A stretch of 64,000 nucleotides of DNA from contig NZ_CP108677.1 of the NCBI RefSeq assembly GCF_035994945.1, positions 4,836,001 through 4,900,000 of the forward strand, written 5' to 3'. This document shows positions 1 to 64,000 of this stretch, piece after piece. The notes beneath the pieces were generated by a model. It made no database searches. It was not told where the DNA came from and saw nothing but the letters and a program-made list of their open reading frames with translations. The position numbers were made by a program, and so were the translations under genes. This DNA comes from Streptomyces sp. NBC_01216. GTDB taxonomy: Bacteria > Actinomycetota > Actinomycetes > Streptomycetales > Streptomycetaceae. Positions within the stretch are counted from its first letter, which is position 1. Every line of letters begins with the position of its first letter.

Positions 1-3000
1 GTGATGTTGCCGGCACCGTCGTAGGTGTTGCGTTCCAGGACGATGTCGTGATGGGTGCCGTCGGCCTGGGTGACCTGCTTGGCGGTCGTGGTGGCGGCGA
101 GGTTGTCGTCGTAGTAGCCGTACTCGACGGTGGCACCCATGGCGTCGGTGGTGGACGAGAGGCGGCCTGCCGGGTCATAGGCGTGGGATTCGAGTACCAG
201 GTCGCGGGTCTGGCCGGAGGGGTCGCCGGTCCAGTCCTTCAGGATCGTCTGGTGCTTCTGGCCGCGCGGTGTGTAGGTGTGGACGAGGGTGTTGCCCAGG
301 GTGTCTGTCTCGGTCGTCAGGCGGCCGAGCTCGTCATAGGTGAAGGTCGTGCTGTGTCCTTCCGCGTCGGTGACGCGGTCCTGGCGGCCGAATGTGTCGT
401 AGTGGTGGCTCGTCGTGCGTGCGATGTCCCCGCCGGTGAGGTCCTGGGCGGTCTCGGTGAGGACCTTGCCGTCCGGGTCGAAGGTCCTGCTGATCTGTGC
501 CGTGTGGATGCTGTCGGTGATCTCGTTCTTCACCGCACTGCCAGTCTCGGTGACGACGCGGGACATGCCGTCGTAGCCGAAGGCGGTGGTGACGCCGTCG
601 GGGAAGGTGCCCGAGGTCTGCTTTTCGGAGGTCTTGCGGCCGATGCCGTCGTAGGCGAAGGAGGTCACCAGGCCGGAGGGCGCGGTGGTCTTGGCGAGGT
701 CGCCGTTGGCGAAGTAGGCGTACGACGTGGTTGCGCCACCCGGAGTCAGGGTGGTCTTGACCAGGCCGGGCGGTGTGGTGCCGCCGCCGACGGGGCTCTC
801 GCTGCCGGTGGTGTAGGTGGTGAGTGCCTTGCGCCCGTCGGCGAGGGTGACGGTGTCCGTCAGGCCCTTGTCGGTGTAGGTGACGGTGGTCTTGTAGCGG
901 TTGTCGCCCGGGTTGGCGGAGCGGGCGTCACGGGTGACGGTCTGCTTGCCGTTGCGGGGGTCGAGCGGGTCGTCGGTGTTGTTGTAGTACTCGGCGTAGG
1001 AGGTCCAGCAGGAGTCAGCGTCCCGGCAGGTGGTGCGGGAGACGGTGTTGCCGTGGGTGTCGTGGCCGGTGACGGTGGAGTGGCCGTTGGGGTCGGTGAC
1101 GGTGTGGAGGAAGCCGCCGGTGTCGTACGCATAGGTGGTGACGCCGCCCTCCGCGTCGGTGGACTGGGTGCGGCGCTGGCCGCGCAGGGGATCGTAGGTG
1201 GTGCTGCTGGTGGCGCCCTTGGGACCGGTGACGGTGACCGTCATGGCCAGTGCGGAGGTGCTGGAGCGCTCGCGTGAGCGGTAGTGCCCGGCGACCTGTT
1301 CGGCGGTGAGGCTGTGCTGGTAGATGGCGACTTCGTCGATCTGGCCGGTGAAGTAGGACACCTCTGCGGGGGCGGCGGGCCAGTTCTTGGCGAAGCCGGC
1401 GCCGATGTAGGTGTGGGTGTTGGACTGGTGGCTGACCGCGCCGGTCAAAGTGGCGGACTTCACGCCGTCCAGGTAGAGGGTCTGGTCGGTGCCGGTGGCG
1501 GTGACCACGGCGTGGTGCCACGTGTCGTCGTTGACATTCTCGGCGGAGGCGACCTTCGCCGTACCCAGGCCGGGTGAGTAGAACTTTCCGTTGAGTTTGC
1601 CGTCGGTGCCCACGTAGAGGAGAGGGGTGTAGCTGCCGGAGGCGGTAGTGCCGCCGATGGGGTTGGCCTGGTCGCCTATGAGGACACCGGGTTTGGTGGT
1701 CTTGAACCACAACTCGACGGCGAGGTCGGTGGATTCGTGCAGGATGCCGCCGGGTATCTCGGCATAGCCGTTACCGGACAGGGCGATGGCGGTGTTGTCG
1801 CCGGCGCCGAAGACGCCGTCGGTGTTGAGGGCGGCGTTGGTGTAGGAGCCGGTGCCGTCCTGTGCGGCAGCCACGCTGTGGGCCGTGGTGCCGTTCTTCT
1901 CGTCCAGGCGCCAGTAGCCGGCCGGCGCGTCGGCGGTGACGGCGCCGCGGTAGTGGGGGCCGTCACCGGCGACCATGCCGGTGCGGGCCTGGTAGTGCGC
2001 CTTGATCTCGGCGACCGTGAGGGCCTTGGGGTAGAAGGCGACTTCGTCGATGGCGCCGGTGAGATAGCCCCACTTGTCGTCGGGGTCGACGGATGCCCAG
2101 CGGGTGCCACAGCAGTTCTTGCCGAGGAAGATCCGGGTCTGGTCCAGGTGGGTGATGGTGCCCGTCACGGAGCCGGCGAGGGCGCCGTCGATGTAGAGGG
2201 AGGAGGTGTCGACGTCTCCGACGAGTACGGCGTGGTGCCATCGGCTGTCGGTGACGGTGTTCTTGGACAGCGGCGGGATCCAGTTGGTGGTCGCCGAGTA
2301 GAACTGGCCGTGGAGCTTGCCGTCCGTGCCGACGTACAGCAGCGGGGTGGAATGGGTGGGTATCTGGTTCTCGCTAAGGTCGGCGTTGGACTCGGCTAGC
2401 AGGATGCCGGACCTGTCGGTGCGGAACCACAGCTCCGCAGAGAGGGTGGTGCCGCTCAGGGACCCTTCTTCAAGCTGGATGTGGGAGTCGCCGTTGAACC
2501 CGGCGGCGGTGTCGTCGCCGTCGGCGAACGCGCCGTAGGTGCCGAGCGCGATGTTGTCGCCGTAGATTCCGTCCGAGCCCTCGGGAAGTGCGCTGGTGGC
2601 GATGGTGCCGCGGCGGTCGCCCAGTCGCCAGTAGGCGTTCGGGCCCGATGCGAGGACGGTGTCGCGGTAGACGCTGGAGCCGGCCGAGAAGGCGGGGGCG
2701 GAAATCTTCCAGGTGCCGTTGTTGGAGTCCGTGACCTCGGTGACGCGCTCGGTGTCGGAGTCGTAGGCGACCTGGGAGTCGACGCGTCCCGACGGCAGGG
2801 TGACCTTGGTGATGCGCGAGGAGGCGGCCTTGGCCGCGTAGTGCTCGGCGGCGGTGCCGGCGTCGAGGGTGTGGCCGTAGACGGCGACCTCGTCGATCAG
2901 GCCGCTGAAGTGGCCGAACTGGTCCGTCTTGTCGATGCCCTCCCATGGGACGCTGGTCCAGCCCATGCCTATGTAGGTGTAGCGCTGGTCCAAGTGGTCG

Positions 3001-6000
3001 ATCGCACCGGTCTTCGAGCCGATGGCCGTGCCGTCGAGGTACAGGGTCTGCGCGGTACCGGCGCCCGCCAGCACCAAGTGGTGCCAAGCGTCGTCGTTGA
3101 CGGCGCCGGTGGACGTCATCGGCGTCCAGGAGGTGCCGGGGTAGTGGAACTGGCCGCGGAGCTTGCCGTCCGTACCGACGTACAGCAGGGGTGTGGCGTG
3201 GCTGACGCCGTCGACATCCTCCATCCGCTCATTCGACTGGGACATCAGCACACCGGGCTTGGTGGTCTTGAACCACATTTCTACCGACGCGAACGGGGAG
3301 GAGCCCAGCGCGTCGTCCGGAAGGGCCAGATGCGACGTGGTTCCGTCGAAGGAAGCCGCCTTGTTCCCGGTGCCGGCCAGCACCCCGGCCGCTTCGCGGG
3401 TCACCTCCCGGTAGAAGGCCTGGTTCACGCCGGTGCCGGAGATGACCTCGCTCTCGGCGGCCTCGCCATTCGCCTCGTTCAGCCGCCAGTATGCCGACGG
3501 GCCAGCGTCCAGCACCGTACTGCGGTACAGGCTTCCGTCCTCATAGGTGTAGACGGTGCAGGCGGTCGTGGAAGAAGGGGAGCAGACCTTCACCAGGCGG
3601 TCGCCACTGTAGGTGTAGGTCCACGTCAGGCCCGTACCCGCACCAGCAACGGGGTTCGTCGCGGCCGTTGCCACATGGCCGTTCGACCAGGTGAACGTCA
3701 GGGCGCGGCCCGACAGCACGTCCTTGGCCTCCGTCAGCTGGCCGTTGGAGTAGGTCAGCTGCTGTACCCGGCCGTGGCCATCGGTGATCTTCGTCAGCAG
3801 GCCCGCGGTACTGAACGTGTACAAGGCACCGGAACCGTCCCGCAGAGTCCAACCACCGCCGCTCTGCGCCTTCAGCTTGCCAAGCGAACCGGACGGGGCC
3901 GCATAACTGCCATCCGTGTTCCTGCCGAACCGAACCTGGGTACCGGCCGCGAGCGTGATCACCACACTGCCCGCGCTCTCCTCCACCGCCCGCATGTCCC
4001 AGCGCGTGGACCAGCCAGCACCGAAAGCACTCTTCCGCCGCCGGTCCATGGAGTTGTAGGAACGGGTCACCGACAGCTCCGGGCCTATTGTCGGCACGGC
4101 GGCGTCGGTGGCTGCCGTGGAGTAGTTGCCCGAACGGTCGTCGAACTCGTCCGTGGTGTCCGAGGCGCCCAGCTGACCGGTGATCGCCGGCTGAGGCACT
4201 TGGGTGGTGAGCAGGGATGGGCCAGGACGCACAGAGGTGGCGCCGCCGTCGTAGGCGTAGGCGTACCAGGCGTAGGTCTTCGACCAGGAGAGCCAACCGC
4301 TGGTGACAGCCCACTGCTGGGAGGACACTCGGGGGCCCGTCTTGCAGTTCTTCCGTGTGTCCTTCCCTTCGACCTCACACACCTCGAACTGGTACTGCAG
4401 CGCCTTCGGGTACCGGTCGCGATCCGTGGCGGAAGCCCACAGGGTGGGGGTGAGAGTGTTGGTGACGGTTCCGCCGGGCGGCGCGATGCGGATCAGCTGA
4501 GGCACAAGATTGGCGGCTGAGACCTTGATACCGACCGGGGGCACACCGGCACCACTGAACGTGGCGATGCCGTTGTCGTTCATGGTCCACAACAGCGTGT
4601 AGTCACCAGGAGTGAGCGGCGCAATCCTTGCGTCAACCGTCACGCTCGCGCCGGGTACTACGTCGGCAGGCATCGCAGACCAGCGAATCTTCGACGTGTC
4701 TGTGATCTGCTTACCGGCACCGTCGTACAGCAGGTAGCGCAGGGTGAAATTGCCGCCTTTCGGCCAGGTCTGCTGCCCGCGGTTGGTCACCGTGACGCGG
4801 AAGGAGCCTTCGGCGGTGGCTGTGATAGGAGTGACGAACTCGCCCATCTTGTACGTAGCACCGTACTTGGTCCACGTCACGTCAAGCGTCGGCTTTCCGC
4901 TTGAGTCGTCGGAGTAGAAGTTCTTCCACCCGTAGGAGTCCGTCGTCGAGGCCTTCACCGCCAGGCCGTAGTTCTTCTTCCGGCCATGCGTCCAGTCGTC
5001 GACCAGTTGCCGTCCCGCCGAACCGAGGTTGATTGACTCCCACGCAGGCCCCCCGCACGGGTAGGAACTCGATCCGGAGGCGTGCCAGCCGTGTGCGAAC
5101 GACTTGGATGCCAAAGCGGAGCCGGTTGAAGGACCTGGATAGGTAGTGGTCGTGGACTCGGACCAGTTCGATGTAATCGGATGCACCGTGACCGGCCGGG
5201 CCGTGCACGAGTACGACCAGCTGTTGTACAGGGTCAGTCGGGTGTCGAGGACCCAGGCGTTCTTCAGCGTGGACTCGACGCCACCGAAGTGGAGGAAGGA
5301 CGCCGCCTTGTGAGCGCCCTTGTCGTAGGTGCCGACCTTCAGCTCCGCACGGCTCGAGAAGTTCGTGTTGTAGGGCGATTCCACGTAGGTGCCCGAGCTG
5401 GCTTCGAAGGAAGTCGCCGATACAACCGAGGGGTCGACCTTCACCGGGAAAACTCGACCGGAGTCGTGCAACCAATCGGTGTCCAACGAGACCTTCAACG
5501 CCTGCCCACCGGTGATGTCCACCAGTTCATAGCGGACACCGTCGGAGAACTCGCCCTCATTGGAGTTCGGTGCGAGGTTCGCATCCTCCATCCACCCGGC
5601 CGGGATCGTGGCGTGGACCTTTCCGGCAGCATCCTTGAACGTCACAACGCCGGTGGTCTCGAGCTGCGCCTTCAACCCTTGCGTATGGAGGGGAAACACC
5701 CATTCCGTCGGGGCGTCAACGCTGTTGAGCGTGATGACTTCCTTCACGGACGTTCCACCGGCGACGAAACGAAGATCGGCGTCGGGCCGGACCTCCTCGT
5801 AGGTGACCGCGCTGGCGTCCGCCTTGCCCGGCACATGCATGGCGTTCCGGATGGAGAATCCCACCGATGTGTCGGCGCCTGTCTTGAGGGAGACAAGCGG
5901 TGCACCGTCCGCGAAGCCGGCGAATGCGGTCTCGACCTCGCCTGACGTGATCTTCCAGCCCCCCTCAGAGCCGCTCACTGAGCGACCGAGACGGCCATCC

Positions 6001-6506
6001 CTCGCACGTTCCCTGAGGGTGGTGTCGATCGGCTTCCAGTTTCCCGCGGCGTCCTGAAAATTGACCGGCTCGTCGTAGAAACGGGTGGTGAGAGTGCCGT
6101 CGGTGTTCTGGAACGTCTTGGACTTCCGGTCCCGCTCGGCGGGGAGCTCACGACTCGTCTTCAGGTCGAAGCCCTTCGGCTCCGCCACCTTGATGGACGC
6201 GGGAGCGGTGGTCACATCCGGAATGGTCTCGCCGGCAGGGCTCGCCACCGCGGACTCTCCGCTCTCCAGGGGCAGTTCCCCACGGACAGGGACATGCTCC
6301 CTCTTCCCACCGGCCGCAGCCGCCGAGGTATCCGCCGGCGCTTTGGACGACAGCCCCTCCGCGGAACCCCACGGCTGACCGGGCGCATCCACCGCCGCTG
6401 CCGCGAACGGCCCGAAAGACGCCTGCACGGCTACCGCCCCCTCCGCACCGGCCAAAGAAGCCATGACGAAAGCAACAGCAATGGAAACAGGCCGCACGAA
6501 ACGCAC
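1..6506 (-). CDS. Secreted RHS/YD-repeat protein with three LamG domains (3' end outside window)
   Basis: The minus-strand frame stays open from 6506 to the window edge (about 2168 codons), so the C-terminus, where RHS proteins usually carry a variable toxin or effector, is not visible. I chose GTG 6506 because GAGGGGGG lies 5 bases upstream and the product then opens with a classic signal peptide ([20 protein letters not shown]); ATG 6539 has no ribosome binding site. Order seen: signal peptide; a beta-rich N-terminal region with wall-protein-like segments; an RHS N-terminal domain near residue 805 ([10 protein letters not shown]); first YD repeats; three LamG/concanavalin-like domains near 1000-1230, 1290-1505 and 1530-1745, each opening with YWRL and containing WHH and [10 protein letters not shown]; then further YD repeats ([13 protein letters not shown]). 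Family knowledge: such proteins form large shells delivering or displaying a C-terminal payload. Function of this one is unknown. Confidence 0.9.
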
Positions 6507-6800
6507 GGAGGCCCCCCTCAGAGCACGATCAAGAACCATCAGTAGATCGACATACCGATGAGATAAGCAAGATCCGCGCTCTCTCTGCGACCGCCAGGTG
6601 AAGAACGTCACTTCGCATAGCAGGATGAAAGAAACCAACCTCGATCTTGCGTGAGGGTCCGTCGACGGAGTCGGCGGGCTCTTCCGCCTTCCGGGGCGGG
6701 TTGTGAGCAGGCCGGTGACCCGACTGTCGCGTCGGGTGGGCGCCGGGTTCCACTGCTCGGGGGTCGGGTGGCTCTGTCGTCGGGACGGGAAGTTTGCTGG
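6507..6800. other. Intergenic stretch upstream of the RHS gene
   Basis: This stretch separates the RHS gene start from the end of the next minus-strand gene. The part nearest the RHS start (6540-6640) is visibly richer in A and T than its surroundings, as expected of a promoter region for the RHS gene, but I could not assign convincing -35 and -10 boxes. No gene is supported in it. Confidence 0.5.
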
Positions 6801-7103
6801 TCAGCCTGGGCTGGGCAGGTGTTCTTGCAGCTCGGTGATGGCGGATCGCAGCTCACCGATCCTGACCAGTGCGGAGAACGCTTCCGCGAGTACTTCAGGG
6901 TTGGCGTCCCGGGCGATGCGCGCGGCGAGATGACGGCTCTCCAAAGCGGCGCCGATCGCGCCGACGGCATCGTCCGAGATGTCCAGTTGAGTCGCAAGCT
7001 TGTCTGTCCGCAGCACGATGTACTGCCCGTCATCAGCCTGTTCGGACACGGCAAGTGAATGGTCGATGTGCCTCTTCAGCGCGTACAGGTCAGCAGAGTT
7101 CAA
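6801..7103 (-). CDS. Small hypothetical protein abutting an IS end
   Basis: Hypothetical protein of about 100 residues, helical and rather acidic, with no domain I recognise (it opens LNSADLYALKRHIDHSLAV and contains DDAVGAIGAALESRHLA). The longer reading upstream continues into the IS inverted repeat and is not credible as native sequence. The TTG at 7103 lies directly at the left IS boundary and has only a weak AAAGG upstream, so the true N-terminus was probably beyond the insertion; a plausible start fragment lies on the other side of the IS at 7993-8069. The surviving piece may be untranslated. It lies upstream of and on the same strand as the RHS gene, so a shared role is possible but unproven. 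Confidence 0.5.
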   Translation of the reverse strand: MNSADLYALKRHIDHSLAVSEQADDGQYIVLRTDKLATQLDISDDAVGAIGAALESRHLAARIARDANPEVLAEAFSALVRIGELRSAITELQEHLPSPG

Positions 7104-7121
7104 TGAGCCTTTTCCAAGCTG
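7104..7121 (+). repeat. IS left inverted repeat
   Basis: Left terminal repeat TGAGCCTTTTCCAAGCTG. Four mismatches against the right end suggest the element is no longer under selection for transposition. Confidence 0.65.
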
Positions 7122-7218
7122 GTTTCGTTGACCGCGAGCTGGACAGTCCTGCGCAACGACGAAGCTCCTGGTAGACGGGTTCTCGACCAAGATCACCCGT
7201 GTCTGCCAGGAGCTTCGC

Positions 7219-7976
7219 GTGCTTGTCTATCCGTCTTCGATCGATCTGTCCAGCCGCACCTTGCGGTTCCTGACCGGGCGGCTGACCGCCAGACGGCAGG
7301 AGATCGGCACGCGGTGGCGGCGGCTTCCCGCCTCGCGACAGGCTCTGCTGGCCCTGGCCCACCTGCGGTGCGGTGACACCTACGCCCAACTCGCGGCCGG
7401 TTTCGGCATCGGGATCGCGACCGCCTTCCGCTACATACGCGAGGCCGTCGACATCCTGGCCGCTCTGGCCCCGTCCCTGGCCGAGGCGATGAGGACGATC
7501 CGGACGAAGGCGTTCGTCATCCTCGACGGCACACTCTGCCGCCGATCGACCGCATCGCCGCTGACACCCCCTACTACTCGGGGAAGCACAAGCGCCATGG
7601 CATGAACGTCCAGGTCCTCACCGACCCGTTCGGACGGTTGCTCTGGGCCTCGCCGGCGCTGCCCGGATCGACTCACGACCTCACCGCCGCACGACAGCAC
7701 GGCATCATCGAAGCCCTCACCGAAGCAGGACTCAAATGCTGGGCCGACAAGGCGTATCAAGGCGCCGGCGGACCCGTCCGGGTACCGTTTCGCGGCCGTC
7801 GCCTCAAGCGATGGAAGCGCCGCCACAACACCACCCATGCCAAGATCCGCTGCCTCGGCGAGCAGGCCATGGCCACCCTCAAGGGCTGGCGCCTCCTGCG
7901 GAAGCTCCGCTGCAGCACCAACCGCATCACCGACGTGGTGAAGGCCGTCCTCGTCCTTCACCACGCATCAGCGTGA
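7219..7976 (+). pseudogene. IS5-type DDE transposase, frameshifted
   Basis: The gene starts at GTG 7219 behind AGGAGC. The first part encodes the helix-turn-helix (HLRCGDTYAQLAAGFGIGIA) and the first catalytic Asp in AFVILDGTL. Near 7545 the frame changes and the rest (LPPIDRIAADTPYYSGKHKR, then MNVQVLTDPFGRLLWASPAL and the second Asp in GSTHDL) is read in the -1 frame. Restoring one C in the CACTCTGCC run gives TLLPPIDRI, close to the family form TLLPIDRI. No slippery heptamer is visible at the junction, so this is more likely a 1-base loss than programmed frameshifting, although some IS5 subgroups do use the latter. The element is therefore probably inactive. Confidence 0.8.
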
Positions 7977-7992
7977 GGTTGGAGAACGCTCA
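7975..7992 (-). repeat. IS right inverted repeat
   Basis: Right terminal repeat, GAGGTTGGAGAACGCTCA on the plus strand. It overlaps the stop codon of the transposase, as is common in compact IS elements. Confidence 0.65.
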
Positions 7993-8069
7993 GTGGACCG
8001 AGGACGGTACGTCTCCAGCAGCTTCGACCAGGCTGCTGCGTGACCGAGCGACGCGGGGGTGGAATCCAT
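7993..8069 (-). pseudogene. Possible 5' fragment of the gene interrupted by the IS
   Basis: Reading from ATG 8069 gives MDSTPASLGHAAAWSKLLET followed by YRPRS, after which the IS begins. The fragment is on the same strand as the truncated gene at 6801-7103, which lies just across the element. I infer that they were one gene of about 125 codons. The exact junction cannot be rebuilt: direct joining without the IS is out of frame by one base, so a small flanking change must also have happened. Confidence 0.3.
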
Positions 8070-8143
8070 GCACCGACGGTGCCGATTGTCTCCGTCAACG
8101 GACGGGCCCGTGGCACCGGCATCAGCCGTGCGACGATCTCGGC

Positions 8144-8335
8144 GTGAACGCCCCAGAAGACCTCTCCGCCGCCGAGCGCGCATTCATGATCAACGCCTTT
8201 GAGATCGACATCCTCCTGGAAGACCCGCAGCTCGGCATTCAGGTGGGGGACGCCCTACTGGTCAAGATCCTTGACATCGACACGGTCCGGCGTCGAATCA
8301 CCCTCTCGCACCGGCAAGCTGTTTCAGGGCTCTAG
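8144..8335 (+). pseudogene. Orphan S1-domain C-terminal remnant
   Basis: The reading from GTG 8144 (or ATG 8186) ends with GDALLVKILDIDTVRRRITL, which is the last two strands of an S1 RNA-binding domain as found at the end of S1 repeats in ribosomal protein S1 (family form: VGDEVLVKIIDID, RRRISLSLKQA). The first half of the domain is missing and no other frame upstream supplies it. It is either a decayed copy of an S1-containing gene or a very short derived protein; I favour a remnant, fitting the disturbed neighbourhood next to an IS. Confidence 0.45.
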
Positions 8336-8353
8336 CCCCAGGCCGTCTGACGA

Positions 8354-8689
8354 TCAAGGCGACGGGACGAAAGTCGCCGACTGGTCAAGCAGGAAGGGGG
8401 AGCCGGACCCGGCAGGCTCCCAGCCCTGCGCCAGCGCCTCTTTGATGCTGGCGGCAACATGATCCGGCCTGACGGGCTCCGCTTCAACGCCCAGCCAGTT
8501 ACTGGGGTGTGGTTGGCCAGTGATGACAACCAACGTGCTGCCCGGGCGGTCTTCGTCGGCCAGTTCGACGGCGTAGGCCAAAGGCGTCCAGCACAGTCCT
8601 TGCATGTAGGACGGCTTCCGGCGGATCCGCCAGCGGTAGGCGGCCCCGTCGACTGTGATCCGCCGAGAACCCTTCTTGTTCAGCGCCAT
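8354..8689 (-). CDS. Conserved hypothetical protein (111 aa)
   Basis: The start ATG 8689 follows GAGGGGG at good spacing, giving MALNKKGSRRITVDGAAYRW and so on. The residues YRWRIRRKPSY, a central strand-rich part with LVVITGQPHPSNWLG, and a terminal DHVAASIKEALAQGW helix resemble a small protein I have seen repeatedly in Streptomyces genomes, annotated only as hypothetical. It is soluble, with no signal peptide or membrane segment. Longer upstream readings look like non-coding sequence. No operon partner is apparent, and the function is unknown. Confidence 0.75.
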   Translation of the reverse strand: MALNKKGSRRITVDGAAYRWRIRRKPSYMQGLCWTPLAYAVELADEDRPGSTLVVITGQPHPSNWLGVEAEPVRPDHVAASIKEALAQGWEPAGSGSPFLLDQSATFVPSP

Positions 8690-9212
8690 CAGGCCCCCTC
8701 TCCTGCTCTTGGACTGTAATGCCCTGCCATCGGCCTGTCCCCGTAGATTCCTGGAGGAGGTGGCGCCGCTCCTCCGTGATGCCGATCCACGGCCCGGCCG
8801 ACTCGGCTGGCGGGCGTGGGCTGAGCCTGTCGTCGGGGATCCGTACCTGTGGTGCGCCAGCTTCAGCGCCAGCGTGCCGCACGACTTGGTTGCGATCTTC
8901 GCTTCTTCGGTCGCCTCGCCCCACCCCGTGCCCCGCTCCACCCTGCCGGCCGGTGCGGAGGGGTGGCTCACCTTCGTCCGGCCGGGGCTTGATCGACGCA
9001 GGAGAGCCCGCCGGTCGGACTGAGGCATGGGCTGCGGGTAGGCCCAAACTTCGGGAAGTTTTCGGGAAAACCAGCCGCCAGAGGCCGCCTCTGACCGGTT
9101 TCAGCCGGACGGATCCAGCCATCCGACGCTTTCTCCCCGGCACCCTCACCCCCGACTGAAAACCACCCCTGACCAGCAAAAAGACCCTCCGGAAGGAGGG
9201 TCTTCGCTCGTG
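8690..9212. other. 523-bp gap without a supported gene
   Basis: Open frames on both strands are arginine/proline-rich GC artefacts and none has a credible start. The only structure I see is a perfect 16-bp palindrome AAACTTCGGGAAGTTT at 9046-9061 (arms AAACTTC/GAAGTTT), which could be an operator but has no obvious client gene, and the tRNA terminator at the right end. Confidence 0.5.
9178..9203 (-). terminator. Intrinsic terminator of tRNA-Arg
   Basis: Hairpin AGACCCTCC-GGAA-GGAGGGTCT (9182-9203) followed on the minus strand by a run of five T (9178-9182). It begins 9 bases after the tRNA 3' end and is one of the few canonical U-tract terminators in the window. Confidence 0.85.
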
Positions 9213-9285
9213 CGCCCCCGGCAGGACTCGAACCTGCGGCCAAGTGCTTAGAAGGCACCTGCTCTATCCGCTGAGCTACGGGGGC
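9213..9285 (-). tRNA. tRNA-Arg (anticodon TCT)
   Basis: 73-nt cloverleaf on the minus strand. The acceptor arms GCCCCCG and CGGGGGC pair fully; the D arm contains GCTC-AGCGGATA-GAGC; the anticodon loop CTTCTAA is closed by GGTGC/GCACT and reads AGA codons; the T arm is CAGGTTCGAGTCCTG. CCA is not encoded. AGA is very rare in high-GC genomes, so this is a minor-codon tRNA. Minor-codon tRNA genes are common integration sites, and the accessory region lies on its 3' side. Confidence 0.95.
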
Positions 9286-9579
9286 CGGTTGGTGGCCGGG
9301 CGGCCGGAGCCCCCTGGTGGGCGGGCGGTGGCCTTGCCGGGTCAAGGATAGGGGTCCGCTCGCCCTGGCCCGGTTGCTTCACCTGCGTGGCACGATGTGG
9401 AGGTTCGGTGAAGCGGAACGATAATCGCAGGCAGGTGCGATTCTCGCAGCGCTTTTTGCGCCACTCGGCCCGGGTGTTGTGCACTCGTTATGCCTGAGGC
9501 GCGCGTCATCAGTTGTTCGGTCGGCGCGTAGGACCGCTATACGCTTCAAAAAGACTCCAAAATTGGGCATTCTTCGCAT
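9286..9579. other. Divergent promoter region between tRNA-Arg and the first GTPase
   Basis: About 290 bp with no gene. A minus-strand TATCCT (complement of 9345-9350) about 60 bp upstream of the tRNA is a candidate -10. On the plus strand TATACG lies near 9539, some 40 bp before the GTPase start, and could be its -10; the -35 boxes are not convincing. The last 60 bp before 9580 are clearly A/T-rich. Confidence 0.35.
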
Positions 9580-11226
9580 GTGGTGACCTTGGACGAACGG
9601 CCTCAGCTGATCGACGCACTCTCCGCCCTGCGCGACTGTGTCGCCGCCGTGCGTCTACCTCTCCCCCTGCCGGGGGCGCCGCGCGCCCGGCAGACCCGTG
9701 TCGAGCTCCTCGCCCAGCTCGACGACTACCTCGTCCCCCGCCTCAGGGACCCCGACGCCCCCCTCCTCGCCGTCGTCGGCGGATCCACCGGCGCGGGGAA
9801 GTCCACGCTCGTCAACTCCCTGGTGGGGCGCCGCGTCAGCGAAGCCGGCGTGCTGCGCCCGACCACCCGCACACCCGTGCTCGTCTGCCACCCCGACGAC
9901 CACCACTGGTTCGCCGGACTGCGCGTCCTGCCCCAGCTCACCCGCGTCTGGCTGCCCCAACAGGAGGACGACCAGGCGGGAGACGAGCCCCCGGAGGACA
10001 ACGCGCTGCGCGTCGAGACGTCCTCCGGCCTCCCGCCCGGCCTCGCGCTGCTCGACGCGCCCGACATCGACTCCCTCGTCGTCGAGAACCGGCTGCTCGC
10101 CGCCGAGCTGATGTGCGCCGCCGACATCTGGGTGATGGTCACGACCGCCTCCCGGTACGCCGACGCCGTCCCCTGGCATCTGCTGCGCACCGCGAAGGAG
10201 TACGACGCCTGCCTCGTCACCGTCCTGGACCGGGTGCCCCACCAGGTCGTCGGCGAAGTGTCCCGCCAGTACTCGGCCCTCCTGGACAAGGCCGGTCTCG
10301 GGGAGGTGCCCCGGTTCACCATCCCCGAGCTGCCCGAGTCGGCCGGAGGCGGCAGCGGACTGCTGCCCGACAACGCCGTCGCCCCGCTGCGGGCCTGGCT
10401 CGCCCATCGCGCACTGGACCCCGCCGCCCGCCAGCAGGCCGTCGGACGCACCGCCGCCGGCGTGATCGACTCCCTCGACTCCCGGATGCCCGAGCTCGCC
10501 GGCGCGGTCGCCGCCCAGTACGCCGCCGCCGTACGGCTCGGTGGCGCGGTCGAGACCGCCTACGCGGAACAGGGCGAGCGGGTCCGGCAGCAGTTGCGCC
10601 GCGGCGCCGTCCTCGCCGGCGACGCCCGTACCCGCTGGCGCGGATACCCCCGCGACAGCTCCGCCGCCGAACTCCTCGACTCGCTCGTCGAGTCCCTGGG
10701 CGCCCTCGTGCAGTGCGCGGTCGCCGCCGCCGAGGAGCGGGTACGGGAGACCTGGCGGCGCGAACCGGCCGCCGGAGCCCTCGGCACCCACACCGGTGGG
10801 CCCGGCCCCGTGACGCCGGGCCGCGAAGCGGGCGAACGGATCGGCATCACGGTCCGGCGCTGGCGCCGCGTCCTCGAGGAACTGGTGGAGGAGGAACTGG
10901 GCGCCACCGACCGCGCCGCCACCCCCTCCCGTACGCCGGCCCGCGCCGCCGCCCCCGACGCCGACACCGTCGCCGCTCTGCTGGCCGCCGCCCTCCTCGG
11001 CGGCCGGCGCACCCGCAGCGCCGGGGAACGGCTCGCCGAACTGCTGGGCGCGCAGAGCGCCCTGCGGCTGCGTGACAAGGGGGGCGAACTCGTCACGACG
11101 TGCGTCGACGGCGCCCTGCACACCGAACGCGACCTGCGTCTCGCCCCGCTGGAATCCCTCGATGTGACCCCCGAGCCGCAGGCGGCGCTGATCGCCGCGC
11201 TCTCGGTACTGCAGAAGGAGAAGTGA
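9580..11226 (+). CDS. YfjP/dynamin-like GTPase, first of a pair
   Basis: The 548-residue protein has a P-loop [10 protein letters not shown] at residues 67-76, a switch region with [10 protein letters not shown], and a Walker B-like [11 protein letters not shown]. The guanine-specificity motif is not a clear NKxD (VTVLDRV in its place), so nucleotide preference is uncertain. The C-terminal half is helical and charged, typical of the dynamin-like/YfjP group that remodels or senses membranes, but no membrane segment is visible. The start is GTG 9580 or the GTG directly after it; no ribosome binding site is visible, so leaderless translation is possible. It ends 6 bp before a second GTPase of the same family, so the two probably act together, perhaps as a heteromer. 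The true substrate is unknown. Confidence 0.8.
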
Positions 11227-11232
11227 GGACCG

Positions 11233-13029
11233 GTGAGCAGCAGCACGGTGGACGACCGCGAGGACCGCTGGGACGACGGACTGATCGCTCGACGGGCAGC
11301 CGAGCGGGCGGAACGGCACCCCCCGTCCCCTGACGAGGCCCGGGAAACGGACACGTCGCAGGACAGCATGCCCGCGATCGGCGGGGCGTACGGCGGTCCC
11401 CTGCGCACGCGGCTCGACGCCCTCCACGAACTCGTGGGTCTTTCCCGCACCCGGCTGGAGGGCGACACCCTCGCCGAGGCCGGTCGCGTGCTAGACGAGG
11501 CGACGGCACGTCAGCGGCTCTCCTCGCACCACACCGTCGTCGCCGTCGCGGGCGCCACCGGCAGCGGCAAGTCCACCCTCTTCAACGCCCTCGCGGGCGT
11601 GCCGGTCTCCGAGACCGGACCGCGCCGCCCCACCACCTCCGCACCCCTCGCGCTCAGCTGGTCGGAGGGCTCCGCCGGTCTCCTCGACCGGCTCGCCGTC
11701 CCCGGGCGGCTGCGTCGCCGGCCGCTCGCGGGCGGAGCCGGCGACGAGGACCTCCAGGGGCTCGTCCTGATCGACCTGCCCGACCACGACTCGGCCGCCA
11801 CCGCGCACCGCGACCAGGTGGACCGGGTCCTCGGTCTGGTCGACGCCGTCATCTGGGTCGTCGACCCGGAGAAGTACGCCGACGCGGCCCTGCACGAACG
11901 CTACCTCCGGCCGCTCGCCGGCCATGCCGAGGTCACCTTCGTCGTCCTCAATCAGATCGACCGGCTCGGCACCGAGGCCACCGACCTGGTCCTCGACGAC
12001 CTGCGTCGTCTCCTCGACGAGGACGGCATGGCACTCGGCGAGCACGGCGAGCCCGGCGCCACCGTCCTCGCCCTCTCCGCCCTCACAGGCGAGGGGGTCG
12101 GCGAGCTGCGACGGATTCTCGGGGACTTCGTCCAGGAGCGGGCCGCGCCCGCCCGGCGTCTGTCGGCCGATGTCGACGCGGCGGCGGCCCGGCTCCGCCC
12201 GGTGTACGTCTCCGACGGCCCGACCGGTCTGGGCGAGCGTTCCCGGGACGACTTCGCGGCGCGGCTCGCCGTCGCCGTCGGCGCCTCCGCCACCGGCGAG
12301 GCCGCCGAACGCGTCTGGCGCCGCAACGCCATCCGCGCCTGCGGCACCCCCTGGCTACGCCTCTACCGCTGGTACGAGCGGGTCCGCGAGCACGGCACGT
12401 CCGCCCCGCCCCCCGCAGCCCCCGCCGAGGACGAACTGACCGCACGTCAGCGTGTGGAGCAGGCGGTACGGGTAGTCGCCGACGAGGCCACGTGCGGCCT
12501 GCCGGCGCCCTGGGCCCAGGCGGTCCGTGAGGCGGCGGCGCGCGGGGCGCAAGGGCTTCCCGAGGCGCTGGACGAACTGACGACGCGGATCGGGGACCCG
12601 GCCGCGCGACCGGCCCGGCCCGCCTGGTGGCCGGCGGCCGTCCTGGTCCAGGTGCTGATGACACTCCTGCAGGTCTTCGGCGCGCTGTGGCTGGTCGGTC
12701 AGATCGTCGGCGTCGTGGAACCGGGGCTGCTGCCGCCCGTGCTCGTCATGGTCGCCGGCATCGTCGGCGGACCACTGCTGGAGTGGGCGTGCGCCGCGGC
12801 CGTGAAGGGCCCCGCGCGGCGGTACGGGCAGGAGGCCGAGCGCACGCTGCGGGAGGCGGCGACCGCCTGCGGGCGGGCCCGGGTCCTCGACCCGATCTCG
12901 GCGGAACTGATGCGCTACCGGGAGGTGCGGGAGCAGTACGTGACGGTGTCGGGTACCCGTTCGGGTGCCCGGATCGCGGGCGGTGGCGCGCGGCTGGGGC
13001 CGACACGGCCGGGCGCGCGCCTGCGCTGA
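11233..13029 (+). CDS. YfjP/dynamin-like GTPase with membrane segments, second of a pair
   Basis: 598 residues from GTG 11233 behind AGGAC. Motifs seen are the P-loop AGATGSGKST near residue 106, the switch RRPTTSAPLA, Walker B LIDLPDHDS, and a good G4 motif NQID. Two hydrophobic helices lie near residues 465-525 (VLVQVLMTLLQVFGALWLVG and PPVLVMVAGIVGGPLLEW), so this partner is membrane-bound while the first GTPase looks soluble. The arrangement of a soluble and a membrane-anchored YfjP-type GTPase in tandem is reminiscent of paired bacterial dynamins, an inference only. The stop codon TGA is the first triplet of a dispersed repeat (13027-13110). Downstream of it lies the ssb gene on the same strand. 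Confidence 0.85.
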   Translation: MSSSTVDDREDRWDDGLIARRAAERAERHPPSPDEARETDTSQDSMPAIGGAYGGPLRTRLDALHELVGLSRTRLEGDTLAEAGRVLDEATARQRLSSHHTVVAVAGATGSGKSTLFNALAGVPVSETGPRRPTTSAPLALSWSEGSAGLLDRLAVPGRLRRRPLAGGAGDEDLQGLVLIDLPDHDSAATAHRDQVDRVLGLVDAVIWVVDPEKYADAALHERYLRPLAGHAEVTFVVLNQIDRLGTEATDLVLDDLRRLLDEDGMALGEHGEPGATVLALSALTGEGVGELRRILGDFVQERAAPARRLSADVDAAAARLRPVYVSDGPTGLGERSRDDFAARLAVAVGASATGEAAERVWRRNAIRACGTPWLRLYRWYERVREHGTSAPPPAAPAEDELTARQRVEQAVRVVADEATCGLPAPWAQAVREAAARGAQGLPEALDELTTRIGDPAARPARPAWWPAAVLVQVLMTLLQVFGALWLVGQIVGVVEPGLLPPVLVMVAGIVGGPLLEWACAAAVKGPARRYGQEAERTLREAATACGRARVLDPISAELMRYREVREQYVTVSGTRSGARIAGGGARLGPTRPGARLR

Positions 13030-13110
13030 GAGCCTGTCGGGTGGTCTTCGGCCGGCGGCGCGCGTGCCAGGGCGTGACCGCCCGGTCAGAGGCCACCCGA
13101 CAGGCTCTGA
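13027..13110 (+). repeat. Dispersed 3'-end repeat, copy 1 (inverted pair)
   Basis: Begins with the stop codon of the GTPase gene: TGAGAGCCTGTCGGGTGG (13027-13044) and an inverted second arm CCACCCGACAGGCTCT (13093-13108), giving a perfect 16-bp stem around a 48-base loop. The second arm, read on the minus strand, continues with the same 40-odd bases as copies at 22191 and 47746 (for example GGTCACGCCCTGGCACGC). It probably acts as a transcription terminator or mRNA 3'-end stabiliser. Confidence 0.8.
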
Positions 13111-13383
13111 GGCGGCCGAAGCGACCGGGGCGGGGCTCCGCGCGGTTGCGGCACCCGTGACGCGTTCCCGGGACGCCCGTCCCGGCGGTCCCTCCCGTCG
13201 CCCGGTATGGCTTCCTTCTTCCTGTCGAGGAGTTCACCCGGGAGTCCATCCCCCGCGGGAGTGGCGGACTTTCCCCCAAGGGTGCTGCCCTCCACAGCCG
13301 ACGGCGGATTCCGCGCGGCCGGGCCAGCATGGAGACGGCCGTGGGGCAACAGGGCCCAGGACGGCAGGGGAGGGGCAGGAAGC
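13111..13383. other. Gap between the repeat and ssb
   Basis: Together with the repeat this makes a 354-bp space without a gene. A purine-rich GGCAGGAAGC precedes the ssb start at its end. I saw no convincing promoter boxes or further structure. Confidence 0.4.
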
Positions 13384-13836
13384 ATGAACGAGACGACGGT
13401 CACGCTCGTCGGGAACGTGGCGACGGCGGTCGAGTACCGCGACACGGTGGCGGGAGGGATGGCCCGGTTCCGCTTCGCCGTGACCGCGCGTCGCTGGGAC
13501 CGCGAGCGTGCCGCCTGGTCGGACGGCCCCACCAGCTTCTACACGGTCTGCGCCTGGCGCACCCTCGGTGCCAATCTCGCGGCCTCCGTATCGGTCGGCG
13601 AACCCCTGGTCGTGCACGGGCGGCTGAAGGTGCGTGAGGAGGAGCGCGACGGGCAGCGACGTGTGTTCGTGGACGTGGAGGCGGTGGCCGCAGGGCACGA
13701 CCTGACGCGCGGTACGGCTGCGTTCCGGCGGGCGGCGGCGGCCGAACCGCGTGTCAGGGAGGGCAAGAAGCGCGCGTCCGCCGTCGCGGCGACACCGGCC
13801 GAACAGACGCGCAAGGACCTGGAAGCCGTTCCCTGA
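13384..13836 (+). CDS. ssbB: Single-stranded DNA-binding protein, SsbB-type paralogue
   Basis: 150 residues from ATG 13384 behind GGCAGGAAG. The N-terminal OB fold is intact (NETTVTLVGNVATAVEYRDT, ARFRFAVTARRWDRE, SFYTVCAWRTLGANLAASV, GEPLVVHGRLKVREEE). The C-terminus is short, basic and lacks the acidic DDDIPF-like tail of the main SSB, so it cannot recruit partner proteins in the usual way. This matches the second, non-essential SSB of Streptomyces (SsbB), known to work in chromosome segregation during sporulation. Single gene, preceded by the GTPase pair and followed by a surface-protein gene. Confidence 0.85.
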   Translation: MNETTVTLVGNVATAVEYRDTVAGGMARFRFAVTARRWDRERAAWSDGPTSFYTVCAWRTLGANLAASVSVGEPLVVHGRLKVREEERDGQRRVFVDVEAVAAGHDLTRGTAAFRRAAAAEPRVREGKKRASAVAATPAEQTRKDLEAVP

Positions 13837-13968
13837 GGCACAGCTGACGGGGGATTTATCGACACGGTGACAACGATTTCCTCGTCGCGGAGGCCGTTCC
13901 GATAACGATTATGAGTCGGAATGGTTATCAGACCGCATGAGGGGGCACTCCGACCTCTCCCGTCCCTA

Positions 13969-13982
13969 GTATTCCCGAATAC
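13969..13982. promoter_or_regulatory. Palindrome upstream of the surface-protein gene
   Basis: GTATTCCCGAATAC (arms GTATTC/GAATAC) lies about 100 bp before the TQXA gene start, in an unusually A/T-rich 100-bp patch. A second imperfect dyad ACTCA/TGAGT follows. They could be regulator sites for the developmentally expressed surface protein; no regulator can be named. Confidence 0.3.
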
Positions 13983-14084
13983 TCATGCGGCACTTGAGTA
14001 CATCGGGTCTGTGAGTCTGCGGCGATGCGCTCCCCACACGCGTCACGACCTTGACGCGGAGCAGCTCGCCCGGAGGGGAAATCC

Positions 14085-15479
14085 ATGTTTTCTGTTCGGA
14101 GGCGCGGCATTGCCCGCCTTGCCGCCGCGACTGCCGTCACCGGCCTCGTCGCGGCCGGTGCGATAGCCGTCGCGGGTCCCGCGGTGGCCGACGAGACGCC
14201 GGAGGGCACCGGCGGTGCCACCGCGACCCTCGGTGATCTGAAGATCTACGACAAGGTCAAGATCAAGGGTCGTGAGCGAGCGATCTCGGCAGGTCTGTTC
14301 GAGATGCAGGTCACGCCCGGTGGGTCCATCCAGACCTACTGCATCGACCTGTACACCGGCGCCAAGACGGGCGAGGAATACAAGGAAGTCGGCTGGGACC
14401 AGTCCTCCCTGCACGACAACAAGGACGCCGGCAAGATCCGCTGGATTCTGCAGAACTCCTACCCGCAGGTCAACGACCTGGACGCGCTGGCCAAGAAGGT
14501 CGGTGCCGCGAGCCTGACCGAGAAGACGGCCGCCGCCGCCACCCAGGCCGCGATCTGGCACTTCTCCGACGACGTCGAGGCCATGCCGGTCGACGCCGAC
14601 GCGAAGAAGCTGACGAAGTACCTGGAGAAGAAGGCCAAGAACCTCGAGGAGCCGAAGGCGTCCCTGAGCCTGAGCCCCTCCTCCGTCGCGGGCAAGGCCG
14701 GTGAGCGCCTCGGCCCGATCACGGTCGACACCAACGCCGAGAAGGCCACCGTCTCCCTCGCCCCCGGCGCCCCGGCCGGTGTGAAGATCGTCGACAAGGA
14801 CGGCAAGGTCGTCTCCGACGCCGCCAACGGCGACCAGCTCTTCCTCGACGTCCCCGGCGGCACCGCCGACGGCGCCGCCGAGATCGACGTGAAGGCCGAC
14901 ACCACCGTCCCGATCGGCCGCGCCTTCGTCTCCACCAAGGTGAAGAGCCAGACGCTGATCCTGGCCGGCACCAGCACCTCCACCGTCGCGGCCAAGGCGT
15001 CCGCGACGTGGGCCACGAAGGGCCCGATCCCGGCCGTCTCGGCCGAGAAGAACTGCGCCAAGGGCGGCGTGGACATCACGGCCTCCAACGAGGGCGACGA
15101 GGACTTCGTCTTCGAGCTCAAGGGCGAGAAGTACACGATCCCCGCCGGCCAGTCGAAGACCGTGACGATCCCGGTCGCCGAGGACGAGGCGTACGACTTC
15201 ACGATCACCGGCCCGAACGGCTTCGAGAAGAACTTCAAGGGCGTCCTGGACTGCGAGACGGCCACCCCGGGCCCGCTCCCGTCCGAGACCCCCGAGACGC
15301 CCGAGCCCTCGGACTCCCCCTCCCCGGCCACGGCCGGCGGCAACACCACCGGCGGCGACCTCGCCGAGACCGGTAGCTCCAGCGCCACCCCGATGATCGC
15401 CGGCATCGCCGTCGTCCTCGTGGTGCTCGGTGGCGGCGCGGTGTTCTTCCTCCGCCGGAAGAAGGCCGTGGGTCAGTAA
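14085..15479 (+). CDS. Thioester-forming (TQXA) surface protein with sortase signal
   Basis: 464 residues from ATG 14085 behind GGAGGGG. Signal peptide 1-35 ending AVA-DE; TQXA domain about 45-190 with the thioester Cys86 in QTYCIDLYTG and partner Gln154 in ATQAAIWHF; a beta-sandwich stretch; a Pro/Ser/Thr-rich spacer; and a wall-anchoring tail LAETG (426-430), hydrophobic helix and RRKK. The Cys-Gln bond in this family can attach covalently to surface amines, so such proteins act as chemical adhesins. LAETG fits the LAXTG signal used by class E sortases of Streptomyces rather than the class F enzyme encoded next door, so the neighbour may not be its anchor. The gene converges on the sortase gene with a double hairpin between. 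Confidence 0.9.
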   Translation: MFSVRRRGIARLAAATAVTGLVAAGAIAVAGPAVADETPEGTGGATATLGDLKIYDKVKIKGRERAISAGLFEMQVTPGGSIQTYCIDLYTGAKTGEEYKEVGWDQSSLHDNKDAGKIRWILQNSYPQVNDLDALAKKVGAASLTEKTAAAATQAAIWHFSDDVEAMPVDADAKKLTKYLEKKAKNLEEPKASLSLSPSSVAGKAGERLGPITVDTNAEKATVSLAPGAPAGVKIVDKDGKVVSDAANGDQLFLDVPGGTADGAAEIDVKADTTVPIGRAFVSTKVKSQTLILAGTSTSTVAAKASATWATKGPIPAVSAEKNCAKGGVDITASNEGDEDFVFELKGEKYTIPAGQSKTVTIPVAEDEAYDFTITGPNGFEKNFKGVLDCETATPGPLPSETPETPEPSDSPSPATAGGNTTGGDLAETGSSSATPMIAGIAVVLVVLGGGAVFFLRRKKAVGQ

Positions 15480-15499
15480 GGCCCCGCGGAACGGCAGTC

Positions 15500-15557
15500 G
15501 ACACGGGCTCGTCCCGTGTCACCGACGGCCCCGGTGCGCGACACGCACCGGGGCCGT
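15500..15557. terminator. Double hairpin between convergent genes
   Basis: Two stems follow each other: GACACGGG/CCCGTGTC (15500-15520) and ACGGCCCCGGTGCG/CGCACCGGGGCCGT (15525-15557, 14 bp perfect, 5-base loop). Neither has a T-run, as usual in Streptomyces. Together they can serve both the surface-protein gene and the sortase gene. Confidence 0.75.
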
Positions 15558-15601
15558 CGCCGTACCCGGGCGCACGGCACCGTCCCCCTGAGGACGACGG
15601 G

Positions 15602-16285
15602 TCAGGTCACCCCGCTCAGCGTCGCGTAGACGACGGTGTTGGCCTGATAGCCGGTCTTCTTGGACCAGCTGCCGCCACAGGTGATCAGACGCAGCTCCGG
15701 CCGGTCGGAACCGCCGTAGACCTTCTTGTCGGGGAAGCGGTCCTTCGCGTAGACCTCCACGGCGTCCACGGTGAACCGGGCCGTGCGCCCGTCTTTGCGG
15801 ACGACCGAGATCTGAGCCCCCTGGGTCAGGGCGCCGAGCTGGTAGAACACGGCCGGACCGTTCGGGGTGTCCACGTGTCCTGCGATGACGGCCGTGCCCA
15901 CCGCGCCGGGTGAGGTTCCGTCGGCGTACCAGCCGGCCAGGTCGGGCTTCGTCGCGGGCGGCGGTACCAGCGTCCCCGTCGCGTCGAGCTCCAGACCCGT
16001 CAGCGGCGCGTCGATCGCGGCGGCGGGGATCACGATCCGCACCGGGTCCGACGGCGGCAGCGCGGCAGGCGGGCGACGCGTCGCGGCGGGCGGCGGAGCG
16101 AGCGGCAGAGCGGGCCGCGCGGCGGGCCCGCCGGCCAGGGCCGAGGCGGGCTGCGGGGGCGCGGGATCGCGCAGCGCGTTCGCCATCAGCAGCGCTCCGA
16201 GGAGCGCGGTCCAGGCGAGCGTCTTGAAGGTGGGGACACGGCGCACCGGGGCGCGGCCGGTGTTCGTCCCCCGGTCTCGTTCCAT
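15602..16285 (-). CDS. Class F sortase
   Basis: 227 residues from ATG 16285; an upstream in-frame start at 16360 would add a poorly coding stretch. One N-terminal membrane segment (TLAWTALLGALLMANAL), a Pro/Ala linker, then the sortase barrel from about residue 80 with catalytic His in AGHVDTPNG, Cys203 in LRLITCGGSW, and the closing YQANTVVYA strand. The arginine usually placed a few residues after the Cys is not obvious by eye. Class F sortases are common in actinobacteria and their substrates are mostly unknown. The gene follows a small membrane-anchored secreted protein on the same strand 100 bp upstream, which may be a substrate or helper. Confidence 0.88.
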   Translation of the reverse strand: MERDRGTNTGRAPVRRVPTFKTLAWTALLGALLMANALRDPAPPQPASALAGGPAARPALPLAPPPAATRRPPAALPPSDPVRIVIPAAAIDAPLTGLELDATGTLVPPPATKPDLAGWYADGTSPGAVGTAVIAGHVDTPNGPAVFYQLGALTQGAQISVVRKDGRTARFTVDAVEVYAKDRFPDKKVYGGSDRPELRLITCGGSWSKKTGYQANTVVYATLSGVT

Positions 16286-16384
16286 CGTGAGGACGCCTTT
16301 GCTCGGTGGCGGACACGGAGCCCGCCGGGCTTCGGCCCCGCCGTCCCTTGTGAGGAACACCGGGGCCGGCCGGCGGACGGACGG

Positions 16385-16891
16385 TCAGGCCGGGGTCCCG
16401 GAGGCCGCGGAACGGCGGCGCGCCCGGACCACCCCGCCGGCGACGGCCCCGGCGAGCAGCAGTCCGCCCACGGCGAGCTGGGTGCGCTGGGCGGCGGCAC
16501 CGCCGAAACCGGCGTCGACGGCGCCACTCGGGCGATCCGAGATCCGGTACGTGGCCGTCAGCTGGACGCGCGGCGGGCACTTGACCGTCACGGTGTCGGT
16601 CCCGGACGGCGCGTCGCCCGGCAGCCGGAACTCGCCCACCAGCACGCCCTTGCGGTCGCCGGCGAAGAGGTGGAACTTCCCGCCCGCCTCCGACTCGCCC
16701 TTCCCGTAGGTCTCCTTGCCGCAGGCGGTGGTGGTGACGGTGACGGTGCTTCCCGGGGACGTCTTGCCCGGACTGACGCGGACGTCCCCGCCCCCCTCAC
16801 CGGCGGCCATGGCGGCCGGTGAGGACAACGCGAGAGCGCCCACGATCAGGGCGGCCTGCAGACCTGTGTGACGTGCGTGTGCGAGACGCAT
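16385..16891 (-). CDS. Small secreted protein with C-terminal membrane anchor
   Basis: 168 residues from ATG 16891 behind GAAGGAGAG. Signal peptide at 1-32 (LQAALIVGALALSSPAAMAA); a beta-rich extracellular domain with SPGSTVTVTTTACGKETYG and a second Cys in VKCPPRV, possibly forming a disulfide; then a hydrophobic helix LAVGGLLLAGAVAGGVV followed by RARRRS. There is no LPXTG-like motif, so it is probably held by the helix rather than by a sortase. It is the upstream partner of the class F sortase gene, a pairing I recall from other Streptomyces. Exact role unknown. Confidence 0.75.
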   Translation of the reverse strand: MRLAHARHTGLQAALIVGALALSSPAAMAAGEGGGDVRVSPGKTSPGSTVTVTTTACGKETYGKGESEAGGKFHLFAGDRKGVLVGEFRLPGDAPSGTDTVTVKCPPRVQLTATYRISDRPSGAVDAGFGGAAAQRTQLAVGGLLLAGAVAGGVVRARRRSAASGTPA

Positions 16892-17395
16892 GCTTCTCTC
16901 CTTCGGGGGAGCCTTCTCGGCCGGCCGGTGTGCGCGGCGCCTGTGCTGTGCTCCGTGCACGAGGCAATAACCGGCCCCCGCTCGCCGCAACGCGAGAGAC
17001 GCCCGCCCGGGTCACCCGCACGGGTCCAAGATCGTCACCCCGCTGCCCGTTGCCGCAGGTAGCCGTGGCGCCGCCGCCGCGGCGACCGCCCGCCGACGGC
17101 GCGTACGAACGGGCTAGTGGCCGCGTCAGCCGATCGTGCGCCCGTCGAGGGGGTGCCGGAGCGCAGCGGTGAGGAGGAGCGCCGCCGGCACGCGGTTCGC
17201 GGGGGCACCGGGCCGCCCGGGGCCGTGCGAGAGGCCCGGGGTGACCGGTGGCGACCGAAAGCGACGGGCCGGCTACCAGGAGGCCCTGGGAAGCCCCAGG
17301 TCAGCGGGGCCCTCACCCACTGGTTCGCTCCCAGGGGTGGCGGTCAGGCAAGATGGGGTGTATCTGCCCACTCACTCTTTGCCGGACGGTTTCTC
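16892..17395. other. 504-bp divergent region upstream of ettA
   Basis: No gene is supported here. It must hold the divergent promoters of the sortase operon and of ettA. GTGTATCTGCCC near 17358 offers a possible -10 for ettA, but I could not place boxes with certainty. A reading frame in phase with ettA runs through it but has Gly/Arg/Ala composition typical of non-coding DNA. Confidence 0.4.
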
Positions 17396-19060
17396 TTGGC
17401 TGAGTACATCTACACGATGCGCAAGGCGCGCAAGGCGCACGGCGACAAGGTCATCCTCGATGACGTGACGCTGAGCTTCCTGCCCGGTGCGAAGATCGGT
17501 GTGGTCGGCCCTAACGGTGCCGGTAAGTCCACCGTCCTCAAGATCATGGCCGGCCTGGAGCAGCCGTCCAACGGTGACGCGTTCCTGTCGCCCGGCTACA
17601 CCGTCGGCATGCTCCTCCAGGAGCCCCCGCTCGACGAGTCCAAGACCGTGCTGGAGAACGTCCAGGACGGTGCCGCCGAGGTCATGGGGAAGCTGAAGCG
17701 CTTCAACGAGGTCGCCGAGCTCATGGCGACCGACTACTCCGACGCGCTGATGGAGGAGATGGGCAAGCTCCAGGAGGACCTGGACCACGCCAACGCCTGG
17801 GACCTCGACGCCCAGCTGGAGCAGGCCATGGACGCGCTGGGCTGCCCGCCCGGCGACTGGGCGGTCACCAACCTCTCCGGTGGTGAGAAGCGCCGCGTGG
17901 CTCTCTGCAAGCTGCTCCTGGAGGCTCCCGACCTGCTGCTCCTCGACGAGCCCACCAACCACCTGGACGCCGAGTCCGTGCAGTGGCTGGAGCAGCACCT
18001 GGCCAAGTACCCCGGCACCGTCGTCGCCGTCACCCACGACCGGTACTTCCTCGACAACGTCGCCGAGTGGATCCTGGAGCTCGACCGCGGTCGCGCCCAC
18101 CCCTACGAGGGCAACTACTCCACCTACCTCGACACCAAGGCGACCCGCCTCAAGGTCGAGGGCCAGAAGGACGCCAAGCGTGCCAAGCGTCTGAAGGAGG
18201 AGCTGGAGTGGGTCCGCTCCAACGCCAAGGGCCGTCAGGCCAAGTCCAAGGCCCGTCTCGCGCGTTACGAGGAGATGGCGGCCGAGGCCGACAAGATGCG
18301 GAAGCTGGACTTCGAGGAGATCCAGATCCCGCCGGGCCCGCGTCTGGGCTCCATCGTCGTCGAGGTCGAGAACCTCTCGAAGGCATTCGGCGAGAAGGTC
18401 CTCATCGACGACCTGTCGTTCACGTTGCCGCGTAACGGCATCGTCGGAGTCATCGGCCCGAACGGCGCCGGCAAGACCACGCTGTTCAAGATGATCCAGG
18501 GCCTCGAGACCCCCGACAACGGTTCGATCAAGGTCGGCGACACGGTCAAGATCTCGTACGTCGACCAGAGCCGCGCCAACATCGACCCCAAGAAGACGCT
18601 GTGGGCCGTCGTCTCCGACGAGCTGGACTACATCAACGTCGGCCACGTCGAGATGCCCTCGCGCGCCTACGTCTCCGCGTTCGGCTTCAAGGGCCCGGAC
18701 CAGCAGAAGCCGGCCGGCGTCCTGTCCGGCGGTGAGCGCAACCGCCTGAACCTCGCGCTCACCCTCAAGCAGGGCGGCAACCTGCTGCTCCTCGACGAGC
18801 CGACCAACGACCTCGACGTCGAGACCCTCTCCTCCCTCGAGAACGCGCTCCTCGAGTTCCCGGGCGCGGCCGTGGTCGTCTCCCACGACCGCTGGTTCCT
18901 GGACCGGGTCGCCACGCACATCCTGGCGTACGAGGGTGACTCGAAGTGGTTCTGGTTCGAGGGCAACTTCGAGTCCTACGAGAAGAACAAGATCGAGCGC
19001 CTCGGCCCGGACGCGGCGCGTCCGCACCGTGCCACGTACAAGAAGCTGACCCGAGGCTGA
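17396..19060 (+). CDS. ettA: Energy-dependent translational throttle protein EttA (ABC-F)
   Basis: 554 residues from TTG 17396 (read as MAEYIYTMRKARKAHGD), behind GGACGG; this length and N-terminus match EttA, and the longer frame upstream does not. Two ABC domains without membrane parts: Walker A GPNGAGKST and GPNGAGKTT, signatures LSGGEKRR and LSGGERNR, Walker B LLDEPTNHLD and LLDEPTNDLD, with the arm insertion in domain 1 (DYSDALMEEMGKLQEDLD) and the basic linker (KGRQAKSKARLARYEEM). EttA binds the ribosomal E site and gates entry into elongation according to ATP/ADP. It leads a tight three-gene run with a thioesterase and a hypothetical. Confidence 0.95.
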   Translation: MAEYIYTMRKARKAHGDKVILDDVTLSFLPGAKIGVVGPNGAGKSTVLKIMAGLEQPSNGDAFLSPGYTVGMLLQEPPLDESKTVLENVQDGAAEVMGKLKRFNEVAELMATDYSDALMEEMGKLQEDLDHANAWDLDAQLEQAMDALGCPPGDWAVTNLSGGEKRRVALCKLLLEAPDLLLLDEPTNHLDAESVQWLEQHLAKYPGTVVAVTHDRYFLDNVAEWILELDRGRAHPYEGNYSTYLDTKATRLKVEGQKDAKRAKRLKEELEWVRSNAKGRQAKSKARLARYEEMAAEADKMRKLDFEEIQIPPGPRLGSIVVEVENLSKAFGEKVLIDDLSFTLPRNGIVGVIGPNGAGKTTLFKMIQGLETPDNGSIKVGDTVKISYVDQSRANIDPKKTLWAVVSDELDYINVGHVEMPSRAYVSAFGFKGPDQQKPAGVLSGGERNRLNLALTLKQGGNLLLLDEPTNDLDVETLSSLENALLEFPGAAVVVSHDRWFLDRVATHILAYEGDSKWFWFEGNFESYEKNKIERLGPDAARPHRATYKKLTRG

Positions 19061-19065
19061 GGTCA

Positions 19066-19491
19066 GTGACCAGGCACATCTACAACTGTCCCCTCCGCTG
19101 GTCGGACATGGACGCCTTCGGGCACGTCAACAACGTCGTCTTCCTCCGGTACCTGGAGGAGGCGCGGATCGACTTCATGTTCCGGCTGGCACCCGGGGAC
19201 GGCTCGCCGTCCTTCTCGGGCGGGTCCGTCGTGGCCCGTCACGAGATCGACTACATACGGCCCCTGGTGCACCGGCACGAACCGGTCACCATCGAGTCGT
19301 GGGTGACGAAGATGGGAGCGGCGTCGCTGACGATCGCGTACGAGATCAAGGACCCCGAGACGGTGTACGTCCGGGCGTCGACGATCGTCGTGCCCTTCGA
19401 CCTCGCCACCCAGCGACCGCGCCGGATCTCCGCCGAGGAGCGCTCCTTCCTGGAGGAGTACATGGACGACGGGATGAGCTCCGCCGCATGA
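19066..19491 (+). CDS. Acyl-CoA thioesterase, hotdog (4HBT) fold
   Basis: 141 residues from GTG 19066, five bases after the ettA stop, with GAGG overlapping that stop. The single hotdog domain shows the 4HBT motif WSDMDAFGHVNNVVFLRYLE with the catalytic Asp, then RHEIDYIRPLV and ASLTIAYEI. Members hydrolyse acyl-CoA or acyl-carrier thioesters; the substrate cannot be read from sequence. The gene is translationally linked to ettA upstream and to the next gene by an ATGA overlap. Confidence 0.88.
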   Translation: MTRHIYNCPLRWSDMDAFGHVNNVVFLRYLEEARIDFMFRLAPGDGSPSFSGGSVVARHEIDYIRPLVHRHEPVTIESWVTKMGAASLTIAYEIKDPETVYVRASTIVVPFDLATQRPRRISAEERSFLEEYMDDGMSSAA

Positions 19492-20159
19492 TCGCACCGC
19501 TGCACTTCGCCGACGCCAGGGAGGCGGCGGACCTCGCCGCCTTCCTGGGCCGGTTGCTGCGCTACGACCGGGCCGCCGCCGTACGGCTCCAGGCGGGCGG
19601 CGGCGCACTGGCCGTGTTCGGCCGGCCGCCGTCGTTCGAGGTGCTGGCCATCCGGACCGCGCGTCTGGAGGACGAGGCCGACCTGGACGTCACCGTGTCG
19701 GCGGGCGAACTCCTCGAAGGCATCGAGGAGTCGGCCGGCAAGGCCGTCGTCCCGGACGCCGTCACCGGACCTCCGTGGGCCGGTGTCCTGCCGCCACGCG
19801 GCGGCTGGCGGCCGGTCTCCGGACTGCCCGGCGGCGCGGAGCTCCGCGCCGCGGTGACCGCGGCCGTCGCGGAGTTCCGGACACGGGACGAGGAACTGCC
19901 GCCGGAGCACCGGACCCGCGCCGAGCGGGACCGCATCGGCCGCGAGATCTGGTCCCGTACGGTGGCGGGCACCGGCCTGCCGCTGCGGGGCGTGCACGCC
20001 GCGCAGTCGCTCGGCTTCCTGCCGCCCGCCCCCGAGGTGCCGGTGGCACTGCTCGCCGCGGGCCCCTGGCTGCGGCTGCGGACGCCGTACGGGTCCATCG
20101 CGATCCGTGCGGCCGTACCCGCCCTCTCGGTCACCCCGACCGCGCGCCCGGGACACTGA
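19488..20159 (+). CDS. Conserved hypothetical protein in the ettA operon
   Basis: 223 residues; the ATG at 19488 overlaps the thioesterase stop (ATGA), so translation is coupled. It opens MIAPLHFADAREAADLAAFL, has a Trp/Pro-rich middle (GPPWAGVLPPRGGWRPVSGL) and a strand-rich end (WLRLRTPYGSIAIR). No signal peptide, membrane helix, catalytic motif or named domain is visible. It is a soluble actinobacterial protein of unknown role. The ettA-thioesterase-hypothetical order seems familiar from Streptomyces, which supports it as a real gene. Confidence 0.8.
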   Translation: MIAPLHFADAREAADLAAFLGRLLRYDRAAAVRLQAGGGALAVFGRPPSFEVLAIRTARLEDEADLDVTVSAGELLEGIEESAGKAVVPDAVTGPPWAGVLPPRGGWRPVSGLPGGAELRAAVTAAVAEFRTRDEELPPEHRTRAERDRIGREIWSRTVAGTGLPLRGVHAAQSLGFLPPAPEVPVALLAAGPWLRLRTPYGSIAIRAAVPALSVTPTARPGH

Positions 20160-20186
20160 CCGGCACCTGCGATCGGACCAGAGCCC

Positions 20187-20614
20187 TCAAGGCCAGGCAC
20201 ATCTGACCAGCACCCAGGAACCCGGGACCATGCGCAGCGCCTCCGTGTACTCCGCCGGCAGCTGAAGCCGCCCCGCCCGGTCGAGCATCGCGTACTCCCG
20301 CGCCACCAGCGACTCCCGGCCCGCCGCGTCGACCCCCGTACGGCGCAACACCTCGGACGAGGTGCGGCCGTCCCGGATGGCGACCGTGCGGCGGACCTCA
20401 GAGGCGACCGCCTGGTCGTGGGTGACGATCACGATCGTCGTGCCCGGCTCCTCGTTGGCCCGCCGGAACGCGGCGAAGACCTGCTCGCCCGTCGACGAGT
20501 CCAGCTCTCCGGTCGGTTCGTCCGCGAGGAGCACGGACGGCGCGTTGGCCAGCGCGACCGCGATCGCGACCCGCTGCTGCTGGCCGCCGGTCCCCGGCCC
20601 GTCCGGCCCGGGGA
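20187..20614 (-). pseudogene. Truncated ABC transporter ATPase
   Basis: Only the back half of a MacB/LolD-type ATPase is present: GGQQQRVAIAVALANAPSVL (signature), LLADEPTGELD (Walker B), VIVTHDQAVASEV (H-loop), then a C-terminal extension with LPAEYTEALRMV. The Walker A half is missing. Homology stops abruptly near 20588, and the glbO stop codon lies at 20615-20617, so a deletion joined the broken gene to the globin end. It cannot bind ATP normally. The reading frame itself is still open through the junction to 20666. Confidence 0.8.
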
Positions 20615-21019
20615 TCAGTCGGCGGTGTTCACCATCGACGCCGCCGCGTACGTGAGGTACTTCCACAGCTGGCGCTCGTGCTCGGGCGCGAGGCCCAGTC
20701 CGTCCACGGCGTCGCGCATGTGACGCAGCCAGGCGTCGTGCGCCGCCCGGTCGACGGTGAACGGGGCGTGGCGCATTCGCAGCCTCGGGTGCCCGCGGTG
20801 GTCGCTGTAGGTGCGGGGCCCGCCCCAGTACTGGATCAGGAAGAGCACCAGGCGCTCCTCCGCGGGGCCGAGGTCCTCCTCGGGATACATCGGGCGCAGC
20901 AGGGGGTCCTCCGCGACTCCCTGGTAGAAACGGCGGACGAGGCGCCGGAAAGTCTCCTCGCCACCCACCTGCTCGTAGAAGGTCTGCTCCTGAAGCGTGC
21001 CGCGCGGAATCTCGTTCAC
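20615..21019 (-). CDS. glbO: Group II truncated haemoglobin (trHbO)
   Basis: 134 residues from GTG 21019. Truncated globin with [20 protein letters not shown] (Tyr B10 in RRFYQGV), [12 protein letters not shown], the proximal His in [11 protein letters not shown], and Trp G8 in [12 protein letters not shown], all as in HbO. Group II globins bind O2 and NO tightly and are linked to respiration and nitrosative stress. Transcribed alone; an ABC ATPase remnant lies directly downstream. The ribosome binding site (GGAAC) is weak. Confidence 0.92.
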
Positions 21020-21182
21020 CGTTCCATCGTCTCAGATGCCCGGTGCCGGGTCCGGCGGTCCTGGGATCACCGGCAGCGGGCCTCCTCCCGGCGCCGTCCG
21101 CGCGGGCCCGCCGGGTCCGGCGCTCCCGTCGCCCCGTCGCACGGCACTCGCCCCGCGGCCCGGCGCGCAGGACAGTGGAGTC

Positions 21183-22157
21183 ATGGCCGCACAGGTGGAT
21201 GTGTTCGCCTCATCGGGCGAGCGGGCGCGAGAGGCCCTCGTCCGGGAGCTGGAGTCGTCCGGAGCGCTGCGCGACCCCGCCTGGCGCGATGCGTTCGGTG
21301 CGGTGCCGCGCCATCTGTTCGTGCCGTACTACTACGTGCCGGGGGTTCGCGGCTACGAGCGCGTCTGGTCCGGTGACCCCGACCCCGGGCGGCGCGACCG
21401 CTGGCTGCGCGGGGCCTACCAGGACAGACCGCTGGCCACCCGGGTACGGGACGGGGAGCTGGTCTCCTCCGCCAGCCAGCCCTCCCTGATGTCCCGGATG
21501 CTGGAGGCGCTGGAGACTCGGGACGGGCACGACGTCCTGGAGATCGGCGCGGGCACCGGCTACAACGCGGCCCTCCTCGCCCACCGGCTGGGGGACGAGC
21601 GCGTGACCACCCTCGATCTCGACGACGAGATCACCGAGTCCGCCCGGGCCCATCTCGCCGCCGCCGGTCACCGGCCCACGGTGCTCACCCGCGACGGAGC
21701 CCGGGGCTGTGCCGAGCGCGCTCCCTTCGATCGGATCGTCGCCACCTGCGCGCTGCCGTCGGTGCCCTGCGGCTGGCTCGGCCAGTGCCGCCCCGGCGCT
21801 CTCGTCCTGGCACCGCTGTCCACCGGGCTGATCCTGCTCCGGGTCCGGGACGCCGAGCACGCGGAGGGGCGGTTCCTCGCCACCTCGGCGTACTTCGTCG
21901 GGCTGCGGGGCGGCGGCGCCCGCACGGTCAGGTCACGGGCGACCGGGGTTCCCCGGCAGATCTTCGATGACGGCGGTTTCCGCTTCCTGCGCACGCTGGC
22001 CGCGGAGAGCCTGGACACGCGTGAAGCACTCTCGCTCTGGCAGCGCGAGCGGCGGCCGGAGCGGGAGCGCTTCGGGGTGACCGTCCGGGAGGGCCGGCAG
22101 TGGGCCTGGCTGGACGACCCGGAGGGGCCCTACGCCTGGCCGCTGCCGGACCTCTGA
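21183..22157 (+). CDS. PCMT-like SAM-dependent methyltransferase
   Basis: 324 residues from ATG 21183 behind GTGGAG. The N-terminal two thirds is a protein-L-isoaspartate methyltransferase fold: DAFGAVPRHLFVP, SSASQPSLMSRML, SAM motif I DVLEIGAGTGYNAALLA, motif II VTTLDLDDEI, and the post-I region FDRIVATCALPSVP. The C-terminal 100 residues are specific to actinobacteria, with a Trp-rich end (WAWLDDPEGPYAWPLPD). Related proteins include methyltransferases of lanthipeptide clusters and tRNA-unrelated orphan enzymes; with no precursor or synthetase nearby, repair or an unknown substrate is more likely. Confidence 0.8.
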   Translation: MAAQVDVFASSGERAREALVRELESSGALRDPAWRDAFGAVPRHLFVPYYYVPGVRGYERVWSGDPDPGRRDRWLRGAYQDRPLATRVRDGELVSSASQPSLMSRMLEALETRDGHDVLEIGAGTGYNAALLAHRLGDERVTTLDLDDEITESARAHLAAAGHRPTVLTRDGARGCAERAPFDRIVATCALPSVPCGWLGQCRPGALVLAPLSTGLILLRVRDAEHAEGRFLATSAYFVGLRGGGARTVRSRATGVPRQIFDDGGFRFLRTLAAESLDTREALSLWQRERRPERERFGVTVREGRQWAWLDDPEGPYAWPLPDL

Positions 22158-22190
22158 ACGAGGTCCCGGGGCATCCCGGCAACGCCGTCA

Positions 22191-22243
22191 GCGTGCGTGC
22201 CAGGGCGTGACCGACCGGCCAGAGGCCGCCGGACAGGCTCTCA
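22191..22243 (-). repeat. Dispersed 3'-end repeat, copy 2
   Basis: Read on the minus strand it starts with the FHA gene stop codon: TGAGAGCCTGTCCGGCGG, then CCTCTGGCCGGTCGGTCA and CGCCCTGGCACGC. Over about 53 bases it is nearly identical to copy 4 (47746-47799). It contains short dyads that can fold and probably terminates the minus-strand operon. Confidence 0.8.
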
Positions 22244-23395
22244 GCCGCGGCGGATCGTGATCGTGGTCCAGGCACCGACGTGTACCCGGTCCCCGTCCTG
22301 GAGCGGGACGGGGACGTAGGGCTGGATCGGTTCCTCGGCGCCGTTGAGCGTGGTGCCGTTGGTCGAGTTCTGGTCCACCACCGCCCACGAGCCGTCCGGC
22401 TGTCGCACCAGCACGGCGTGCTGGTGCGAGACGCCCGGGTCCTCCGGGGGTATCGACAGGTCGATGTCGGGGGACTCGCCGGTGGAGTGCCGACGGCGCC
22501 CGATACTGACCTGGTGGCCCTGCAGCGTCAGCTGCTTCTCCGGGGAGTACGCGGGCAGGTTCAGGCCCGAAGCCTCCGGACCGCTGCGCTGCATCATCGC
22601 CATGAAGTAGTCGCGGTCCGGACCGATGTACGCCGACCAGACCGCGGGCGGGCGGGGCTGCTGGTACTGCTGCTGGGGCGCGTGCTGCTGAGGCATCGGG
22701 GCGGGCGCGGCCGGGGCCTGGGACCGGGAGGGCGGCGGCAGCATCCAGTCGTCGCCACCGCCACCGGAGGTCTGGTGCTGTGGCGGCGCGGACTGCTGCC
22801 GCGGGGGCGGGGCCGACGGGTTCTGGAAGAACGACGGCGGCGGACCCTGCCGGAACTCCTGCGGCGGCTGTCCGCCCTGCGGCGTGTGCTGCTGCTCCGG
22901 CGGGCGCTGGGGCGGCGCCTGCTGGTGCGTGGGGTCGGCCGAGAGAGGCTCCGCCGGACGGTTCACCTGGGAGGGACGGGAACCGTGGTACTCGTACGGG
23001 TCCGGCGGACGTGGCGGCGACTGGAAACCGGGCGGCAGGTTCAGACCGGGCGGCGGGCTCTGCTGCTGCGAGGGGGGAGCGACCGGCGTGTAGGAGGTCG
23101 CCGTGTTCGTGAGGAAGTTCCAGCGGCACTCCTCGCAGAACGGCGCCATGTGCTCGCGCGGGGTGCGGCACTGCGGGCAGAGTTCGGCCTGGGCGGTCGC
23201 GTTCGGGTCGTCTCCGGGGCCGAATCCGGAGGGGGCCTGCGGGGGCGCCCCGGGACCGCCCGGACCGGGGTAGCCGTACGCGGGGGGAGGCGGCGGTACG
23301 GCACCCGCCGGCGCACCCGCCCCGGCCATGCGGTGGCCGCAGACCTCGCACCAGTCGTCGGAGACCGACTGGTGTCCGTTCGGGCAGGTCGGCAT
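22241..23395 (-). CDS. Zinc-ribbon and FHA-domain protein, PknG locus
   Basis: 384 residues from ATG 23395 behind GAGAGGGGGAAG. Two Cys pairs at the N-terminus (CPNGH, WCEVCGH) and another set near 75-95 (LCPQCR, FCEECRW) form zinc ribbons; residues 110-270 are Pro/Gln-rich and disordered; the last 95 residues are an FHA domain with QVSIGRRRH, PGVSHQHAVLV and STNGTTLNG, which bind phosphothreonine. Last gene of the GlnX-GlnH-PknG run. In mycobacteria PknG phosphorylates the FHA protein GarA to control glutamate metabolism; this FHA protein is a natural candidate as reader or substrate, although it lacks GarA's size and I see no clear TTxT site. Confidence 0.88.
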   Translation of the reverse strand: MPTCPNGHQSVSDDWCEVCGHRMAGAGAPAGAVPPPPPAYGYPGPGGPGAPPQAPSGFGPGDDPNATAQAELCPQCRTPREHMAPFCEECRWNFLTNTATSYTPVAPPSQQQSPPPGLNLPPGFQSPPRPPDPYEYHGSRPSQVNRPAEPLSADPTHQQAPPQRPPEQQHTPQGGQPPQEFRQGPPPSFFQNPSAPPPRQQSAPPQHQTSGGGGDDWMLPPPSRSQAPAAPAPMPQQHAPQQQYQQPRPPAVWSAYIGPDRDYFMAMMQRSGPEASGLNLPAYSPEKQLTLQGHQVSIGRRRHSTGESPDIDLSIPPEDPGVSHQHAVLVRQPDGSWAVVDQNSTNGTTLNGAEEPIQPYVPVPLQDGDRVHVGAWTTITIRRG

Positions 23396-23436
23396 GTCGG
23401 TGCTTCCCCCTCTCCTCGTCCGGCCCCCTGGCCGGG

Positions 23437-24762
23437 CTACTTCTTCACGCGAACCGTCTTGGTGGACCGGGTCTCGAGAGTCATCTCGTCCGCCTCCGCG
23501 ACCTTCGCCTTCAACCGCACAGTACCGGTCGCCGCGTCGACGACGTCCACCACCTTCGAAAGGAGTTTCGCGGTGTCCGTGTTGCCCGAGGCCGCTGCCA
23601 GCTGGACCGCGCGGCCCAGTCTGGCGGTCGCCGCGTGGTGGTCGCCGGACTTGCGGGCGTCCAGACCCTGCCGGATGGCCTGGGCCAGTTCGGCCTGGCC
23701 GGTGTAGTGCGCGACCTGCGGACTGATGGACGTGGACATGGCCATGTCGTCCGTCCACACCGCCCGCACCAGGCCCTGCGCGAGCGACCGAGGGGCGCCG
23801 CCCGACGGGTCCGGAACGATCAGCGAGACCCGGGCGGCGAGCATCTCCTGCCCGATCGCCGCCTGCGGAACACGGACGCGGACGTGGTAGTCGCGGGACT
23901 CGTCGCCCCACGAGCCGGTCGGGTAGTCGCCCGCCCGGGGCCCCGCCTCGGTGCGCCGGCCCGTCAGCTCCTCCACCGCAGGCGCCACCTGCTTCACGAA
24001 CTGGATCTCCACGCCGACCGGGGTCCACAGGCGCAGCGCGACGTCCGCGACCTCCTTTCCCATGGCGTTCCCCGTCATCGAGGTGAAGTCCTCGGCCAGG
24101 GCGCCGGGGTCGGCGACGATGTCGGCGGTGCCCAGCAGCGCGGAGGCGATGCCGGTCACCTCCTCGACCCTCCAGTCCGTGCCCACACCGCGCGCGTCGC
24201 AGGTGAAACGGCCGGCGCAGGCGTCGAGCGCGGCCCGCAGATCCTCCGGTGCCTCGTGTTCGTTGCGGCCGTCGGTCAGCAGGATGCCGTGCCGGATCGG
24301 CGCGTCCGCGGAGGCCAGCAGCCGGTCCGCGAGCCGCAGCCAGGTGCCGATCGCCGTCCCGCCGCCGGCGTTCAGCCGCCGCAGCGCTTCCTTGGCCTGG
24401 GCCCGGGTCCGCGCGTCGGCGACGGCCAGGCGGCCGTTGCCCGGGTAGACCTCGGTGGCCACGTGGGTACCGGCGACCACGGAGAAGGAGGTGCCGTCGC
24501 GCAGGGAGTCGACTGCGGCGGCGGTCGCGTCCCGGGCTCCCCGCATCTTCGCCGGCGGGTAGTCCATCGAGCCGGAACAGTCGACCATGATCACCACGGC
24601 GAGAGCGCTCCCGCCGTCCCCCGTCGCGCCACCGCTCGTCCCGCCCCCGGTCGCGGTGACCGTGACGATCGCGCTGACCTCGCGCCCGCCCTCGGGCAGG
24701 AACTCGTTCTGGTACACCTCCACCGAGAACGGGGGGACGTTCGACTTGGAGAAGTTCGCCAT
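23437..24762 (-). CDS. VWA-domain protein, PknG locus (TerY-like partner)
   Basis: 441 residues from ATG 24762. The von Willebrand A domain starts near residue 55 with an intact metal site DCSGSM (Asp61, Ser63, Ser65) and carries ILLTDGRNEHEAPEDLRAAL and the DWRVEEVTGIASALLGTAD segment. A C-terminal helical part (QAELAQAIRQGLDARKSGDH) follows. No signal peptide, so it is cytoplasmic. In TerY-P systems a VWA protein acts with a PP2C phosphatase and a kinase; the same three families are adjacent here. 120 bp separate it from the PP2C gene and 41 bp from the FHA gene. Confidence 0.9.
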   Translation of the reverse strand: MANFSKSNVPPFSVEVYQNEFLPEGGREVSAIVTVTATGGGTSGGATGDGGSALAVVIMVDCSGSMDYPPAKMRGARDATAAAVDSLRDGTSFSVVAGTHVATEVYPGNGRLAVADARTRAQAKEALRRLNAGGGTAIGTWLRLADRLLASADAPIRHGILLTDGRNEHEAPEDLRAALDACAGRFTCDARGVGTDWRVEEVTGIASALLGTADIVADPGALAEDFTSMTGNAMGKEVADVALRLWTPVGVEIQFVKQVAPAVEELTGRRTEAGPRAGDYPTGSWGDESRDYHVRVRVPQAAIGQEMLAARVSLIVPDPSGGAPRSLAQGLVRAVWTDDMAMSTSISPQVAHYTGQAELAQAIRQGLDARKSGDHHAATARLGRAVQLAAASGNTDTAKLLSKVVDVVDAATGTVRLKAKVAEADEMTLETRSTKTVRVKK

Positions 24763-24881
24763 CGGGTTCGGGCTCCTCGGCAACAGCGTGGCGGCGGCGC
24801 GCCGCGGCGACGGGTCACGGAACGGCGGGGGACAAGGAAGGGGTCGGACTACGGCGTACGACGGCGGGGCGAGGGTGGCTT

Positions 24882-26261
24882 TCAGGCCGATCCTGCCCCT
24901 TCGGGCGCGAGGGTGAACGGCAGCAGCGCCACTGTTACGTTGTCGTGGCCCCCACCGTCCAGGGCGTGCCCCACCAGCACCTGCGCGCCGTGCAGCAGCC
25001 GTCCTCCGGCGTCCGCCGGCACCACGCGGGCCATGTCCTCCGCGGCCTCCGCGTAGTTCCACAGCCCGTCGGTGCACACCACGACCACCCCGGACCGGTC
25101 CGGTTTGAACGCGGCGGTGTGCGGCTCCAGTTCGTAGGCGTCGGCGCCCAGCCAGCCGGTGATGGCGTGGGCGCGCTCGTCCGCGTACGCCTGTGCCTCG
25201 TTCATCAGGCCCGCGGAGACCATCTGGGCCGCCCACGAGTCGTCCTGGGTGAGCCGGGCCGGAGGGGCGGTGCGGTCGTCGGGAACCCAGTAGGCACGGC
25301 TGTCGCCGATCCAGCCGACGATCAGCAGCCCGTCGGCGACGACCGCACCGACGATCGTGCAGGCCGGGGCGTTCTGATGGCGGTGCGGATCGTGCTCCAT
25401 GGCTCCCTGGGCCGGCTCCCCGGCCAGGGCGTCGACCGCCGCCGCCGCCGCGACGATCGCCTCGTGCATGGCCTGCTGCGGGTGGATGCCCCGGGACAGG
25501 GCGGCCAGCAGCGAACGGCCCGCCGCGTCCGCGGCGGCGGCGGACGCCTCGTCGGGACGGGTCGCCGAGGAGACCCCGTCACAGACGATCGCGAGCGAGG
25601 CCGGGGAGCCGTCGGCCAGCTCGGTGGAGGCGACGGCGAACGCGTCCTCGTTGCGGTGGTGGCGCAGTCCCCGGTCGCTGACGGCGGCCACCGTGGTCAG
25701 CTCCTGCTCCATGTGGTCCCGCTCGCGGGGCTGTGCGTGCCCGCAGTTCTCGCAGTAGCCGTCGGCGTCCACCCGTCCGGCCCGGCAGGCGACGCAGACC
25801 TTCGTCCCGGCAGGCGACGCCGGATCGGCGGCGCGCGGGTCGGCGGCGCGCGGGTCGGCGGCGCGCGGGCCGGGGGCGCGCGGGTCGGGGGCGGCGAGCG
25901 TGAAGTCCCCGTCCTCCGAGGCAACCGGCGCCGGGGGAGCGGACGCCTGGGCCGGGACGCCCGCGTGCGCCGCGCCGGCACCGCTGCCCGCAGCCGTCGC
26001 CGTCAGATCGCGGCCCCCGGAGTCCGTGCCCGGAAGGTCGCCCGGGTGCTGGGTCGCGGTGGACAGGGCCCCCGGATCGCGGGGCGGCGCCTCCGGCCAG
26101 TCGACGGGAGTGCCGATCGCGAGCGTCGGACGGTCCGGCTCCGCCGGGACGGCCGACAGGTCGTGACCGCACGCCCCGCAGAACCGGTCACCCGAATCCA
26201 GCGGTTCCGCGCAGCCGGGGCAGGCGGAGTGATCGTGCTGCGGCATCTGGGACATACTCAC
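24882..26261 (-). CDS. PP2C-family Ser/Thr phosphatase with zinc ribbons, PknG locus
   Basis: 459 residues from GTG 26261, which overlaps the pknG stop as GTGA; GTG 26267 and ATG 26255 are alternatives. N-terminal zinc ribbon (CPGCAEPLDSGDRFCGACGH), a low-complexity linker containing a short RAADP repeat, a second ribbon (CVACRAGRVDADGYCENCGH), then the PP2C domain from about residue 190 with all metal-binding Asp motifs: RNEDAFA, VCDGVSS, GDSRAYW, CTDGLWNY and GGHDNVTVALL. It should remove phosphate from Ser/Thr, and by position most likely opposes PknG. No membrane segment. Confidence 0.92.
   Translation of the reverse strand: MSMSQMPQHDHSACPGCAEPLDSGDRFCGACGHDLSAVPAEPDRPTLAIGTPVDWPEAPPRDPGALSTATQHPGDLPGTDSGGRDLTATAAGSGAGAAHAGVPAQASAPPAPVASEDGDFTLAAPDPRAPGPRAADPRAADPRAADPASPAGTKVCVACRAGRVDADGYCENCGHAQPRERDHMEQELTTVAAVSDRGLRHHRNEDAFAVASTELADGSPASLAIVCDGVSSATRPDEASAAAADAAGRSLLAALSRGIHPQQAMHEAIVAAAAAVDALAGEPAQGAMEHDPHRHQNAPACTIVGAVVADGLLIVGWIGDSRAYWVPDDRTAPPARLTQDDSWAAQMVSAGLMNEAQAYADERAHAITGWLGADAYELEPHTAAFKPDRSGVVVVCTDGLWNYAEAAEDMARVVPADAGGRLLHGAQVLVGHALDGGGHDNVTVALLPFTLAPEGAGSA
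25823..25895. repeat. 15-bp tandem repeat inside the PP2C linker
   Basis: About five copies of GCGCGCGGGTCGGCG with growing divergence, encoding the RAADP repeat between the two zinc ribbons. In-frame length change here would alter only linker length. Confidence 0.7.
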
Positions 26262-28744
26262 ACCCACGTCCGGGGGCGGAGACGGTTGGCCCGCTCCACC
26301 AGTTCGATCCTCTCCTCGCCCCGCTGGGCGAGCCGGGCGAGCACCCGGTACGAGCGTTCGAGGCCGAAGCGCAGTCCGCGCTCGTCCAGTTCACTGCCGA
26401 GCAGCCGGGCATCGTCCGGCCCCGCACCGGGACTCCCGGAGAGTACCCAGTCGAGCGCCGTGCCGAGGACCTCCGCCGACAAACGCTCCCGGCGGACCGC
26501 GTCCAGGCCGAAGCCCCGGAGCGCGGCGACCTGGGCCGCGGCAGCCGTGAGGTCCCGGCCGAGCGGGTCGTTCGCCGGGCGCCGCCGCAGCCTGGCCCGC
26601 ACCGCCGCGACCCGCGCCGCGGTGTAGTGGATGGACGCCTCCGGCACGGACTCCAGGGTCAGGACGGCCCCGGTGCGGTCGCCGGCGGCCAGCCGCACCC
26701 GGGCGAGCCCGAACGCGGCGCTGACGTACCCCGGATCGGTCGCCCACACCAGGTGGTAGTACTCGGCGGCGTTGTCCTGCTGGGCCAGCACCTCGGCGCA
26801 GATGCCCAGCGCCAGCTTGGGCGCGGGCTCTCCGGGGAAGGCGTCGTAGACCGCGTCGAAGGAGACCGCGGCGTTCTCGTGGTCGCCGTTCACCAGCGAC
26901 GCCACACCGCGGTACCAGACCACCCGCCAGTCGTCCGGATGCCGTTCCTCCAGGGCGGCCAGCGCGCGGCCGGCCGAGCCGAGGTCGCCCATCTCCAGAC
27001 GTGCCCGCAGCTCGCGCAGCCCCAGTTCGAGGGAGGGCGCGGGCGCCGACCGCAGGGCGCTGATCAGTTCGGCGGGCGCCGAGGCCATCAGGCCGGCGAG
27101 GAAGACGGCGTTGGGGTCGCCCGGATCGACGTGCGGCACGGGCAGAGCCAGCGCGGCGGCCCGCACGTCCACCGGGGTGAGGAACGGGCCGCCCGGACCC
27201 GCCGCGGCCGGGTGGCGCCCACGGCCGCGGCGCGTCTCCCGCGCGCCCAGCACCGAGACGTCCTCCGTCAGCTCCGCGAACAACTCCGTGTCCGTCACAC
27301 GCGGTTCCGGTCCGAACAGCGTCGAGAGCGCCGGGCGAGGCCGCCCCGACTGCAGGGCGACGACCTCCCGCAGCACGCCCGTCAGCTGCTCCGCCATCTC
27401 CTGCGCCGAGGCGAAACGGCGCAACGGATCGGGGTCCGTGGCCCGCACCAGGAAGCGGTAGAAGGACTCGTACGTCCGGAAGACCTCGATGTGGTCCGGG
27501 TCCGGCAGGGAGTCCGCGAAGACGTTCGTGTAGCCCTGGAAGTCGAAGGCCAGCACGGCGAGCGTGCGTGCCACCGTGTACAGGTCGCTGGCCACCGACG
27601 GGCCGAGCTCGGCCACCTCCGGCGCCTGGTAGCCGACGGTGCCGTAGATGGCCGACTCGTCGTCGTCCATCCGCCGCACGGCGCCCATGTCGATCAGCTT
27701 GAGCTGGTCCTCGGTCTGGATCGCGTTGTCGACCTTGAAGTCGCAGTACAGCAGGTTCCGGCTGTGCAGATGACCGAGCGCTTCCAGGGCCTCGATCCCG
27801 AACGCGCACGCCTGTTCCACCGGCAGCGGATCACGCCGGCCGTCGGGCGTCCGCCGGTCGTTGGCTATCTCCTTGAGCGACTTGCCACCGACGTACTCCA
27901 TGACGATGTAGCCGTCCAGGGAACCCGTGCGCTGGTCGAGGTGCTCGACGAAGTTGTAGATGCGGACGATGTTGGAGTGCTCGATCTCCGCGAGGAAGCG
28001 GCGCTCGGAGATCGCCGCCGCCATCGCGTCCTGGTCGCCGGTGTCCAGCAGGCCCTTGAGGACGACCCAGCGGTCGGAGACCGCCCGGTCGACGGCGAGG
28101 TAGACCCAGCCGAGACCGCCGTGCGCGAGACATCCCGCGACCTCGTACTGACCGTGCACGACGTCCCCGCCGCGCAGCTTCGGCACGAAGGAGTACGGAT
28201 GCCCGCACGTGGTGCAGAACCCCTCGGTCCGCCCCGGGCGGTCGCCGCGCGCGCGGCCCACCGGGCCGCCGCAGTCGGAACGCGAGCAGAATCGCTTCCG
28301 CTCGGGAACCTCGGGGTTCTCCATCACGGCGGCCCGCGGATCGGGGCGCGGCACCTCCGGGATCGTCACCAGCCCGGCGCCCAGCCGGTTGCGCCCGGAC
28401 TGGCCGGTCGAGGAGCCCGAGCTGCGTACCGAGACCGAGCGCCCGGTACCGCCGCCCGACAGGGAACGCGAGAGCCGGCCGGAGACCGACCGGCGCGACG
28501 TCGACGAGCGCGAGGACCGGGACGAGCCGCGCGAGGAGGACCGGGACGACCCGGACCCCGAAGAACCCCCGCCGGCCGAGGCCGGACCGGTCGGCGTCGA
28601 CCTGAGCAAGCCGCCGGGCGCGACCACCGGGGCCAGACCGCAGGTGTCGCAGTACAGCTCGCCGCCGCCCATGTCCTCGTACGAACCCTCGCACGACGGA
28701 CGCTGACAGGTACCCACCACCGACGCTTCCGCTCCTCCGCTCAC
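26258..28744 (-). CDS. pknG: PknG-type Ser/Thr protein kinase with zinc ribbons and TPRs
   Basis: 828 residues from GTG 28744, overlapping the upstream stop as GTGA and preceded by GGGGAAG. N-terminal ribbon (Cys13, 18, 32, 35); Ser/Arg-rich linker about 58-110; second ribbon (Cys153, 158, 177, 180) equivalent to the rubredoxin-like part of PknG; kinase domain about 200-440 with glycine loop AHGGLGWVY (207-215), Lys230 in VVLKGLL, Glu in FLAEIEH, catalytic loop YCDFKVDN (Asp335) replacing HRD, and DMG (352-354) replacing DFG, all PknG features. The C-terminal half has TPRs. PknG lacks a membrane anchor; in mycobacteria it receives the amino-acid signal from GlnH-GlnX encoded beside it, as here. 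Confidence 0.93.
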   Translation of the reverse strand: MSGGAEASVVGTCQRPSCEGSYEDMGGGELYCDTCGLAPVVAPGGLLRSTPTGPASAGGGSSGSGSSRSSSRGSSRSSRSSTSRRSVSGRLSRSLSGGGTGRSVSVRSSGSSTGQSGRNRLGAGLVTIPEVPRPDPRAAVMENPEVPERKRFCSRSDCGGPVGRARGDRPGRTEGFCTTCGHPYSFVPKLRGGDVVHGQYEVAGCLAHGGLGWVYLAVDRAVSDRWVVLKGLLDTGDQDAMAAAISERRFLAEIEHSNIVRIYNFVEHLDQRTGSLDGYIVMEYVGGKSLKEIANDRRTPDGRRDPLPVEQACAFGIEALEALGHLHSRNLLYCDFKVDNAIQTEDQLKLIDMGAVRRMDDDESAIYGTVGYQAPEVAELGPSVASDLYTVARTLAVLAFDFQGYTNVFADSLPDPDHIEVFRTYESFYRFLVRATDPDPLRRFASAQEMAEQLTGVLREVVALQSGRPRPALSTLFGPEPRVTDTELFAELTEDVSVLGARETRRGRGRHPAAAGPGGPFLTPVDVRAAALALPVPHVDPGDPNAVFLAGLMASAPAELISALRSAPAPSLELGLRELRARLEMGDLGSAGRALAALEERHPDDWRVVWYRGVASLVNGDHENAAVSFDAVYDAFPGEPAPKLALGICAEVLAQQDNAAEYYHLVWATDPGYVSAAFGLARVRLAAGDRTGAVLTLESVPEASIHYTAARVAAVRARLRRRPANDPLGRDLTAAAAQVAALRGFGLDAVRRERLSAEVLGTALDWVLSGSPGAGPDDARLLGSELDERGLRFGLERSYRVLARLAQRGEERIELVERANRLRPRTWV

Positions 28745-30039
28745 CACTGACTTCCCCTGCCCTCTCCAGGCCCGGACAGAACCTCCGCCGCTGCCCGCTG
28801 ATAGCGCAGCACCGCCTGCTCGGCGACCCGCAGGTCGCACGGCGCGCTCCACAGCATCCGGCGCGCCGCGTCGTACCGCTCGATCAGCAGCGGGTCCTCC
28901 GCCGCGCCGAGCCGCGCCACCTTCGCCTTGTACGCGTCCAGCCGGCCGCGCAGCTCGGCGCGGACCGCGAGCGGCGCCGTGACCGCCGTCAAGGACGCCC
29001 GTGCCCGCTGCAGTTCGTCCTCGGCCTCCTGCTCCAGCGACTCCAGGAGCGGCGAGAGCCGGTGCCACCGGGCGTGCCTGCGGTACTCGGCGGCCGTCAC
29101 GAGCCGCTCCTGGAGGGCCGTCGGCGGACCGCTGACGGCGGGCACCTCGGAGGCCGCGATCTTGGCGAGGACCTCGCCGCGGGCCGCCCTCGCCTCGGCG
29201 AGAGTCCGGTCCGCGCGCGAGAGCACGTCGCGCAGCCGCAGCAGCCGCTCCTCGGAGTCCTGCCGGACCGCCAGCACCGCCTCGATCTCCCGCCGGATGT
29301 CCTCCAGGGCACGGGCCGCGCGGTCGTAACGGGTGGTGTCGGGACGCCCGCCACCGGGTGCCGAACTGCCCGCGGCGGGCTGCCAGAAGGCCAGCGGATC
29401 GGTGACGACCTCGGAGCGCAGCGCACCCAGCTCGGCGGTGATCTCCTCCAGCTCGTCGCCGGCCGGATGCTCCCCCGGCCGCACCCCGACGGAGTGCGCG
29501 AGGGAACGGGTCCGGCCGAGCTCCGCGGCGAGCAGGTCTATCCGGGCGGGCAGCGCCGACCAGACGGCGTCCGCGGTCACGACGACGTCGAGCGCCGCGG
29601 CGTACAGCTCGTTCATCCTGCCCACCAGCCGCTCCAGCGTGAAGCGTTCGGCGAGCCGGGGCGGCCCGCCGGCCGGCGCGGCGCACCGCTGGGCCCCACC
29701 GGACACCAGGACGCTCTCGCCACGCAGCCGCTCGGTCAGCTCGACCAGGTCCTCACGGCTGGACCAGCGGCGGCGCGCCCGCAGCTCACGCGCCGAGAAG
29801 AGCGCCGCGGTATAGGCGTCGAAACAGGTCCACAGCAGGGTGATCGATGCCTCGGTCGCCTGCCAGCGCTCCCGGGTGGTCCCCGTCAGCTCGGCGCCCT
29901 CGAGCAGCCTGCGGCCCGCGTGGTCCTGGAGGGCGAGCAGCGAATCCTCGACCGCCTTGTGCTCCGCGCCGAGGCGCGCCAGCGCACGGTCCACCTCGTC
30001 CCGGTCCATTGCCGGACCGGGGGGTCCCGTGACGCCCAT
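28741..30039 (-). CDS. Coiled-coil protein between GlnH and PknG
   Basis: 432 residues from ATG 30039 behind GAGAGGTG. Almost entirely helical with heptad-like stretches (for example ALARLGAEHKAVEDSLLAL and AARALEDIRREIEAVLAVRQ); no signal peptide, membrane segment or named domain. It starts 3 bp after glnH ends and its stop overlaps the pknG start, so the three are co-translated. I infer a scaffold or adaptor joining the membrane sensor to the kinase. I know of no named homologue; mycobacterial loci as I remember them lack it. Confidence 0.8.
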   Translation of the reverse strand: MGVTGPPGPAMDRDEVDRALARLGAEHKAVEDSLLALQDHAGRRLLEGAELTGTTRERWQATEASITLLWTCFDAYTAALFSARELRARRRWSSREDLVELTERLRGESVLVSGGAQRCAAPAGGPPRLAERFTLERLVGRMNELYAAALDVVVTADAVWSALPARIDLLAAELGRTRSLAHSVGVRPGEHPAGDELEEITAELGALRSEVVTDPLAFWQPAAGSSAPGGGRPDTTRYDRAARALEDIRREIEAVLAVRQDSEERLLRLRDVLSRADRTLAEARAARGEVLAKIAASEVPAVSGPPTALQERLVTAAEYRRHARWHRLSPLLESLEQEAEDELQRARASLTAVTAPLAVRAELRGRLDAYKAKVARLGAAEDPLLIERYDAARRMLWSAPCDLRVAEQAVLRYQRAAAEVLSGPGEGRGSQW

Positions 30040-30042
30040 CGA

Positions 30043-31110
30043 TCACCTCTCGTTCTGCTTGTACATGGGTGCGGGCGGCCCGGATATCCCGGGCAGGTCC
30101 GCCTTCAGCCACTTCTCGTACGCCGCCTGCCAGGGGCCCTGCCGGTACCGGACCAGAACCTGGTTGACCCGGCGCACCAGGTCGTCGTTGCCGAGCCGGG
30201 CCGCCACGCCGTAGAACTCGGTGGTGAACGGCTCGCCCTTGAGCTCGATCGCCGGGTCCTGCGCGGCCTGTCCGGCCGCCAGCGCGTTGTCCGTGACGAC
30301 CGCGTCGACCTCGCCGAGCTGGAGGCGGACCAGACAGTCCAGCTGGTTGGGCACGGTGAGGAGGTCCCGGTCTTCCTTGGTGCCGTCGCCCTCGTCCTTG
30401 AAGACGGCCCCGAAGGAGTTCCGCTCCAGCGCCTCGTACGCCGTCGAGCCCTCCGCCGTACAGACCCGTTTGCCCTTCAGGGACGGGCCGTAGCCCAGGA
30501 TCGTCGCATCCTGCTTCGGCGCCAGCACCTGCTGCCCGGCCTGGAAGTAGGCCGTGGAGAAGGCGACCTGCTCAAGCCGCTTGCAGTTGATCGTCATCGT
30601 GCGCACCACGAGGTCGACCTTGCCGCTCTCCAGGGCCGCGATCCGCTGGTTGGTCGGAATCGCGCGGAAGACGATGCTGTCCTCGCTGCCGAGAATGTCC
30701 TTCGCGATCGCCCTGGCGAGGTCGATGTCGAACCCTTCGAGCGTGCGCTTGCCGGGGTTCCGGTACCCCCACCGGTAGCTGGACTGGTCGACGCCCACCA
30801 CGAGCTTGCCGCGCTTCTTGATCGCGGCGATCGAGGGGCCGTCGGCCGAGGACGGCGTCAGCGATGCCTCCGGGTTCTCGCAGGTGTCCGCCCGCACCGG
30901 TACACCCGTCGCGACACCGAGGCCGCCCGGCGCCGGCGCGGCCGATGCGCCGTGACCGCGATGGGCCAGCGGCAGCAGGGTCAGCGCCGCGGTCAGACCG
31001 CAGGCCACGGCCATCGCCGCGACCCCTCCCCAGCCACGCGGCCGGGCCAGCGGCCGCCGGGCGGGCCCGACTGGGTCACCCTTCCCCGCGTCGTCGACGC
31101 CGTAGCGCAT
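30043..31110 (-). CDS. glnH: Glutamate/amino-acid binding protein GlnH of the PknG pathway
   Basis: 355 residues from ATG 31110 behind GAGAGGGGGCG. An N-terminal membrane anchor (WGGVAAMAVACGLTAALTLL) is followed by a periplasmic-binding fold of SBP family 3: KLVVGVDQSSYRWGYRNPGK, LEGFDIDLARAIAKDILG, IPTNQRIAALESGKVDLVV and VDAVVTDNALAA. There is no lipobox, so it is tethered by the helix. In mycobacteria GlnH binds Asp/Glu and signals through GlnX to PknG rather than feeding a transporter; the absence of any ABC permease here and the neighbouring GlnX and PknG support the same role. Confidence 0.9.
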   Translation of the reverse strand: MRYGVDDAGKGDPVGPARRPLARPRGWGGVAAMAVACGLTAALTLLPLAHRGHGASAAPAPGGLGVATGVPVRADTCENPEASLTPSSADGPSIAAIKKRGKLVVGVDQSSYRWGYRNPGKRTLEGFDIDLARAIAKDILGSEDSIVFRAIPTNQRIAALESGKVDLVVRTMTINCKRLEQVAFSTAYFQAGQQVLAPKQDATILGYGPSLKGKRVCTAEGSTAYEALERNSFGAVFKDEGDGTKEDRDLLTVPNQLDCLVRLQLGEVDAVVTDNALAAGQAAQDPAIELKGEPFTTEFYGVAARLGNDDLVRRVNQVLVRYRQGPWQAAYEKWLKADLPGISGPPAPMYKQNER

Positions 31111-31121
31111 CCCGCCCCCTC

Positions 31122-32474
31122 TCACCGGTACTCCGACAGCCTGCGGTTGATCCCCACGACGATGCCCGCCGCACCGAGCACCGCGAGCCCGGCCGCCCCC
31201 AGCGGGAGCGCGGTCAGCGCGTCCCGGCCACCTTCGGCGGCGCGGCCGAACTCGGCCTGCTCGTGGTCCAGGGCCCGCTTCAACGCCGCGTCGATCTGGT
31301 CGAAGGACTGCCCGGTGGACTCCTTCGGGCCGATGATCCGGCTCAGCGCGCCCTCGTAGTCTCCCGCGTCGTCCATGGCGCGCGCTGCCTGATGACGCTG
31401 CCGCCACTCACCCGCGCGGGAAGCGGCCTCGGACAGCGGTCCGCGGCCCTCCTCGTCGTCGGCCAGCTCCCCGGCCCTGTCGAGCGCGCCGGTCAGCGCA
31501 GCCATGCCGGCGGTGTAGTCCGTCTCGTACTTGTCGTTCAGGCCGTCGTCGGTGAGGACCGAACCCCGTGCGACCAGCGTGAGGTTCTCGTTGGCGCGGG
31601 CCTTCAGCGAGCTGATCCGGGCCGTGTTGAGTACCTGGAGAGAGCTCTGCCCGTGCTCCTGGGCCTCGGTCAGCCCCGACCGCGCGAGGGTGTGCGCGGT
31701 GGCGAGCCAGAGCAGCACGACGACCGAGGCGGCCGTGGCCGCGAGCAGTCCCTGGTTGAACACCCGGTTCGTCAGGCGCTGATCGCGCCGCTGCGCCCAC
31801 ACCAGGGCGGCCACTGCGACGAGCCCCAGCACCAGGGAGGCGTAGGGCAGGTCGCGGGCGTCCGCGTCGTCCCGGTGGAGCCGGGCCGTCTCCGCGTCGT
31901 ACAGCCGCTGCGCGGCGGGCAGCAGCTGGGTGGTCATCTGCTGGTTCGCGTACCGGAGGTACGCCCCTCCGAGCGGAAGGCCCTGCCGGTTGGCGGCCCG
32001 CGCGCGCTCGACGAGTCCGGTGTAGCGGGGGAGCCCCTCGTTGAGCGTGGCGATCTCGCGGCCCGACTCCGAGGAACCGTCGGTGCTCGCGGCGGCCTCG
32101 ACCAGCAGCCGTGAGGCCGTGGATATGTCCCGCGCGTACCGCTCACGGATGTCGGCCGGCTCCTGCGGGCCGGACAGGAAGGCGCCGGCGGCGGCGGTGT
32201 CGGCGTCCGCGAGCGAGCGGTAGATGTCGGCCGCGTCGGCGCTCAGCGGCTGGCTGCGGCTCACCACGTCGTCGGCGGCGTCGGCGCGGTCCGCGACCTC
32301 GAAGCCGGTGACGGTCCCGAACGCGACCACCACCAGGGCCAGTACGGCCCCCAGGATCCGCAGCCGCCCCGGCTCGGTGGTGGCGGCCCGGCGCAGGCGG
32401 CTCCGCGCCTCGGCCCAGGCACCCGGTCCGGGGGCCGGCACCGAGGCGATGGGCACGTTCGGCGGTGGTGTCAC
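31122..32474 (-). CDS. glnX: Four-helix membrane sensor GlnX
   Basis: 450 residues from GTG 32474 behind GGGGAGGTCA. Four membrane helices frame two extracytoplasmic helical sensor domains, as in tandem four-helix-bundle receptors: helix 1 LGAVLALVVVAFGTVTG, first domain about 65-215, helices 2 and 3 (SLVLGLVAVAALVWA and ATAASVVVLLWLATAH), second domain about 275-415, helix 4 PLGAAGLAVLGAAGIVVG. It has no kinase or methyl-accepting domain. The mycobacterial homologue links GlnH to PknG. First gene of the minus-strand operon; its promoter must lie in 32475-32670. Confidence 0.88.
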   Translation of the reverse strand: MTPPPNVPIASVPAPGPGAWAEARSRLRRAATTEPGRLRILGAVLALVVVAFGTVTGFEVADRADAADDVVSRSQPLSADAADIYRSLADADTAAAGAFLSGPQEPADIRERYARDISTASRLLVEAAASTDGSSESGREIATLNEGLPRYTGLVERARAANRQGLPLGGAYLRYANQQMTTQLLPAAQRLYDAETARLHRDDADARDLPYASLVLGLVAVAALVWAQRRDQRLTNRVFNQGLLAATAASVVVLLWLATAHTLARSGLTEAQEHGQSSLQVLNTARISSLKARANENLTLVARGSVLTDDGLNDKYETDYTAGMAALTGALDRAGELADDEEGRGPLSEAASRAGEWRQRHQAARAMDDAGDYEGALSRIIGPKESTGQSFDQIDAALKRALDHEQAEFGRAAEGGRDALTALPLGAAGLAVLGAAGIVVGINRRLSEYR

Positions 32475-32670
32475 TTGACCTCCCCCTCGGTCGCTGACGT
32501 CGGCCCTCGCCCTCCGCTGTCCGGAGCACGACCATCCGGCCAGCAGTATGGCCGCAGAGGCCGTTTCGCACACCGGAATTGGCGCGATCTTGTACCTATC
32601 GTGCCCCATGCCCCGCCGGCCCCCGCAGCCGATCCCCCTCTTCCACCACGCGACGGCGCCGGGTGCGGTT
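32475..32670. promoter_or_regulatory. Upstream region of the glnX operon
   Basis: Non-coding start of a 314-bp gap; it should carry the promoter for the seven-gene minus-strand run. A small A/T-richer patch (AATTGGCGCGATCTTGTACC, 32577-32596) is the best candidate place, but I cannot define boxes. Confidence 0.3.
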
Positions 32671-32712
32671 CCCCCGCTGGGGGCGGCCCCCCGGGGGCGG
32701 CCCCAGCGGGGG
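32671..32712. terminator. GC-rich nested hairpin downstream of the sugar kinase
   Basis: Outer arms CCCCCGCTGGGG (32671-32682) and CCCCAGCGGGGG (32701-32712) enclose an inner GGCCCCCC/GGGGGC dyad. It lies after the kinase gene on the minus strand and before the glnX promoter, so it can insulate the two operons. No T-run. Confidence 0.6.
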
Positions 32713-32739
32713 CCGGGGACACCCGTGTCACACGCGTTC

Positions 32740-32791
32740 CGGCGGCGCCCGACGGGACCCGCCCGGTCGAAGGCCGCCCGACTGGCTCTCA
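32740..32791 (-). repeat. Dispersed 3'-end repeat, copy 3 (degenerate)
   Basis: Read on the minus strand it begins with the kinase stop codon, TGAGAGCCAGTCGGGCGG, followed by CCTTCGACCGGGCGGG. It matches the start of the other copies with a few changes and then diverges. Confidence 0.7.
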
Positions 32792-33772
32792 GGCGTAGTG
32801 CGCCCGCAGTCGGGCCGCCGCCCCGGGGCCGTCCCCGCACGTGTCGAGCGCCAGCAGCCCGGCGCCCAGGACCGGTGGCGAGGTCACGACCCTGATGACG
32901 GCCTTCGGCGCCTTCGCCACCAGCAGGTCGGCGATCCGGGTGTCGAGTTCGGGGTGCCGGGCGGCCAGCACGCCGCCGCCCAGGATCACCGGTGCCTCCT
33001 CGTCGAGCAGCCCGAGCCGGCCGAGCGCGACCGAGGCCAGCGCGACGACCTCGTCGGCCTGCCGGTGCACCAGTGCGCGTGCGACCGCGTCGCCCGCCGC
33101 ACTCGTACGGAACAGCACGGGTGTCAGCTCGTGACGCCGCGTGGCCGGGACACGGTTCCGGTGCAGCGCCTCGATCAGCGCCTCCATGGTGTCCAGACCG
33201 AAGTGCGCGGGCAGCGCGCGGGCGAGTTCGGTCGGTGCGCCGCGCCCGTCCTCCGCGCGGGCCGCGCACCACAGGGCCTCCTCCGCGAGCCCGCCCCCGC
33301 CGCCCCAGTCACCGGAGATCTTCCCGATCGCGGGGAAGCGGGCCGTCCGCCCGTCGGGCAGCATGCCCACACAGTTGATGCCGGCCCCGCAGACCACGGC
33401 GACGCCCCGGGGCTCGTCGAGCCCCGCCCGCAGCAGGGCGAAGGTGTCGTTGCGCACGGTCACCGAGCGACTCCACCGGCGGGCTTCCAGGGCGGCCGTC
33501 AACTCCCTTTCCTCGACGGCGAGATCGACGTTCGCCAGACAGGCGGAGACGTGCGAGAACGCGGGCGGCGTGCCGTCGTCGGCGCCGGCCGCGGCCCAGG
33601 CGCGGTCCACGATGTCCGCCAGGCCCTCCAGTGCCGCGCCGACGCCGACGACCGGAGGCTGGAAACCACCGCCGCGCGCCGTACCGAGGACGCTCCCGTC
33701 GCGTCCGAGGACCGCGACATCGGTCTTGCTGTTGCCGGCGTCGATCGCCAGCAGGCTTCCGTTCAGGCCCAC
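32789..33772 (-). CDS. BadF/NagK-type sugar kinase (probable N-acetylglucosamine kinase)
   Basis: 327 residues from GTG 33772, overlapping the end of the GH4 gene by 10 bp. ASKHA fold: phosphate loop LLAIDAGNSKTDVAVLGRDG, VVCGAGINCVGMLPDGR, FPAIGKISGDWGGGGGLAEE, and VILGGGVLAARHPELD. The combination fits N-acetylglucosamine kinases of the BadF/BadG group. Last gene of the ROK-controlled sugar operon; it would phosphorylate the monosaccharide set free by the glycosidase. The precise sugar is inferred. Confidence 0.82.
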   Translation of the reverse strand: MGLNGSLLAIDAGNSKTDVAVLGRDGSVLGTARGGGFQPPVVGVGAALEGLADIVDRAWAAAGADDGTPPAFSHVSACLANVDLAVEERELTAALEARRWSRSVTVRNDTFALLRAGLDEPRGVAVVCGAGINCVGMLPDGRTARFPAIGKISGDWGGGGGLAEEALWCAARAEDGRGAPTELARALPAHFGLDTMEALIEALHRNRVPATRRHELTPVLFRTSAAGDAVARALVHRQADEVVALASVALGRLGLLDEEAPVILGGGVLAARHPELDTRIADLLVAKAPKAVIRVVTSPPVLGAGLLALDTCGDGPGAAARLRAHYA

Positions 33773-35037
33773 GCGAGGTGCTCCCGGTTGTGGGCGATCA
33801 GCCGGTCGGTGAGCCCGTCGGCGAGCGTGTACTGGCCGACCAGCGGGTGCGCGAGCAGTGCCTTGAACACCCGGTCGCGGCCCCCGCGCAGCGCGGCCTC
33901 CAGTGCCAGGTCCTCGTAGGCGGTGACGTGCGAGATCAGCCCCGCGTACAGCGGGTCGACCGCGGCCACCGGCAGCGGGGCGGCCCCCCGCGCGCCGATC
34001 GCGGCCTGCACCTCGACGACGGCGTCGTCCGGCAGGAAGGGCAGGGTGCCGTTGTTGTACGTGTTGACCACCTGGTACGGCGAGCCCGCGCCCGGCCGGC
34101 CGCCCAGCAGACCCGCGGCCAGGTCAACGGCGGCCTCCGAGTAGAACGCGCCGCCCCGCTTGCCGAGCAGCGCCGGCTTCTCGTCGAGTGTCGGGTCCCC
34201 GTACATCGCCAGGAGTTCCCGCTCCATCGCGGCGACCTCGGCGGCCCGCGAGGGCTTGCTGCCGAGCTCCCGGACGACCTCGTCGTGGGCGTAGAAGTAG
34301 CGCAGGTAGTAGGAGGGGACCACACCGAGGCGGTCCATCGGCGCGGACGGCAGGCGCAGGTCGTCGGCGAGCGCGGCACCGTGCTCGGCGAGCAGTCGCG
34401 GAAGCACGTTCTCACCCTGGGGACCGCCCAGCCGGACGGCGATCTCCCAGGTCAGATGGTTGAGGCCGACATGGTCGAGGTGGACGTCGGACGGGTCCAC
34501 GCCCAGGAACCGGGCGAACTTCCGCTGGAAGCCGATGGCGACGTTGCAGAGGCCGACGGCCTTGTGACCCGCCTGCAGGAGGGCGCGCGTGACGATGCCG
34601 ACGGGATTGGTGAAGTCGATGATCCAGGCGTCCGGGTTGCCGCGCCGGACCCGTTCGGCGATGTCCAGGACCACCGGGACGGTCCGCAGCGCCTTGGCGA
34701 GCCCGCCGGCGCCGGTCGTCTCCTGCCCGACGCAGCCGCATTCCAGCGGCCAGGTCTCGTCCTGGTCGCGGGCCGCCTGCCCGCCGACCCGCAGCTGGAG
34801 CAGGACGGCGTCGGCGCCCTCGACGCCGCTGTCGAGATCACCGGTGGTGACGATCCTCCCGTCGTGGCCCTGTCTGGCGAAGATCCGCCGGGCCAGCCCG
34901 CCGACCAGTTCGAGACGGTCGGCGGCCGGGTCCACGAGGACGAGTTCGGTGATCGGCAGGGTGTCGCGCATGCGCGCGAAACCGTCGATCAGTTCGGGGG
35001 TGTAGGTGGAGCCGCCGCCCACGACAGCGAGTTTCAT
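33763..35037 (-). CDS. GH4 family glycosidase (6-phospho-beta-glucosidase type)
   Basis: 424 residues from ATG 35037. NAD-dependent GH4 enzyme: dinucleotide loop AVVGGGSTYTPELIDGF, IIDFTNPVGIVT, the metal-binding Cys in GLCNVAIGF and His in GLNHLTWE, and NTYNNGTLPFLPDDAVVEVQ. These resemble 6-phospho-beta-glucosidases, which use NAD+ and Mn2+ to cleave by redox elimination. Because the sugar enters through an ABC system that does not phosphorylate, either the kinase downstream acts first or the enzyme takes unphosphorylated sugar. Confidence 0.88.
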   Translation of the reverse strand: MKLAVVGGGSTYTPELIDGFARMRDTLPITELVLVDPAADRLELVGGLARRIFARQGHDGRIVTTGDLDSGVEGADAVLLQLRVGGQAARDQDETWPLECGCVGQETTGAGGLAKALRTVPVVLDIAERVRRGNPDAWIIDFTNPVGIVTRALLQAGHKAVGLCNVAIGFQRKFARFLGVDPSDVHLDHVGLNHLTWEIAVRLGGPQGENVLPRLLAEHGAALADDLRLPSAPMDRLGVVPSYYLRYFYAHDEVVRELGSKPSRAAEVAAMERELLAMYGDPTLDEKPALLGKRGGAFYSEAAVDLAAGLLGGRPGAGSPYQVVNTYNNGTLPFLPDDAVVEVQAAIGARGAAPLPVAAVDPLYAGLISHVTAYEDLALEAALRGGRDRVFKALLAHPLVGQYTLADGLTDRLIAHNREHLAWA

Positions 35038-35041
35038 TCGA

Positions 35042-35941
35042 CTAACCCTTCACTCCGGTCAGTGTGACTCCCTCGACGAACGCCTTCTGCGCGAAGAAGA
35101 ACACGAGGATCACAGGGGCCATGACCAGGACGGTCGCGGCCATGGTCAGATTCCAGTCGGTGTGACGCGCGCCCTTGAAGGACTCCAGGCCGTAGCTCAG
35201 CGTCCACGCGGCCGGGTTCTCCGAGGCGTAGATCTGCGGCCCGAAGTAGTCGTTCCACGCGGCGAAGAACTGGAAGAGCGCGATCGCCGCGATGCCCGGC
35301 TTCGCCATCGGCAGGACCACCCTGATCAGGGTGCGGAACTCGCCGCAGCCGTCGACCTTGGCCGCGTCGAGGTACTCGTTCGGGATCGTCAGCAGGAACT
35401 GGCGCAGCAGGAAGATCGAGAACGCGTCGCCGAAAGCCATCGGGATGATCAGCGGCCAGAGCGTGCCGGACAGGTCCAGCTGCTTGGCCCAGAAGAGGTA
35501 CATCGGGATGACGACGACCTGCGGCGGCAGCATCATCATCGAGATGACCAGCATCGTCGCCAGATCGCGCCCACGGAAGCGGAACTTGGCGAGGGCGTAC
35601 GCCACCGGGATTGAGGACACCACGGTCAGCACGGTGCCCAGGCCCGCGTACAGCAGGGTGTTGCGCCACCAGGTCAGGAAGCCCGGCGTCTCGAGGACCC
35701 GGAGGTAGTTGCCCCACTCCCAGGTGTCGGGGGTGAGGTCCCGGGTGAGGGCCTGCTGGTCGTTCATGAGCGAGGTCAGCAGGACGAACACGAACGGCAG
35801 CACGAAGAAGAGTGCGGCGGCGATGTCGAGGGCGTGCACGGCGATCCAGTGCAGCAGGGCCCTGCGGCGCGCGGCACGGCCGGCGGCGGACGGGGGCGGG
35901 GCCGCGGCCGGCGCGGCCCGTCGGTCGAGGAGCTGGGTCAT
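35042..35941 (-). CDS. Sugar ABC transporter permease (MalG type)
   Basis: 299 residues from ATG 35941. Six membrane helices (first ALDIAAALFFVLPFVFVLL) and the cytoplasmic EAA loop EYLDAAKVDGCGEFRTLIRV that contacts the ATPase. Carbohydrate uptake-1 family, inner partner of the next gene. It follows the other permease after 5 bp and precedes the glycosidase by 4 bp. Confidence 0.92.
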   Translation of the reverse strand: MTQLLDRRAAPAAAPPPSAAGRAARRRALLHWIAVHALDIAAALFFVLPFVFVLLTSLMNDQQALTRDLTPDTWEWGNYLRVLETPGFLTWWRNTLLYAGLGTVLTVVSSIPVAYALAKFRFRGRDLATMLVISMMMLPPQVVVIPMYLFWAKQLDLSGTLWPLIIPMAFGDAFSIFLLRQFLLTIPNEYLDAAKVDGCGEFRTLIRVVLPMAKPGIAAIALFQFFAAWNDYFGPQIYASENPAAWTLSYGLESFKGARHTDWNLTMAATVLVMAPVILVFFFAQKAFVEGVTLTGVKG

Positions 35942-35946
35942 GACGA

Positions 35947-36888
35947 TCAGTCACCTGCCTGGATCAGGCCGCCACGCCGGCGCATCAGCAGTCCGGTGAA
36001 GACCATGGCCAGGGCGAAGAGGATGAGGGCGACGGCGCAGGCGGCGCCGTAGTCGAAGCGCTGGAAACCGAGGTTGTAGACGAGCTGGGGCAGCGTCAGC
36101 GTGGACTTGTCCGGATAGCCGGGCTCGAAGGACTGGCCGGAGCCGCCGATGATGCCGGAGGCGACCTTTCCGGCGACCAGGGGCTGGGTGTAGTACTGCA
36201 TCGCCTGGATCACCCCCGTGACGACGGCGAACATCACGATCGGCGAGATATTCGGCAAGGTGACGAAGCGGAACCGCTGCCAGGCGGAGGCTCCGTCGAG
36301 TTCCGCGGCCTCGTACTGTTCGCGGGGGACGTCGAGCAGCGCGGCCATGAAGATCACCATCAGGTCGCCGACGCCCCACACCGCGAGCATGGTCAGGGCA
36401 GGTTTGGACCAGGTGGCGTCGTTGAACCAGCCGGGTGCCGGCAGTCCGAGACCGCCGAGGATCGAGTCGACCGGTCCGGTGCCGGGGTTGAGCAGGAAGA
36501 CGAAGGCGAGCGTGGCCGCCACCGGAGGCGCGAGGTAGGGCAGGTAGAAGAGGGTCCGGAAGACCCCCGCGCCCGTCTTGATCTTCGTGATCAGCAGGCC
36601 GACGCCGAGGCCGAAGCCGACACGGCAGCCGACCATGACCACGACCAGCCAGAGCGTGTTGAACAGGGACGGCCAGAAGAGGGGGTAGTCCCGGAAGACG
36701 TAGATCCAGTTGTCCAGGCCGCTGAAGGACGGGGGCGTGAAGCCGTCGTAGTGGGTGAAGGAGAAGGCGAGGGCCGAGACCAGGGGGTAGGCGAAGAAGA
36801 CGCCGAACCCGATCAGCCAGGGCGACATGAAGGCCGCCGTGCGAAGCGCCGACCGGCGGCGCTTCGCACGGAGCGTGTGCGTGGTCAT
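35947..36888 (-). CDS. Sugar ABC transporter permease (MalF type)
   Basis: 313 residues from ATG 36888. Six membrane helices starting FMSPWLIGFGVFFAYPLVSA and an EAA loop EQYEAAELDGASAWQRFRFV. Pairs with the MalG-type permease. No ATPase gene is in this operon; in Streptomyces one shared ATPase, MsiK, serves many such importers. Confidence 0.92.
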   Translation of the reverse strand: MTTHTLRAKRRRSALRTAAFMSPWLIGFGVFFAYPLVSALAFSFTHYDGFTPPSFSGLDNWIYVFRDYPLFWPSLFNTLWLVVVMVGCRVGFGLGVGLLITKIKTGAGVFRTLFYLPYLAPPVAATLAFVFLLNPGTGPVDSILGGLGLPAPGWFNDATWSKPALTMLAVWGVGDLMVIFMAALLDVPREQYEAAELDGASAWQRFRFVTLPNISPIVMFAVVTGVIQAMQYYTQPLVAGKVASGIIGGSGQSFEPGYPDKSTLTLPQLVYNLGFQRFDYGAACAVALILFALAMVFTGLLMRRRGGLIQAGD

Positions 36889-36894
36889 CGGCGG

Positions 36895-38232
36895 CTACTT
36901 CGCCTTGGCGATGTCGGTGTCGATCTGCCGGGCGGTCTTCTCCAGCCCGGCCTGGAGGTCGCCGATGGCACCCTTCTCGTACTGGTAGCCGAAGTCCTGG
37001 AGCGTGTTGAGGTAGGCCGAGCCGTTGACCGCGCCCGCCGGGGTGTTGGACCGCGGGTGCCGGGCGATGTCGAGGAAGGTCCGGAACCGGGGGTCGAACT
37101 TCAGGTCGGGGGACTTCAGCGCCGCGAAGGTGGAGGGCACGTTGCGGATGCCGTTGGCGAAGGCCACCACCGCCTCGGTGTCCGTGGTCATGAACTCGAC
37201 CAGTTTCCAGGCGGCGTTCTGCTTCCTGCTCTGCGGGGCGATCCCCACGACCGTGCCGGAGAGGAAGCCCTTGCCGTAGTCCGCCGCCTGGTCGTCGGCG
37301 ACGGGCATCGGGGCCACGCCGATCTCGAAGTCCACCTTGGCGTCGGCGGCCATGCCCAGCCGCCACTCGCCGTCGATCTGCATCGCGACCTGGCCGGTGT
37401 GGAAGGGGTGCTTGGCGCCCCACTCGTCACCGAAGGTGCCGCGGAACCTCTCCAGCTTCCGGTAGCCGCCCAGCGCGTCGACCAGCTTCCTCTGCGCGGT
37501 GAACATCGCCGCCACCGAGGGGTCCCTGGCGATGTTCGACTTGCCGTCCGCGTCGAAGTAGGCGGGACCCCAGGCGCCGAGGTAGTGCTCGGTGGTGGTC
37601 TCGTAGCCGTGGAAGTTCGGCATGAAGCCGAGCTGTTCGTAGCCGTCGCCCTTGGTCTTCGTGAGCTTCTTCGCCGTCTCGGCCAGTTCCGACATGGTCT
37701 TCGGGGGCGAGGTGATTCCGGCGGCCGCGAAGGCGTCCTTGTTGTAGTAGAGGCCGTAGGCGTCGGTGAGCAGCGGGAGCGCGCAGCGCCTTCCTTCGAA
37801 CCGGGTGTAGTCGAGGAGCACCTTCGGGAAGGTCTTCTCGAGGTCGACGCCGGACTTCGCGAGGAAGGGCTCCAGGTCGGCGAAGGCACCGGAGGAGCAG
37901 AACTTGCCGATGTTGGAGGTGGTGAAGGAGGAGACGACGTCCGGACCCTTCGAACCTCCGGTGCGAAGGGCCTGGTTGAGCTTGTCGTCGTTGATGTTGC
38001 CGACGACGTCCACCGTGATGTTGGGGTGGGCCTTCTCGAAGCGGGCGACGTTGTCCTCGATGGCCTTGACCTCGGCGGGCGCCGACCAGCCGTGCCAGAA
38101 GGTGATCGTGGTCCGGGCGTTCGCGTCGTCCTTCGCGCCCCCGGACGGCGCGCCGGTACAGGCGGAGGCGAGCAGGGCGAGGGAAGCGGTGGCGGCGAGC
38201 GCCGTCGCGGCGGTGCGCGGGCGTGCGGGCAT
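36895..38232 (-). CDS. Sugar-binding lipoprotein of the ABC importer
   Basis: 445 residues from ATG 38232 behind AGGGAGAC. Lipoprotein signal peptide with lipobox LLASAC (TAATALAATASLALLASACT), then an extracellular solute-binding fold of family 1: ITFWHGWSAPAEVKAIEDNV, PDVVSSFTTSN, YGLYYNKDAFAAAGI, and GQVAMQIDGEWRLGMAADA. First structural gene of the importer, 101 bp after the ROK regulator. Substrate inferred from the glycosidase and kinase to be a beta-linked glucoside or amino-sugar oligosaccharide. Confidence 0.92.
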   Translation of the reverse strand: MPARPRTAATALAATASLALLASACTGAPSGGAKDDANARTTITFWHGWSAPAEVKAIEDNVARFEKAHPNITVDVVGNINDDKLNQALRTGGSKGPDVVSSFTTSNIGKFCSSGAFADLEPFLAKSGVDLEKTFPKVLLDYTRFEGRRCALPLLTDAYGLYYNKDAFAAAGITSPPKTMSELAETAKKLTKTKGDGYEQLGFMPNFHGYETTTEHYLGAWGPAYFDADGKSNIARDPSVAAMFTAQRKLVDALGGYRKLERFRGTFGDEWGAKHPFHTGQVAMQIDGEWRLGMAADAKVDFEIGVAPMPVADDQAADYGKGFLSGTVVGIAPQSRKQNAAWKLVEFMTTDTEAVVAFANGIRNVPSTFAALKSPDLKFDPRFRTFLDIARHPRSNTPAGAVNGSAYLNTLQDFGYQYEKGAIGDLQAGLEKTARQIDTDIAKAK

Positions 38233-38333
38233 GGCGGAGTCTCCCTGGTGCGGTTGGGGTGCAGGGGAAGGGGATGACGCGTGCTGGTCCGGGCCGTGCG
38301 GGATGCCGGCCGGGGGAGAGGGCGGGGTCCGGG

Positions 38334-39548
38334 TCAGCGGGAGGTGTCGAAGACCTCGTCGCGGGTGGTGGCGAGGGCGCTTTCGAGAGCCCCGCGCAGC
38401 ACGGGGTCGTGGTGCACGGTGCCGAGGACGAGCCGCGGCCGGGACGCGGCGAGTTCGGCCAGCTGGCACTGGACGCGTTCGCGCAGCGGCTCGCCGCCGG
38501 CGAGGTTCGGCTCGCCCGCCAGGACGAGGAGCCCGGGGTCGAGCACCGCGATGACGGAGGCGAGTCCGGTCGCCAGGCGTTCGGCGTACCGGTCGAGCAG
38601 GGCCGCGTAGCGCGGGTCGTCGCCGTGGTGGGCGGCGGCGTGCGCGAGCAGGCCGGAGGCGACCGGCACAGGGGGCGCTTCGACGGTCTCGATGCCGAGC
38701 GTCCGGGCGATCCGGGGGACGGACCGGACGCCGGCGAGTTCCTGGTAGCCGCCGGAGTTGGCCTTGGTGACCCGCCGAACGAGCGGGGTGCCGGGTACGG
38801 GCAGGAATCCGACCTCGCCGGCGCCGCCGGTGAAGCCGCGGTGCAGCCGTCCGCCGAGCACGAGGGCGGCGCCGAGGCCCTCCTCGTTCCACAGCAGCAC
38901 GAAGTTCTCGTGACCGCGGGCGGCGCCGAGCCGCTGTTCGGCGAGGGCGACGAGGTTGACGTCGTTCTCGTACTCGAACGGCATCGGCAGGGCGACGGCC
39001 AGCTCCTCCAGGAGGGTGGGGGAGTGCCAGCCGGGCAGGTGGGAGGCGTAGCGCAGCCGCCCGGTGGCCGGGTCGAAGGCGCCGGGGGTGCCGATGACGA
39101 GCCGGTGTACCTCGGCCGGGGTGATCCCGGCGTCCTTCGTCGCGCCGTCGAGGGCGGTGGCGACCTGCCGTACGACTCCGCCGGAGGCGCGCCCGGGGGT
39201 GTCCAGCTCGTACGCGCCGACCACCGTGCCGGTGATGTCGGCGACGGCGGCGCGGATGCGGCTCGGGGTGACGTCGATGCCGGCGGCGTAGGCGGCGCGG
39301 GACTCGATCGCGTACAGCTGCGCGCTCGGTCCCGGCCGTCCCGCGGTGGTACCGCCGGCGACGACGAGTCCGGCCGCCTCCAGGCGGGCGAGCAGCTGGG
39401 AGGCGGTCGGCTTGGAGAGCCCGGTGAGCTTGCCGATCCGGGTACGGGACAGGGGGCCGTGCTCCAGCAGCAGGTCGAGCGCGGCGCGGTCGTTCATGGC
39501 GCGCAGCACGCGCGGTGTGCCGGGGGTCCCCGGGGTCGTGCCGGCCAT
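38334..39548 (-). CDS. ROK-family transcriptional regulator
   Basis: 404 residues from ATG 39548. N-terminal winged helix-turn-helix (LRAMNDRAALDLLLEHGPLS, LTGLSKPTASQLLARLEAAG), then the ROK sugar-kinase-like domain with NDVNLVALAEQRLG and LLWNEEGLGAALVLGG. The canonical ROK zinc cluster (CxCGxxGC) is absent from the region after GGAGEVGFLPV; this is seen in some regulators of the family. It probably represses the downstream sugar operon and itself through the palindrome at 39624. Confidence 0.9.
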   Translation of the reverse strand: MAGTTPGTPGTPRVLRAMNDRAALDLLLEHGPLSRTRIGKLTGLSKPTASQLLARLEAAGLVVAGGTTAGRPGPSAQLYAIESRAAYAAGIDVTPSRIRAAVADITGTVVGAYELDTPGRASGGVVRQVATALDGATKDAGITPAEVHRLVIGTPGAFDPATGRLRYASHLPGWHSPTLLEELAVALPMPFEYENDVNLVALAEQRLGAARGHENFVLLWNEEGLGAALVLGGRLHRGFTGGAGEVGFLPVPGTPLVRRVTKANSGGYQELAGVRSVPRIARTLGIETVEAPPVPVASGLLAHAAAHHGDDPRYAALLDRYAERLATGLASVIAVLDPGLLVLAGEPNLAGGEPLRERVQCQLAELAASRPRLVLGTVHHDPVLRGALESALATTRDEVFDTSR

Positions 39549-39623
39549 GACGGATGCACCTGCCCTTCGGCTCTGGACGGGGTCATTCTGCTGCCACGCG
39601 GCCCGCTTCCCCCATTGCATTGT

Positions 39624-39638
39624 TAGGAAAGTTTCCTA
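39624..39638. promoter_or_regulatory. ROK-type operator palindrome
   Basis: TAGGAAAGTTTCCTA, a 15-bp palindrome with a single central base, 76 bp upstream of the ROK gene start and in the only A/T-rich stretch of the gap. GGAAA/TTTCC spaced this way is the known form of ROK operators in Streptomyces, so autoregulation is likely. Confidence 0.75.
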
Positions 39639-39763
39639 TCGATGGGAGGACGGTAAGGCGAGCGTCACCGGGTCGTCAATACCCCGGGCGCGGCACGGCC
39701 CCCGCGTGCTGCCCGGAGGCCACCGCGCGCTCGTCCTCCGGCCGCGTCACCGCGGTACGACGA

Positions 39764-39798
39764 AAGGGCGCCCCGCCGGTCACCGGCGGGGCGCCCTT
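39764..39798. terminator. Hairpin downstream of mscS
   Basis: AAGGGCGCCCCGCCGG with its exact complement around a GTCAC turn (arms 39764-39780 and 39782-39798). It begins 17 bp past the mscS stop on the minus strand and shields the ROK promoter from read-through. Confidence 0.8.
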
Positions 39799-39814
39799 CG
39801 GGCATGCGGAGGGA

Positions 39815-40876
39815 CTACTTGCCCAGGTCGGGCTTTGGGAGAGGGGTCGCCGCCACCGACTGCGGGGAGATGGCCGAGCCGAAGGCGGAGGGCGCCGCCA
39901 TGCCCGCCGTCGGGTCCGCCCCGGACTCCTCCGCCGAGGCCGGGGTGCCGCCCACGATCCGGATGCCGGCCGCGTCCAGGGCGTGTTTGATCCGCCGGCG
40001 CAGCTCTCGTTCGACACCCAGGGACTTGCCCGGCATGGTCTTCGCCGAGACGCGGATCGTCATCGAGTCGAGCAGCACCTCGTCCAGTCCCAGGACCTCC
40101 ACCGGGCCCCACAGCCGCTCGTTCCAGGGCTCCTCCTTCGCCATGCCCTCGGCGGCGCCGGTGATCACCTCGCGGACCTCGTCCAGGTCCTCGGTCGGGC
40201 GGACCGTCACGTCGAGCGCGGCCGTCGCCCAGCCCTGGCTGAGGTTGCCGATCCGCTTGATCTCGCCGTTGCGGACGTACCAGATCGCACCGTTGTCCCC
40301 ACGCAGCTTCGTCACCCGCAGACCCACCTCGACGACCTCGCCGGAGGCCACGCCCGCGTCGACCGAGTCCCCCACGCCGTACTGGTCCTCCAGGATCATG
40401 AAGACACCGGAGAGGAAGTCCGTGACGAGGTTCCGGGCGCCGAAGCCGATCGCCACGCCCGCGACACCCGCCGAGGCGAGCAGCGGCGCGAGATCGATCT
40501 TGAAGGCCCCCAGGATCATCAGCCCGGCCGTGCCGAGGATGACGAAGGACGCGACCGAGCGCAGCACCGAGCCGATCGCCTCGGAGCGCTGCCGCCGCCG
40601 CTCGGCGTTGACCAGCAGACCGCCGAGCGCGGTCCCCTCCACCGCCTGGGCGGAGCGGTTCATCCGCGCTATCAGCTTGGTCAGCGCGCGTCGGATGGCC
40701 ATTCTCAGCAGCAGCGCCACGACCAGGATGAGGATGATGCGCAACCCGGTGTTCAGCCAGGTCGACCAGTTCTCCTCCACCCAGCCGGCGGCGCTCGTCG
40801 CACGCTCCGCGGCCTCGTCCAGCGTGGCGGGGACGGTCTGGGGATCGTCGGCGGCCGGCAAGGCTGACCAGGGCAC
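39815..40876 (-). CDS. mscS: Small-conductance mechanosensitive channel (MscS)
   Basis: 353 residues. I chose GTG 40876 because GGAGG lies 7 bases before it; the ATG at 40894 would place that ribosome binding site inside the coding sequence. N-terminal helices (LRIILILVVALLLRMAI), the pore helix with the MscS signature LLASAGVAGVAIGFGARNLV, then the beta domain (DQYGVGDSVDAGVASGEVVE, WYVRNGEIKRIGNLSQGW) and the cytoplasmic alpha/beta part. Releases solutes on osmotic downshock. Transcribed alone. Confidence 0.92.
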   Translation of the reverse strand: MPWSALPAADDPQTVPATLDEAAERATSAAGWVEENWSTWLNTGLRIILILVVALLLRMAIRRALTKLIARMNRSAQAVEGTALGGLLVNAERRRQRSEAIGSVLRSVASFVILGTAGLMILGAFKIDLAPLLASAGVAGVAIGFGARNLVTDFLSGVFMILEDQYGVGDSVDAGVASGEVVEVGLRVTKLRGDNGAIWYVRNGEIKRIGNLSQGWATAALDVTVRPTEDLDEVREVITGAAEGMAKEEPWNERLWGPVEVLGLDEVLLDSMTIRVSAKTMPGKSLGVERELRRRIKHALDAAGIRIVGGTPASAEESGADPTAGMAAPSAFGSAISPQSVAATPLPKPDLGK

Positions 40877-41125
40877 GGGGAAACCTCCAGGCATGACGTA
40901 CGCAGAACGACCACACTAACGGGGCACCGGACGTGATCCCGGCGCCTTGTCACAAGGAAGGACGGTCCGCGTGCGGGGATGTATCCGGTCCTTCCGGTGA
41001 TGTGTCCGAGAACACCCCAAGGCCGTTACCGCCACGTGGTGGCGCTCCGACCAGGCATGAGGGGAGACTGAGAGCGGATCGTCCCGGCGCGAGCCACGCG
41101 CCGCCGGCGTCATAGGAGGCATCAC
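40877..41125. other. Divergent mscS/HNH promoter region
   Basis: About 250 bp between the two starts; ATAGGAGGCATCAC directly precedes the HNH gene. I identified no clear promoter boxes or palindromes. Confidence 0.3.
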
Positions 41126-41692
41126 GTGCCGCATGTCCTGGTCCTCAACGCGTCGTACGAGCCGCTCGGCGTCGTACCGCTCCGCCGCGCGCTCGTCCTC
41201 GTCCTGGAGAACAAGGCCCTGTGCCTCGAGGAATCCGGCGCCTTCCTGCACAGCGAGACCCGCGTCATCCCCGCGCCGAGCGTGGTCCGGCTGAAGCGGT
41301 TCGTGCGGGTCCCCTACCGGGGGCCCGTTCCCCTTACCCGCAGAGCCCTCTTCGCCCGCGACGGCGGGCGCTGCATGTACTGCGGTGGCGTCGCAACCAG
41401 CGTCGACCACGTCGTTCCGCGCAGCCGCGGGGGCACGCACGCCTGGGACAACGTCGTGGCGGCCTGCCGTCGCTGCAACCACGTCAAGGCCGACCGGCAT
41501 CTGCGGGAGCTGGGCTGGCGGCTGCGCCACCAGCCGGCCCCGCCGTCCGGCCTCGCCTGGCGGATCATCGGCACCGGTCACCGGGACCCGCGCTGGCTGC
41601 CCTACCTGCAGCCGTACGGCGCGGACGACGTGATGGCCCGGATCGACGCCGTCCCGCACGCCTCCACGGGGGCCGTGAAGACGGCGACCTGA
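41126..41692 (+). CDS. HNH endonuclease family protein
   Basis: 188 residues from GTG 41126 behind GGAGGC. After an N-terminal strand region (HVLVLNASYEPLGVVPLRRA) comes the HNH core: CMYCGG, SVDHVVPRSRGGTHAWDNVV, ACRRCNHVKADR, with two CxxC zinc pairs and the DH metal motif. Proteins of this exact type are single-copy and conserved across actinobacteria and cyanobacteria as housekeeping HNH proteins, not phage or restriction enzymes. Its cellular target is unknown. Monocistronic, convergent with the GH84 gene. Confidence 0.9.
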   Translation: MPHVLVLNASYEPLGVVPLRRALVLVLENKALCLEESGAFLHSETRVIPAPSVVRLKRFVRVPYRGPVPLTRRALFARDGGRCMYCGGVATSVDHVVPRSRGGTHAWDNVVAACRRCNHVKADRHLRELGWRLRHQPAPPSGLAWRIIGTGHRDPRWLPYLQPYGADDVMARIDAVPHASTGAVKTAT

Positions 41693-41696
41693 CGGC

Positions 41697-41771
41697 CCTT
41701 CGCCTCGCGCGGGGCGAAGGTCGCGCAGCCGGACGGACCGACGGGCGGTCGGGTTCCCCACCGTCGGTCCG
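41697..41771. terminator. Two hairpins between the HNH and GH84 genes
   Basis: CCTTCGCC/GGCGAAGG (41697-41720) starts just after the HNH stop, and CGGACCGACGG/CCGTCGGTCCG (41734-41771, 16-base loop) follows. Suitable for convergent genes on both strands. Confidence 0.65.
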
Positions 41772-41829
41772 CGTCCCCGGCCGGACCCCGGGGCCCCGCG
41801 CACGTCCCCCGGCACTCCCCTGGGCCGGC

Positions 41830-44800
41830 TCACTCCCGGGGCTGCTCGGGCTGCTCGGGTTGTTCGGGCTGCTCGGGCTCTGCGGGCGGGGTCGGCTGTT
41901 CGGCGGACGCGGGCCGCTCCGGGTCCGCGGGTTCCTCCGGGGGCGCCACCGCGTAGGTCTCCACCGTCCAGAGCGAGTAGCCGTAAGGCGTCGCCCGCGT
42001 ATCGCCCTGTATCCGCAGGAAGCGGGTGTCCGCCGCGTCCATCCGGACCGACTCCCGGCCGCCCCGGCCGTCGGTGACCGTGGCCGCCGTGCGCCAGGTG
42101 CGGCCGTCGGCGGACACCTGGATGCGGTACCGGGAGGCGTACGCGTCCTGCCAGTGCAGCACCACCTGCCCTATCCGGGCCGGCTCGGGAAGCTCCAGCT
42201 GCCACCAGGCGCCGTCCTCCACGGGGGAGGACCAACGGGTCGCCGGGTCACCGTCCGTCGCCGAGGAGGCCGGGAAGTCCGGTGTCTCGTCGCCCGAGGA
42301 GGAAGCGGTCGCCGTCCGCGCCAGATCGGGGCCCGCCGTACGCGGGAAGGCCCGGACCGTCAGCACCCGCTCCTCGCCGGCGAACGACACCGGCACCCGG
42401 TAGGAGCCGGCCGGCACGTCCGGCGCCACCGTGATCTCCATCGGCACTGTCGTCCGGGTCCCGCGCGGCACCCGGACCTCCTTCGGGAGCCGGACCCGGA
42501 TACCCTTCGGAGCCCGCGCCGTCAACGCGTCGCGCACCTCGCCCGCCCGCCTCGCGACCAGCTGGACGTCCACCCGCTGCGCCGCCCCGCCGATCTCGGC
42601 GTCCGTCTCGGCACGGCCCAGCTCCAGCTCCGCGCGCGGCTCGTCCGCGAACCACGGCACCAGGGAGCGGACCTCGGGAGCGGAGCCGCCGCTCCACACG
42701 ATCCGCACGGCCTCCGCGCGCAGCCCCTTCCCGTCGGTCTGCGTCCAGCCGGAGACCGACAGCGGGCCGAGCGGTCGCCAGCCCTCGCCCGCCACGTAGA
42801 CCTCCACGCGGGCGCCCTCGCCCGTACCGGGCTCGGTCATCACGGTCAGCGTCTCCAGGGGCCGTGAGCGGTCGAGCCGCAGCACGTACGCGTCCTGTTC
42901 CCGGTCCGCCCGCCGCCCGGTCCTCCGTTCGCGGTCCGCGCCGGTCCAGGCGGCAGACTCCGTCACCGCGCGGGTCAGGAACGGGTCGAGGACGCCCTTT
43001 CCGACCGTCACCCGGTCGTCCTGCCGCAGCGACTCACGCAGCGGCTCCAGGCGCAGCGACGCCTGCCAGGCCGCCGAGCCGTCGCCACGAGCCTGGGCCA
43101 GGAGCATGTCGACCGCGGTCTCGCCCGCGCTGCCGTACCGCGACATCCGGTTCAGCCAGGGCCGCACCTCGTCGTCCAGGGCGCCGTCCGCGGTCGCCGC
43201 GAGCCGCCGCGGTGCCTCCCGCATCACCGTGAACGCCGCCCGAAGCTCCCGCGCCGCGTTCTCCCGCGCGGCCGGCGTCCCGTTCGTCCGGCTGCTCCAG
43301 AACGCGGCCATCAGCGGCTTGAGGTAGGCCGACTCGCCGGTCGGGTCGAGCAGCGAGGAGGCGTCGTTGCCGGCCAGCGCCCACAGCGCCTCGCGGGCCG
43401 CGGTGTCCGGTCCGGCCAGGTCGTCGACGGCCGCCCGCCAGGACTCCTGCGGCCGGTAGCCCTTCGGGTTCCAGGCGTAGTCGGCCGCGGTGAACAGCGG
43501 GATGCGGGAGACGGTCGCCTGCTCCATCGCGTTGGCGAGGAAGGCCGCCGAACCGGCGGCCACGGCCGGCTCCCGGCCCTGCTGGGGGCCGAGGAAGAGC
43601 CGGTCCTGCGCGTAGTCGTTCACCGGATAGTTGTCCATGGTGACGAGCGGCCGCCCGAACGTCTGCCGCGCCCCGGCCAGTTCCCGCCCGGTGATGGTCC
43701 GGGGCACGACGCCGACACCCGTCCAGGCCACCCGTACCCGGTCGTCGAGCGCGGCGGCGAGCGCGGTGCGGTAGTCCGTCCGGCCGTCCTGGTAGTACTC
43801 CGTCGGCATCAGGTCCGGCGGCTCCGCGCCCGGGTGGCGCTCCGCCAGGTGCCGGGCCACCGCGTTGACCACACGGGCGTGGGCCGCGGCGGCCGCCGCG
43901 GGGCCCCGGCCGAAGACGTCCGCGTCCTTCGAGCAGTGCCACTCGCTGTAGCTGACGTCCTGGAACTGGAGCTGGAAGGAACGCACGCCGAGCGCCCACA
44001 TGGCGTCGATCTTCCGGGTGAGCGCCCGGACGTCGTCGTCGGAGGCCAGGCACATGGACTGCGCGGGCGCCACCGCCCAGGCGAGCGTGACGTGGTTGGC
44101 GCGGGCCCGCTCGGCGAGCGCGCGGAACGCGGCGCGCTGCTCGGCCGGGTAGGGCTCCCTCCACAGGGTCTGCCGGTACGGGTCGTCGCCGGGGGCGTAG
44201 AGGAAGCGGTTCTGCTTGGTGCGGCCCATGAAGTCGAGCTGGGCGAGGCGCTGTTCCTGGCTCCAGGGGCGGCCGTAGAAGCCCTCGGTCAGGCCGCGGA
44301 CGGCGCTGCCAGGCCAGTCGCGCACCACGACGCCGCGGATCTCCCGCTGCGGGCCCACCAGCTGGCGCAGTGTCTGCACGGCGTGGAAGAGGCCGTCCTC
44401 GCCGACCCCGTCCAGCACGACCGTGTCCCGGCTCTGGACCCGGCCGGTCGCGAGACGGTAGCCGCCGTGCGGGAGATCACCCCGCTCGGGCACCCGCAGG
44501 GCGCGCAGAGCCTCGGACGCGGCGGCGTCCCCCCGGCCGGCCCGCCCGCCCGCGCGGACGACGGTGCCCGCGCCCGGCAGGGACGTGTGGACGGTCCGCA
44601 CGCCCGCCGCACGCAGTACCTCGCGCAGCGCGGCCAGGGCGTGCGGGTCGGCGTCGGCGTCGGCGAGCAGGGTGACCTGGTCGCCGAGCGGTACCGAGGC
44701 GCCCGTCGTCCTCAGGGACTGCGGGCGCGGCCACACTCCGGTGTCCGCCGACGACCGCGCGTCGGTCTGCTCGTCCGTGGCGCTGGCCGGGGGGGCCGGT

Positions 44801-44898
44801 GCGGCCTGTGCGACACCGGGCACGGCGCCGCCGAGGAGACCGCCGATGACCGCGGCGGCCACGGCCGTCGCGGTCCGCTTCCTGCGCCCCAGGTACAC
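41830..44898 (-). CDS. Secreted GH84 beta-N-acetylhexosaminidase with discoidin domain
   Basis: 1022 residues from ATG 44898. Signal peptide 1-32 (TATAVAAAVIGGLLGGAVPG); N-terminal GH20b-like domain 55-190; GH84 catalytic barrel from about 200 (VRGLTEGFYGRPWSQEQRL); helical bundle; and an F5/8 type C (discoidin) module near 875-995 (ARTATASSSGDETPDFPASS), ending in PEQ repeats. In well-studied GH84 enzymes two adjacent Asp do catalysis; here Gln313-Asp314 (QFQDVSYSEW) occupy that place, so the nucleophile-orienting Asp seems replaced. Role: release of GlcNAc from glycans outside the cell. Monocistronic. Confidence 0.85.
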   Translation of the reverse strand: MYLGRRKRTATAVAAAVIGGLLGGAVPGVAQAAPAPPASATDEQTDARSSADTGVWPRPQSLRTTGASVPLGDQVTLLADADADPHALAALREVLRAAGVRTVHTSLPGAGTVVRAGGRAGRGDAAASEALRALRVPERGDLPHGGYRLATGRVQSRDTVVLDGVGEDGLFHAVQTLRQLVGPQREIRGVVVRDWPGSAVRGLTEGFYGRPWSQEQRLAQLDFMGRTKQNRFLYAPGDDPYRQTLWREPYPAEQRAAFRALAERARANHVTLAWAVAPAQSMCLASDDDVRALTRKIDAMWALGVRSFQLQFQDVSYSEWHCSKDADVFGRGPAAAAAAHARVVNAVARHLAERHPGAEPPDLMPTEYYQDGRTDYRTALAAALDDRVRVAWTGVGVVPRTITGRELAGARQTFGRPLVTMDNYPVNDYAQDRLFLGPQQGREPAVAAGSAAFLANAMEQATVSRIPLFTAADYAWNPKGYRPQESWRAAVDDLAGPDTAAREALWALAGNDASSLLDPTGESAYLKPLMAAFWSSRTNGTPAARENAARELRAAFTVMREAPRRLAATADGALDDEVRPWLNRMSRYGSAGETAVDMLLAQARGDGSAAWQASLRLEPLRESLRQDDRVTVGKGVLDPFLTRAVTESAAWTGADRERRTGRRADREQDAYVLRLDRSRPLETLTVMTEPGTGEGARVEVYVAGEGWRPLGPLSVSGWTQTDGKGLRAEAVRIVWSGGSAPEVRSLVPWFADEPRAELELGRAETDAEIGGAAQRVDVQLVARRAGEVRDALTARAPKGIRVRLPKEVRVPRGTRTTVPMEITVAPDVPAGSYRVPVSFAGEERVLTVRAFPRTAGPDLARTATASSSGDETPDFPASSATDGDPATRWSSPVEDGAWWQLELPEPARIGQVVLHWQDAYASRYRIQVSADGRTWRTAATVTDGRGGRESVRMDAADTRFLRIQGDTRATPYGYSLWTVETYAVAPPEEPADPERPASAEQPTPPAEPEQPEQPEQPEQPRE
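41838..41882. repeat. 9-bp tandem repeat at the GH84 C-terminus
   Basis: Four to five copies of CTGCTCGGG encode the PEQ tail. Typical of length-variable linkers or wall-facing tails; no anchor motif follows. Confidence 0.7.
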
Positions 44899-45102
44899 GA
44901 AGGACTCCTTTGGTCACGAGTTGGTGACGACCCCACCACCCGGTCGGCCGAGGTGTCAATGCGCGTGGTCGATGTGTCGGCTTTGCCGGGCACTCTTTCG
45001 GCGAGGTGGCGGTCTCGCGCGAAGTTCTGCCGGTAAAACGGGGGGCGGTGGGTAGGCGTGCCCTTGCTGTCCCACTTGTCGAGACGAAACCGGGAGACCC
45101 CC
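44899..45102. other. Divergent region between GH84 and the repeat peptide
   Basis: About 200 bp. A pyrimidine-rich patch and GGTAAAACGGGG near 45031 stand out; the GGGAGAC before 45103 is the repeat-peptide ribosome binding site. No defined operator was found. Confidence 0.3.
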
Positions 45103-45360
45103 GTGACCACGACCATGCGCCCGACCATCCACCATCGGGTACCGAAACAGGGCCCGCTGATCTGCGAGCCGGCCTTCTTCGACGCCGCCCCGCTGACCAG
45201 CGAACCGCCCTTCGCCGACGCCGCTCCGCTCACCAGCGAACCGCCCCTCGCCGACGCCGCCCCCCTCACCAGCGAGCCGCCTCTGACCGACGCGGCGCCG
45301 CTCACCAGCGAACCCACCGCCCACGGCACCGCCGGCGGGATGGAGTCCCCCGGCATGTGA
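45103..45360 (+). CDS. Small repeat peptide upstream of malQ
   Basis: 85 residues from GTG 45103 behind GGGAGAC. A basic leader-like start (TTTMRPTIHHRVPKQG) is followed by PLICEPAFF and four 12-residue repeats of the form DAAPLTSEPPFA, ending THGTAGG-like Gly-rich residues and MESPGM. The repeats carry Thr/Ser-Glu pairs and a single Cys. There is no signal peptide or helix. The layout (leader plus identical cores) resembles precursor peptides of ribosomal natural products, but no modifying enzyme lies nearby; alternatively it is a small structural or moonlighting repeat protein. It ends 41 bp before malQ on the same strand. Confidence 0.65.
   Translation: MTTTMRPTIHHRVPKQGPLICEPAFFDAAPLTSEPPFADAAPLTSEPPLADAAPLTSEPPLTDAAPLTSEPTAHGTAGGMESPGM
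45181..45318 (+). repeat. 36-bp coding tandem repeat
   Basis: Four units of 36 bp (45181, 45217, 45253, 45289), each encoding DAAPLTSEP plus a variable triplet of residues. Third-position changes between units show that the peptide, not the DNA, is conserved. Confidence 0.85.
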
Positions 45361-45401
45361 CCTGTCCGGGCCGCCGCTGTTCCCGACTCTCGGAGTGTGA
45401 A

Positions 45402-47492
45402 GTGACCCTGGCCCGCCTCGCCGCCCTCCATGGCGTCGCCACCGCGTACGCACCCTCCGAGGGCGTCACCGTCCAGGTGCCCGATGCCACGGTCGTCGCC
45501 GTGCTCGCCGCCCTGGACGTGGACGCCGGGACTCCGGAGGCCCTCGACGCGGCGCTCGAAGCGGCGCACCGCGCCGAGCGGGACCGCCTGCTGCCGCCCA
45601 CGCTCGTGCGGTGGCAGGACGGCCCCCAGGGGCCGCCCGAGGGGCTGCCGCCCGGTACGCGGCTGCGCGTGACGACCGAGGCGGGCGACGTCGTGGAGGA
45701 GGCCGAGGCCGCCGACTGGGCGCGACTGCCGCTCGGAGTGCACCGGATCGAGGCGACCGCCCCCGGGGGCCGTTCCGGGACGGGCACCCTGATCGTCGCC
45801 CCCGCGTGCGTGCCCCGGCCGGAACACCGCGCCTTCGGGCTGCTCGTCCAGCTCTACTCCGTCCTGTCCGCGCGCTCCTGGGGCATGGGGGACCTCGGCG
45901 ACCTGCGGGAGCTCGCCGTCTGGGCCGGACGCGTGCACGGCGCCGGGTTCGTCCAGGTCAACCCGCTGCACGCGGCCGTGCCCGGCGCGCCCACCGACCC
46001 CTCCCCGTACCGCCCCTCCTCCCGCCGCTTCCCCGACCCGGTCCATCTGCGGATCGAGGACGTCCCCGGGTACGCCCATGTGGGGCCCGAGCACCGCGAG
46101 GCGCTGGACACGGTCCTCGCCGACGCCGCCGAGCTGCGCGAACGGGTGCTGCGCAAGGGAGCGCTGATCGACCGGGACGCGGTGTGGGAGCTCAAACGGC
46201 GCGCCCTGGAACTCGTACGGACCGTGGAACCCGGGCCCGGCGCGCGGGCCGCCTACCGCGACTTCCTCGCGGAGCGGGGCCTCGCGCTGGAGGACCACGC
46301 GACCTACTGCGCCCTCGCGGAGCGCCACGGCCACCACTGGCGCGGCTGGCCCGCCGAGCTGCGTGACCCGCGTGCGGCCGCCCCGATCGTCGCCGCCGAC
46401 GCCGAGCTGGCCGACCGGGTCGACTTCCACCGCTGGCTGGCCTGGCTGACGGACCGGCAGCTCGCCGCCGCCGGCGCGGACGCCCGAGAGGCAGGCATGT
46501 CCGTGGGGGTGGTCCACGACCTGGCCGTCGGTGTCCACCCGGACGGTTCGGACGCCTGGGCCCAGCAGGGCACCTTCGCGTCCGGCATGTCGGTGGGCGC
46601 CCCGCCCGACGCCTTCAACTCCCGCGGCCAGGACTGGGGCCTGCCGCCCTGGCGCCCCGACGTGCTCGCGGCCTCCGGCTACCTGCCTTACCGCGGCCTG
46701 CTCCGGGAACTGCTGCGCCACGCCGGCGCCCTGCGCATCGACCACGTCATGGGCCTGTTCCGGCTCTGGTGGGTACCCGAGGGCCGCGGGCCCACCGAGG
46801 GAACGTATGTCCGCTACGACGCAGAGGCCATGCTCGCCGTCCTGGTCCTGGAGGCGCACCGGGCGGGCGCCGTCGTCATCGGCGAGGACCTCGGCACCGT
46901 CGAGCCGGGGGTGCGCGAGGCGCTGTCCCGGCGCGGTGTGCTGGGCACCTCCGTGCTCTGGTTCGAACGCGACTGGTCGGGCACCGGGCTTCCGCTGACG
47001 CCCGAGGTGTGGCGCGCGGACTGCGTGGCCACCGCCACCACCCACGACCTCCCCTCCACGGCGGCCCGCCTCTCCGGCGACCACGTCACGCTGCGGCAGC
47101 GGCTGGGGCTGCTGACCGGCGATCCGGCCCGGGAGCGGGCCAGGGACGCCGCCGAGACCGGCGAGTGGCTGGGCGCCTTCGAGCGGCTGGGGCTGCTCCC
47201 GGAGGGGCCGGGGGACGAGGAGGCCGAGATCAGGGCCGTCCACCGCTTCCTGCTGCGCACCCCGGCGCGCATGGTGGGGCTGTGGCTGCCGGACACGGTC
47301 GGGGACCGCCGGCCGCAGAACCTGCCCGGCACCTGGGACGAGTACCCCAACTGGCGGCTGCCGGTCGCCGGCCCGGAAGGGCAGCCGCTGACGCTGGAGG
47401 CGCTGACGGCCTCGCCCCGGGCGTACCGACTGCTGTCCCTCCTCGGCGCGGGCGCGGCGCGTACGGCACCCCCGGGCGCGCGGCCGGTTTAG
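45402..47492 (+). CDS. malQ: 4-alpha-glucanotransferase (amylomaltase) MalQ
   Basis: 696 residues from GTG 45402 behind GGAG. N-terminal actinobacterial extension of about 130 residues, then the GH77 barrel: QLYSVLSARSWGMGDLGDL, GFVQVNPLHA, WGLPPWRPDVLAASGYLPY, the nucleophile region LRIDHVMGLFRLWWVPEG, acid/base Glu in VVIGEDLGTVE, and TTHDLPSTAARLSG. It transfers maltosyl units between glucans in maltose and glycogen metabolism. Transcribed after the repeat peptide, possibly with its own promoter. Confidence 0.95.
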   Translation: MTLARLAALHGVATAYAPSEGVTVQVPDATVVAVLAALDVDAGTPEALDAALEAAHRAERDRLLPPTLVRWQDGPQGPPEGLPPGTRLRVTTEAGDVVEEAEAADWARLPLGVHRIEATAPGGRSGTGTLIVAPACVPRPEHRAFGLLVQLYSVLSARSWGMGDLGDLRELAVWAGRVHGAGFVQVNPLHAAVPGAPTDPSPYRPSSRRFPDPVHLRIEDVPGYAHVGPEHREALDTVLADAAELRERVLRKGALIDRDAVWELKRRALELVRTVEPGPGARAAYRDFLAERGLALEDHATYCALAERHGHHWRGWPAELRDPRAAAPIVAADAELADRVDFHRWLAWLTDRQLAAAGADAREAGMSVGVVHDLAVGVHPDGSDAWAQQGTFASGMSVGAPPDAFNSRGQDWGLPPWRPDVLAASGYLPYRGLLRELLRHAGALRIDHVMGLFRLWWVPEGRGPTEGTYVRYDAEAMLAVLVLEAHRAGAVVIGEDLGTVEPGVREALSRRGVLGTSVLWFERDWSGTGLPLTPEVWRADCVATATTHDLPSTAARLSGDHVTLRQRLGLLTGDPARERARDAAETGEWLGAFERLGLLPEGPGDEEAEIRAVHRFLLRTPARMVGLWLPDTVGDRRPQNLPGTWDEYPNWRLPVAGPEGQPLTLEALTASPRAYRLLSLLGAGAARTAPPGARPV

Positions 47493-47500
47493 GTGTTCGC

Positions 47501-47506
47501 TACGTT
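47501..47506 (+). promoter_or_regulatory. -10 box of a leaderless transcript
   Basis: TACGTT ends 6 bases before GTG 47513, so transcription would begin at the start codon itself. No ribosome binding site precedes this gene, which supports leaderless translation. Confidence 0.5.
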
Positions 47507-47512
47507 TGCACC

Positions 47513-47749
47513 GTGGACAAGAAGAACGCCCTGCGCGCCGGTGCTGTCGCGGCCGGTACGACGCTGATGATGCTGCTCATGTCGTCCCCGGCGCTCGCGC
47601 TCACCCGCGACGACGGTGACGACCCGGCCCCCAAGCTGAGTGTCGTCGAGACCCTCGGCCTGTTCGTCGCCACCCCGATCGTCCTGTTCCTGGTGATCGC
47701 CGGTCTGGTGATGGTGCTCGACAAGTCCGACAGGACCAAGAGGGTCTGA
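47513..47749 (+). CDS. Small membrane protein (78 aa)
   Basis: From GTG 47513. Signal-like first helix (AGAVAAGTTLMMLLMSSPAL), short acidic extracellular loop (RDDGDDPAPK), and a second helix FVATPIVLFLVIAGLVMVL ending KSDRTKRV inside. It resembles small Streptomyces membrane proteins annotated only as hypothetical. Probably leaderless. It starts 20 bp after malQ, and its stop codon is the first triplet of dispersed repeat copy 4. Function unknown. Confidence 0.8.
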   Translation: MDKKNALRAGAVAAGTTLMMLLMSSPALALTRDDGDDPAPKLSVVETLGLFVATPIVLFLVIAGLVMVLDKSDRTKRV

Positions 47750-47799
47750 GAGCCTGCCGGGTGGCCTCTGGCCGGGCGGTCACGCCCTGGCACGCGCGC
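47746..47799 (+). repeat. Dispersed 3'-end repeat, copy 4
   Basis: Begins at the stop codon: TGAGAGCCTGCCGGGTGG, then CCTCTGGCCGGGCGGTCA and CGCCCTGGCACGC. Includes the small hairpin GGGCG-GTCA-CGCCC. Almost identical to copy 2 and to the right arm of copy 1. Confidence 0.85.
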
Positions 47800-47906
47800 T
47801 GCCGGTGTCGCCGGGATGCCCGGTAGCTCCGCTACAGCGGCGTCCCGGCGCCCGGGAATCGCCCGCACCAGACCGCGCCCGCCTGCGGCCTCGGCCCGCA
47901 TCGCTC

Positions 47907-47948
47907 CGAGGGCGCCGCACGGTACGTGAGTACCGTGCGGCGCCCTCG
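47907..47948. terminator. Perfect 19-bp hairpin between convergent genes
   Basis: CGAGGGCGCCGCACGGTAC (47907-47925), loop GTGA, and the exact complement to 47948. It lies between the small membrane protein gene and marR, which converge; effective on both strands. Confidence 0.85.
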
Positions 47949-47982
47949 CGTGCGTTCCCGGGTGTGGTCCGTGGCCGGGGGC

Positions 47983-48012
47983 GTGTCGGGACCTTCGGCC
48001 GCCAGGCTCTCA
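47983..48012 (-). repeat. Dispersed 3'-end repeat, copy 5 (degenerate)
   Basis: On the minus strand it starts with the marR stop codon: TGAGAGCCTGGCGGCCGA, then diverges. Only the first part is shared with the other copies. Confidence 0.6.
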
Positions 48013-48528
48013 GGCCGTCGTGGCGAGGAGCTTGCGCAGCAGCCCGGCCAGTTGCTCCCGCTCCCGCGGGTCGAGCGCGGACTCCAGCGCCTCCCGTTGC
48101 CGGGCGAGGCCGGCCGTCACGGCCTGGTCCACCAGCCCGCGCCCGCGCTCGCTGAGCGTCACGCGTAGACCGCGCCGGTCGTGCGGATCGGGGCTTCGGC
48201 TGAGCAGCCCGGCCTTCTCCAGTTTGTCCAGCCGGCCCGTCATCCCGCCGGTGGTGATCATCAGCGTCGCCGTCAGCTCACGCGGCGACAGCGTGTACGG
48301 CTCACCCGAACGGCGCAGGGTCGCCAGGACGTCGAACTCCCCGAGTGACATCCCGTAGGGCGCGTACGCCTTGTCCACCCGGCCGCGCATGGCGGCGGCG
48401 AGCCGGTAGATCCGCCCGAAGACGGCCATCGGCACGGTGTCCAGATCGGGGCGGACCACAGCCCACTGGTCGGTGATGGCGTCGACGGCGTCGCGCTCGG
48501 GGCCGGAGCCCACGTTGTTCGTCTCCAT
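48010..48528 (-). CDS. MarR-family transcriptional regulator
   Basis: 172 residues from ATG 48528. Winged helix core: MSLGEFDVLATLRRSG, LSPRELTATLMITTGGMTGR, LDKLEKAGLLSRSPDPHDRR (wing) and LRVTLSERGRGLVDQAV. MarR proteins usually repress a divergent efflux gene and release DNA on binding a small molecule; here the divergent gene is an EamA-type exporter, and a 44-bp palindrome lies between the two. Its stop codon lies in a dispersed repeat. Confidence 0.92.
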   Translation of the reverse strand: METNNVGSGPERDAVDAITDQWAVVRPDLDTVPMAVFGRIYRLAAAMRGRVDKAYAPYGMSLGEFDVLATLRRSGEPYTLSPRELTATLMITTGGMTGRLDKLEKAGLLSRSPDPHDRRGLRVTLSERGRGLVDQAVTAGLARQREALESALDPREREQLAGLLRKLLATTA

Positions 48529-48571
48529 GTGCGCAGTCTCCGTTCCTCGCAGGCTCGATGACAAGTAAGTC

Positions 48572-48615
48572 ACTTGACGGTAAGTAGCTTATGACTAAGC
48601 TACTTACCGTCAAGT
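48572..48615. promoter_or_regulatory. Large MarR operator palindrome
   Basis: Perfect 20-bp arms (ACTTGACGGTAAGTAGCTTA) around TGAC. Each arm itself contains the dyad ACTTGACGGTAAGT, so two MarR dimers can bind side by side. It occupies the centre of the 121-bp divergent marR/eamA region and should control both genes. Confidence 0.85.
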
Positions 48616-48649
48616 CATTCGGTCCACCGTCCGAACCGGGGAATCCGTC

Positions 48650-49600
48650 ATGTCCCGCAAGGCCGCCGTCGTCGCCCTCACCGCGCTCGCCCCCGTCTCC
48701 TGGGGGTCGACCTACTACGTCACCACCGAGTTCCTGCCACCCGACCGGCCGCTGTTCACCGGCCTGACGCGCGCCCTGCCCGCCGGTCTGCTCCTCCTCG
48801 CGTACACCCGGAGGCTTCCCCGGGGTGCCTGGTGGGGGAAGGCGGCGATCCTCGGCGTCCTCAACATCGGCGCCTTCTTCCCGCTGCTCTTCCTCGCCGC
48901 CTACCGGCTGCCCGGCGGTCTCGCCGCCGTCGTCGGCTCGGTCGGCCCGCTCCTCGTGGTCGGACTCGCCGCGCTGTTCCTGGGGGACCGGCCGACCACG
49001 CGGTCGCTGCTCACCGCGATCGCCGCCGCCCTCGGTGTCAGCCTGGTCGTCCTGAGGGCGAGCGCCGCGCCCGACCCGCTGGGGGTGGCCGCCGGACTCC
49101 TCGCCGCCCTGTCGATGTCCGCCGGAACGGTCCTCACCAAGCGCTGGGGCCGCCCCGAGGGCGCGGGAGCGGCGGCCCTGACGGGCTGGCAGCTCACCGC
49201 GGGCGGCCTGGTCCTGCTGCCGGTCGCCCTCGTGCTCGAAGGTGCGCCGCCCGCCCTGGACACCGACGGCCTGCTCGGCTACGCCTACCTCGCCCTGGGC
49301 AACACCGCGGTCTCCTATCTCCTCTGGTTCCGCGGTGTCGAGCTGCTGAGCGCCTCCTCGGTCACCCTGCTCGGCCCGCTGTCGCCGATCACCGCGGCGG
49401 TCATCGGCTGGGTGGCGCTCGGTCAGTCGCTCGGCCCGGTCCAGCTGGCCGGCATGGCGGTCGCCTTCGGAGCCACGCTCGCCGGGCAGTGGACCCCGCG
49501 GGCCTCGCGGGCGCCACGTGCCGAGGCGAGCAGAACGTTCAGATCCGATGAACACAACGCCCGGAACATTTCGCCGGACCGGAAGACTGCGTCGAGGTGA
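48650..49600 (+). CDS. EamA/DMT-family transporter
   Basis: 316 residues from ATG 48650. About ten membrane helices in two EamA repeats (APVSWGSTYYVTTEFLPPDR; AVVGSVGPLLVVGLAALFLG; ALGNTAVSYLLWFRGVELLS; LLGPLSPITAAVIGWVALGQ). The family exports amino acids, metabolites or drugs. Divergent from and presumably repressed by the MarR regulator. The C-terminal 30 residues are polar and basic. Confidence 0.92.
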   Translation: MSRKAAVVALTALAPVSWGSTYYVTTEFLPPDRPLFTGLTRALPAGLLLLAYTRRLPRGAWWGKAAILGVLNIGAFFPLLFLAAYRLPGGLAAVVGSVGPLLVVGLAALFLGDRPTTRSLLTAIAAALGVSLVVLRASAAPDPLGVAAGLLAALSMSAGTVLTKRWGRPEGAGAAALTGWQLTAGGLVLLPVALVLEGAPPALDTDGLLGYAYLALGNTAVSYLLWFRGVELLSASSVTLLGPLSPITAAVIGWVALGQSLGPVQLAGMAVAFGATLAGQWTPRASRAPRAEASRTFRSDEHNARNISPDRKTASR

Positions 49601-49622
49601 CCGCGGTCCCAGCCCGGCCGGG

Positions 49623-49628
49623 TAGGTT
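49623..49628 (+). promoter_or_regulatory. -10 box of the leaderless lysR transcript
   Basis: TAGGTT ends 7 bases before ATG 49636, the spacing of leaderless Streptomyces promoters. There is no purine-rich ribosome binding site. The -35 is not clear. Confidence 0.65.
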
Positions 49629-49635
49629 GCGCCCC

Positions 49636-50550
49636 ATGACCGAGTGGGACATCAAGAAGCTCCGCATCCTCCGCACCCTCCGCGACCGCGGCACCGTCAC
49701 CGCGACCGCGGAGGCGCTGCTCATGACCCCCTCGGCCGTCTCCCAGCAGCTCACCAACCTGGCCGGACAGCTCGGGGTGCGCCTGCTGGAGGCCCAGGGC
49801 CGCGGGGTCCGCCTCACCGACGCCGCCCACCTGGTGCTCCGCCACGCGGAGGCGGTCTTCGCCCAGCTGGAACGCGCCGACGCCGAGCTCGACGGCTACC
49901 TGCGCGGCGAGGCGGGGCAGGTACGGCTGGCGGCCTTCTCGACCGGCGTCCCCGCGCTCGTCGTGCCCGCGGTGCGACAGCTCCGCGACGCGCACCCCGG
50001 CCTCGACGTGCGGGTCCGCGAGGCCGAGGCAGCGGAGGCGTACGAGCTGCTCACCTCCGGCGCCGTCGACCTGGCCCTCTCGCTCGCCGCCCACGCGCCG
50101 CCCGTCCGCGACCCCAAGTTCAGCCGTGTACCGCTGCTCGCCGACCCACTCGACCTCGCGCTGCCCCGGGCGCACCCGCTCGCCGACGCGCCCGGTCTGC
50201 GGCTCGCCGACCTCTCCGCCGAACCCTGGATCTTCGGCGGCTCGGGGCCCTGGTCCGAGATCACCACCGCCGCCTGCGAAGCCGCCGGATTCGTGCCCGA
50301 GCAGGCCCACAGCGCCTCCGGCTGGACCACCATCCTCGCCATGGTCGAGGCCGGCATGGGCATCGCGCTCGTCCCCCGGATGGCCACCGCCGAGCCGCGC
50401 GGCGGTGTCGTCATGCGGGTCCTCTCCGCCGACCGGCCGCGCCGCCACGTCGTCGCCGCCGTCCGCCGCGGGGCGGAGGAGGGTCCGGCGGTCGCCCGGG
50501 TCCTCGCCGCGCTCCGGCAGGCCGCCGCCGCCCGTGAGGCGGCCCGGTAG
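49636..50550 (+). CDS. LysR-family transcriptional regulator
   Basis: 304 residues from ATG 49636 (the longer frame starts inside the preceding gene and lacks support). Helix-turn-helix at 5-60 (KLRILRTLRDRGTVTATAEA, MTPSAVSQQLTNLAGQLGVR), then a periplasmic-binding-type effector domain (VRLAAFSTGVPALVVPAVRQ, SGAVDLALSLAA, TILAMVEAGMGIALVPRMA). Close to LysR regulators of amino-acid or aromatic metabolism; target unknown. Allantoicase follows 93 bp later on the same strand but has its own operators. Confidence 0.9.
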   Translation: MTEWDIKKLRILRTLRDRGTVTATAEALLMTPSAVSQQLTNLAGQLGVRLLEAQGRGVRLTDAAHLVLRHAEAVFAQLERADAELDGYLRGEAGQVRLAAFSTGVPALVVPAVRQLRDAHPGLDVRVREAEAAEAYELLTSGAVDLALSLAAHAPPVRDPKFSRVPLLADPLDLALPRAHPLADAPGLRLADLSAEPWIFGGSGPWSEITTAACEAAGFVPEQAHSASGWTTILAMVEAGMGIALVPRMATAEPRGGVVMRVLSADRPRRHVVAAVRRGAEEGPAVARVLAALRQAAAAREAAR

Positions 50551-50569
50551 CGCCACTCGCCCGGAAATC

Positions 50570-50607
50570 TTTCAGTTCCACTGAAAAATACCGTCGAAAA
50601 CTTTCGA
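50570..50607. promoter_or_regulatory. Paired palindromes upstream of allantoicase
   Basis: TTTCAG-TTCCA-CTGAAA (50570-50586) and TCGAAA-AC-TTTCGA (50594-50607), both built from TTTC/GAAA half sites and located 37-74 bp before the start. They fit sites for an IclR-type allantoin regulator (AllR) of Streptomyces; the regulator gene is not in this window. Confidence 0.6.
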
Positions 50608-50643
50608 TGGACCTGGTCTTCGCCGGGCAGGCAGAGTCAGGGC

Positions 50644-51777
50644 ATGACCTTCGAGACGAGCCCGGAACAGGACCCGCACGCCAACGACGCCGCCCCCTAC
50701 GGCGGAGGCGACCCGTACGCCGACTACCGCAGCGGCGACTTCCCCTTCACCGAGCTCGTCGACCTCGCCGACCGCCGGCTCGGCGCCGGGGTCGTCGCCG
50801 CCAACGACGAGTTCTTCGCCGAGCGCGAGAACCTCCTGGTCCGCGAGCGCGCCGTCTTCGACCCGGAGCGCTTCGGCCACAAGGGCAAGATCATGGACGG
50901 CTGGGAGACCCGCCGCCGCCGCGGCGCCGACGCCGGGAACGTCTTCCCCGCTCCCGAGGACCACGACTGGGCGGTCGTCCGCCTCGGCGCCCCCGGCGTC
51001 ATCCGCGGCATCGTCGTCGACACCGCCCACTTCCGCGGCAACTACCCGCAGCGGGTCAGCGTCCAGGCCACCGCCGTCGAAGGGACCCCGAGCCCCGAGC
51101 GGCTGCTCGCCGCCGACGTCATATGGGAGGAACTCGTCCCGCCCACCCCCGTGCGCGGGCACGCCGCCAACGGCTTCACGATCACCTCCGAGCGGCGCTG
51201 GAGCCACGTCCGCCTCTGCCAGCACCCCGACGGCGGCGTCGCCCGCCTCCGCGTCCACGGCGAGGTCGTGCCCGACCCCGCGTGGCTGGAGCTGCTCGGC
51301 ACCCTCGATCTGATCTCCGTCCTCAACGGAGGCGTGTGCGAGGACGCCTCCGACAGGTTCTACTCCTCGCCGACGCAGATCATCCTGCCGGGCACCTCCC
51401 GCAAGATGGACGACGGCTGGGAGAACCGCCGCCGCCGGGTCCGCGGCACCCACGACTGGGTCCGCTTCCGGCTCGCCGCCCAGGGCGCCGTACGCGCCGT
51501 GGAGATCGACACCGCCTACCTCAAGGGCAACTCGGCGGGCTGGACAGCCCTCCAGGGCCGCAACGGCGAGACCGGCGAGTGGTTCGAGATCATCCCCCGC
51601 ACCCGCCTCCAGCCCGACACCCCGCACCGCTTCCCGCTCGCCGCGCGGGCCGTCGTCACCCACGTCCGTCTCGACGCCTTCCCCGACGGCGGCGTCGCCC
51701 GGATGCGCCTGCACGGCACGCTCACCGAGCAGGGCGCCGACACGCTGCGCCGCCGCTGTCAGGAGCTCGGCGACTGA
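50644..51777 (+). CDS. alc: Allantoicase
   Basis: 377 residues from ATG 50644. Two allantoicase (jelly-roll) repeats: first with KGKIMDGWETRRRRG, HDWAVVRLGAPGVIRGIVVD, TAHFRGNYPQRVSVQA; second with MDDGWENRRRRVRGTHDWVR, IDTAYLKGNSAGWTALQG and DGGVARMRLHG. It hydrolyses allantoate to ureidoglycolate and urea, letting the cell use purines as nitrogen source. Alone on its strand, so other allantoin genes lie elsewhere or outside the window. Its stop codon begins the large terminator hairpin. Confidence 0.95.
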   Translation: MTFETSPEQDPHANDAAPYGGGDPYADYRSGDFPFTELVDLADRRLGAGVVAANDEFFAERENLLVRERAVFDPERFGHKGKIMDGWETRRRRGADAGNVFPAPEDHDWAVVRLGAPGVIRGIVVDTAHFRGNYPQRVSVQATAVEGTPSPERLLAADVIWEELVPPTPVRGHAANGFTITSERRWSHVRLCQHPDGGVARLRVHGEVVPDPAWLELLGTLDLISVLNGGVCEDASDRFYSSPTQIILPGTSRKMDDGWENRRRRVRGTHDWVRFRLAAQGAVRAVEIDTAYLKGNSAGWTALQGRNGETGEWFEIIPRTRLQPDTPHRFPLAARAVVTHVRLDAFPDGGVARMRLHGTLTEQGADTLRRRCQELGD

Positions 51778-51827
51778 CAGCCTCCCGGGGGTGACCTCCG
51801 ACCCGGCCGGAGGTCACCCCCGGGAGG
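51775..51827 (+). terminator. 20-bp terminator hairpin after allantoicase, related to the 3'-end repeat
   Basis: CCTCCCGGGGGTGACCTCCG (51781-51800) pairs perfectly with 51808-51827 around a 7-base loop. The start TGACAGCCTCCCGGGGGTGA (including the stop codon) is like the TGAGAGCCTGCCGGGTGG repeat, so it may be a diverged sixth copy. Confidence 0.8.
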
Positions 51828-51895
51828 TTCCGACCGGTTTCCGCCCGGCGGAGCGGCCGCGCACCGACGCCCGCCCGCCGGGCGGACCTCACCAC

Positions 51896-51936
51896 GGACG
51901 AAGGGGTACCTCCACGGGGGAGGTACCCCTTCGTCC
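51896..51936. terminator. 18-bp terminator hairpin after pepN
   Basis: GGACGAAGGGGTACCTCC (51896-51913) with its exact complement (51919-51936) and a 5-base loop, 22 bp beyond the pepN stop on the minus strand. Confidence 0.85.
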
Positions 51937-51957
51937 TCCACTCGGTCACTCGGAGGA

Positions 51958-54531
51958 TCAGGCCGCCGCGGCGTCCGCCGCCTGGGCCTTCAGCGCCCGC
52001 TCCACGCCCGCGCGCGACTCCGTCACCAGACGCCGCAGCGCCGGAGCGGGGTCGTTCGCCGCGATCCAGGCGTCCGTCGCGTCCAGGGTCTCCCGCGACA
52101 CCTGGAGCGTCGGATAGAGACCGACCACGATCTGCTGGATCATCTCGTGGCTGCGGGTCTCCGCGACGCCCTTGATCGAGGCGAAGTACTTCGCCGTGAA
52201 GGGGGCGAGCAGCTCGCGCTGGTCGGTCTGGACGAAGCCGCCGATCACCGCCTCCTGCACGGCGTTCGCCAGCTTGTCGGACTCCACGACCGACGCCCAC
52301 GCCTCGGCCTTGGCCGCCTCGGTGGGACGCGCCGCCCGCGCGGTGGCCGCGTGGCGCTCGCCCGCCGCCGTCCGGTCGCGCTCCAGCTCGGCCGCGATCT
52401 CCGTCTCTTCGTAGACGCCCGTCGCCGCGAGCCGCTGCACGAACGCCCAGCGCAGCTCGGTGTCCACCGCCAGACCCTCGATCGACTCACGCCCCTCCAG
52501 CAGCGCGACCAGCAGGTCCAGCTGCTGGGGCGTGCGGGCGGTCGCCGCGAAGGCGCGCGCCCACGCCAGCTGGTGGTCGCCGGCCGGCTCGGCCGTGCGC
52601 AGGTGCGCCAGCGTCGCGTCCGTCCAGCGCGTCAGGCCCGCCTCGCGCCAGTCCGGCGCCGCGTACAGCTCCAGCGCCGCCTTCACCTGGCCCTGCAGCG
52701 ACTGCACCACGCCGATGTCGGACTCCTTGGCGATGCCGGAGAGCACCAGTTCCAGGTACTCCCGGGTCGCCAGCTCGCCGTCACGCGTCATGTCCCAGGC
52801 CGAGGCCCAGCACAGCGCGCGCGGCAGCGACTCCGCGAAGTCGCCCAGGTGCGCCGTGACGTTCTTCAGCGACACCTCGTCGAGCCGTACCTTCGCGTAC
52901 GACAGGTCGTCGTCGTTGAGCAGCACGACCGCCGGGCGGGCCTTGCCCTCCAGCTGCGGCACCGCCGTCAGCTCGGCGGCCCGCACGTCCAGCTCGACCC
53001 GGTCGCCGCGGACCAGCTTCCCGGCCGCGTCGAGGTCGTAGAAGCCGATCGCGATCCGGTGGGGACGCAGGATCGACTCGCCCTTGGCCCCGGACGGCAG
53101 CGCCGGCGCCTCCTGTCGGACGGCGAAGGAGGTGATGATCCCGTTCTCGTCCGTCTCGATCTCCGGCCGGAGGATGTTGATGCCGGCCGTCTCCAGCCAC
53201 GCCTTCGACCAGGTCTTCAGGTCGCGGCCGGAGGTCTCCTCCAGAGCGCCCAGCAGATCGGCCAGACGCGTGTTCCCGAAGGCGTGCGCCTTGAAGTACG
53301 CCTGCACGCCCTGGAAGAACTCGTCCTGTCCGACGTACGCCACCAGCTGCTTGAGGACCGAGGCCCCCTTGGCGTAGGTGATGCCGTCGAAGTTGACCTG
53401 CACGTCCTCCAGGTCGTTGATCTCCGCCATGATCGGGTGCGTGGACGGCAGCTGGTCCTGGCGGTAGGCCCACGTCTTCTCCGCGTTGGCGAAGGTGGTC
53501 CAGGCGTTCGGCCAGCGGGTGCCCGGCACGGATGCCTGGCAGGCGACGGAGGTGAAGGTGGCGAACGACTCGTTCAGCCAGAGGTCGTTCCACCACTCCA
53601 TGGTCACGAGGTCGCCGAACCACATGTGGGCGAGCTCGTGCAGGATCGTCTCCGCCCGGCGCTCGTACGCCGCGTCCGTCACCTTGGAGCGGAAGACGTA
53701 CTGGTCGCGGATCGTGACCGCGCCCGCGTTCTCCATCGCGCCCGCGTTGAACTCCGGTACGAAGAGCTGGTCGTACTTGGCGAAGGGGTAGTCGTACGCG
53801 AACTTCTCCTGGAACCAGTCGAAGCCCTGACGGGTCACGTCGAAGATGTGGTCCGCGTCGAGGAACTCGGCCAGCGAGGGACGGCAGTAGATGCCGAGCG
53901 GAACGCGCTGCCCGTCCTTCTCGTAGGAGGAGTGCACCGCGTGGTACGGGCCGACGATCAGCGCGGTGATGTACGTCGAGATGCGCGGGGTCGGCTCGAA
54001 CACCCACAGGTCGTCCTCGGGCTCCGGCGTCGGCGAGTTGGAGATCACCGACCAGCCGCTCGGCGCCTTCACGGTGAACCGGAAGGTCGCCTTGAGGTCC
54101 GGCTGCTCGAAGGCGGCGAAGACACGGCGCGCGTCCGGGACCTCGAACTGGGTGTACAGATAGGCCTGGCCGTCGACCGGGTCGACGAAGCGGTGCAGGC
54201 CCTCACCGGTGTTGGTGTACGCGCAGTCCGCGACGACCCGGAGCTCGTTCGGGCCCTGCCGGAGATGGGCCAGCGTGATCCGGGAGTCACGGAAGACGGC
54301 GGCCACGTCGAGCGCGCGGCCGTTGAGCACCACCTCGTGCACGGCGGGGGCGACGAGGTCGATGAAGGTCTCCGCACCGGCCTCGGCGGAATCGAAGCGG
54401 ACGGTGGTGACGGACCGGTAGGTCCCGCCCTCCTGCGCACCGGTGAGGTCGAGTTCGACCTCGTACGCGTCCACGGCCAGCAGCTTCGCCCGCTGCTGTG
54501 CCTCTTCACGGGTCAGGTTTGTGCCAGGCAC
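51958..54531 (-). CDS. pepN: Aminopeptidase N (M1 family)
   Basis: 857 residues from GTG 54531 behind GAGGAG. M1 metallopeptidase: substrate loop GAMENAG (in VPEFNAGAMENAGAVTIRDQ), zinc site HELAHMW with the distant Glu in WLNESFA, and the ERAP1-like C-terminal helical domain. Full length for actinobacterial PepN, cytoplasmic, removes N-terminal residues from peptides in protein turnover. Transcribed alone; ends opposite allantoicase with hairpins for both. Confidence 0.95.
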   Translation of the reverse strand: MPGTNLTREEAQQRAKLLAVDAYEVELDLTGAQEGGTYRSVTTVRFDSAEAGAETFIDLVAPAVHEVVLNGRALDVAAVFRDSRITLAHLRQGPNELRVVADCAYTNTGEGLHRFVDPVDGQAYLYTQFEVPDARRVFAAFEQPDLKATFRFTVKAPSGWSVISNSPTPEPEDDLWVFEPTPRISTYITALIVGPYHAVHSSYEKDGQRVPLGIYCRPSLAEFLDADHIFDVTRQGFDWFQEKFAYDYPFAKYDQLFVPEFNAGAMENAGAVTIRDQYVFRSKVTDAAYERRAETILHELAHMWFGDLVTMEWWNDLWLNESFATFTSVACQASVPGTRWPNAWTTFANAEKTWAYRQDQLPSTHPIMAEINDLEDVQVNFDGITYAKGASVLKQLVAYVGQDEFFQGVQAYFKAHAFGNTRLADLLGALEETSGRDLKTWSKAWLETAGINILRPEIETDENGIITSFAVRQEAPALPSGAKGESILRPHRIAIGFYDLDAAGKLVRGDRVELDVRAAELTAVPQLEGKARPAVVLLNDDDLSYAKVRLDEVSLKNVTAHLGDFAESLPRALCWASAWDMTRDGELATREYLELVLSGIAKESDIGVVQSLQGQVKAALELYAAPDWREAGLTRWTDATLAHLRTAEPAGDHQLAWARAFAATARTPQQLDLLVALLEGRESIEGLAVDTELRWAFVQRLAATGVYEETEIAAELERDRTAAGERHAATARAARPTEAAKAEAWASVVESDKLANAVQEAVIGGFVQTDQRELLAPFTAKYFASIKGVAETRSHEMIQQIVVGLYPTLQVSRETLDATDAWIAANDPAPALRRLVTESRAGVERALKAQAADAAAA

Positions 54532-54727
54532 CCGGTCTACTCCTCGGTTTCGTGACGTTTGGGTCATCCTTCCACGGCCCGCGTCGGCGACGCACGACAC
54601 GTTTCCCCGCCCCGAAGCGGCGGCACCGGACCCGTGTGGACAGACCGCCCCCACCGGTCCCGCCGCACGTCGGCTCACCGTCCGAATCCCGCCGGTGGAA
54701 TACGCCCCGCTGCGTGAGGCTGGGCCC
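54532..54727. other. Divergent pepN/DUF1203 region
   Basis: About 195 bp without a gene. It must hold both promoters; I could not define boxes. GTGAGG precedes the DUF1203 start. Confidence 0.3.
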
Positions 54728-56276
<1,549 letters not shown>

Positions 56277-56386
56277 TCATGCGTGCGCTCCGGGGCGCCT
56301 TGTCCAATCCGTAGTCCAAGGGGCGGGATGACGCCGGGGCCTCTCGCGAGGCTCCGGCCGGCCCCCGGAAGGCCCGGTACAGCGAA

Positions 56387-56416
56387 GGGGCGGACACCGT
56401 CTCCGGTGCCCGCCCC
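56387..56416 (-). terminator. Hairpin after the S8 protease gene
   Basis: GGGGCGGACACCG and CCGGTGCCCGCCCC pair with one mismatch. It lies 44 bp after the protease stop on the minus strand, before the asd promoter. Confidence 0.6.
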
Positions 56417-56459
56417 GGGGCATGTCATGCCAAGGTGTGACCCTCGTTACGGCGTGTCC

Positions 56460-59400
56460 CTACTCCGTGACCTTGCCGATCACGACGCTGCCGGTGCCCG
56501 CGGCGGTTCCGCGCGCGTTCAGCAGCTGGACCTCGCCGAAGAACCGCCGGCCCTCCGGAGCCATGCCGGAGACCAGGACCTCGGCGCCGACCTGAGTGGT
56601 CGCGCCGTTCGCCAGCTTCACCCGCTTCGTCTCGTCGACCTGCACGGTGCCGAGCGCGGAGGAGTAGTAGACGTCCTTGTAGTCGTAGGTCGTGCCACCC
56701 TCCGCCTGGACCGAGTAGCCGTCGATGACGATGGTGTAGGTGCCCGCGGCCGGCTTGACCAGGGAGACGGACTCCTCCGAGTCGCCGTCGGCCGACTGGC
56801 CGACCTGCTTGTCGCCCAGGTAGACGGTCAGGTCGAGGTCGGCGGCCTTGTCGGAGGTGTTGCCGATGGCCACGTCGAGCCGCTCGACACCCTCGCCGAT
56901 GGTGACGGTCTTCGTCTGCTGCTCGTGGTGCCCGATGGTCGGGGTCTCCACCCGGGCGGAGCCCAGCGGGCCGCCCTTCAGCGTGCCGTCGATCGCGGCG
57001 AAGGAGTTGGTGATCTTCCATTCGACGGCGGCCGGGGTGCCTACCTTGGCCTCGTCGACGGTCTGCACCGCCGGGTCGAAGACGGCGCCGAGCGCCGACA
57101 CGTCCAGCCGGTAGGGGTTGTTCAGGTCGGGCGAGGTACGGCGGGCCTCGACCTCGATCTCCCAGACGCCCGGCGTCGGGTTCGCGTACGACCGCAGGTC
57201 CGGACGGCAGGTGTTGGCCGGGTTGTAGTGCGGGTAGCAGACGTTGGACGCGGTCGACTCGAACGGCACACCGTAGGGGTGGATCGCGATGAACCGGGTC
57301 TGGCTCTTCGCCTTCAGGCCGCCGAGGGCGACCTCGAGGGTCTTCGCGCCCTTCGGGACGGTGATGAAGTACGACTTCACGTCGTTGCGCTGTACGGAGC
57401 CGGTGGCGGTGAACGTGTAGCCGGGGGCGGTCAGATCGCCGGCGACGACGACGGTCGCCATGATCTGCTTGTCGACGCCCTCGGTGAAGAAGTCGTCGGC
57501 CTCCAGGATGACGCTGTGCACACCGGCGGTCTTCGCGCGGGCCTGCAGCTTGACGGTGACCGGCTTGTTCAGCGGCATGGCGATCCAGTCGCCGCCGACG
57601 ATCCGGAAGGTGCCGTCGTTGTGCTTCAGGTTCAGCCGGTGCCAGAGCGTCCGGTTCGGACCGCTGGTGCGCGTGACGGTGACCTCGTAGACCTTCTTCT
57701 GGCGGACCTTGAGGCCGCCCTCACGGTCGTACACACCGGTGCCGGTGTGCGGGGCCGGGAAGATCACGGTGTCGACCGGGGCCTCGACCTTGTAGTCGTG
57801 CGCGGTCGCGCCGAAGCGGATCGAATCCCAGGCGTCCACGATGTCCACGAGGCCGGCACCCTGCTCGTGCGCCGCGACACCGGAGATCCGCTTGGCGGTC
57901 GAGGTGAGCGCGGTGCGCAGGGTGAGCGGGGAGAGGTCCATGTGCCGCTGCTTGGCCGCGGAGATCAGCAGCGCGCCGGCGCCGGCGACCTGCGGCGAGG
58001 ACATCGAGGTGCCGTTGAACATGGCGTAGCCGGCGGGCAGCTCGTAGCCGGCCTCGGGCACGGGGGAACCGGCCTGCCAGGTCGGGACGGTGCTGATGGC
58101 CGAGCCGGGGCCGGTCACGGTCGGGGTGAAGCCGCCGTCCTCACGCGGGCCGCGCGAGGAGAAGGGGAACATGGCGTACTTCTTCTTGACGTCCGAACCG
58201 TAGTTGGCGGCCCAGGTCGCCTTGGAGACGCCGGCGCCGACCGAGATCACCTTGTCGGCGAGACCGGGGTCGCCGATGGTGTTGGTGCCGGGGCCGGAGT
58301 TGCCGGCGGAGATGACCAGCTGGACGCCGTACTCGTCGATCAGCCGGGTGTAGAGGCGGGCGCGGACGTTGTCGCCGTCGTTGAGCGCGGGCAGACCGCC
58401 GATCGACATGTTGACGATGTCGACGCCGCGGTTGACGACCAGGTCCACCATGCCCTCGGTCAGGGCGGTGTTGGTGCAGCCGCCGGACCAGGTGCAGGCG
58501 CGGGCGGAGACGATCTTGGCGCCGGGAGCGGCGCCGTCCATCCGGCCGCCGAACATGCCGTTGGCGGCGGTGATGCCGGCGACGTGGGTGCCGTGGGCGG
58601 ACTCGACGACGCCGATGTTGACGAAGTCGGCCTTCTTGCCGACCCAGCTGCCGCCGTAGGGGTCCATCGGGACGTCCTTGCGGATCTCCACGACGAACGG
58701 GGTCTTCTCCGCGACGTCGGTGGACGGGTCGTCCGTGCCGAAGTAGCCGACCTGGTGGCCGTCCTTGTACGGCTTCATCGGCGCGTTGTTCGTGAAGTCG
58801 CCGTCCTGGTCGGTGTCGACGCGGACGGTGCCGGCGGCCGGGTCGTACAGCATGCCGAAGACGTCGGTGGTGTCGCCGTCCCGGTTGATGTCGCCCTCGG
58901 GGTCGCCGCCCTGGGTGGCCGCCTCGGAGAAGCGGTTGAAGCGGTAGGTGCCCTCGGGCGCCTTCCAGCTCTGTCCGGAGGCGCTGAAGACGGGGCCGGT
59001 GACCTCGGTCACCTGGGCGCGCCAGGTGCCGTCGCCCTCGGTGATCGGGTCGGTGGCGGTGACCCAGTCGACGATCTTGCGCTCGCCGGTGGTGGTCTTC
59101 TGCAGGGCAGGGTGGGCGAGGTCGACACCGGAGTCGAGGATGCCGATGGTCACGCCGCGGCCGTCGGCCCGGGGGTGGTCCTGGACGAACTCGACCGCAC
59201 CGGTCTCGAAGGACGGGTTGTACGGGTTCTTCGCCGGCGTCTTCCTGTCGGGGCCCGTGTAGGTCCGCTTTCCGCGGTGGCCGCCGGCGGCGCTCGGGGT
59301 GCCGGCGTCCGGGGTCGGGTCGTCCAGCACGATCTCCGCCTGGAGGTCGATCGACTGGACCGCGGACAGCTTGGTGGCGGCCTTGATGGCGGCACCGGCC

Positions 59401-59777
59401 TTGGCGGTGGGCAGGGTGGCGCGGACGTAGCCGAGCTTGTCGTCCTGCTTGCCGATCGAGGCGCCGTGGACCGCGTCGAGCTGGCCGGCCACCTGCTCGG
59501 TGGCGCCGGGCGCGGTGGCCACGAGGATCGTGACGTTCCGCGCGCCGGTGGCCTCGGCCTCGGACAGGCGCTGGGCGTCGGTGGCGCCGAGCTTGTCGGC
59601 GGCGTCGGCGGACTTGACCGGGGGAGTGGTCGCCGGCTCTTCGGCGGCCAGGACCGGAGCAGCGCCGGCCGCGATGAGCGCGGTCACGAGTCCGGCGGCG
59701 GCGGCGATGCGTGCCGCGCGTCTGTGCCCGGGGTTCGAGTGCCCGGCTATGGAGCTCTGCGATGCGGGGGTGGTCAT
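56460..59777 (-). CDS. Secreted S8 (subtilisin) family peptidase
   Basis: 1105 residues from ATG 59777 behind AGGGATG. Signal peptide 1-45 (ARIAAAAGLVTALIAAGAAP); an inhibitor-like propeptide to about 150; catalytic domain with Asp215 (GILDSGVDL), a long insertion, His395 (SAHGTHVAGITA) and Ser590 (NGTSMSSPQVAGAG). The remaining 500 residues are beta-sandwich domains, the last resembling a pre-peptidase C-terminal domain (VETPTIGHHEQQTKTVTIGE). Probably a mature enzyme released outside the cell. Monocistronic. Confidence 0.93.
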   Translation of the reverse strand: MTTPASQSSIAGHSNPGHRRAARIAAAAGLVTALIAAGAAPVLAAEEPATTPPVKSADAADKLGATDAQRLSEAEATGARNVTILVATAPGATEQVAGQLDAVHGASIGKQDDKLGYVRATLPTAKAGAAIKAATKLSAVQSIDLQAEIVLDDPTPDAGTPSAAGGHRGKRTYTGPDRKTPAKNPYNPSFETGAVEFVQDHPRADGRGVTIGILDSGVDLAHPALQKTTTGERKIVDWVTATDPITEGDGTWRAQVTEVTGPVFSASGQSWKAPEGTYRFNRFSEAATQGGDPEGDINRDGDTTDVFGMLYDPAAGTVRVDTDQDGDFTNNAPMKPYKDGHQVGYFGTDDPSTDVAEKTPFVVEIRKDVPMDPYGGSWVGKKADFVNIGVVESAHGTHVAGITAANGMFGGRMDGAAPGAKIVSARACTWSGGCTNTALTEGMVDLVVNRGVDIVNMSIGGLPALNDGDNVRARLYTRLIDEYGVQLVISAGNSGPGTNTIGDPGLADKVISVGAGVSKATWAANYGSDVKKKYAMFPFSSRGPREDGGFTPTVTGPGSAISTVPTWQAGSPVPEAGYELPAGYAMFNGTSMSSPQVAGAGALLISAAKQRHMDLSPLTLRTALTSTAKRISGVAAHEQGAGLVDIVDAWDSIRFGATAHDYKVEAPVDTVIFPAPHTGTGVYDREGGLKVRQKKVYEVTVTRTSGPNRTLWHRLNLKHNDGTFRIVGGDWIAMPLNKPVTVKLQARAKTAGVHSVILEADDFFTEGVDKQIMATVVVAGDLTAPGYTFTATGSVQRNDVKSYFITVPKGAKTLEVALGGLKAKSQTRFIAIHPYGVPFESTASNVCYPHYNPANTCRPDLRSYANPTPGVWEIEVEARRTSPDLNNPYRLDVSALGAVFDPAVQTVDEAKVGTPAAVEWKITNSFAAIDGTLKGGPLGSARVETPTIGHHEQQTKTVTIGEGVERLDVAIGNTSDKAADLDLTVYLGDKQVGQSADGDSEESVSLVKPAAGTYTIVIDGYSVQAEGGTTYDYKDVYYSSALGTVQVDETKRVKLANGATTQVGAEVLVSGMAPEGRRFFGEVQLLNARGTAAGTGSVVIGKVTE

Positions 59778-60150
59778 TTACATCCCTGTTTTGGTGAAAG
59801 AGAGAGTCCGGAATTCGGCACCGGATGACCGCTCACACTTTCGCAAGTGACAGGGGTTTGTGGAGAGTTGCCGGGTGGCGGGATGACGGGATGGCGGACA
59901 TCCGCCACTGTCCGGCATACGCCATAGGGAACGAACAGCGTCCAAAAGGGCGTTTGGGTCGGGGTGGGCGAGGGTGGGGCGAGGGTGGGGCGAGGGCGGA
60001 GTGGGGGTGCGGCGAGGGTGGGGCGAGGGTGCGGCGAGGGTCGTGCTTCCGGCTTCGCGCGCCGGACGGCTTCATGACGGCGCGGGATCGGGTGCCGGGG
60101 CGGGGAGGGGTGTCGGCGCGGATGCCGGGGAGGAGCCGCTCGGCAGGTGC
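59778..60150. other. 373-bp gap with G-rich tandem repeats
   Basis: The left 100 bp upstream of the protease (59800-59940) is A/T-richer and should hold its promoter. The middle (59958-60041) is a G-rich tandem repeat described separately. No gene is supported. Confidence 0.5.
59958..60041 (+). repeat. G-rich tandem repeat (GCGAGGGTGGG type)
   Basis: About seven copies of a 10-11-base unit (GCGAGGGTGGG / GCGAGGGTGCG) in 84 bp. The plus strand has many GGG runs, so it could form quadruplex-like structure in the DNA or in a plus-strand transcript. Confidence 0.75.
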
Positions 60151-60693
60151 TCAGGCGTCCTTGGCGCGGGCGTGATGCCGCGAGGCCTTGGCCCGGTTCC
60201 CGCAGACCGCCATCGAGCACCAGCGGCGGGTCCCGTTCCGTGAGGTGTCGAAGAAGTGCAGGATGCACGCGTCATGGGCGCAGGCCCTGATGCGGTCCGG
60301 GGCCGTGCGCAGCAGGTCGAGGTAGTTGCGGGCGGCGGTCCAGCCGGGGCCGCGGGTGGGGTCGCGGAACTCCACCTCCTCGCCCGGTCCCTCGGTGGTC
60401 AGTGTGGCGCGGATGCGGCCGTGCCCGAGGACGGCGTCGACCCGCGCCGTGGCGGCCGGGTCTCCCGGGCGGTCCACCAGTGCCGCGAGGGCGTCGCGGG
60501 CCGCGAGGGTGTGGCGCAGGGTGGCCGGGTCGGCGGTGAAGCGTTCGTGGAGTCCGTTGGCGCGCAGCCACACGGTCAGTCCCGCCTCGTCCGTGAGCAG
60601 GTCCTGGCGTACGCCGTCCCGCATCCACCGGGTGTTGAGCAGATCGAGGGCCACCGGCTCGCCCGTGAGGGGGCGTGGGTCGGAAACGGTCAT
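60151..60693 (-). CDS. CGNR zinc-finger transcriptional regulator (ABATE domain)
   Basis: 180 residues from ATG 60693. N-terminal ABATE domain (EPVALDLLNTRWMRDGVRQD) and C-terminal CGNR zinc finger CAHDACILHFFDTSRNGTRR, WCSMAVCGNRAKASRHHAR. Such proteins are thought to bind DNA through the finger with the ABATE part as sensor. Divergent from a VOC-fold gene, with an operator-like dyad between. Confidence 0.9.
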   Translation of the reverse strand: MTVSDPRPLTGEPVALDLLNTRWMRDGVRQDLLTDEAGLTVWLRANGLHERFTADPATLRHTLAARDALAALVDRPGDPAATARVDAVLGHGRIRATLTTEGPGEEVEFRDPTRGPGWTAARNYLDLLRTAPDRIRACAHDACILHFFDTSRNGTRRWCSMAVCGNRAKASRHHARAKDA

Positions 60694-60755
60694 CGTCGAC
60701 GGCCTTCCTCGGTGAGTAACCCCTCAAGGGTACGTGACCGGTTGCGCTTACGCCT

Positions 60756-60789
60756 GGCTAACCCTTAAAGTCAATTTAAGAGGTTAGCC
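60756..60789. promoter_or_regulatory. Operator-like dyad between CGNR and VOC genes
   Basis: GGCTAACCCTTAAA (60756-60769) faces TTTAAGAGGTTAGCC (60775-60789), a 14-15 base inverted repeat with one gap. It lies in the only A/T-rich stretch of the 132-bp divergent region. It likely binds the CGNR regulator and overlaps the VOC promoter. Confidence 0.7.
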
Positions 60790-60825
60790 CTCCGGGGGCT
60801 CGCCGTCGTACAGAGGGGAACCGCC

Positions 60826-61281
60826 ATGCCGGCGATCGGCACGCTGCACACGGGGCACACCGGCCTCAACGTCACGGACCTTCAGCGTTCCCTCGGCTTC
60901 TACCGGGACGTCCTCGGCTTCGAACCCCTTGGTGAGGGCGCGGAGGAGGGCGGCCGGTTCGCGCTCCTGGGGCAGGACGGGCAGCTCGTCCTCACGCTCT
61001 GGCAACAGGCCGACGGCGCCTACGACTCCGGGCGCTCCGGCCTCCATCACCTGGCCTTCCGGGCCGAGTCGATCGAGCGCGTCGAGGCGGCCGAGACGGC
61101 GCTCAGGGCGCTGGACGTCTCCTTCGCCTACGAGGGAGTGGTCGCCCACGGCGAAGGCTCCGCCTCAGGCGGCATCTTCTTCCACGACCCGGACGGCATC
61201 CGCCTGGAGATCTTCGCCCCCACGGGCGCCGAGGGCGCGCCGGCGCCGTCCGGCACCGCACCGACCTGCGGTTTCTTCTGA
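60826..61281 (+). CDS. VOC-family (glyoxalase/dioxygenase fold) protein
   Basis: 151 residues from ATG 60826 behind AGAGGGG. Two beta-alpha-beta-beta-beta modules with metal ligands visible as TGHTGLNVTDLQRSLGFYRD (His), LHHLAFRAESIE (His) and DPDGIRLEIFAPTG (Glu). Vicinal oxygen chelate enzymes include glyoxalases, dioxygenases and resistance proteins; substrate unknown. Leads a likely operon with a PPOX-fold protein and an HPP protein. Confidence 0.88.
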   Translation: MPAIGTLHTGHTGLNVTDLQRSLGFYRDVLGFEPLGEGAEEGGRFALLGQDGQLVLTLWQQADGAYDSGRSGLHHLAFRAESIERVEAAETALRALDVSFAYEGVVAHGEGSASGGIFFHDPDGIRLEIFAPTGAEGAPAPSGTAPTCGFF

Positions 61282-61372
61282 GCGGCCCCGCAAGCGCGAC
61301 CGCCCGCACCCGTGGCCCCGCGGGCGGGATGCCCCCGGCATCCCGCCCGGCCGCCGAACGAGAGGACGTCCC

Positions 61373-62260
61373 ATGGACTCCGTGCACGCCTTCCACTCCG
61401 GCTCCCTCGCGGTGCAGCGACGCCTCGGCGTCCGCGACCTCGCCGCCCACGTCGGCCGCTCCATCGGTCCCGGCATCCGCCCCGTCGCCGCGGCCTTCCT
61501 GGAGGCCCAGCCGATGCTGGTGCTCGGGGCGGCGGACGCCGACGGCAGGGTGTGGAGCGCCCTGCTGGCCGGCCGGCCCGGATTCGTCCGGGCGACCGGC
61601 CAGCACACGATCTCGGTCGCCGGCGGGGTCCCGGACCACGATCCCCTCGCCGGAGCGGTCACCCCGGCCGGCACCGCCGTCGGCACGCTCGCCCTCGACC
61701 CGCGCACCCGCCGCCGGATGCGCCTCAACGGCACGGCCCGGCCCAGCCCGCGCGGCTTCACGGTCGAGGCGGAGCAGGTCTTCTCCAACTGCCCCAAATA
61801 CCTGAGGAAACGGGAGCCGTACCCACCCGACCCCGACGCCCTTCCCGGGGCCGTGCGGCGCGGCACGGCACTCGATCCCGGGCAGCGGCGCTTCGTCCAC
61901 GCCGCCGACACCTTCTTCATCGCGACCAGCGCCCCCGACGGCATGGACGCGAGCCACCGCGGCGGCGATCCGGGCTTCGTCCGGGTCGACACCCCGACCG
62001 AGCTGAGCTGGCGGGACTACCCGGGCAACGCGATGTTCCTGACTCTCGGCAACCTGGAGTCGGACGGCCGGGCCGGCCTGCTCTTCCCGGACTGGCGAAC
62101 GGGCACGACGCTCCAGCTGACGGGCGACGCCACCACCGACTACGGCCAGACGGAACGGACCACCCGCTTCTGTGTCCGAGAGGTCGTCGAGATCCCCCGC
62201 GCCGTCCCGCTGCGCTGGTCGGATCCCGTGCACCCGCCGGCCGGCCCCCGGCCCGCCTGA
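61373..62260 (+). CDS. PPOX-fold (pyridoxamine-phosphate-oxidase-like) flavoprotein
   Basis: 295 residues from ATG 61373 behind GAGAGGA. Two split-barrel flavin-binding parts: FLEAQPMLVLGAADADGRVW, then ADTFFIATSAPDG, GGDPGFVRVDTPTELSWRDY, GNAMFLTLGNLESDGRAGLL and TTLQLTGDATTDY. Two barrels in one chain are typical of this family, which binds FMN, F420 or haem. Likely role in redox detoxification with its VOC neighbour. Confidence 0.82.
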   Translation: MDSVHAFHSGSLAVQRRLGVRDLAAHVGRSIGPGIRPVAAAFLEAQPMLVLGAADADGRVWSALLAGRPGFVRATGQHTISVAGGVPDHDPLAGAVTPAGTAVGTLALDPRTRRRMRLNGTARPSPRGFTVEAEQVFSNCPKYLRKREPYPPDPDALPGAVRRGTALDPGQRRFVHAADTFFIATSAPDGMDASHRGGDPGFVRVDTPTELSWRDYPGNAMFLTLGNLESDGRAGLLFPDWRTGTTLQLTGDATTDYGQTERTTRFCVREVVEIPRAVPLRWSDPVHPPAGPRPA

Positions 62261-62332
62261 CCCGGCGCACCGCCCGCCACGCGGCGGGCGACCCCCACCT
62301 CACCCGGCCCCGCGAAGGAGACCGAGAGCCCC

Positions 62333-62827
62333 GTGACGACCGCCCCCGCTCCCGCACGGCCACCCGCGCGCCCGCGCCTCCGGTCCGTCGCGCTGTCCAC
62401 CGCCGTCAGTGTCGCCGCGCTGCTCGTGCTCGTCGCCGTCGGCGGCGTACTCGACCAGCCGCTGCTCATCCCTCCACTGGCCGCCAGTATGGCCCTGCTC
62501 GCCGGGGCCCCCGAACTGCCGCTGTCACAGCCCAGGTCGGTCGTCGGCGGCCAACTCCTCTCGGCGCTCACCGGCTTCGCCGTCCTCGCCGTCGCGGGGC
62601 CGGGGCTCTGGGGCGCGGCTGTCGCCGGCGGGCTCGCGCTCGGTGTCATGTCGGCGGCCCGCACCCCGCACTCGCCGGCCGCCGCCACGGCCGTGATCGT
62701 CGCCCTCCAGGCACCGCCCCTCCCGGCCTTCCTCGCGCTGCTCCTGCTCGCCTCCGTCCTCCTCGTGGCCCTCGGGCTCGCCGGCGCCCGAGCGGCGGGC
62801 CGCCCCTACCCGGCCTACTGGTTCTGA
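62333..62827 (+). CDS. HPP-family membrane protein
   Basis: 164 residues from GTG 62333 behind GAAGGAGACC. Four hydrophobic helices, with the family's QPRSVVGGQLLSALTG and the degenerate HPP motif ARTPHSPAAATAVI. HPP proteins are integral membrane proteins; some transport nitrite in plastids and cyanobacteria. Follows the PPOX gene after 72 bp and may belong to the same transcript. Confidence 0.8.
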   Translation: MTTAPAPARPPARPRLRSVALSTAVSVAALLVLVAVGGVLDQPLLIPPLAASMALLAGAPELPLSQPRSVVGGQLLSALTGFAVLAVAGPGLWGAAVAGGLALGVMSAARTPHSPAAATAVIVALQAPPLPAFLALLLLASVLLVALGLAGARAAGRPYPAYWF

Positions 62828-62917
62828 TCCCGCCCCGGGAAGCAGGAGTCGAGGGCGGCGGCCCGCCAGGGGGAATCCGGCTCGCACCCTCACGGAGAAG
62901 GGTGCCCCGGAGATCCT

Positions 62918-63919
62918 TCAGCGGGGCAGCACGACGACATAGGCGGCGGGCTCCCGGTCCCCCGCGGCCATCAGGGCCGTACGGACCATGGTGGCCTGCT
63001 GTTCCCGGGCCTCCCGCAGCCCCCGTGGGGTGAGGTGGACGACGGTGATGCCGACGCGCTCCAACTGCTCGCGCTTGCGGGCGTGCTCGGACCACAGGGC
63101 GTCGTCGTCCTGTCGCCTGGCCCGGGTGTCCAGTTCCACCGCCACCGCCTGGTCCGGCCAGTACGCGTCCACCTCACCCAGGTGCGGGCCGCCCGGCAGC
63201 CGCAGGTCCACGTTCCACACCGGGTCGGGCAGCCCGTGCTCCCGCACCATCGCGTACAGCCGGTCCTCGGCGACCGCTCGTCCCTCGGCCAGCAGCGCGT
63301 CCACGGCCTCCACGACGTGCGGCCGGGTCAGCAGTCGCGCCCGGTTCAGTTCCCGTACCACCGGGCCCGGTTCGCAGTGCCCGCCGCGGACGGCCTCGAT
63401 GAGCAGCCGGCGCACCGTCCCGGCGTCGCTCAGTCCGGACACCGCGTCCGCGAGCGCCCACGCCACCGGTGCGACCGGAACACCGGCGATCTCCGTCGCC
63501 TCGGGCATCTCCGGGGACCGGACCACCCGGACCCAGCCGGCCGACCGCAGCCGCCGGGTGCGGGGCACCAGCACCTCGATCCGTTCGAGTCCGGCGGGCG
63601 GAGGGACGTGGGCGAAACCGTGCAGGGCGAGGGCCGCCTGCCCGGTGACCACGGCGTCCGGCCCCTGGGCCGGCACCGCGCCGGAGTGCCGCGCGTACAG
63701 GAGCGCCGCCTCCAGCCGGTCCTCGCCCGTGGGGTGCCCGGGGTGCAGCAGGAAGACCCCGGGGAGCAGCTGCTGCCAGCCCCCGCCCGGCCGGCCGTAC
63801 GCGGCGATATCGGCTCCGGTCATACCGAGCGCCCTCAGTTGCGCCGCGCAGAGCACCCGGCGGGCGTCGACCGCCGGGAAGGGGAAGGAACGGGGGGAGG
63901 TGGGGGTGTCGTGGTTCAT
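62918..63919 (-). CDS. DUF559/PD-(D/E)XK-like protein with AbiEi-type N-terminus
   Basis: 333 residues from ATG 63919. N-terminal half resembles the antitoxin AbiEi family winged-helix and linker (LRALGMTGADIAAYGRPGGG, WQQLLPGVFLLHPGHPTGED), and the C-terminal 100 residues have a VSR/DUF559-like nuclease core: HLGEVDAYWPDQAVAVELDT (D and E-x-D), followed by ARKREQLERVGITVVHLTPR. Such proteins are common single genes in actinobacteria; toxin-antitoxin or repair roles are unproven. No paired AbiEii gene is present. Monocistronic on the minus strand. Confidence 0.7.
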   Translation of the reverse strand: MNHDTPTSPRSFPFPAVDARRVLCAAQLRALGMTGADIAAYGRPGGGWQQLLPGVFLLHPGHPTGEDRLEAALLYARHSGAVPAQGPDAVVTGQAALALHGFAHVPPPAGLERIEVLVPRTRRLRSAGWVRVVRSPEMPEATEIAGVPVAPVAWALADAVSGLSDAGTVRRLLIEAVRGGHCEPGPVVRELNRARLLTRPHVVEAVDALLAEGRAVAEDRLYAMVREHGLPDPVWNVDLRLPGGPHLGEVDAYWPDQAVAVELDTRARRQDDDALWSEHARKREQLERVGITVVHLTPRGLREAREQQATMVRTALMAAGDREPAAYVVVLPR

Positions 63920-63958
63920 GCTGGGGGTCTTCCGCCGCCCCCGGCCGCGCTAACCGCT

Positions 63959-64000
63959 GTGACGATCCCGTCGACATTTCGGGACGAGCTCGTCCTCAAG
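63959..64000 (+). CDS. Possible start of a gene cut by the window edge
   Basis: GTG 63959 opens a frame (TIPSTFRDELVLK) still open at the edge. CTAACC 7 bases upstream could be a -10 for a leaderless transcript; there is no ribosome binding site. Only 14 codons are visible, so the call is weak. Confidence 0.3.
   Translation, partial: MTIPSTFRDELVLK

Follow-up and report, generated by a model that had tools for sequence, protein, structure and literature searches.

Seven adjacent genes in Streptomyces sp. NBC_01216 set the genes of a nutrient-sensing kinase pathway next to those for PP2C, VWA and FHA proteins, and the question is whether these genes form a single signalling unit. The GlnH/GlnX/PknG pathway is known from mycobacteria and Corynebacterium (PMC6069109, PMC9769921, PMC8546545). 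The mycobacterial and corynebacterial operon encodes the sensor and the kinase, but has no phosphatase or reader gene; in Corynebacterium the phosphatase Ppp reverses OdhI phosphorylation (PMC9769921). The glnX-glnH-pknG core is already published, and searches of an open-licence library showed us no description of the full cassette. We consider it probable, at roughly two chances in three, that the seven genes encode one signalling unit, with a membrane sensor acting on a core that can itself write, erase and read phosphorylation, a reading made from sequence comparisons.

Layout of the locus and the proteins it encodes

The window, which is the whole 64,000 nucleotide stretch of DNA analysed, carries seven co-directional minus-strand genes between 22241 and 32474, running from GlnX to the FHA protein by sequence and open reading frame positions. 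All seven genes of a first-pass annotation are present between the outer limits it gave, with families assigned by profile matches, and every feature described below lies on the minus strand. The first gene, glnX (31122..32474, GTG start, 450 aa), encodes a GlnX-family membrane signal-transduction protein beside pknG, which satisfies family model NF058618 (474.6 bits, cut-off 250) and falls below the cut-off of the narrower equivalog NF041460 (183.1 against 780 bits). It is followed by glnH (30043..31110, 355 aa), encoding a family 3 amino-acid-binding protein (SBP_bac_3, 93.3 bits) whose best match among solved structures is Mtb GlnH (6h2t, 169.8 bits); inspection of its N-terminus by eye revealed no clear lipobox.

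The third gene encodes an uncharacterised 432 aa protein, CC (28741..30039), with no Pfam or NCBIfam family above cut-off and 2567 relatives at E <= 0.001. The name “coiled-coil” is the label of the first-pass annotation, with which the source names of some relatives agree. From residue 340 onwards CC has a conserved C-terminal domain (28741..29022), found at 59/80 and 52/80 loci of two sets, and paralogous PknG-like clusters encode trypsin-like proteins that carry the same domain close to their C-terminus. The 828 aa product of pknG (26258..28744) is a rubredoxin-kinase-TPR Ser/Thr protein kinase. An extra N-terminal zinc ribbon of the form CX4C-X13-CX2C (28637..28708), followed by a Ser-rich linker, is visible in its sequence, together with a rubredoxin domain (residues 116–190, 28175..28399, PF16919, PknG_rubred 112.4 bits), a kinase domain (Pkinase, 86.9 bits) and a TPR domain (residues 524–826, 26267..27175, PF16918, PknG_TPR 312.1 bits). 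Its best match in the PDB is mycobacterial PknG (2pzi, 581 bits). The PknG architecture, the NF058618 match of GlnX and the nearest PDB neighbour of GlnH are those expected of the mycobacterial sensory line.

The remaining three genes encode a 457 aa PP2C phosphatase (24882..26255, PP2C_2 48 bits) that carries two zinc ribbons at its N-terminus and may start instead at a GTG at 26261; a 441 aa VWA protein with an intact MIDAS motif, DxSGSM..GGTA..TDG (23437..24762, VWA_3 40.1 and VWA_3_C 82.9 bits); and a 384 aa FHA protein with two zinc ribbons, a Pro/Gln-rich linker and a C-terminal FHA domain (22241..23395, FHA 61.5 bits). The VWA_3_C domain (23464..23604, PF18571) is the single match in the genome. 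Beside the VWA models and VWA_3_C, the same protein has a SnoaL_4 match below cut-off. In family alignments the motifs of the kinase, the Asp motifs of the PP2C protein, the MIDAS site and the phosphothreonine-binding residues of the FHA domain are conserved.

Several overlaps between the genes had been proposed. The one between CC and PknG, of 4 nt, is clear, but that between PknG and PP2C (also 4 nt) exists only if the GTG start is used, the genes otherwise being 2 bp apart. All other neighbours are separated by gaps, of 11 bp (GlnX/GlnH), 3 bp (GlnH/CC), 119 bp (PP2C/VWA) and 41 bp (VWA/FHA), and the length of the PP2C/VWA gap means that VWA may have a separate transcript. Profile searches of the 7.7 Mb genome returned 1 VWA_3_C, 4 PP2C_2 and 10 FHA matches, and as one of each of these families lies within 4 kb after pknG the grouping goes beyond chance.

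Conservation of the gene set and origin of the three-gene operon

If the seven genes were neighbours by chance or through general conservation of gene order, close relatives would show as much, and all seven are indeed found in 19/19 primary Streptomyces loci. Complete sets are, moreover, present in 15 named families, and the sensor and core blocks are differently arranged among them, which refutes this explanation at family level and leaves it barely credible. PP2C, VWA, FHA, GlnX and GlnH all accompany PknG at 103/160 fetched loci (two sets of 80, with 55/80 and 48/80), and CC was detected at 94 of these 103. The claim that sensory line and kinase/PP2C/VWA/FHA genes form one unit is upheld by this survey, in which the neighbours of PknG prove to be conserved. 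Of 107 loci with the PP2C, VWA and FHA core, 80 have GlnX upstream, 24 have it downstream and 1 has it divergent; in the other 2 (L141, L194), both short contigs, it was not seen. Three arrangements across 105/107 cores suggest that the blocks move yet stay together. A reverse search blind to PknG gave 38 VWA_3_C matches in 33/158 genomes; judged by eye, 25 were at most 4 kb from PknG_TPR, 6 were not near it and 7 could not be judged, the place of PknG being missing from the listing used. PknG_TPR itself matched in 143/394 genomes of the class and gave no match in 251/394; of 40 genomes of the genus, the one studied here among them, 2 had no match and one more had only a weak one.

The first-pass annotation described the sensory line as merged with the kinase/PP2C/VWA triad. 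PknG trees favour the reverse, with the seven-gene set older and the three-gene set reduced. Loci with only glnX-glnH-pknG fall in two PknG lineages that are apart from each other and both have relatives with fuller sets next to them, and a single clade of three-gene PknGs is rejected (p-AU 0.0072), a second PknG tree agreeing. One label in the tree behind this value is off, as the Lentzea row L203 stands there as “full” though only PP2C is near PknG; relabelling could add a change, and the two state changes forced by the starred branches stay. VWA_3_C had no listed match in the 10 genomes of family code f3 within the 158-genome sample, whose non-matching rows were listed in part, and this points to loss and not relocation. 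As the trees are unrooted and transfer is possible, the preference for loss over gain rests on parsimony. On that polarity, the locus in Mycobacteriaceae and most sampled Pseudonocardiaceae would have been cut down to glnX-glnH-pknG by the loss of CC, PP2C, VWA and FHA. The best reading of the three-gene operon of mycobacteria is that it derives by reduction from the older seven-gene set; if so, conclusions on PknG regulation drawn from it may be incomplete for other actinobacteria.

Shared zinc ribbons had been taken as a hint of a common assembly. Zinc-ribbon cysteines are found in PknG (the extra N-terminal ribbon and the rubredoxin domain), in PP2C (two ribbons) and in the FHA protein (two ribbons). 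Family alignments show conservation at the 80–95% level for the cysteines of the rubredoxin domain, PP2C and FHA. The extra ribbon of PknG does not occur throughout the family; it is present in 103/105 loci with VWA and in 2/35 loci without. This count leaves out 12 loci from short contigs or truncated by a contig end (L126, L135, L141, L190, L194, L196, L199, L221, L239, L244, L251, L253) and 8 that lack the kinase glycine motif (L085–L088, L099, L185, L187, L195). Once corrected for ancestry, typically 5/6 independent pairs agree and 0 oppose, giving p 0.0625. Under two alternative definitions of the motif the values were p 0.031, with ribbons missed in L121, L250 and L258, and p 0.125, with the degenerate ribbons of family code f69 dropped. 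The corrected value falls short of significance, and we treat the association of ribbon and VWA as suggestive. The idea of the ribbons as a shared assembly device is partly supported.

Comparison with known systems

Kinase, PP2C and VWA genes had also been assigned to the families of the TerY-P triad, defined in PMC11090510, including Anantharaman et al. 2012 as cited there. Were the cassette such a triad, it would be a metal or tellurite stress switch, and as far as PMC11090510 describes the triad the two share three enzyme families encoded together, zinc ribbons and a MIDAS VWA protein. The cassette differs from that description in its VWA_3/VWA_3_C protein, its PknG-type kinase, the absence of TerD nearby and the presence of an amino-acid sensor. 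The TerY protein carries the TerY_C Pfam domain. No match to TerY_C was found in the cassette VWA protein, and the C-terminal zinc ribbon or OB fold of TerY-P type kinases does not occur in PknG, whose ribbons are N-terminal and whose C-terminus is the TPR domain. The nearest of 12 TerD matches in the genome is ~360 kb away. Membership of the triad is therefore rejected as very improbable, and PADLOC matches of the PknG kinase look like general kinase similarity.

The GAP1-N2 conflict systems of actinobacteria, as outlined in PMC7159879, have an active kinase with a zinc ribbon beside PP2C and a stand-alone vWA. The cassette differs from that outline in its GlnH/GlnX sensor and the TPRs of its kinase, and no GTPase was noticed among its genes. 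Kinase, PP2C and FHA genes are likewise grouped at the pknA/pknB locus, which is found with PstP and FHA proteins. At 3.59 Mb this genome has a PP2C_2 match grouped with two FHA matches; that locus is separate, and the PP2C and FHA proteins of the cassette are distinct genes with zinc ribbons.

The GlnH-GlnX-PknG-GarA/OdhI pathway of Mycobacterium and Corynebacterium shares with the Streptomyces system the sensor pair, the kinase architecture and a genomic GarA with ETTS. In contrast to it, the Streptomyces run of genes adds CC, PP2C, VWA and FHA, its PknG has the extra N-terminal ribbon and its GlnH has Gln and not Trp at position 232. The FHA protein, with its phosphothreonine-binding residues and its gene beside PknG, had been proposed as the GarA of the organism. 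It scores only 20.5–22.5 bits against the OdhI model NF041660 (cut-off 200) and lacks the ETTS motif, whereas a true GarA with ETTS, at G000:C1:6300863-6301198 and 1.43 Mb from the cassette, scores 178.5 bits, itself below the cut-off. With GarA also matched in 30/30 and 26/26 genomes checked, we hold it highly unlikely that the cassette protein fills this role.

A zinc ribbon in GarA was considered as a marker of the cassette and rejected; it seemed to hold in the first 30 genomes and was broken by a wider sample and a recheck, which used a wider upstream stretch with the same outcome. The ribbon occurs in at least 21 of 40 loci, 39 of them from genomes without PknG_TPR and one (G334) with a weak match, and it is missing from the GarA of cassette-bearing Cellulomonas, Terrabacter, Oerskovia, Promicromonospora, Paractinoplanes, Phytohabitans, Mycobacterium sp. 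OAS707 and Kibdelosporangium banguiense.

A proposed sensor-driven write, erase and read unit

In the proposed unit GlnH would bind an extracellular amino acid and GlnX would relay the signal across the membrane, as homology and linkage suggest; this step has been proposed and supported in mycobacteria and Corynebacterium. Alignment to 6h2t, with the ligand-pocket residues of Mtb GlnH taken from PMC6069109, shows that R147, T162, R169 and D250 are kept, while S164 is replaced by T, K161 by R and W232 by Q. In the Mtb protein Trp232 contacts the Asp side chain (PMC6069109). Position 232 varies by lineage and is Gln in 19/20 genus-coded Streptomyces loci, window included. We infer coupling to glutamate or aspartate, though with Trp232 replaced by Gln the ligand may be neither.

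PknG, docked through its TPR domain, would phosphorylate proteins, among which the remote GarA with its conserved ETTS phospho-site is the most likely output. Active-site motifs and linkage point to the co-encoded PP2C as a dedicated eraser. The FHA protein may be a second reader, of phosphothreonines on PknG, VWA or CC, and could act as a scaffold or compete with GarA for PknG. Co-occurrence suggests two proteins that would assemble the complex: VWA, working through its MIDAS site and the extra PknG ribbon, and CC, working through its C-terminal domain.

It could instead be that the CC-PknG-PP2C-VWA-FHA core has its own job, in stress or conflict response or in development, with GlnX-GlnH as a mere input and an output other than GarA and central metabolism. 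Streptomyces paralogue loci (L086–L089) combine a PknG-like kinase with a VWA protein and the C-terminal domain of CC. In three of them this domain is part of a trypsin-like protein, as judged by Pfam for L087 and L089 and by eye for L086. GlnH was not detected in the four loci, and L089 has a weak GlnX match (48 bits). Kinase, PP2C and vWA sets are also found in conflict-type neighbourhoods (PMC7159879), and many genomes have GarA without PknG: GarA was found in 150/158 genomes and PknG_TPR in 143/394, so GarA is far more widespread and does not need PknG. Against this stand the linkage of GlnX to nearly all cores, in its three arrangements, and the action of tested PknG homologues on GarA/OdhI (PMC8546545, PMC6069109), and we consider a separate job for the core unlikely.

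A bolder and less probable reading, offered tentatively, is that the mycobacterial and Corynebacterium PknG pathway may be a remnant of an ancestral actinobacterial machine with its own phosphatase, reader, MIDAS protein and adaptor, held together by zinc ribbons and the CC domain. PknG-family kinases would then use this adaptor domain also in a further branch that lacks GlnH and has a trypsin-like protease as its output, and one kinase family could drive both a nutrient-control and a proteolytic branch. With an operon this widespread, in which the sensor is joined by a phosphatase, a reader and two probable assembly factors, the control of PknG becomes directly testable in Streptomyces, which is harmless. 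GarA-type control of the TCA cycle bears on antibiotic precursor supply in Saccharopolyspora (PMC12321487), and in Streptomyces it may likewise affect this supply.

Gene content and neighbourhood of the cassette

The minus strand of window positions 22241-32474 carries seven tightly spaced genes, which in order of transcription are glnX, glnH, the gene for an uncharacterised “coiled-coil” protein (CC), pknG, and the genes for a PP2C phosphatase, a VWA protein and an FHA protein. Six of the seven proteins could be assigned to families in Pfam and NCBIfam, the latter already naming the broad GlnX family, while CC gave no family above cut-off in either collection. Among the listed relatives of CC other than itself, all that carry an organism name are from Streptomyces, and the placement of the window in the PknG tree fits that genus. 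PknG aligns with its mycobacterial namesake 2pzi at 581 bits, across all three of its domains (rubredoxin, kinase, TPR), and GlnH with mycobacterial GlnH (170 bits to 6h2t). Alignments of 49-74 sequences show that the kinase keeps its lysine and catalytic motifs, PP2C its aspartate motifs, VWA its MIDAS motif and FHA the motif that binds phosphothreonine; the ribbon cysteines of the PP2C and FHA proteins are likewise conserved at the 80 or 95% level. The flanks (17117-22157 and 32789-38892) hold other kinds of gene than the cassette: an ABC ATPase, a bacterial globin and an isoaspartate methyltransferase-like protein; a BadF-type ATPase, a family-4 glycosidase and a solute-binding protein. Searches of an open-licence library, TerY included, turned up no paper recognisable from its listing or text passages as a description of the seven-gene set.

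The first-pass annotation had proposed that these genes form one signalling unit, and a gene-neighbourhood survey bears this out as far as conservation beside pknG is concerned. The survey used 80 code-labelled PknG-centred stretches of 10-20 kb, picked for spread among the PknG matches listed, and 80 organism-named loci of 5-19 kb, the best 80 of at least 594 candidates confirmed after a PknG profile search. After an initial BLAST pass, the open frames of all loci were searched with profiles of the seven proteins. From the PknG trees we infer that the coded family f3 is Mycobacteriaceae, f95 Pseudonocardiaceae and f68 kin of Thermomonosporaceae.

GlnX, GlnH, PP2C, VWA and FHA occur together beside pknG in 103 of the 160 loci (48/80 coded, and 55/80 named among the best 80 of at least 594); in 94 of those 103 loci CC was detected too. 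Within that best 80, the full-set named loci belong to Streptomycetaceae (18), Thermomonosporaceae (7), Micromonosporaceae (6), Cellulomonadaceae (5), Intrasporangiaceae (4), Promicromonosporaceae (3), Kribbellaceae (2) and Nocardioidaceae (2), with one each from Nocardiopsidaceae, Kineosporiaceae, Microbacteriaceae, Acidimicrobiaceae (a MAG), Mycobacteriaceae, Nocardiaceae and Pseudonocardiaceae and another without family rank. Across 107 loci with PP2C, VWA and FHA, a count that omits five secondary Streptomyces loci (L085-L089), GlnX lies upstream in 80, downstream in 24 and divergent in one (L145, family f38), and is unseen on short contigs in two. The downstream arrangement is that of Thermomonosporaceae loci, Nocardiopsis endophytica and the majority of f68. 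The sensor block and the PP2C-VWA-FHA core thus swap places yet stay neighbours, which argues for function rather than inertia of gene order. A search with VWA_3_C (PF18571) that was blind to PknG agrees with this unit: it gave 38 matches in 33 of 158 genomes, and by-eye comparison placed 25 within 4 kb of a PknG_TPR match and 6 not near one, the other 7 having no listed PknG_TPR position.

Four PknG loci, L112 and L115 (f68) and L204 and L222 (Actinomadura, Spirillospora), encode VWA without PP2C and FHA, and the smallest pairing that recurs may be PknG with VWA. At one Streptomyces locus (L074, genome G314) PknG is split over two open frames, as if frameshifted or mis-assembled.

Three-gene and full forms

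A three-gene operon, glnX-glnH-pknG, is described in PMC6069109 as conserved in actinobacteria, its abstract naming Streptomyces. Among the 16 f3 loci, 12 have this form, 3 have pknG alone and 1 has the full set; 12 of 18 named Pseudonocardiaceae loci (from the best 80 of at least 594) also have it, or 13 when one on a short contig is counted. The VWA gene has not merely moved in f3, since none of the 10 f3 genomes in the class sample gave a VWA_3_C match.

In an unrooted PknG tree of 47 rows and 612 columns, built from the kinase and TPR domains only, the three-gene PknGs fall into two groups. One lies in a starred clade that also holds PknGs of full cassettes, those of Mycobacterium sp. OAS707, Nocardia colli and the f3 genome G542; the other (support 89, unstarred) lies with Kibdelosporangium banguiense, which has the full set, an Amycolatopsis MAG that lacks just GlnH, and Lentzea, which has PP2C alone of the four extra genes. 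A single clade of three-gene PknGs was rejected on this tree (p-AU 0.0072), with which a FastTree of 154 rows is in agreement. Repeated loss from a seven-gene ancestor is a simpler account than several independent gains of one and the same foursome, but the trees are unrooted and transfer may have played a part. The two Lentzea loci (L203, L215) have glnX-glnH-pknG followed by a lone PP2C gene, without VWA, FHA or the extra PknG ribbon, and are perhaps intermediate toward the three-gene form. G542 carries four PknG copies (L097-L100), one of them with the full set.

PknG ribbon and the CC domain

In the PknG of the window, an additional zinc ribbon at the N-terminus and a Ser-rich linker precede the rubredoxin domain. 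Of 105 loci with VWA, 103 have this ribbon, as do 2 of the 35 that lack VWA (n=140). After correction for ancestry, 5 of 6 independent pairs typically favour the association and no pair runs against it (p 0.0625; 0.031 and 0.125 under two other ribbon definitions). Locus L132, with PP2C and without VWA, has a half-lost ribbon, consistent with the association.

The C-terminal domain of CC, conserved from residue 340, also occurs in Streptomyces at four secondary PknG-like loci (L086-L089, with E values from 1.4e-6 to 3.4e-9), which encode a VWA protein as well. There it ends a trypsin-domain protein in L087 and L089 (Pfam) and, by eye, in L086. At L087 (6494-11891) this trypsin-like protein is accompanied by a PknG-like kinase with rubredoxin, kinase and TPR domains and by the VWA protein. 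The simplest reading is that the domain serves to attach an adaptor, or an output protein, to the kinase. The VWA protein of L087 has a C-terminal zinc ribbon in place of VWA_3_C, and a DUF5682 gene lies upstream of this second cluster; the clusters at L086-L089 look like a conflict-type or proteolytic branch.

Ligand pocket, GarA and a proposed working

According to PMC6069109, the residues of Mycobacterium tuberculosis GlnH that contact aspartate include R147, S164, T162, R169, D250 and W232. The window GlnH keeps R147, T162, R169 and D250, with S164 replaced by Thr and W232, located by alignment with 6h2t, by Gln. Gln is found at 232 in 19/20 genus-coded Streptomyces loci and 19/20 named Streptomycetaceae loci (best 80 of at least 594), the named exception, L263, having Asp; the PknG of that locus, labelled Streptomyces sp. 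SID13031, groups with Kribbella, and the label may be wrong. Trp occupies the position in 13/13 f3, 2/2 f95 and all 16 named Pseudonocardiaceae loci having GlnH, Tyr in 16/16 f68 loci and in 10 named ones, all Thermomonosporaceae apart from one Nocardiopsis, and His in 17 named loci (Cellulomonadaceae, Promicromonosporaceae, Intrasporangiaceae, Nocardioidaceae, Microbacteriaceae, Kineosporiaceae). Some amino acid is the likely ligand.

The most likely working is one in which GlnH and GlnX would gate PknG, the co-encoded PP2C would reverse its marks, the FHA protein would read them on the PknG linker or on partners, VWA and CC would hold the complex together, and GarA would be the metabolic output. 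The route from sensor to GarA is already known from relatives; the parts played by PP2C, FHA, VWA and CC are those we infer.

The suggestion that the cassette FHA protein plays the part of GarA did not hold: it scores 22.5 bits against the OdhI/GarA model and lacks the ETTS phospho-site, whereas a true GarA (178.5 bits), with ETTS preceded by an N-terminal zinc ribbon, lies 1.43 Mb from the cassette, at 6.30 Mb (G000:C1:6300863-6301198; loci L003 and L146). GarA is far wider in distribution than PknG_TPR, matching in 30/30 and 26/26 genomes and in 150 of the 158 of the class sample, against 143 of 394 genomes for PknG_TPR. The N-terminal ribbon of this GarA is absent from the mycobacterial GarA loci examined, and its FHA region has a short local oddity relative to other Streptomyces.
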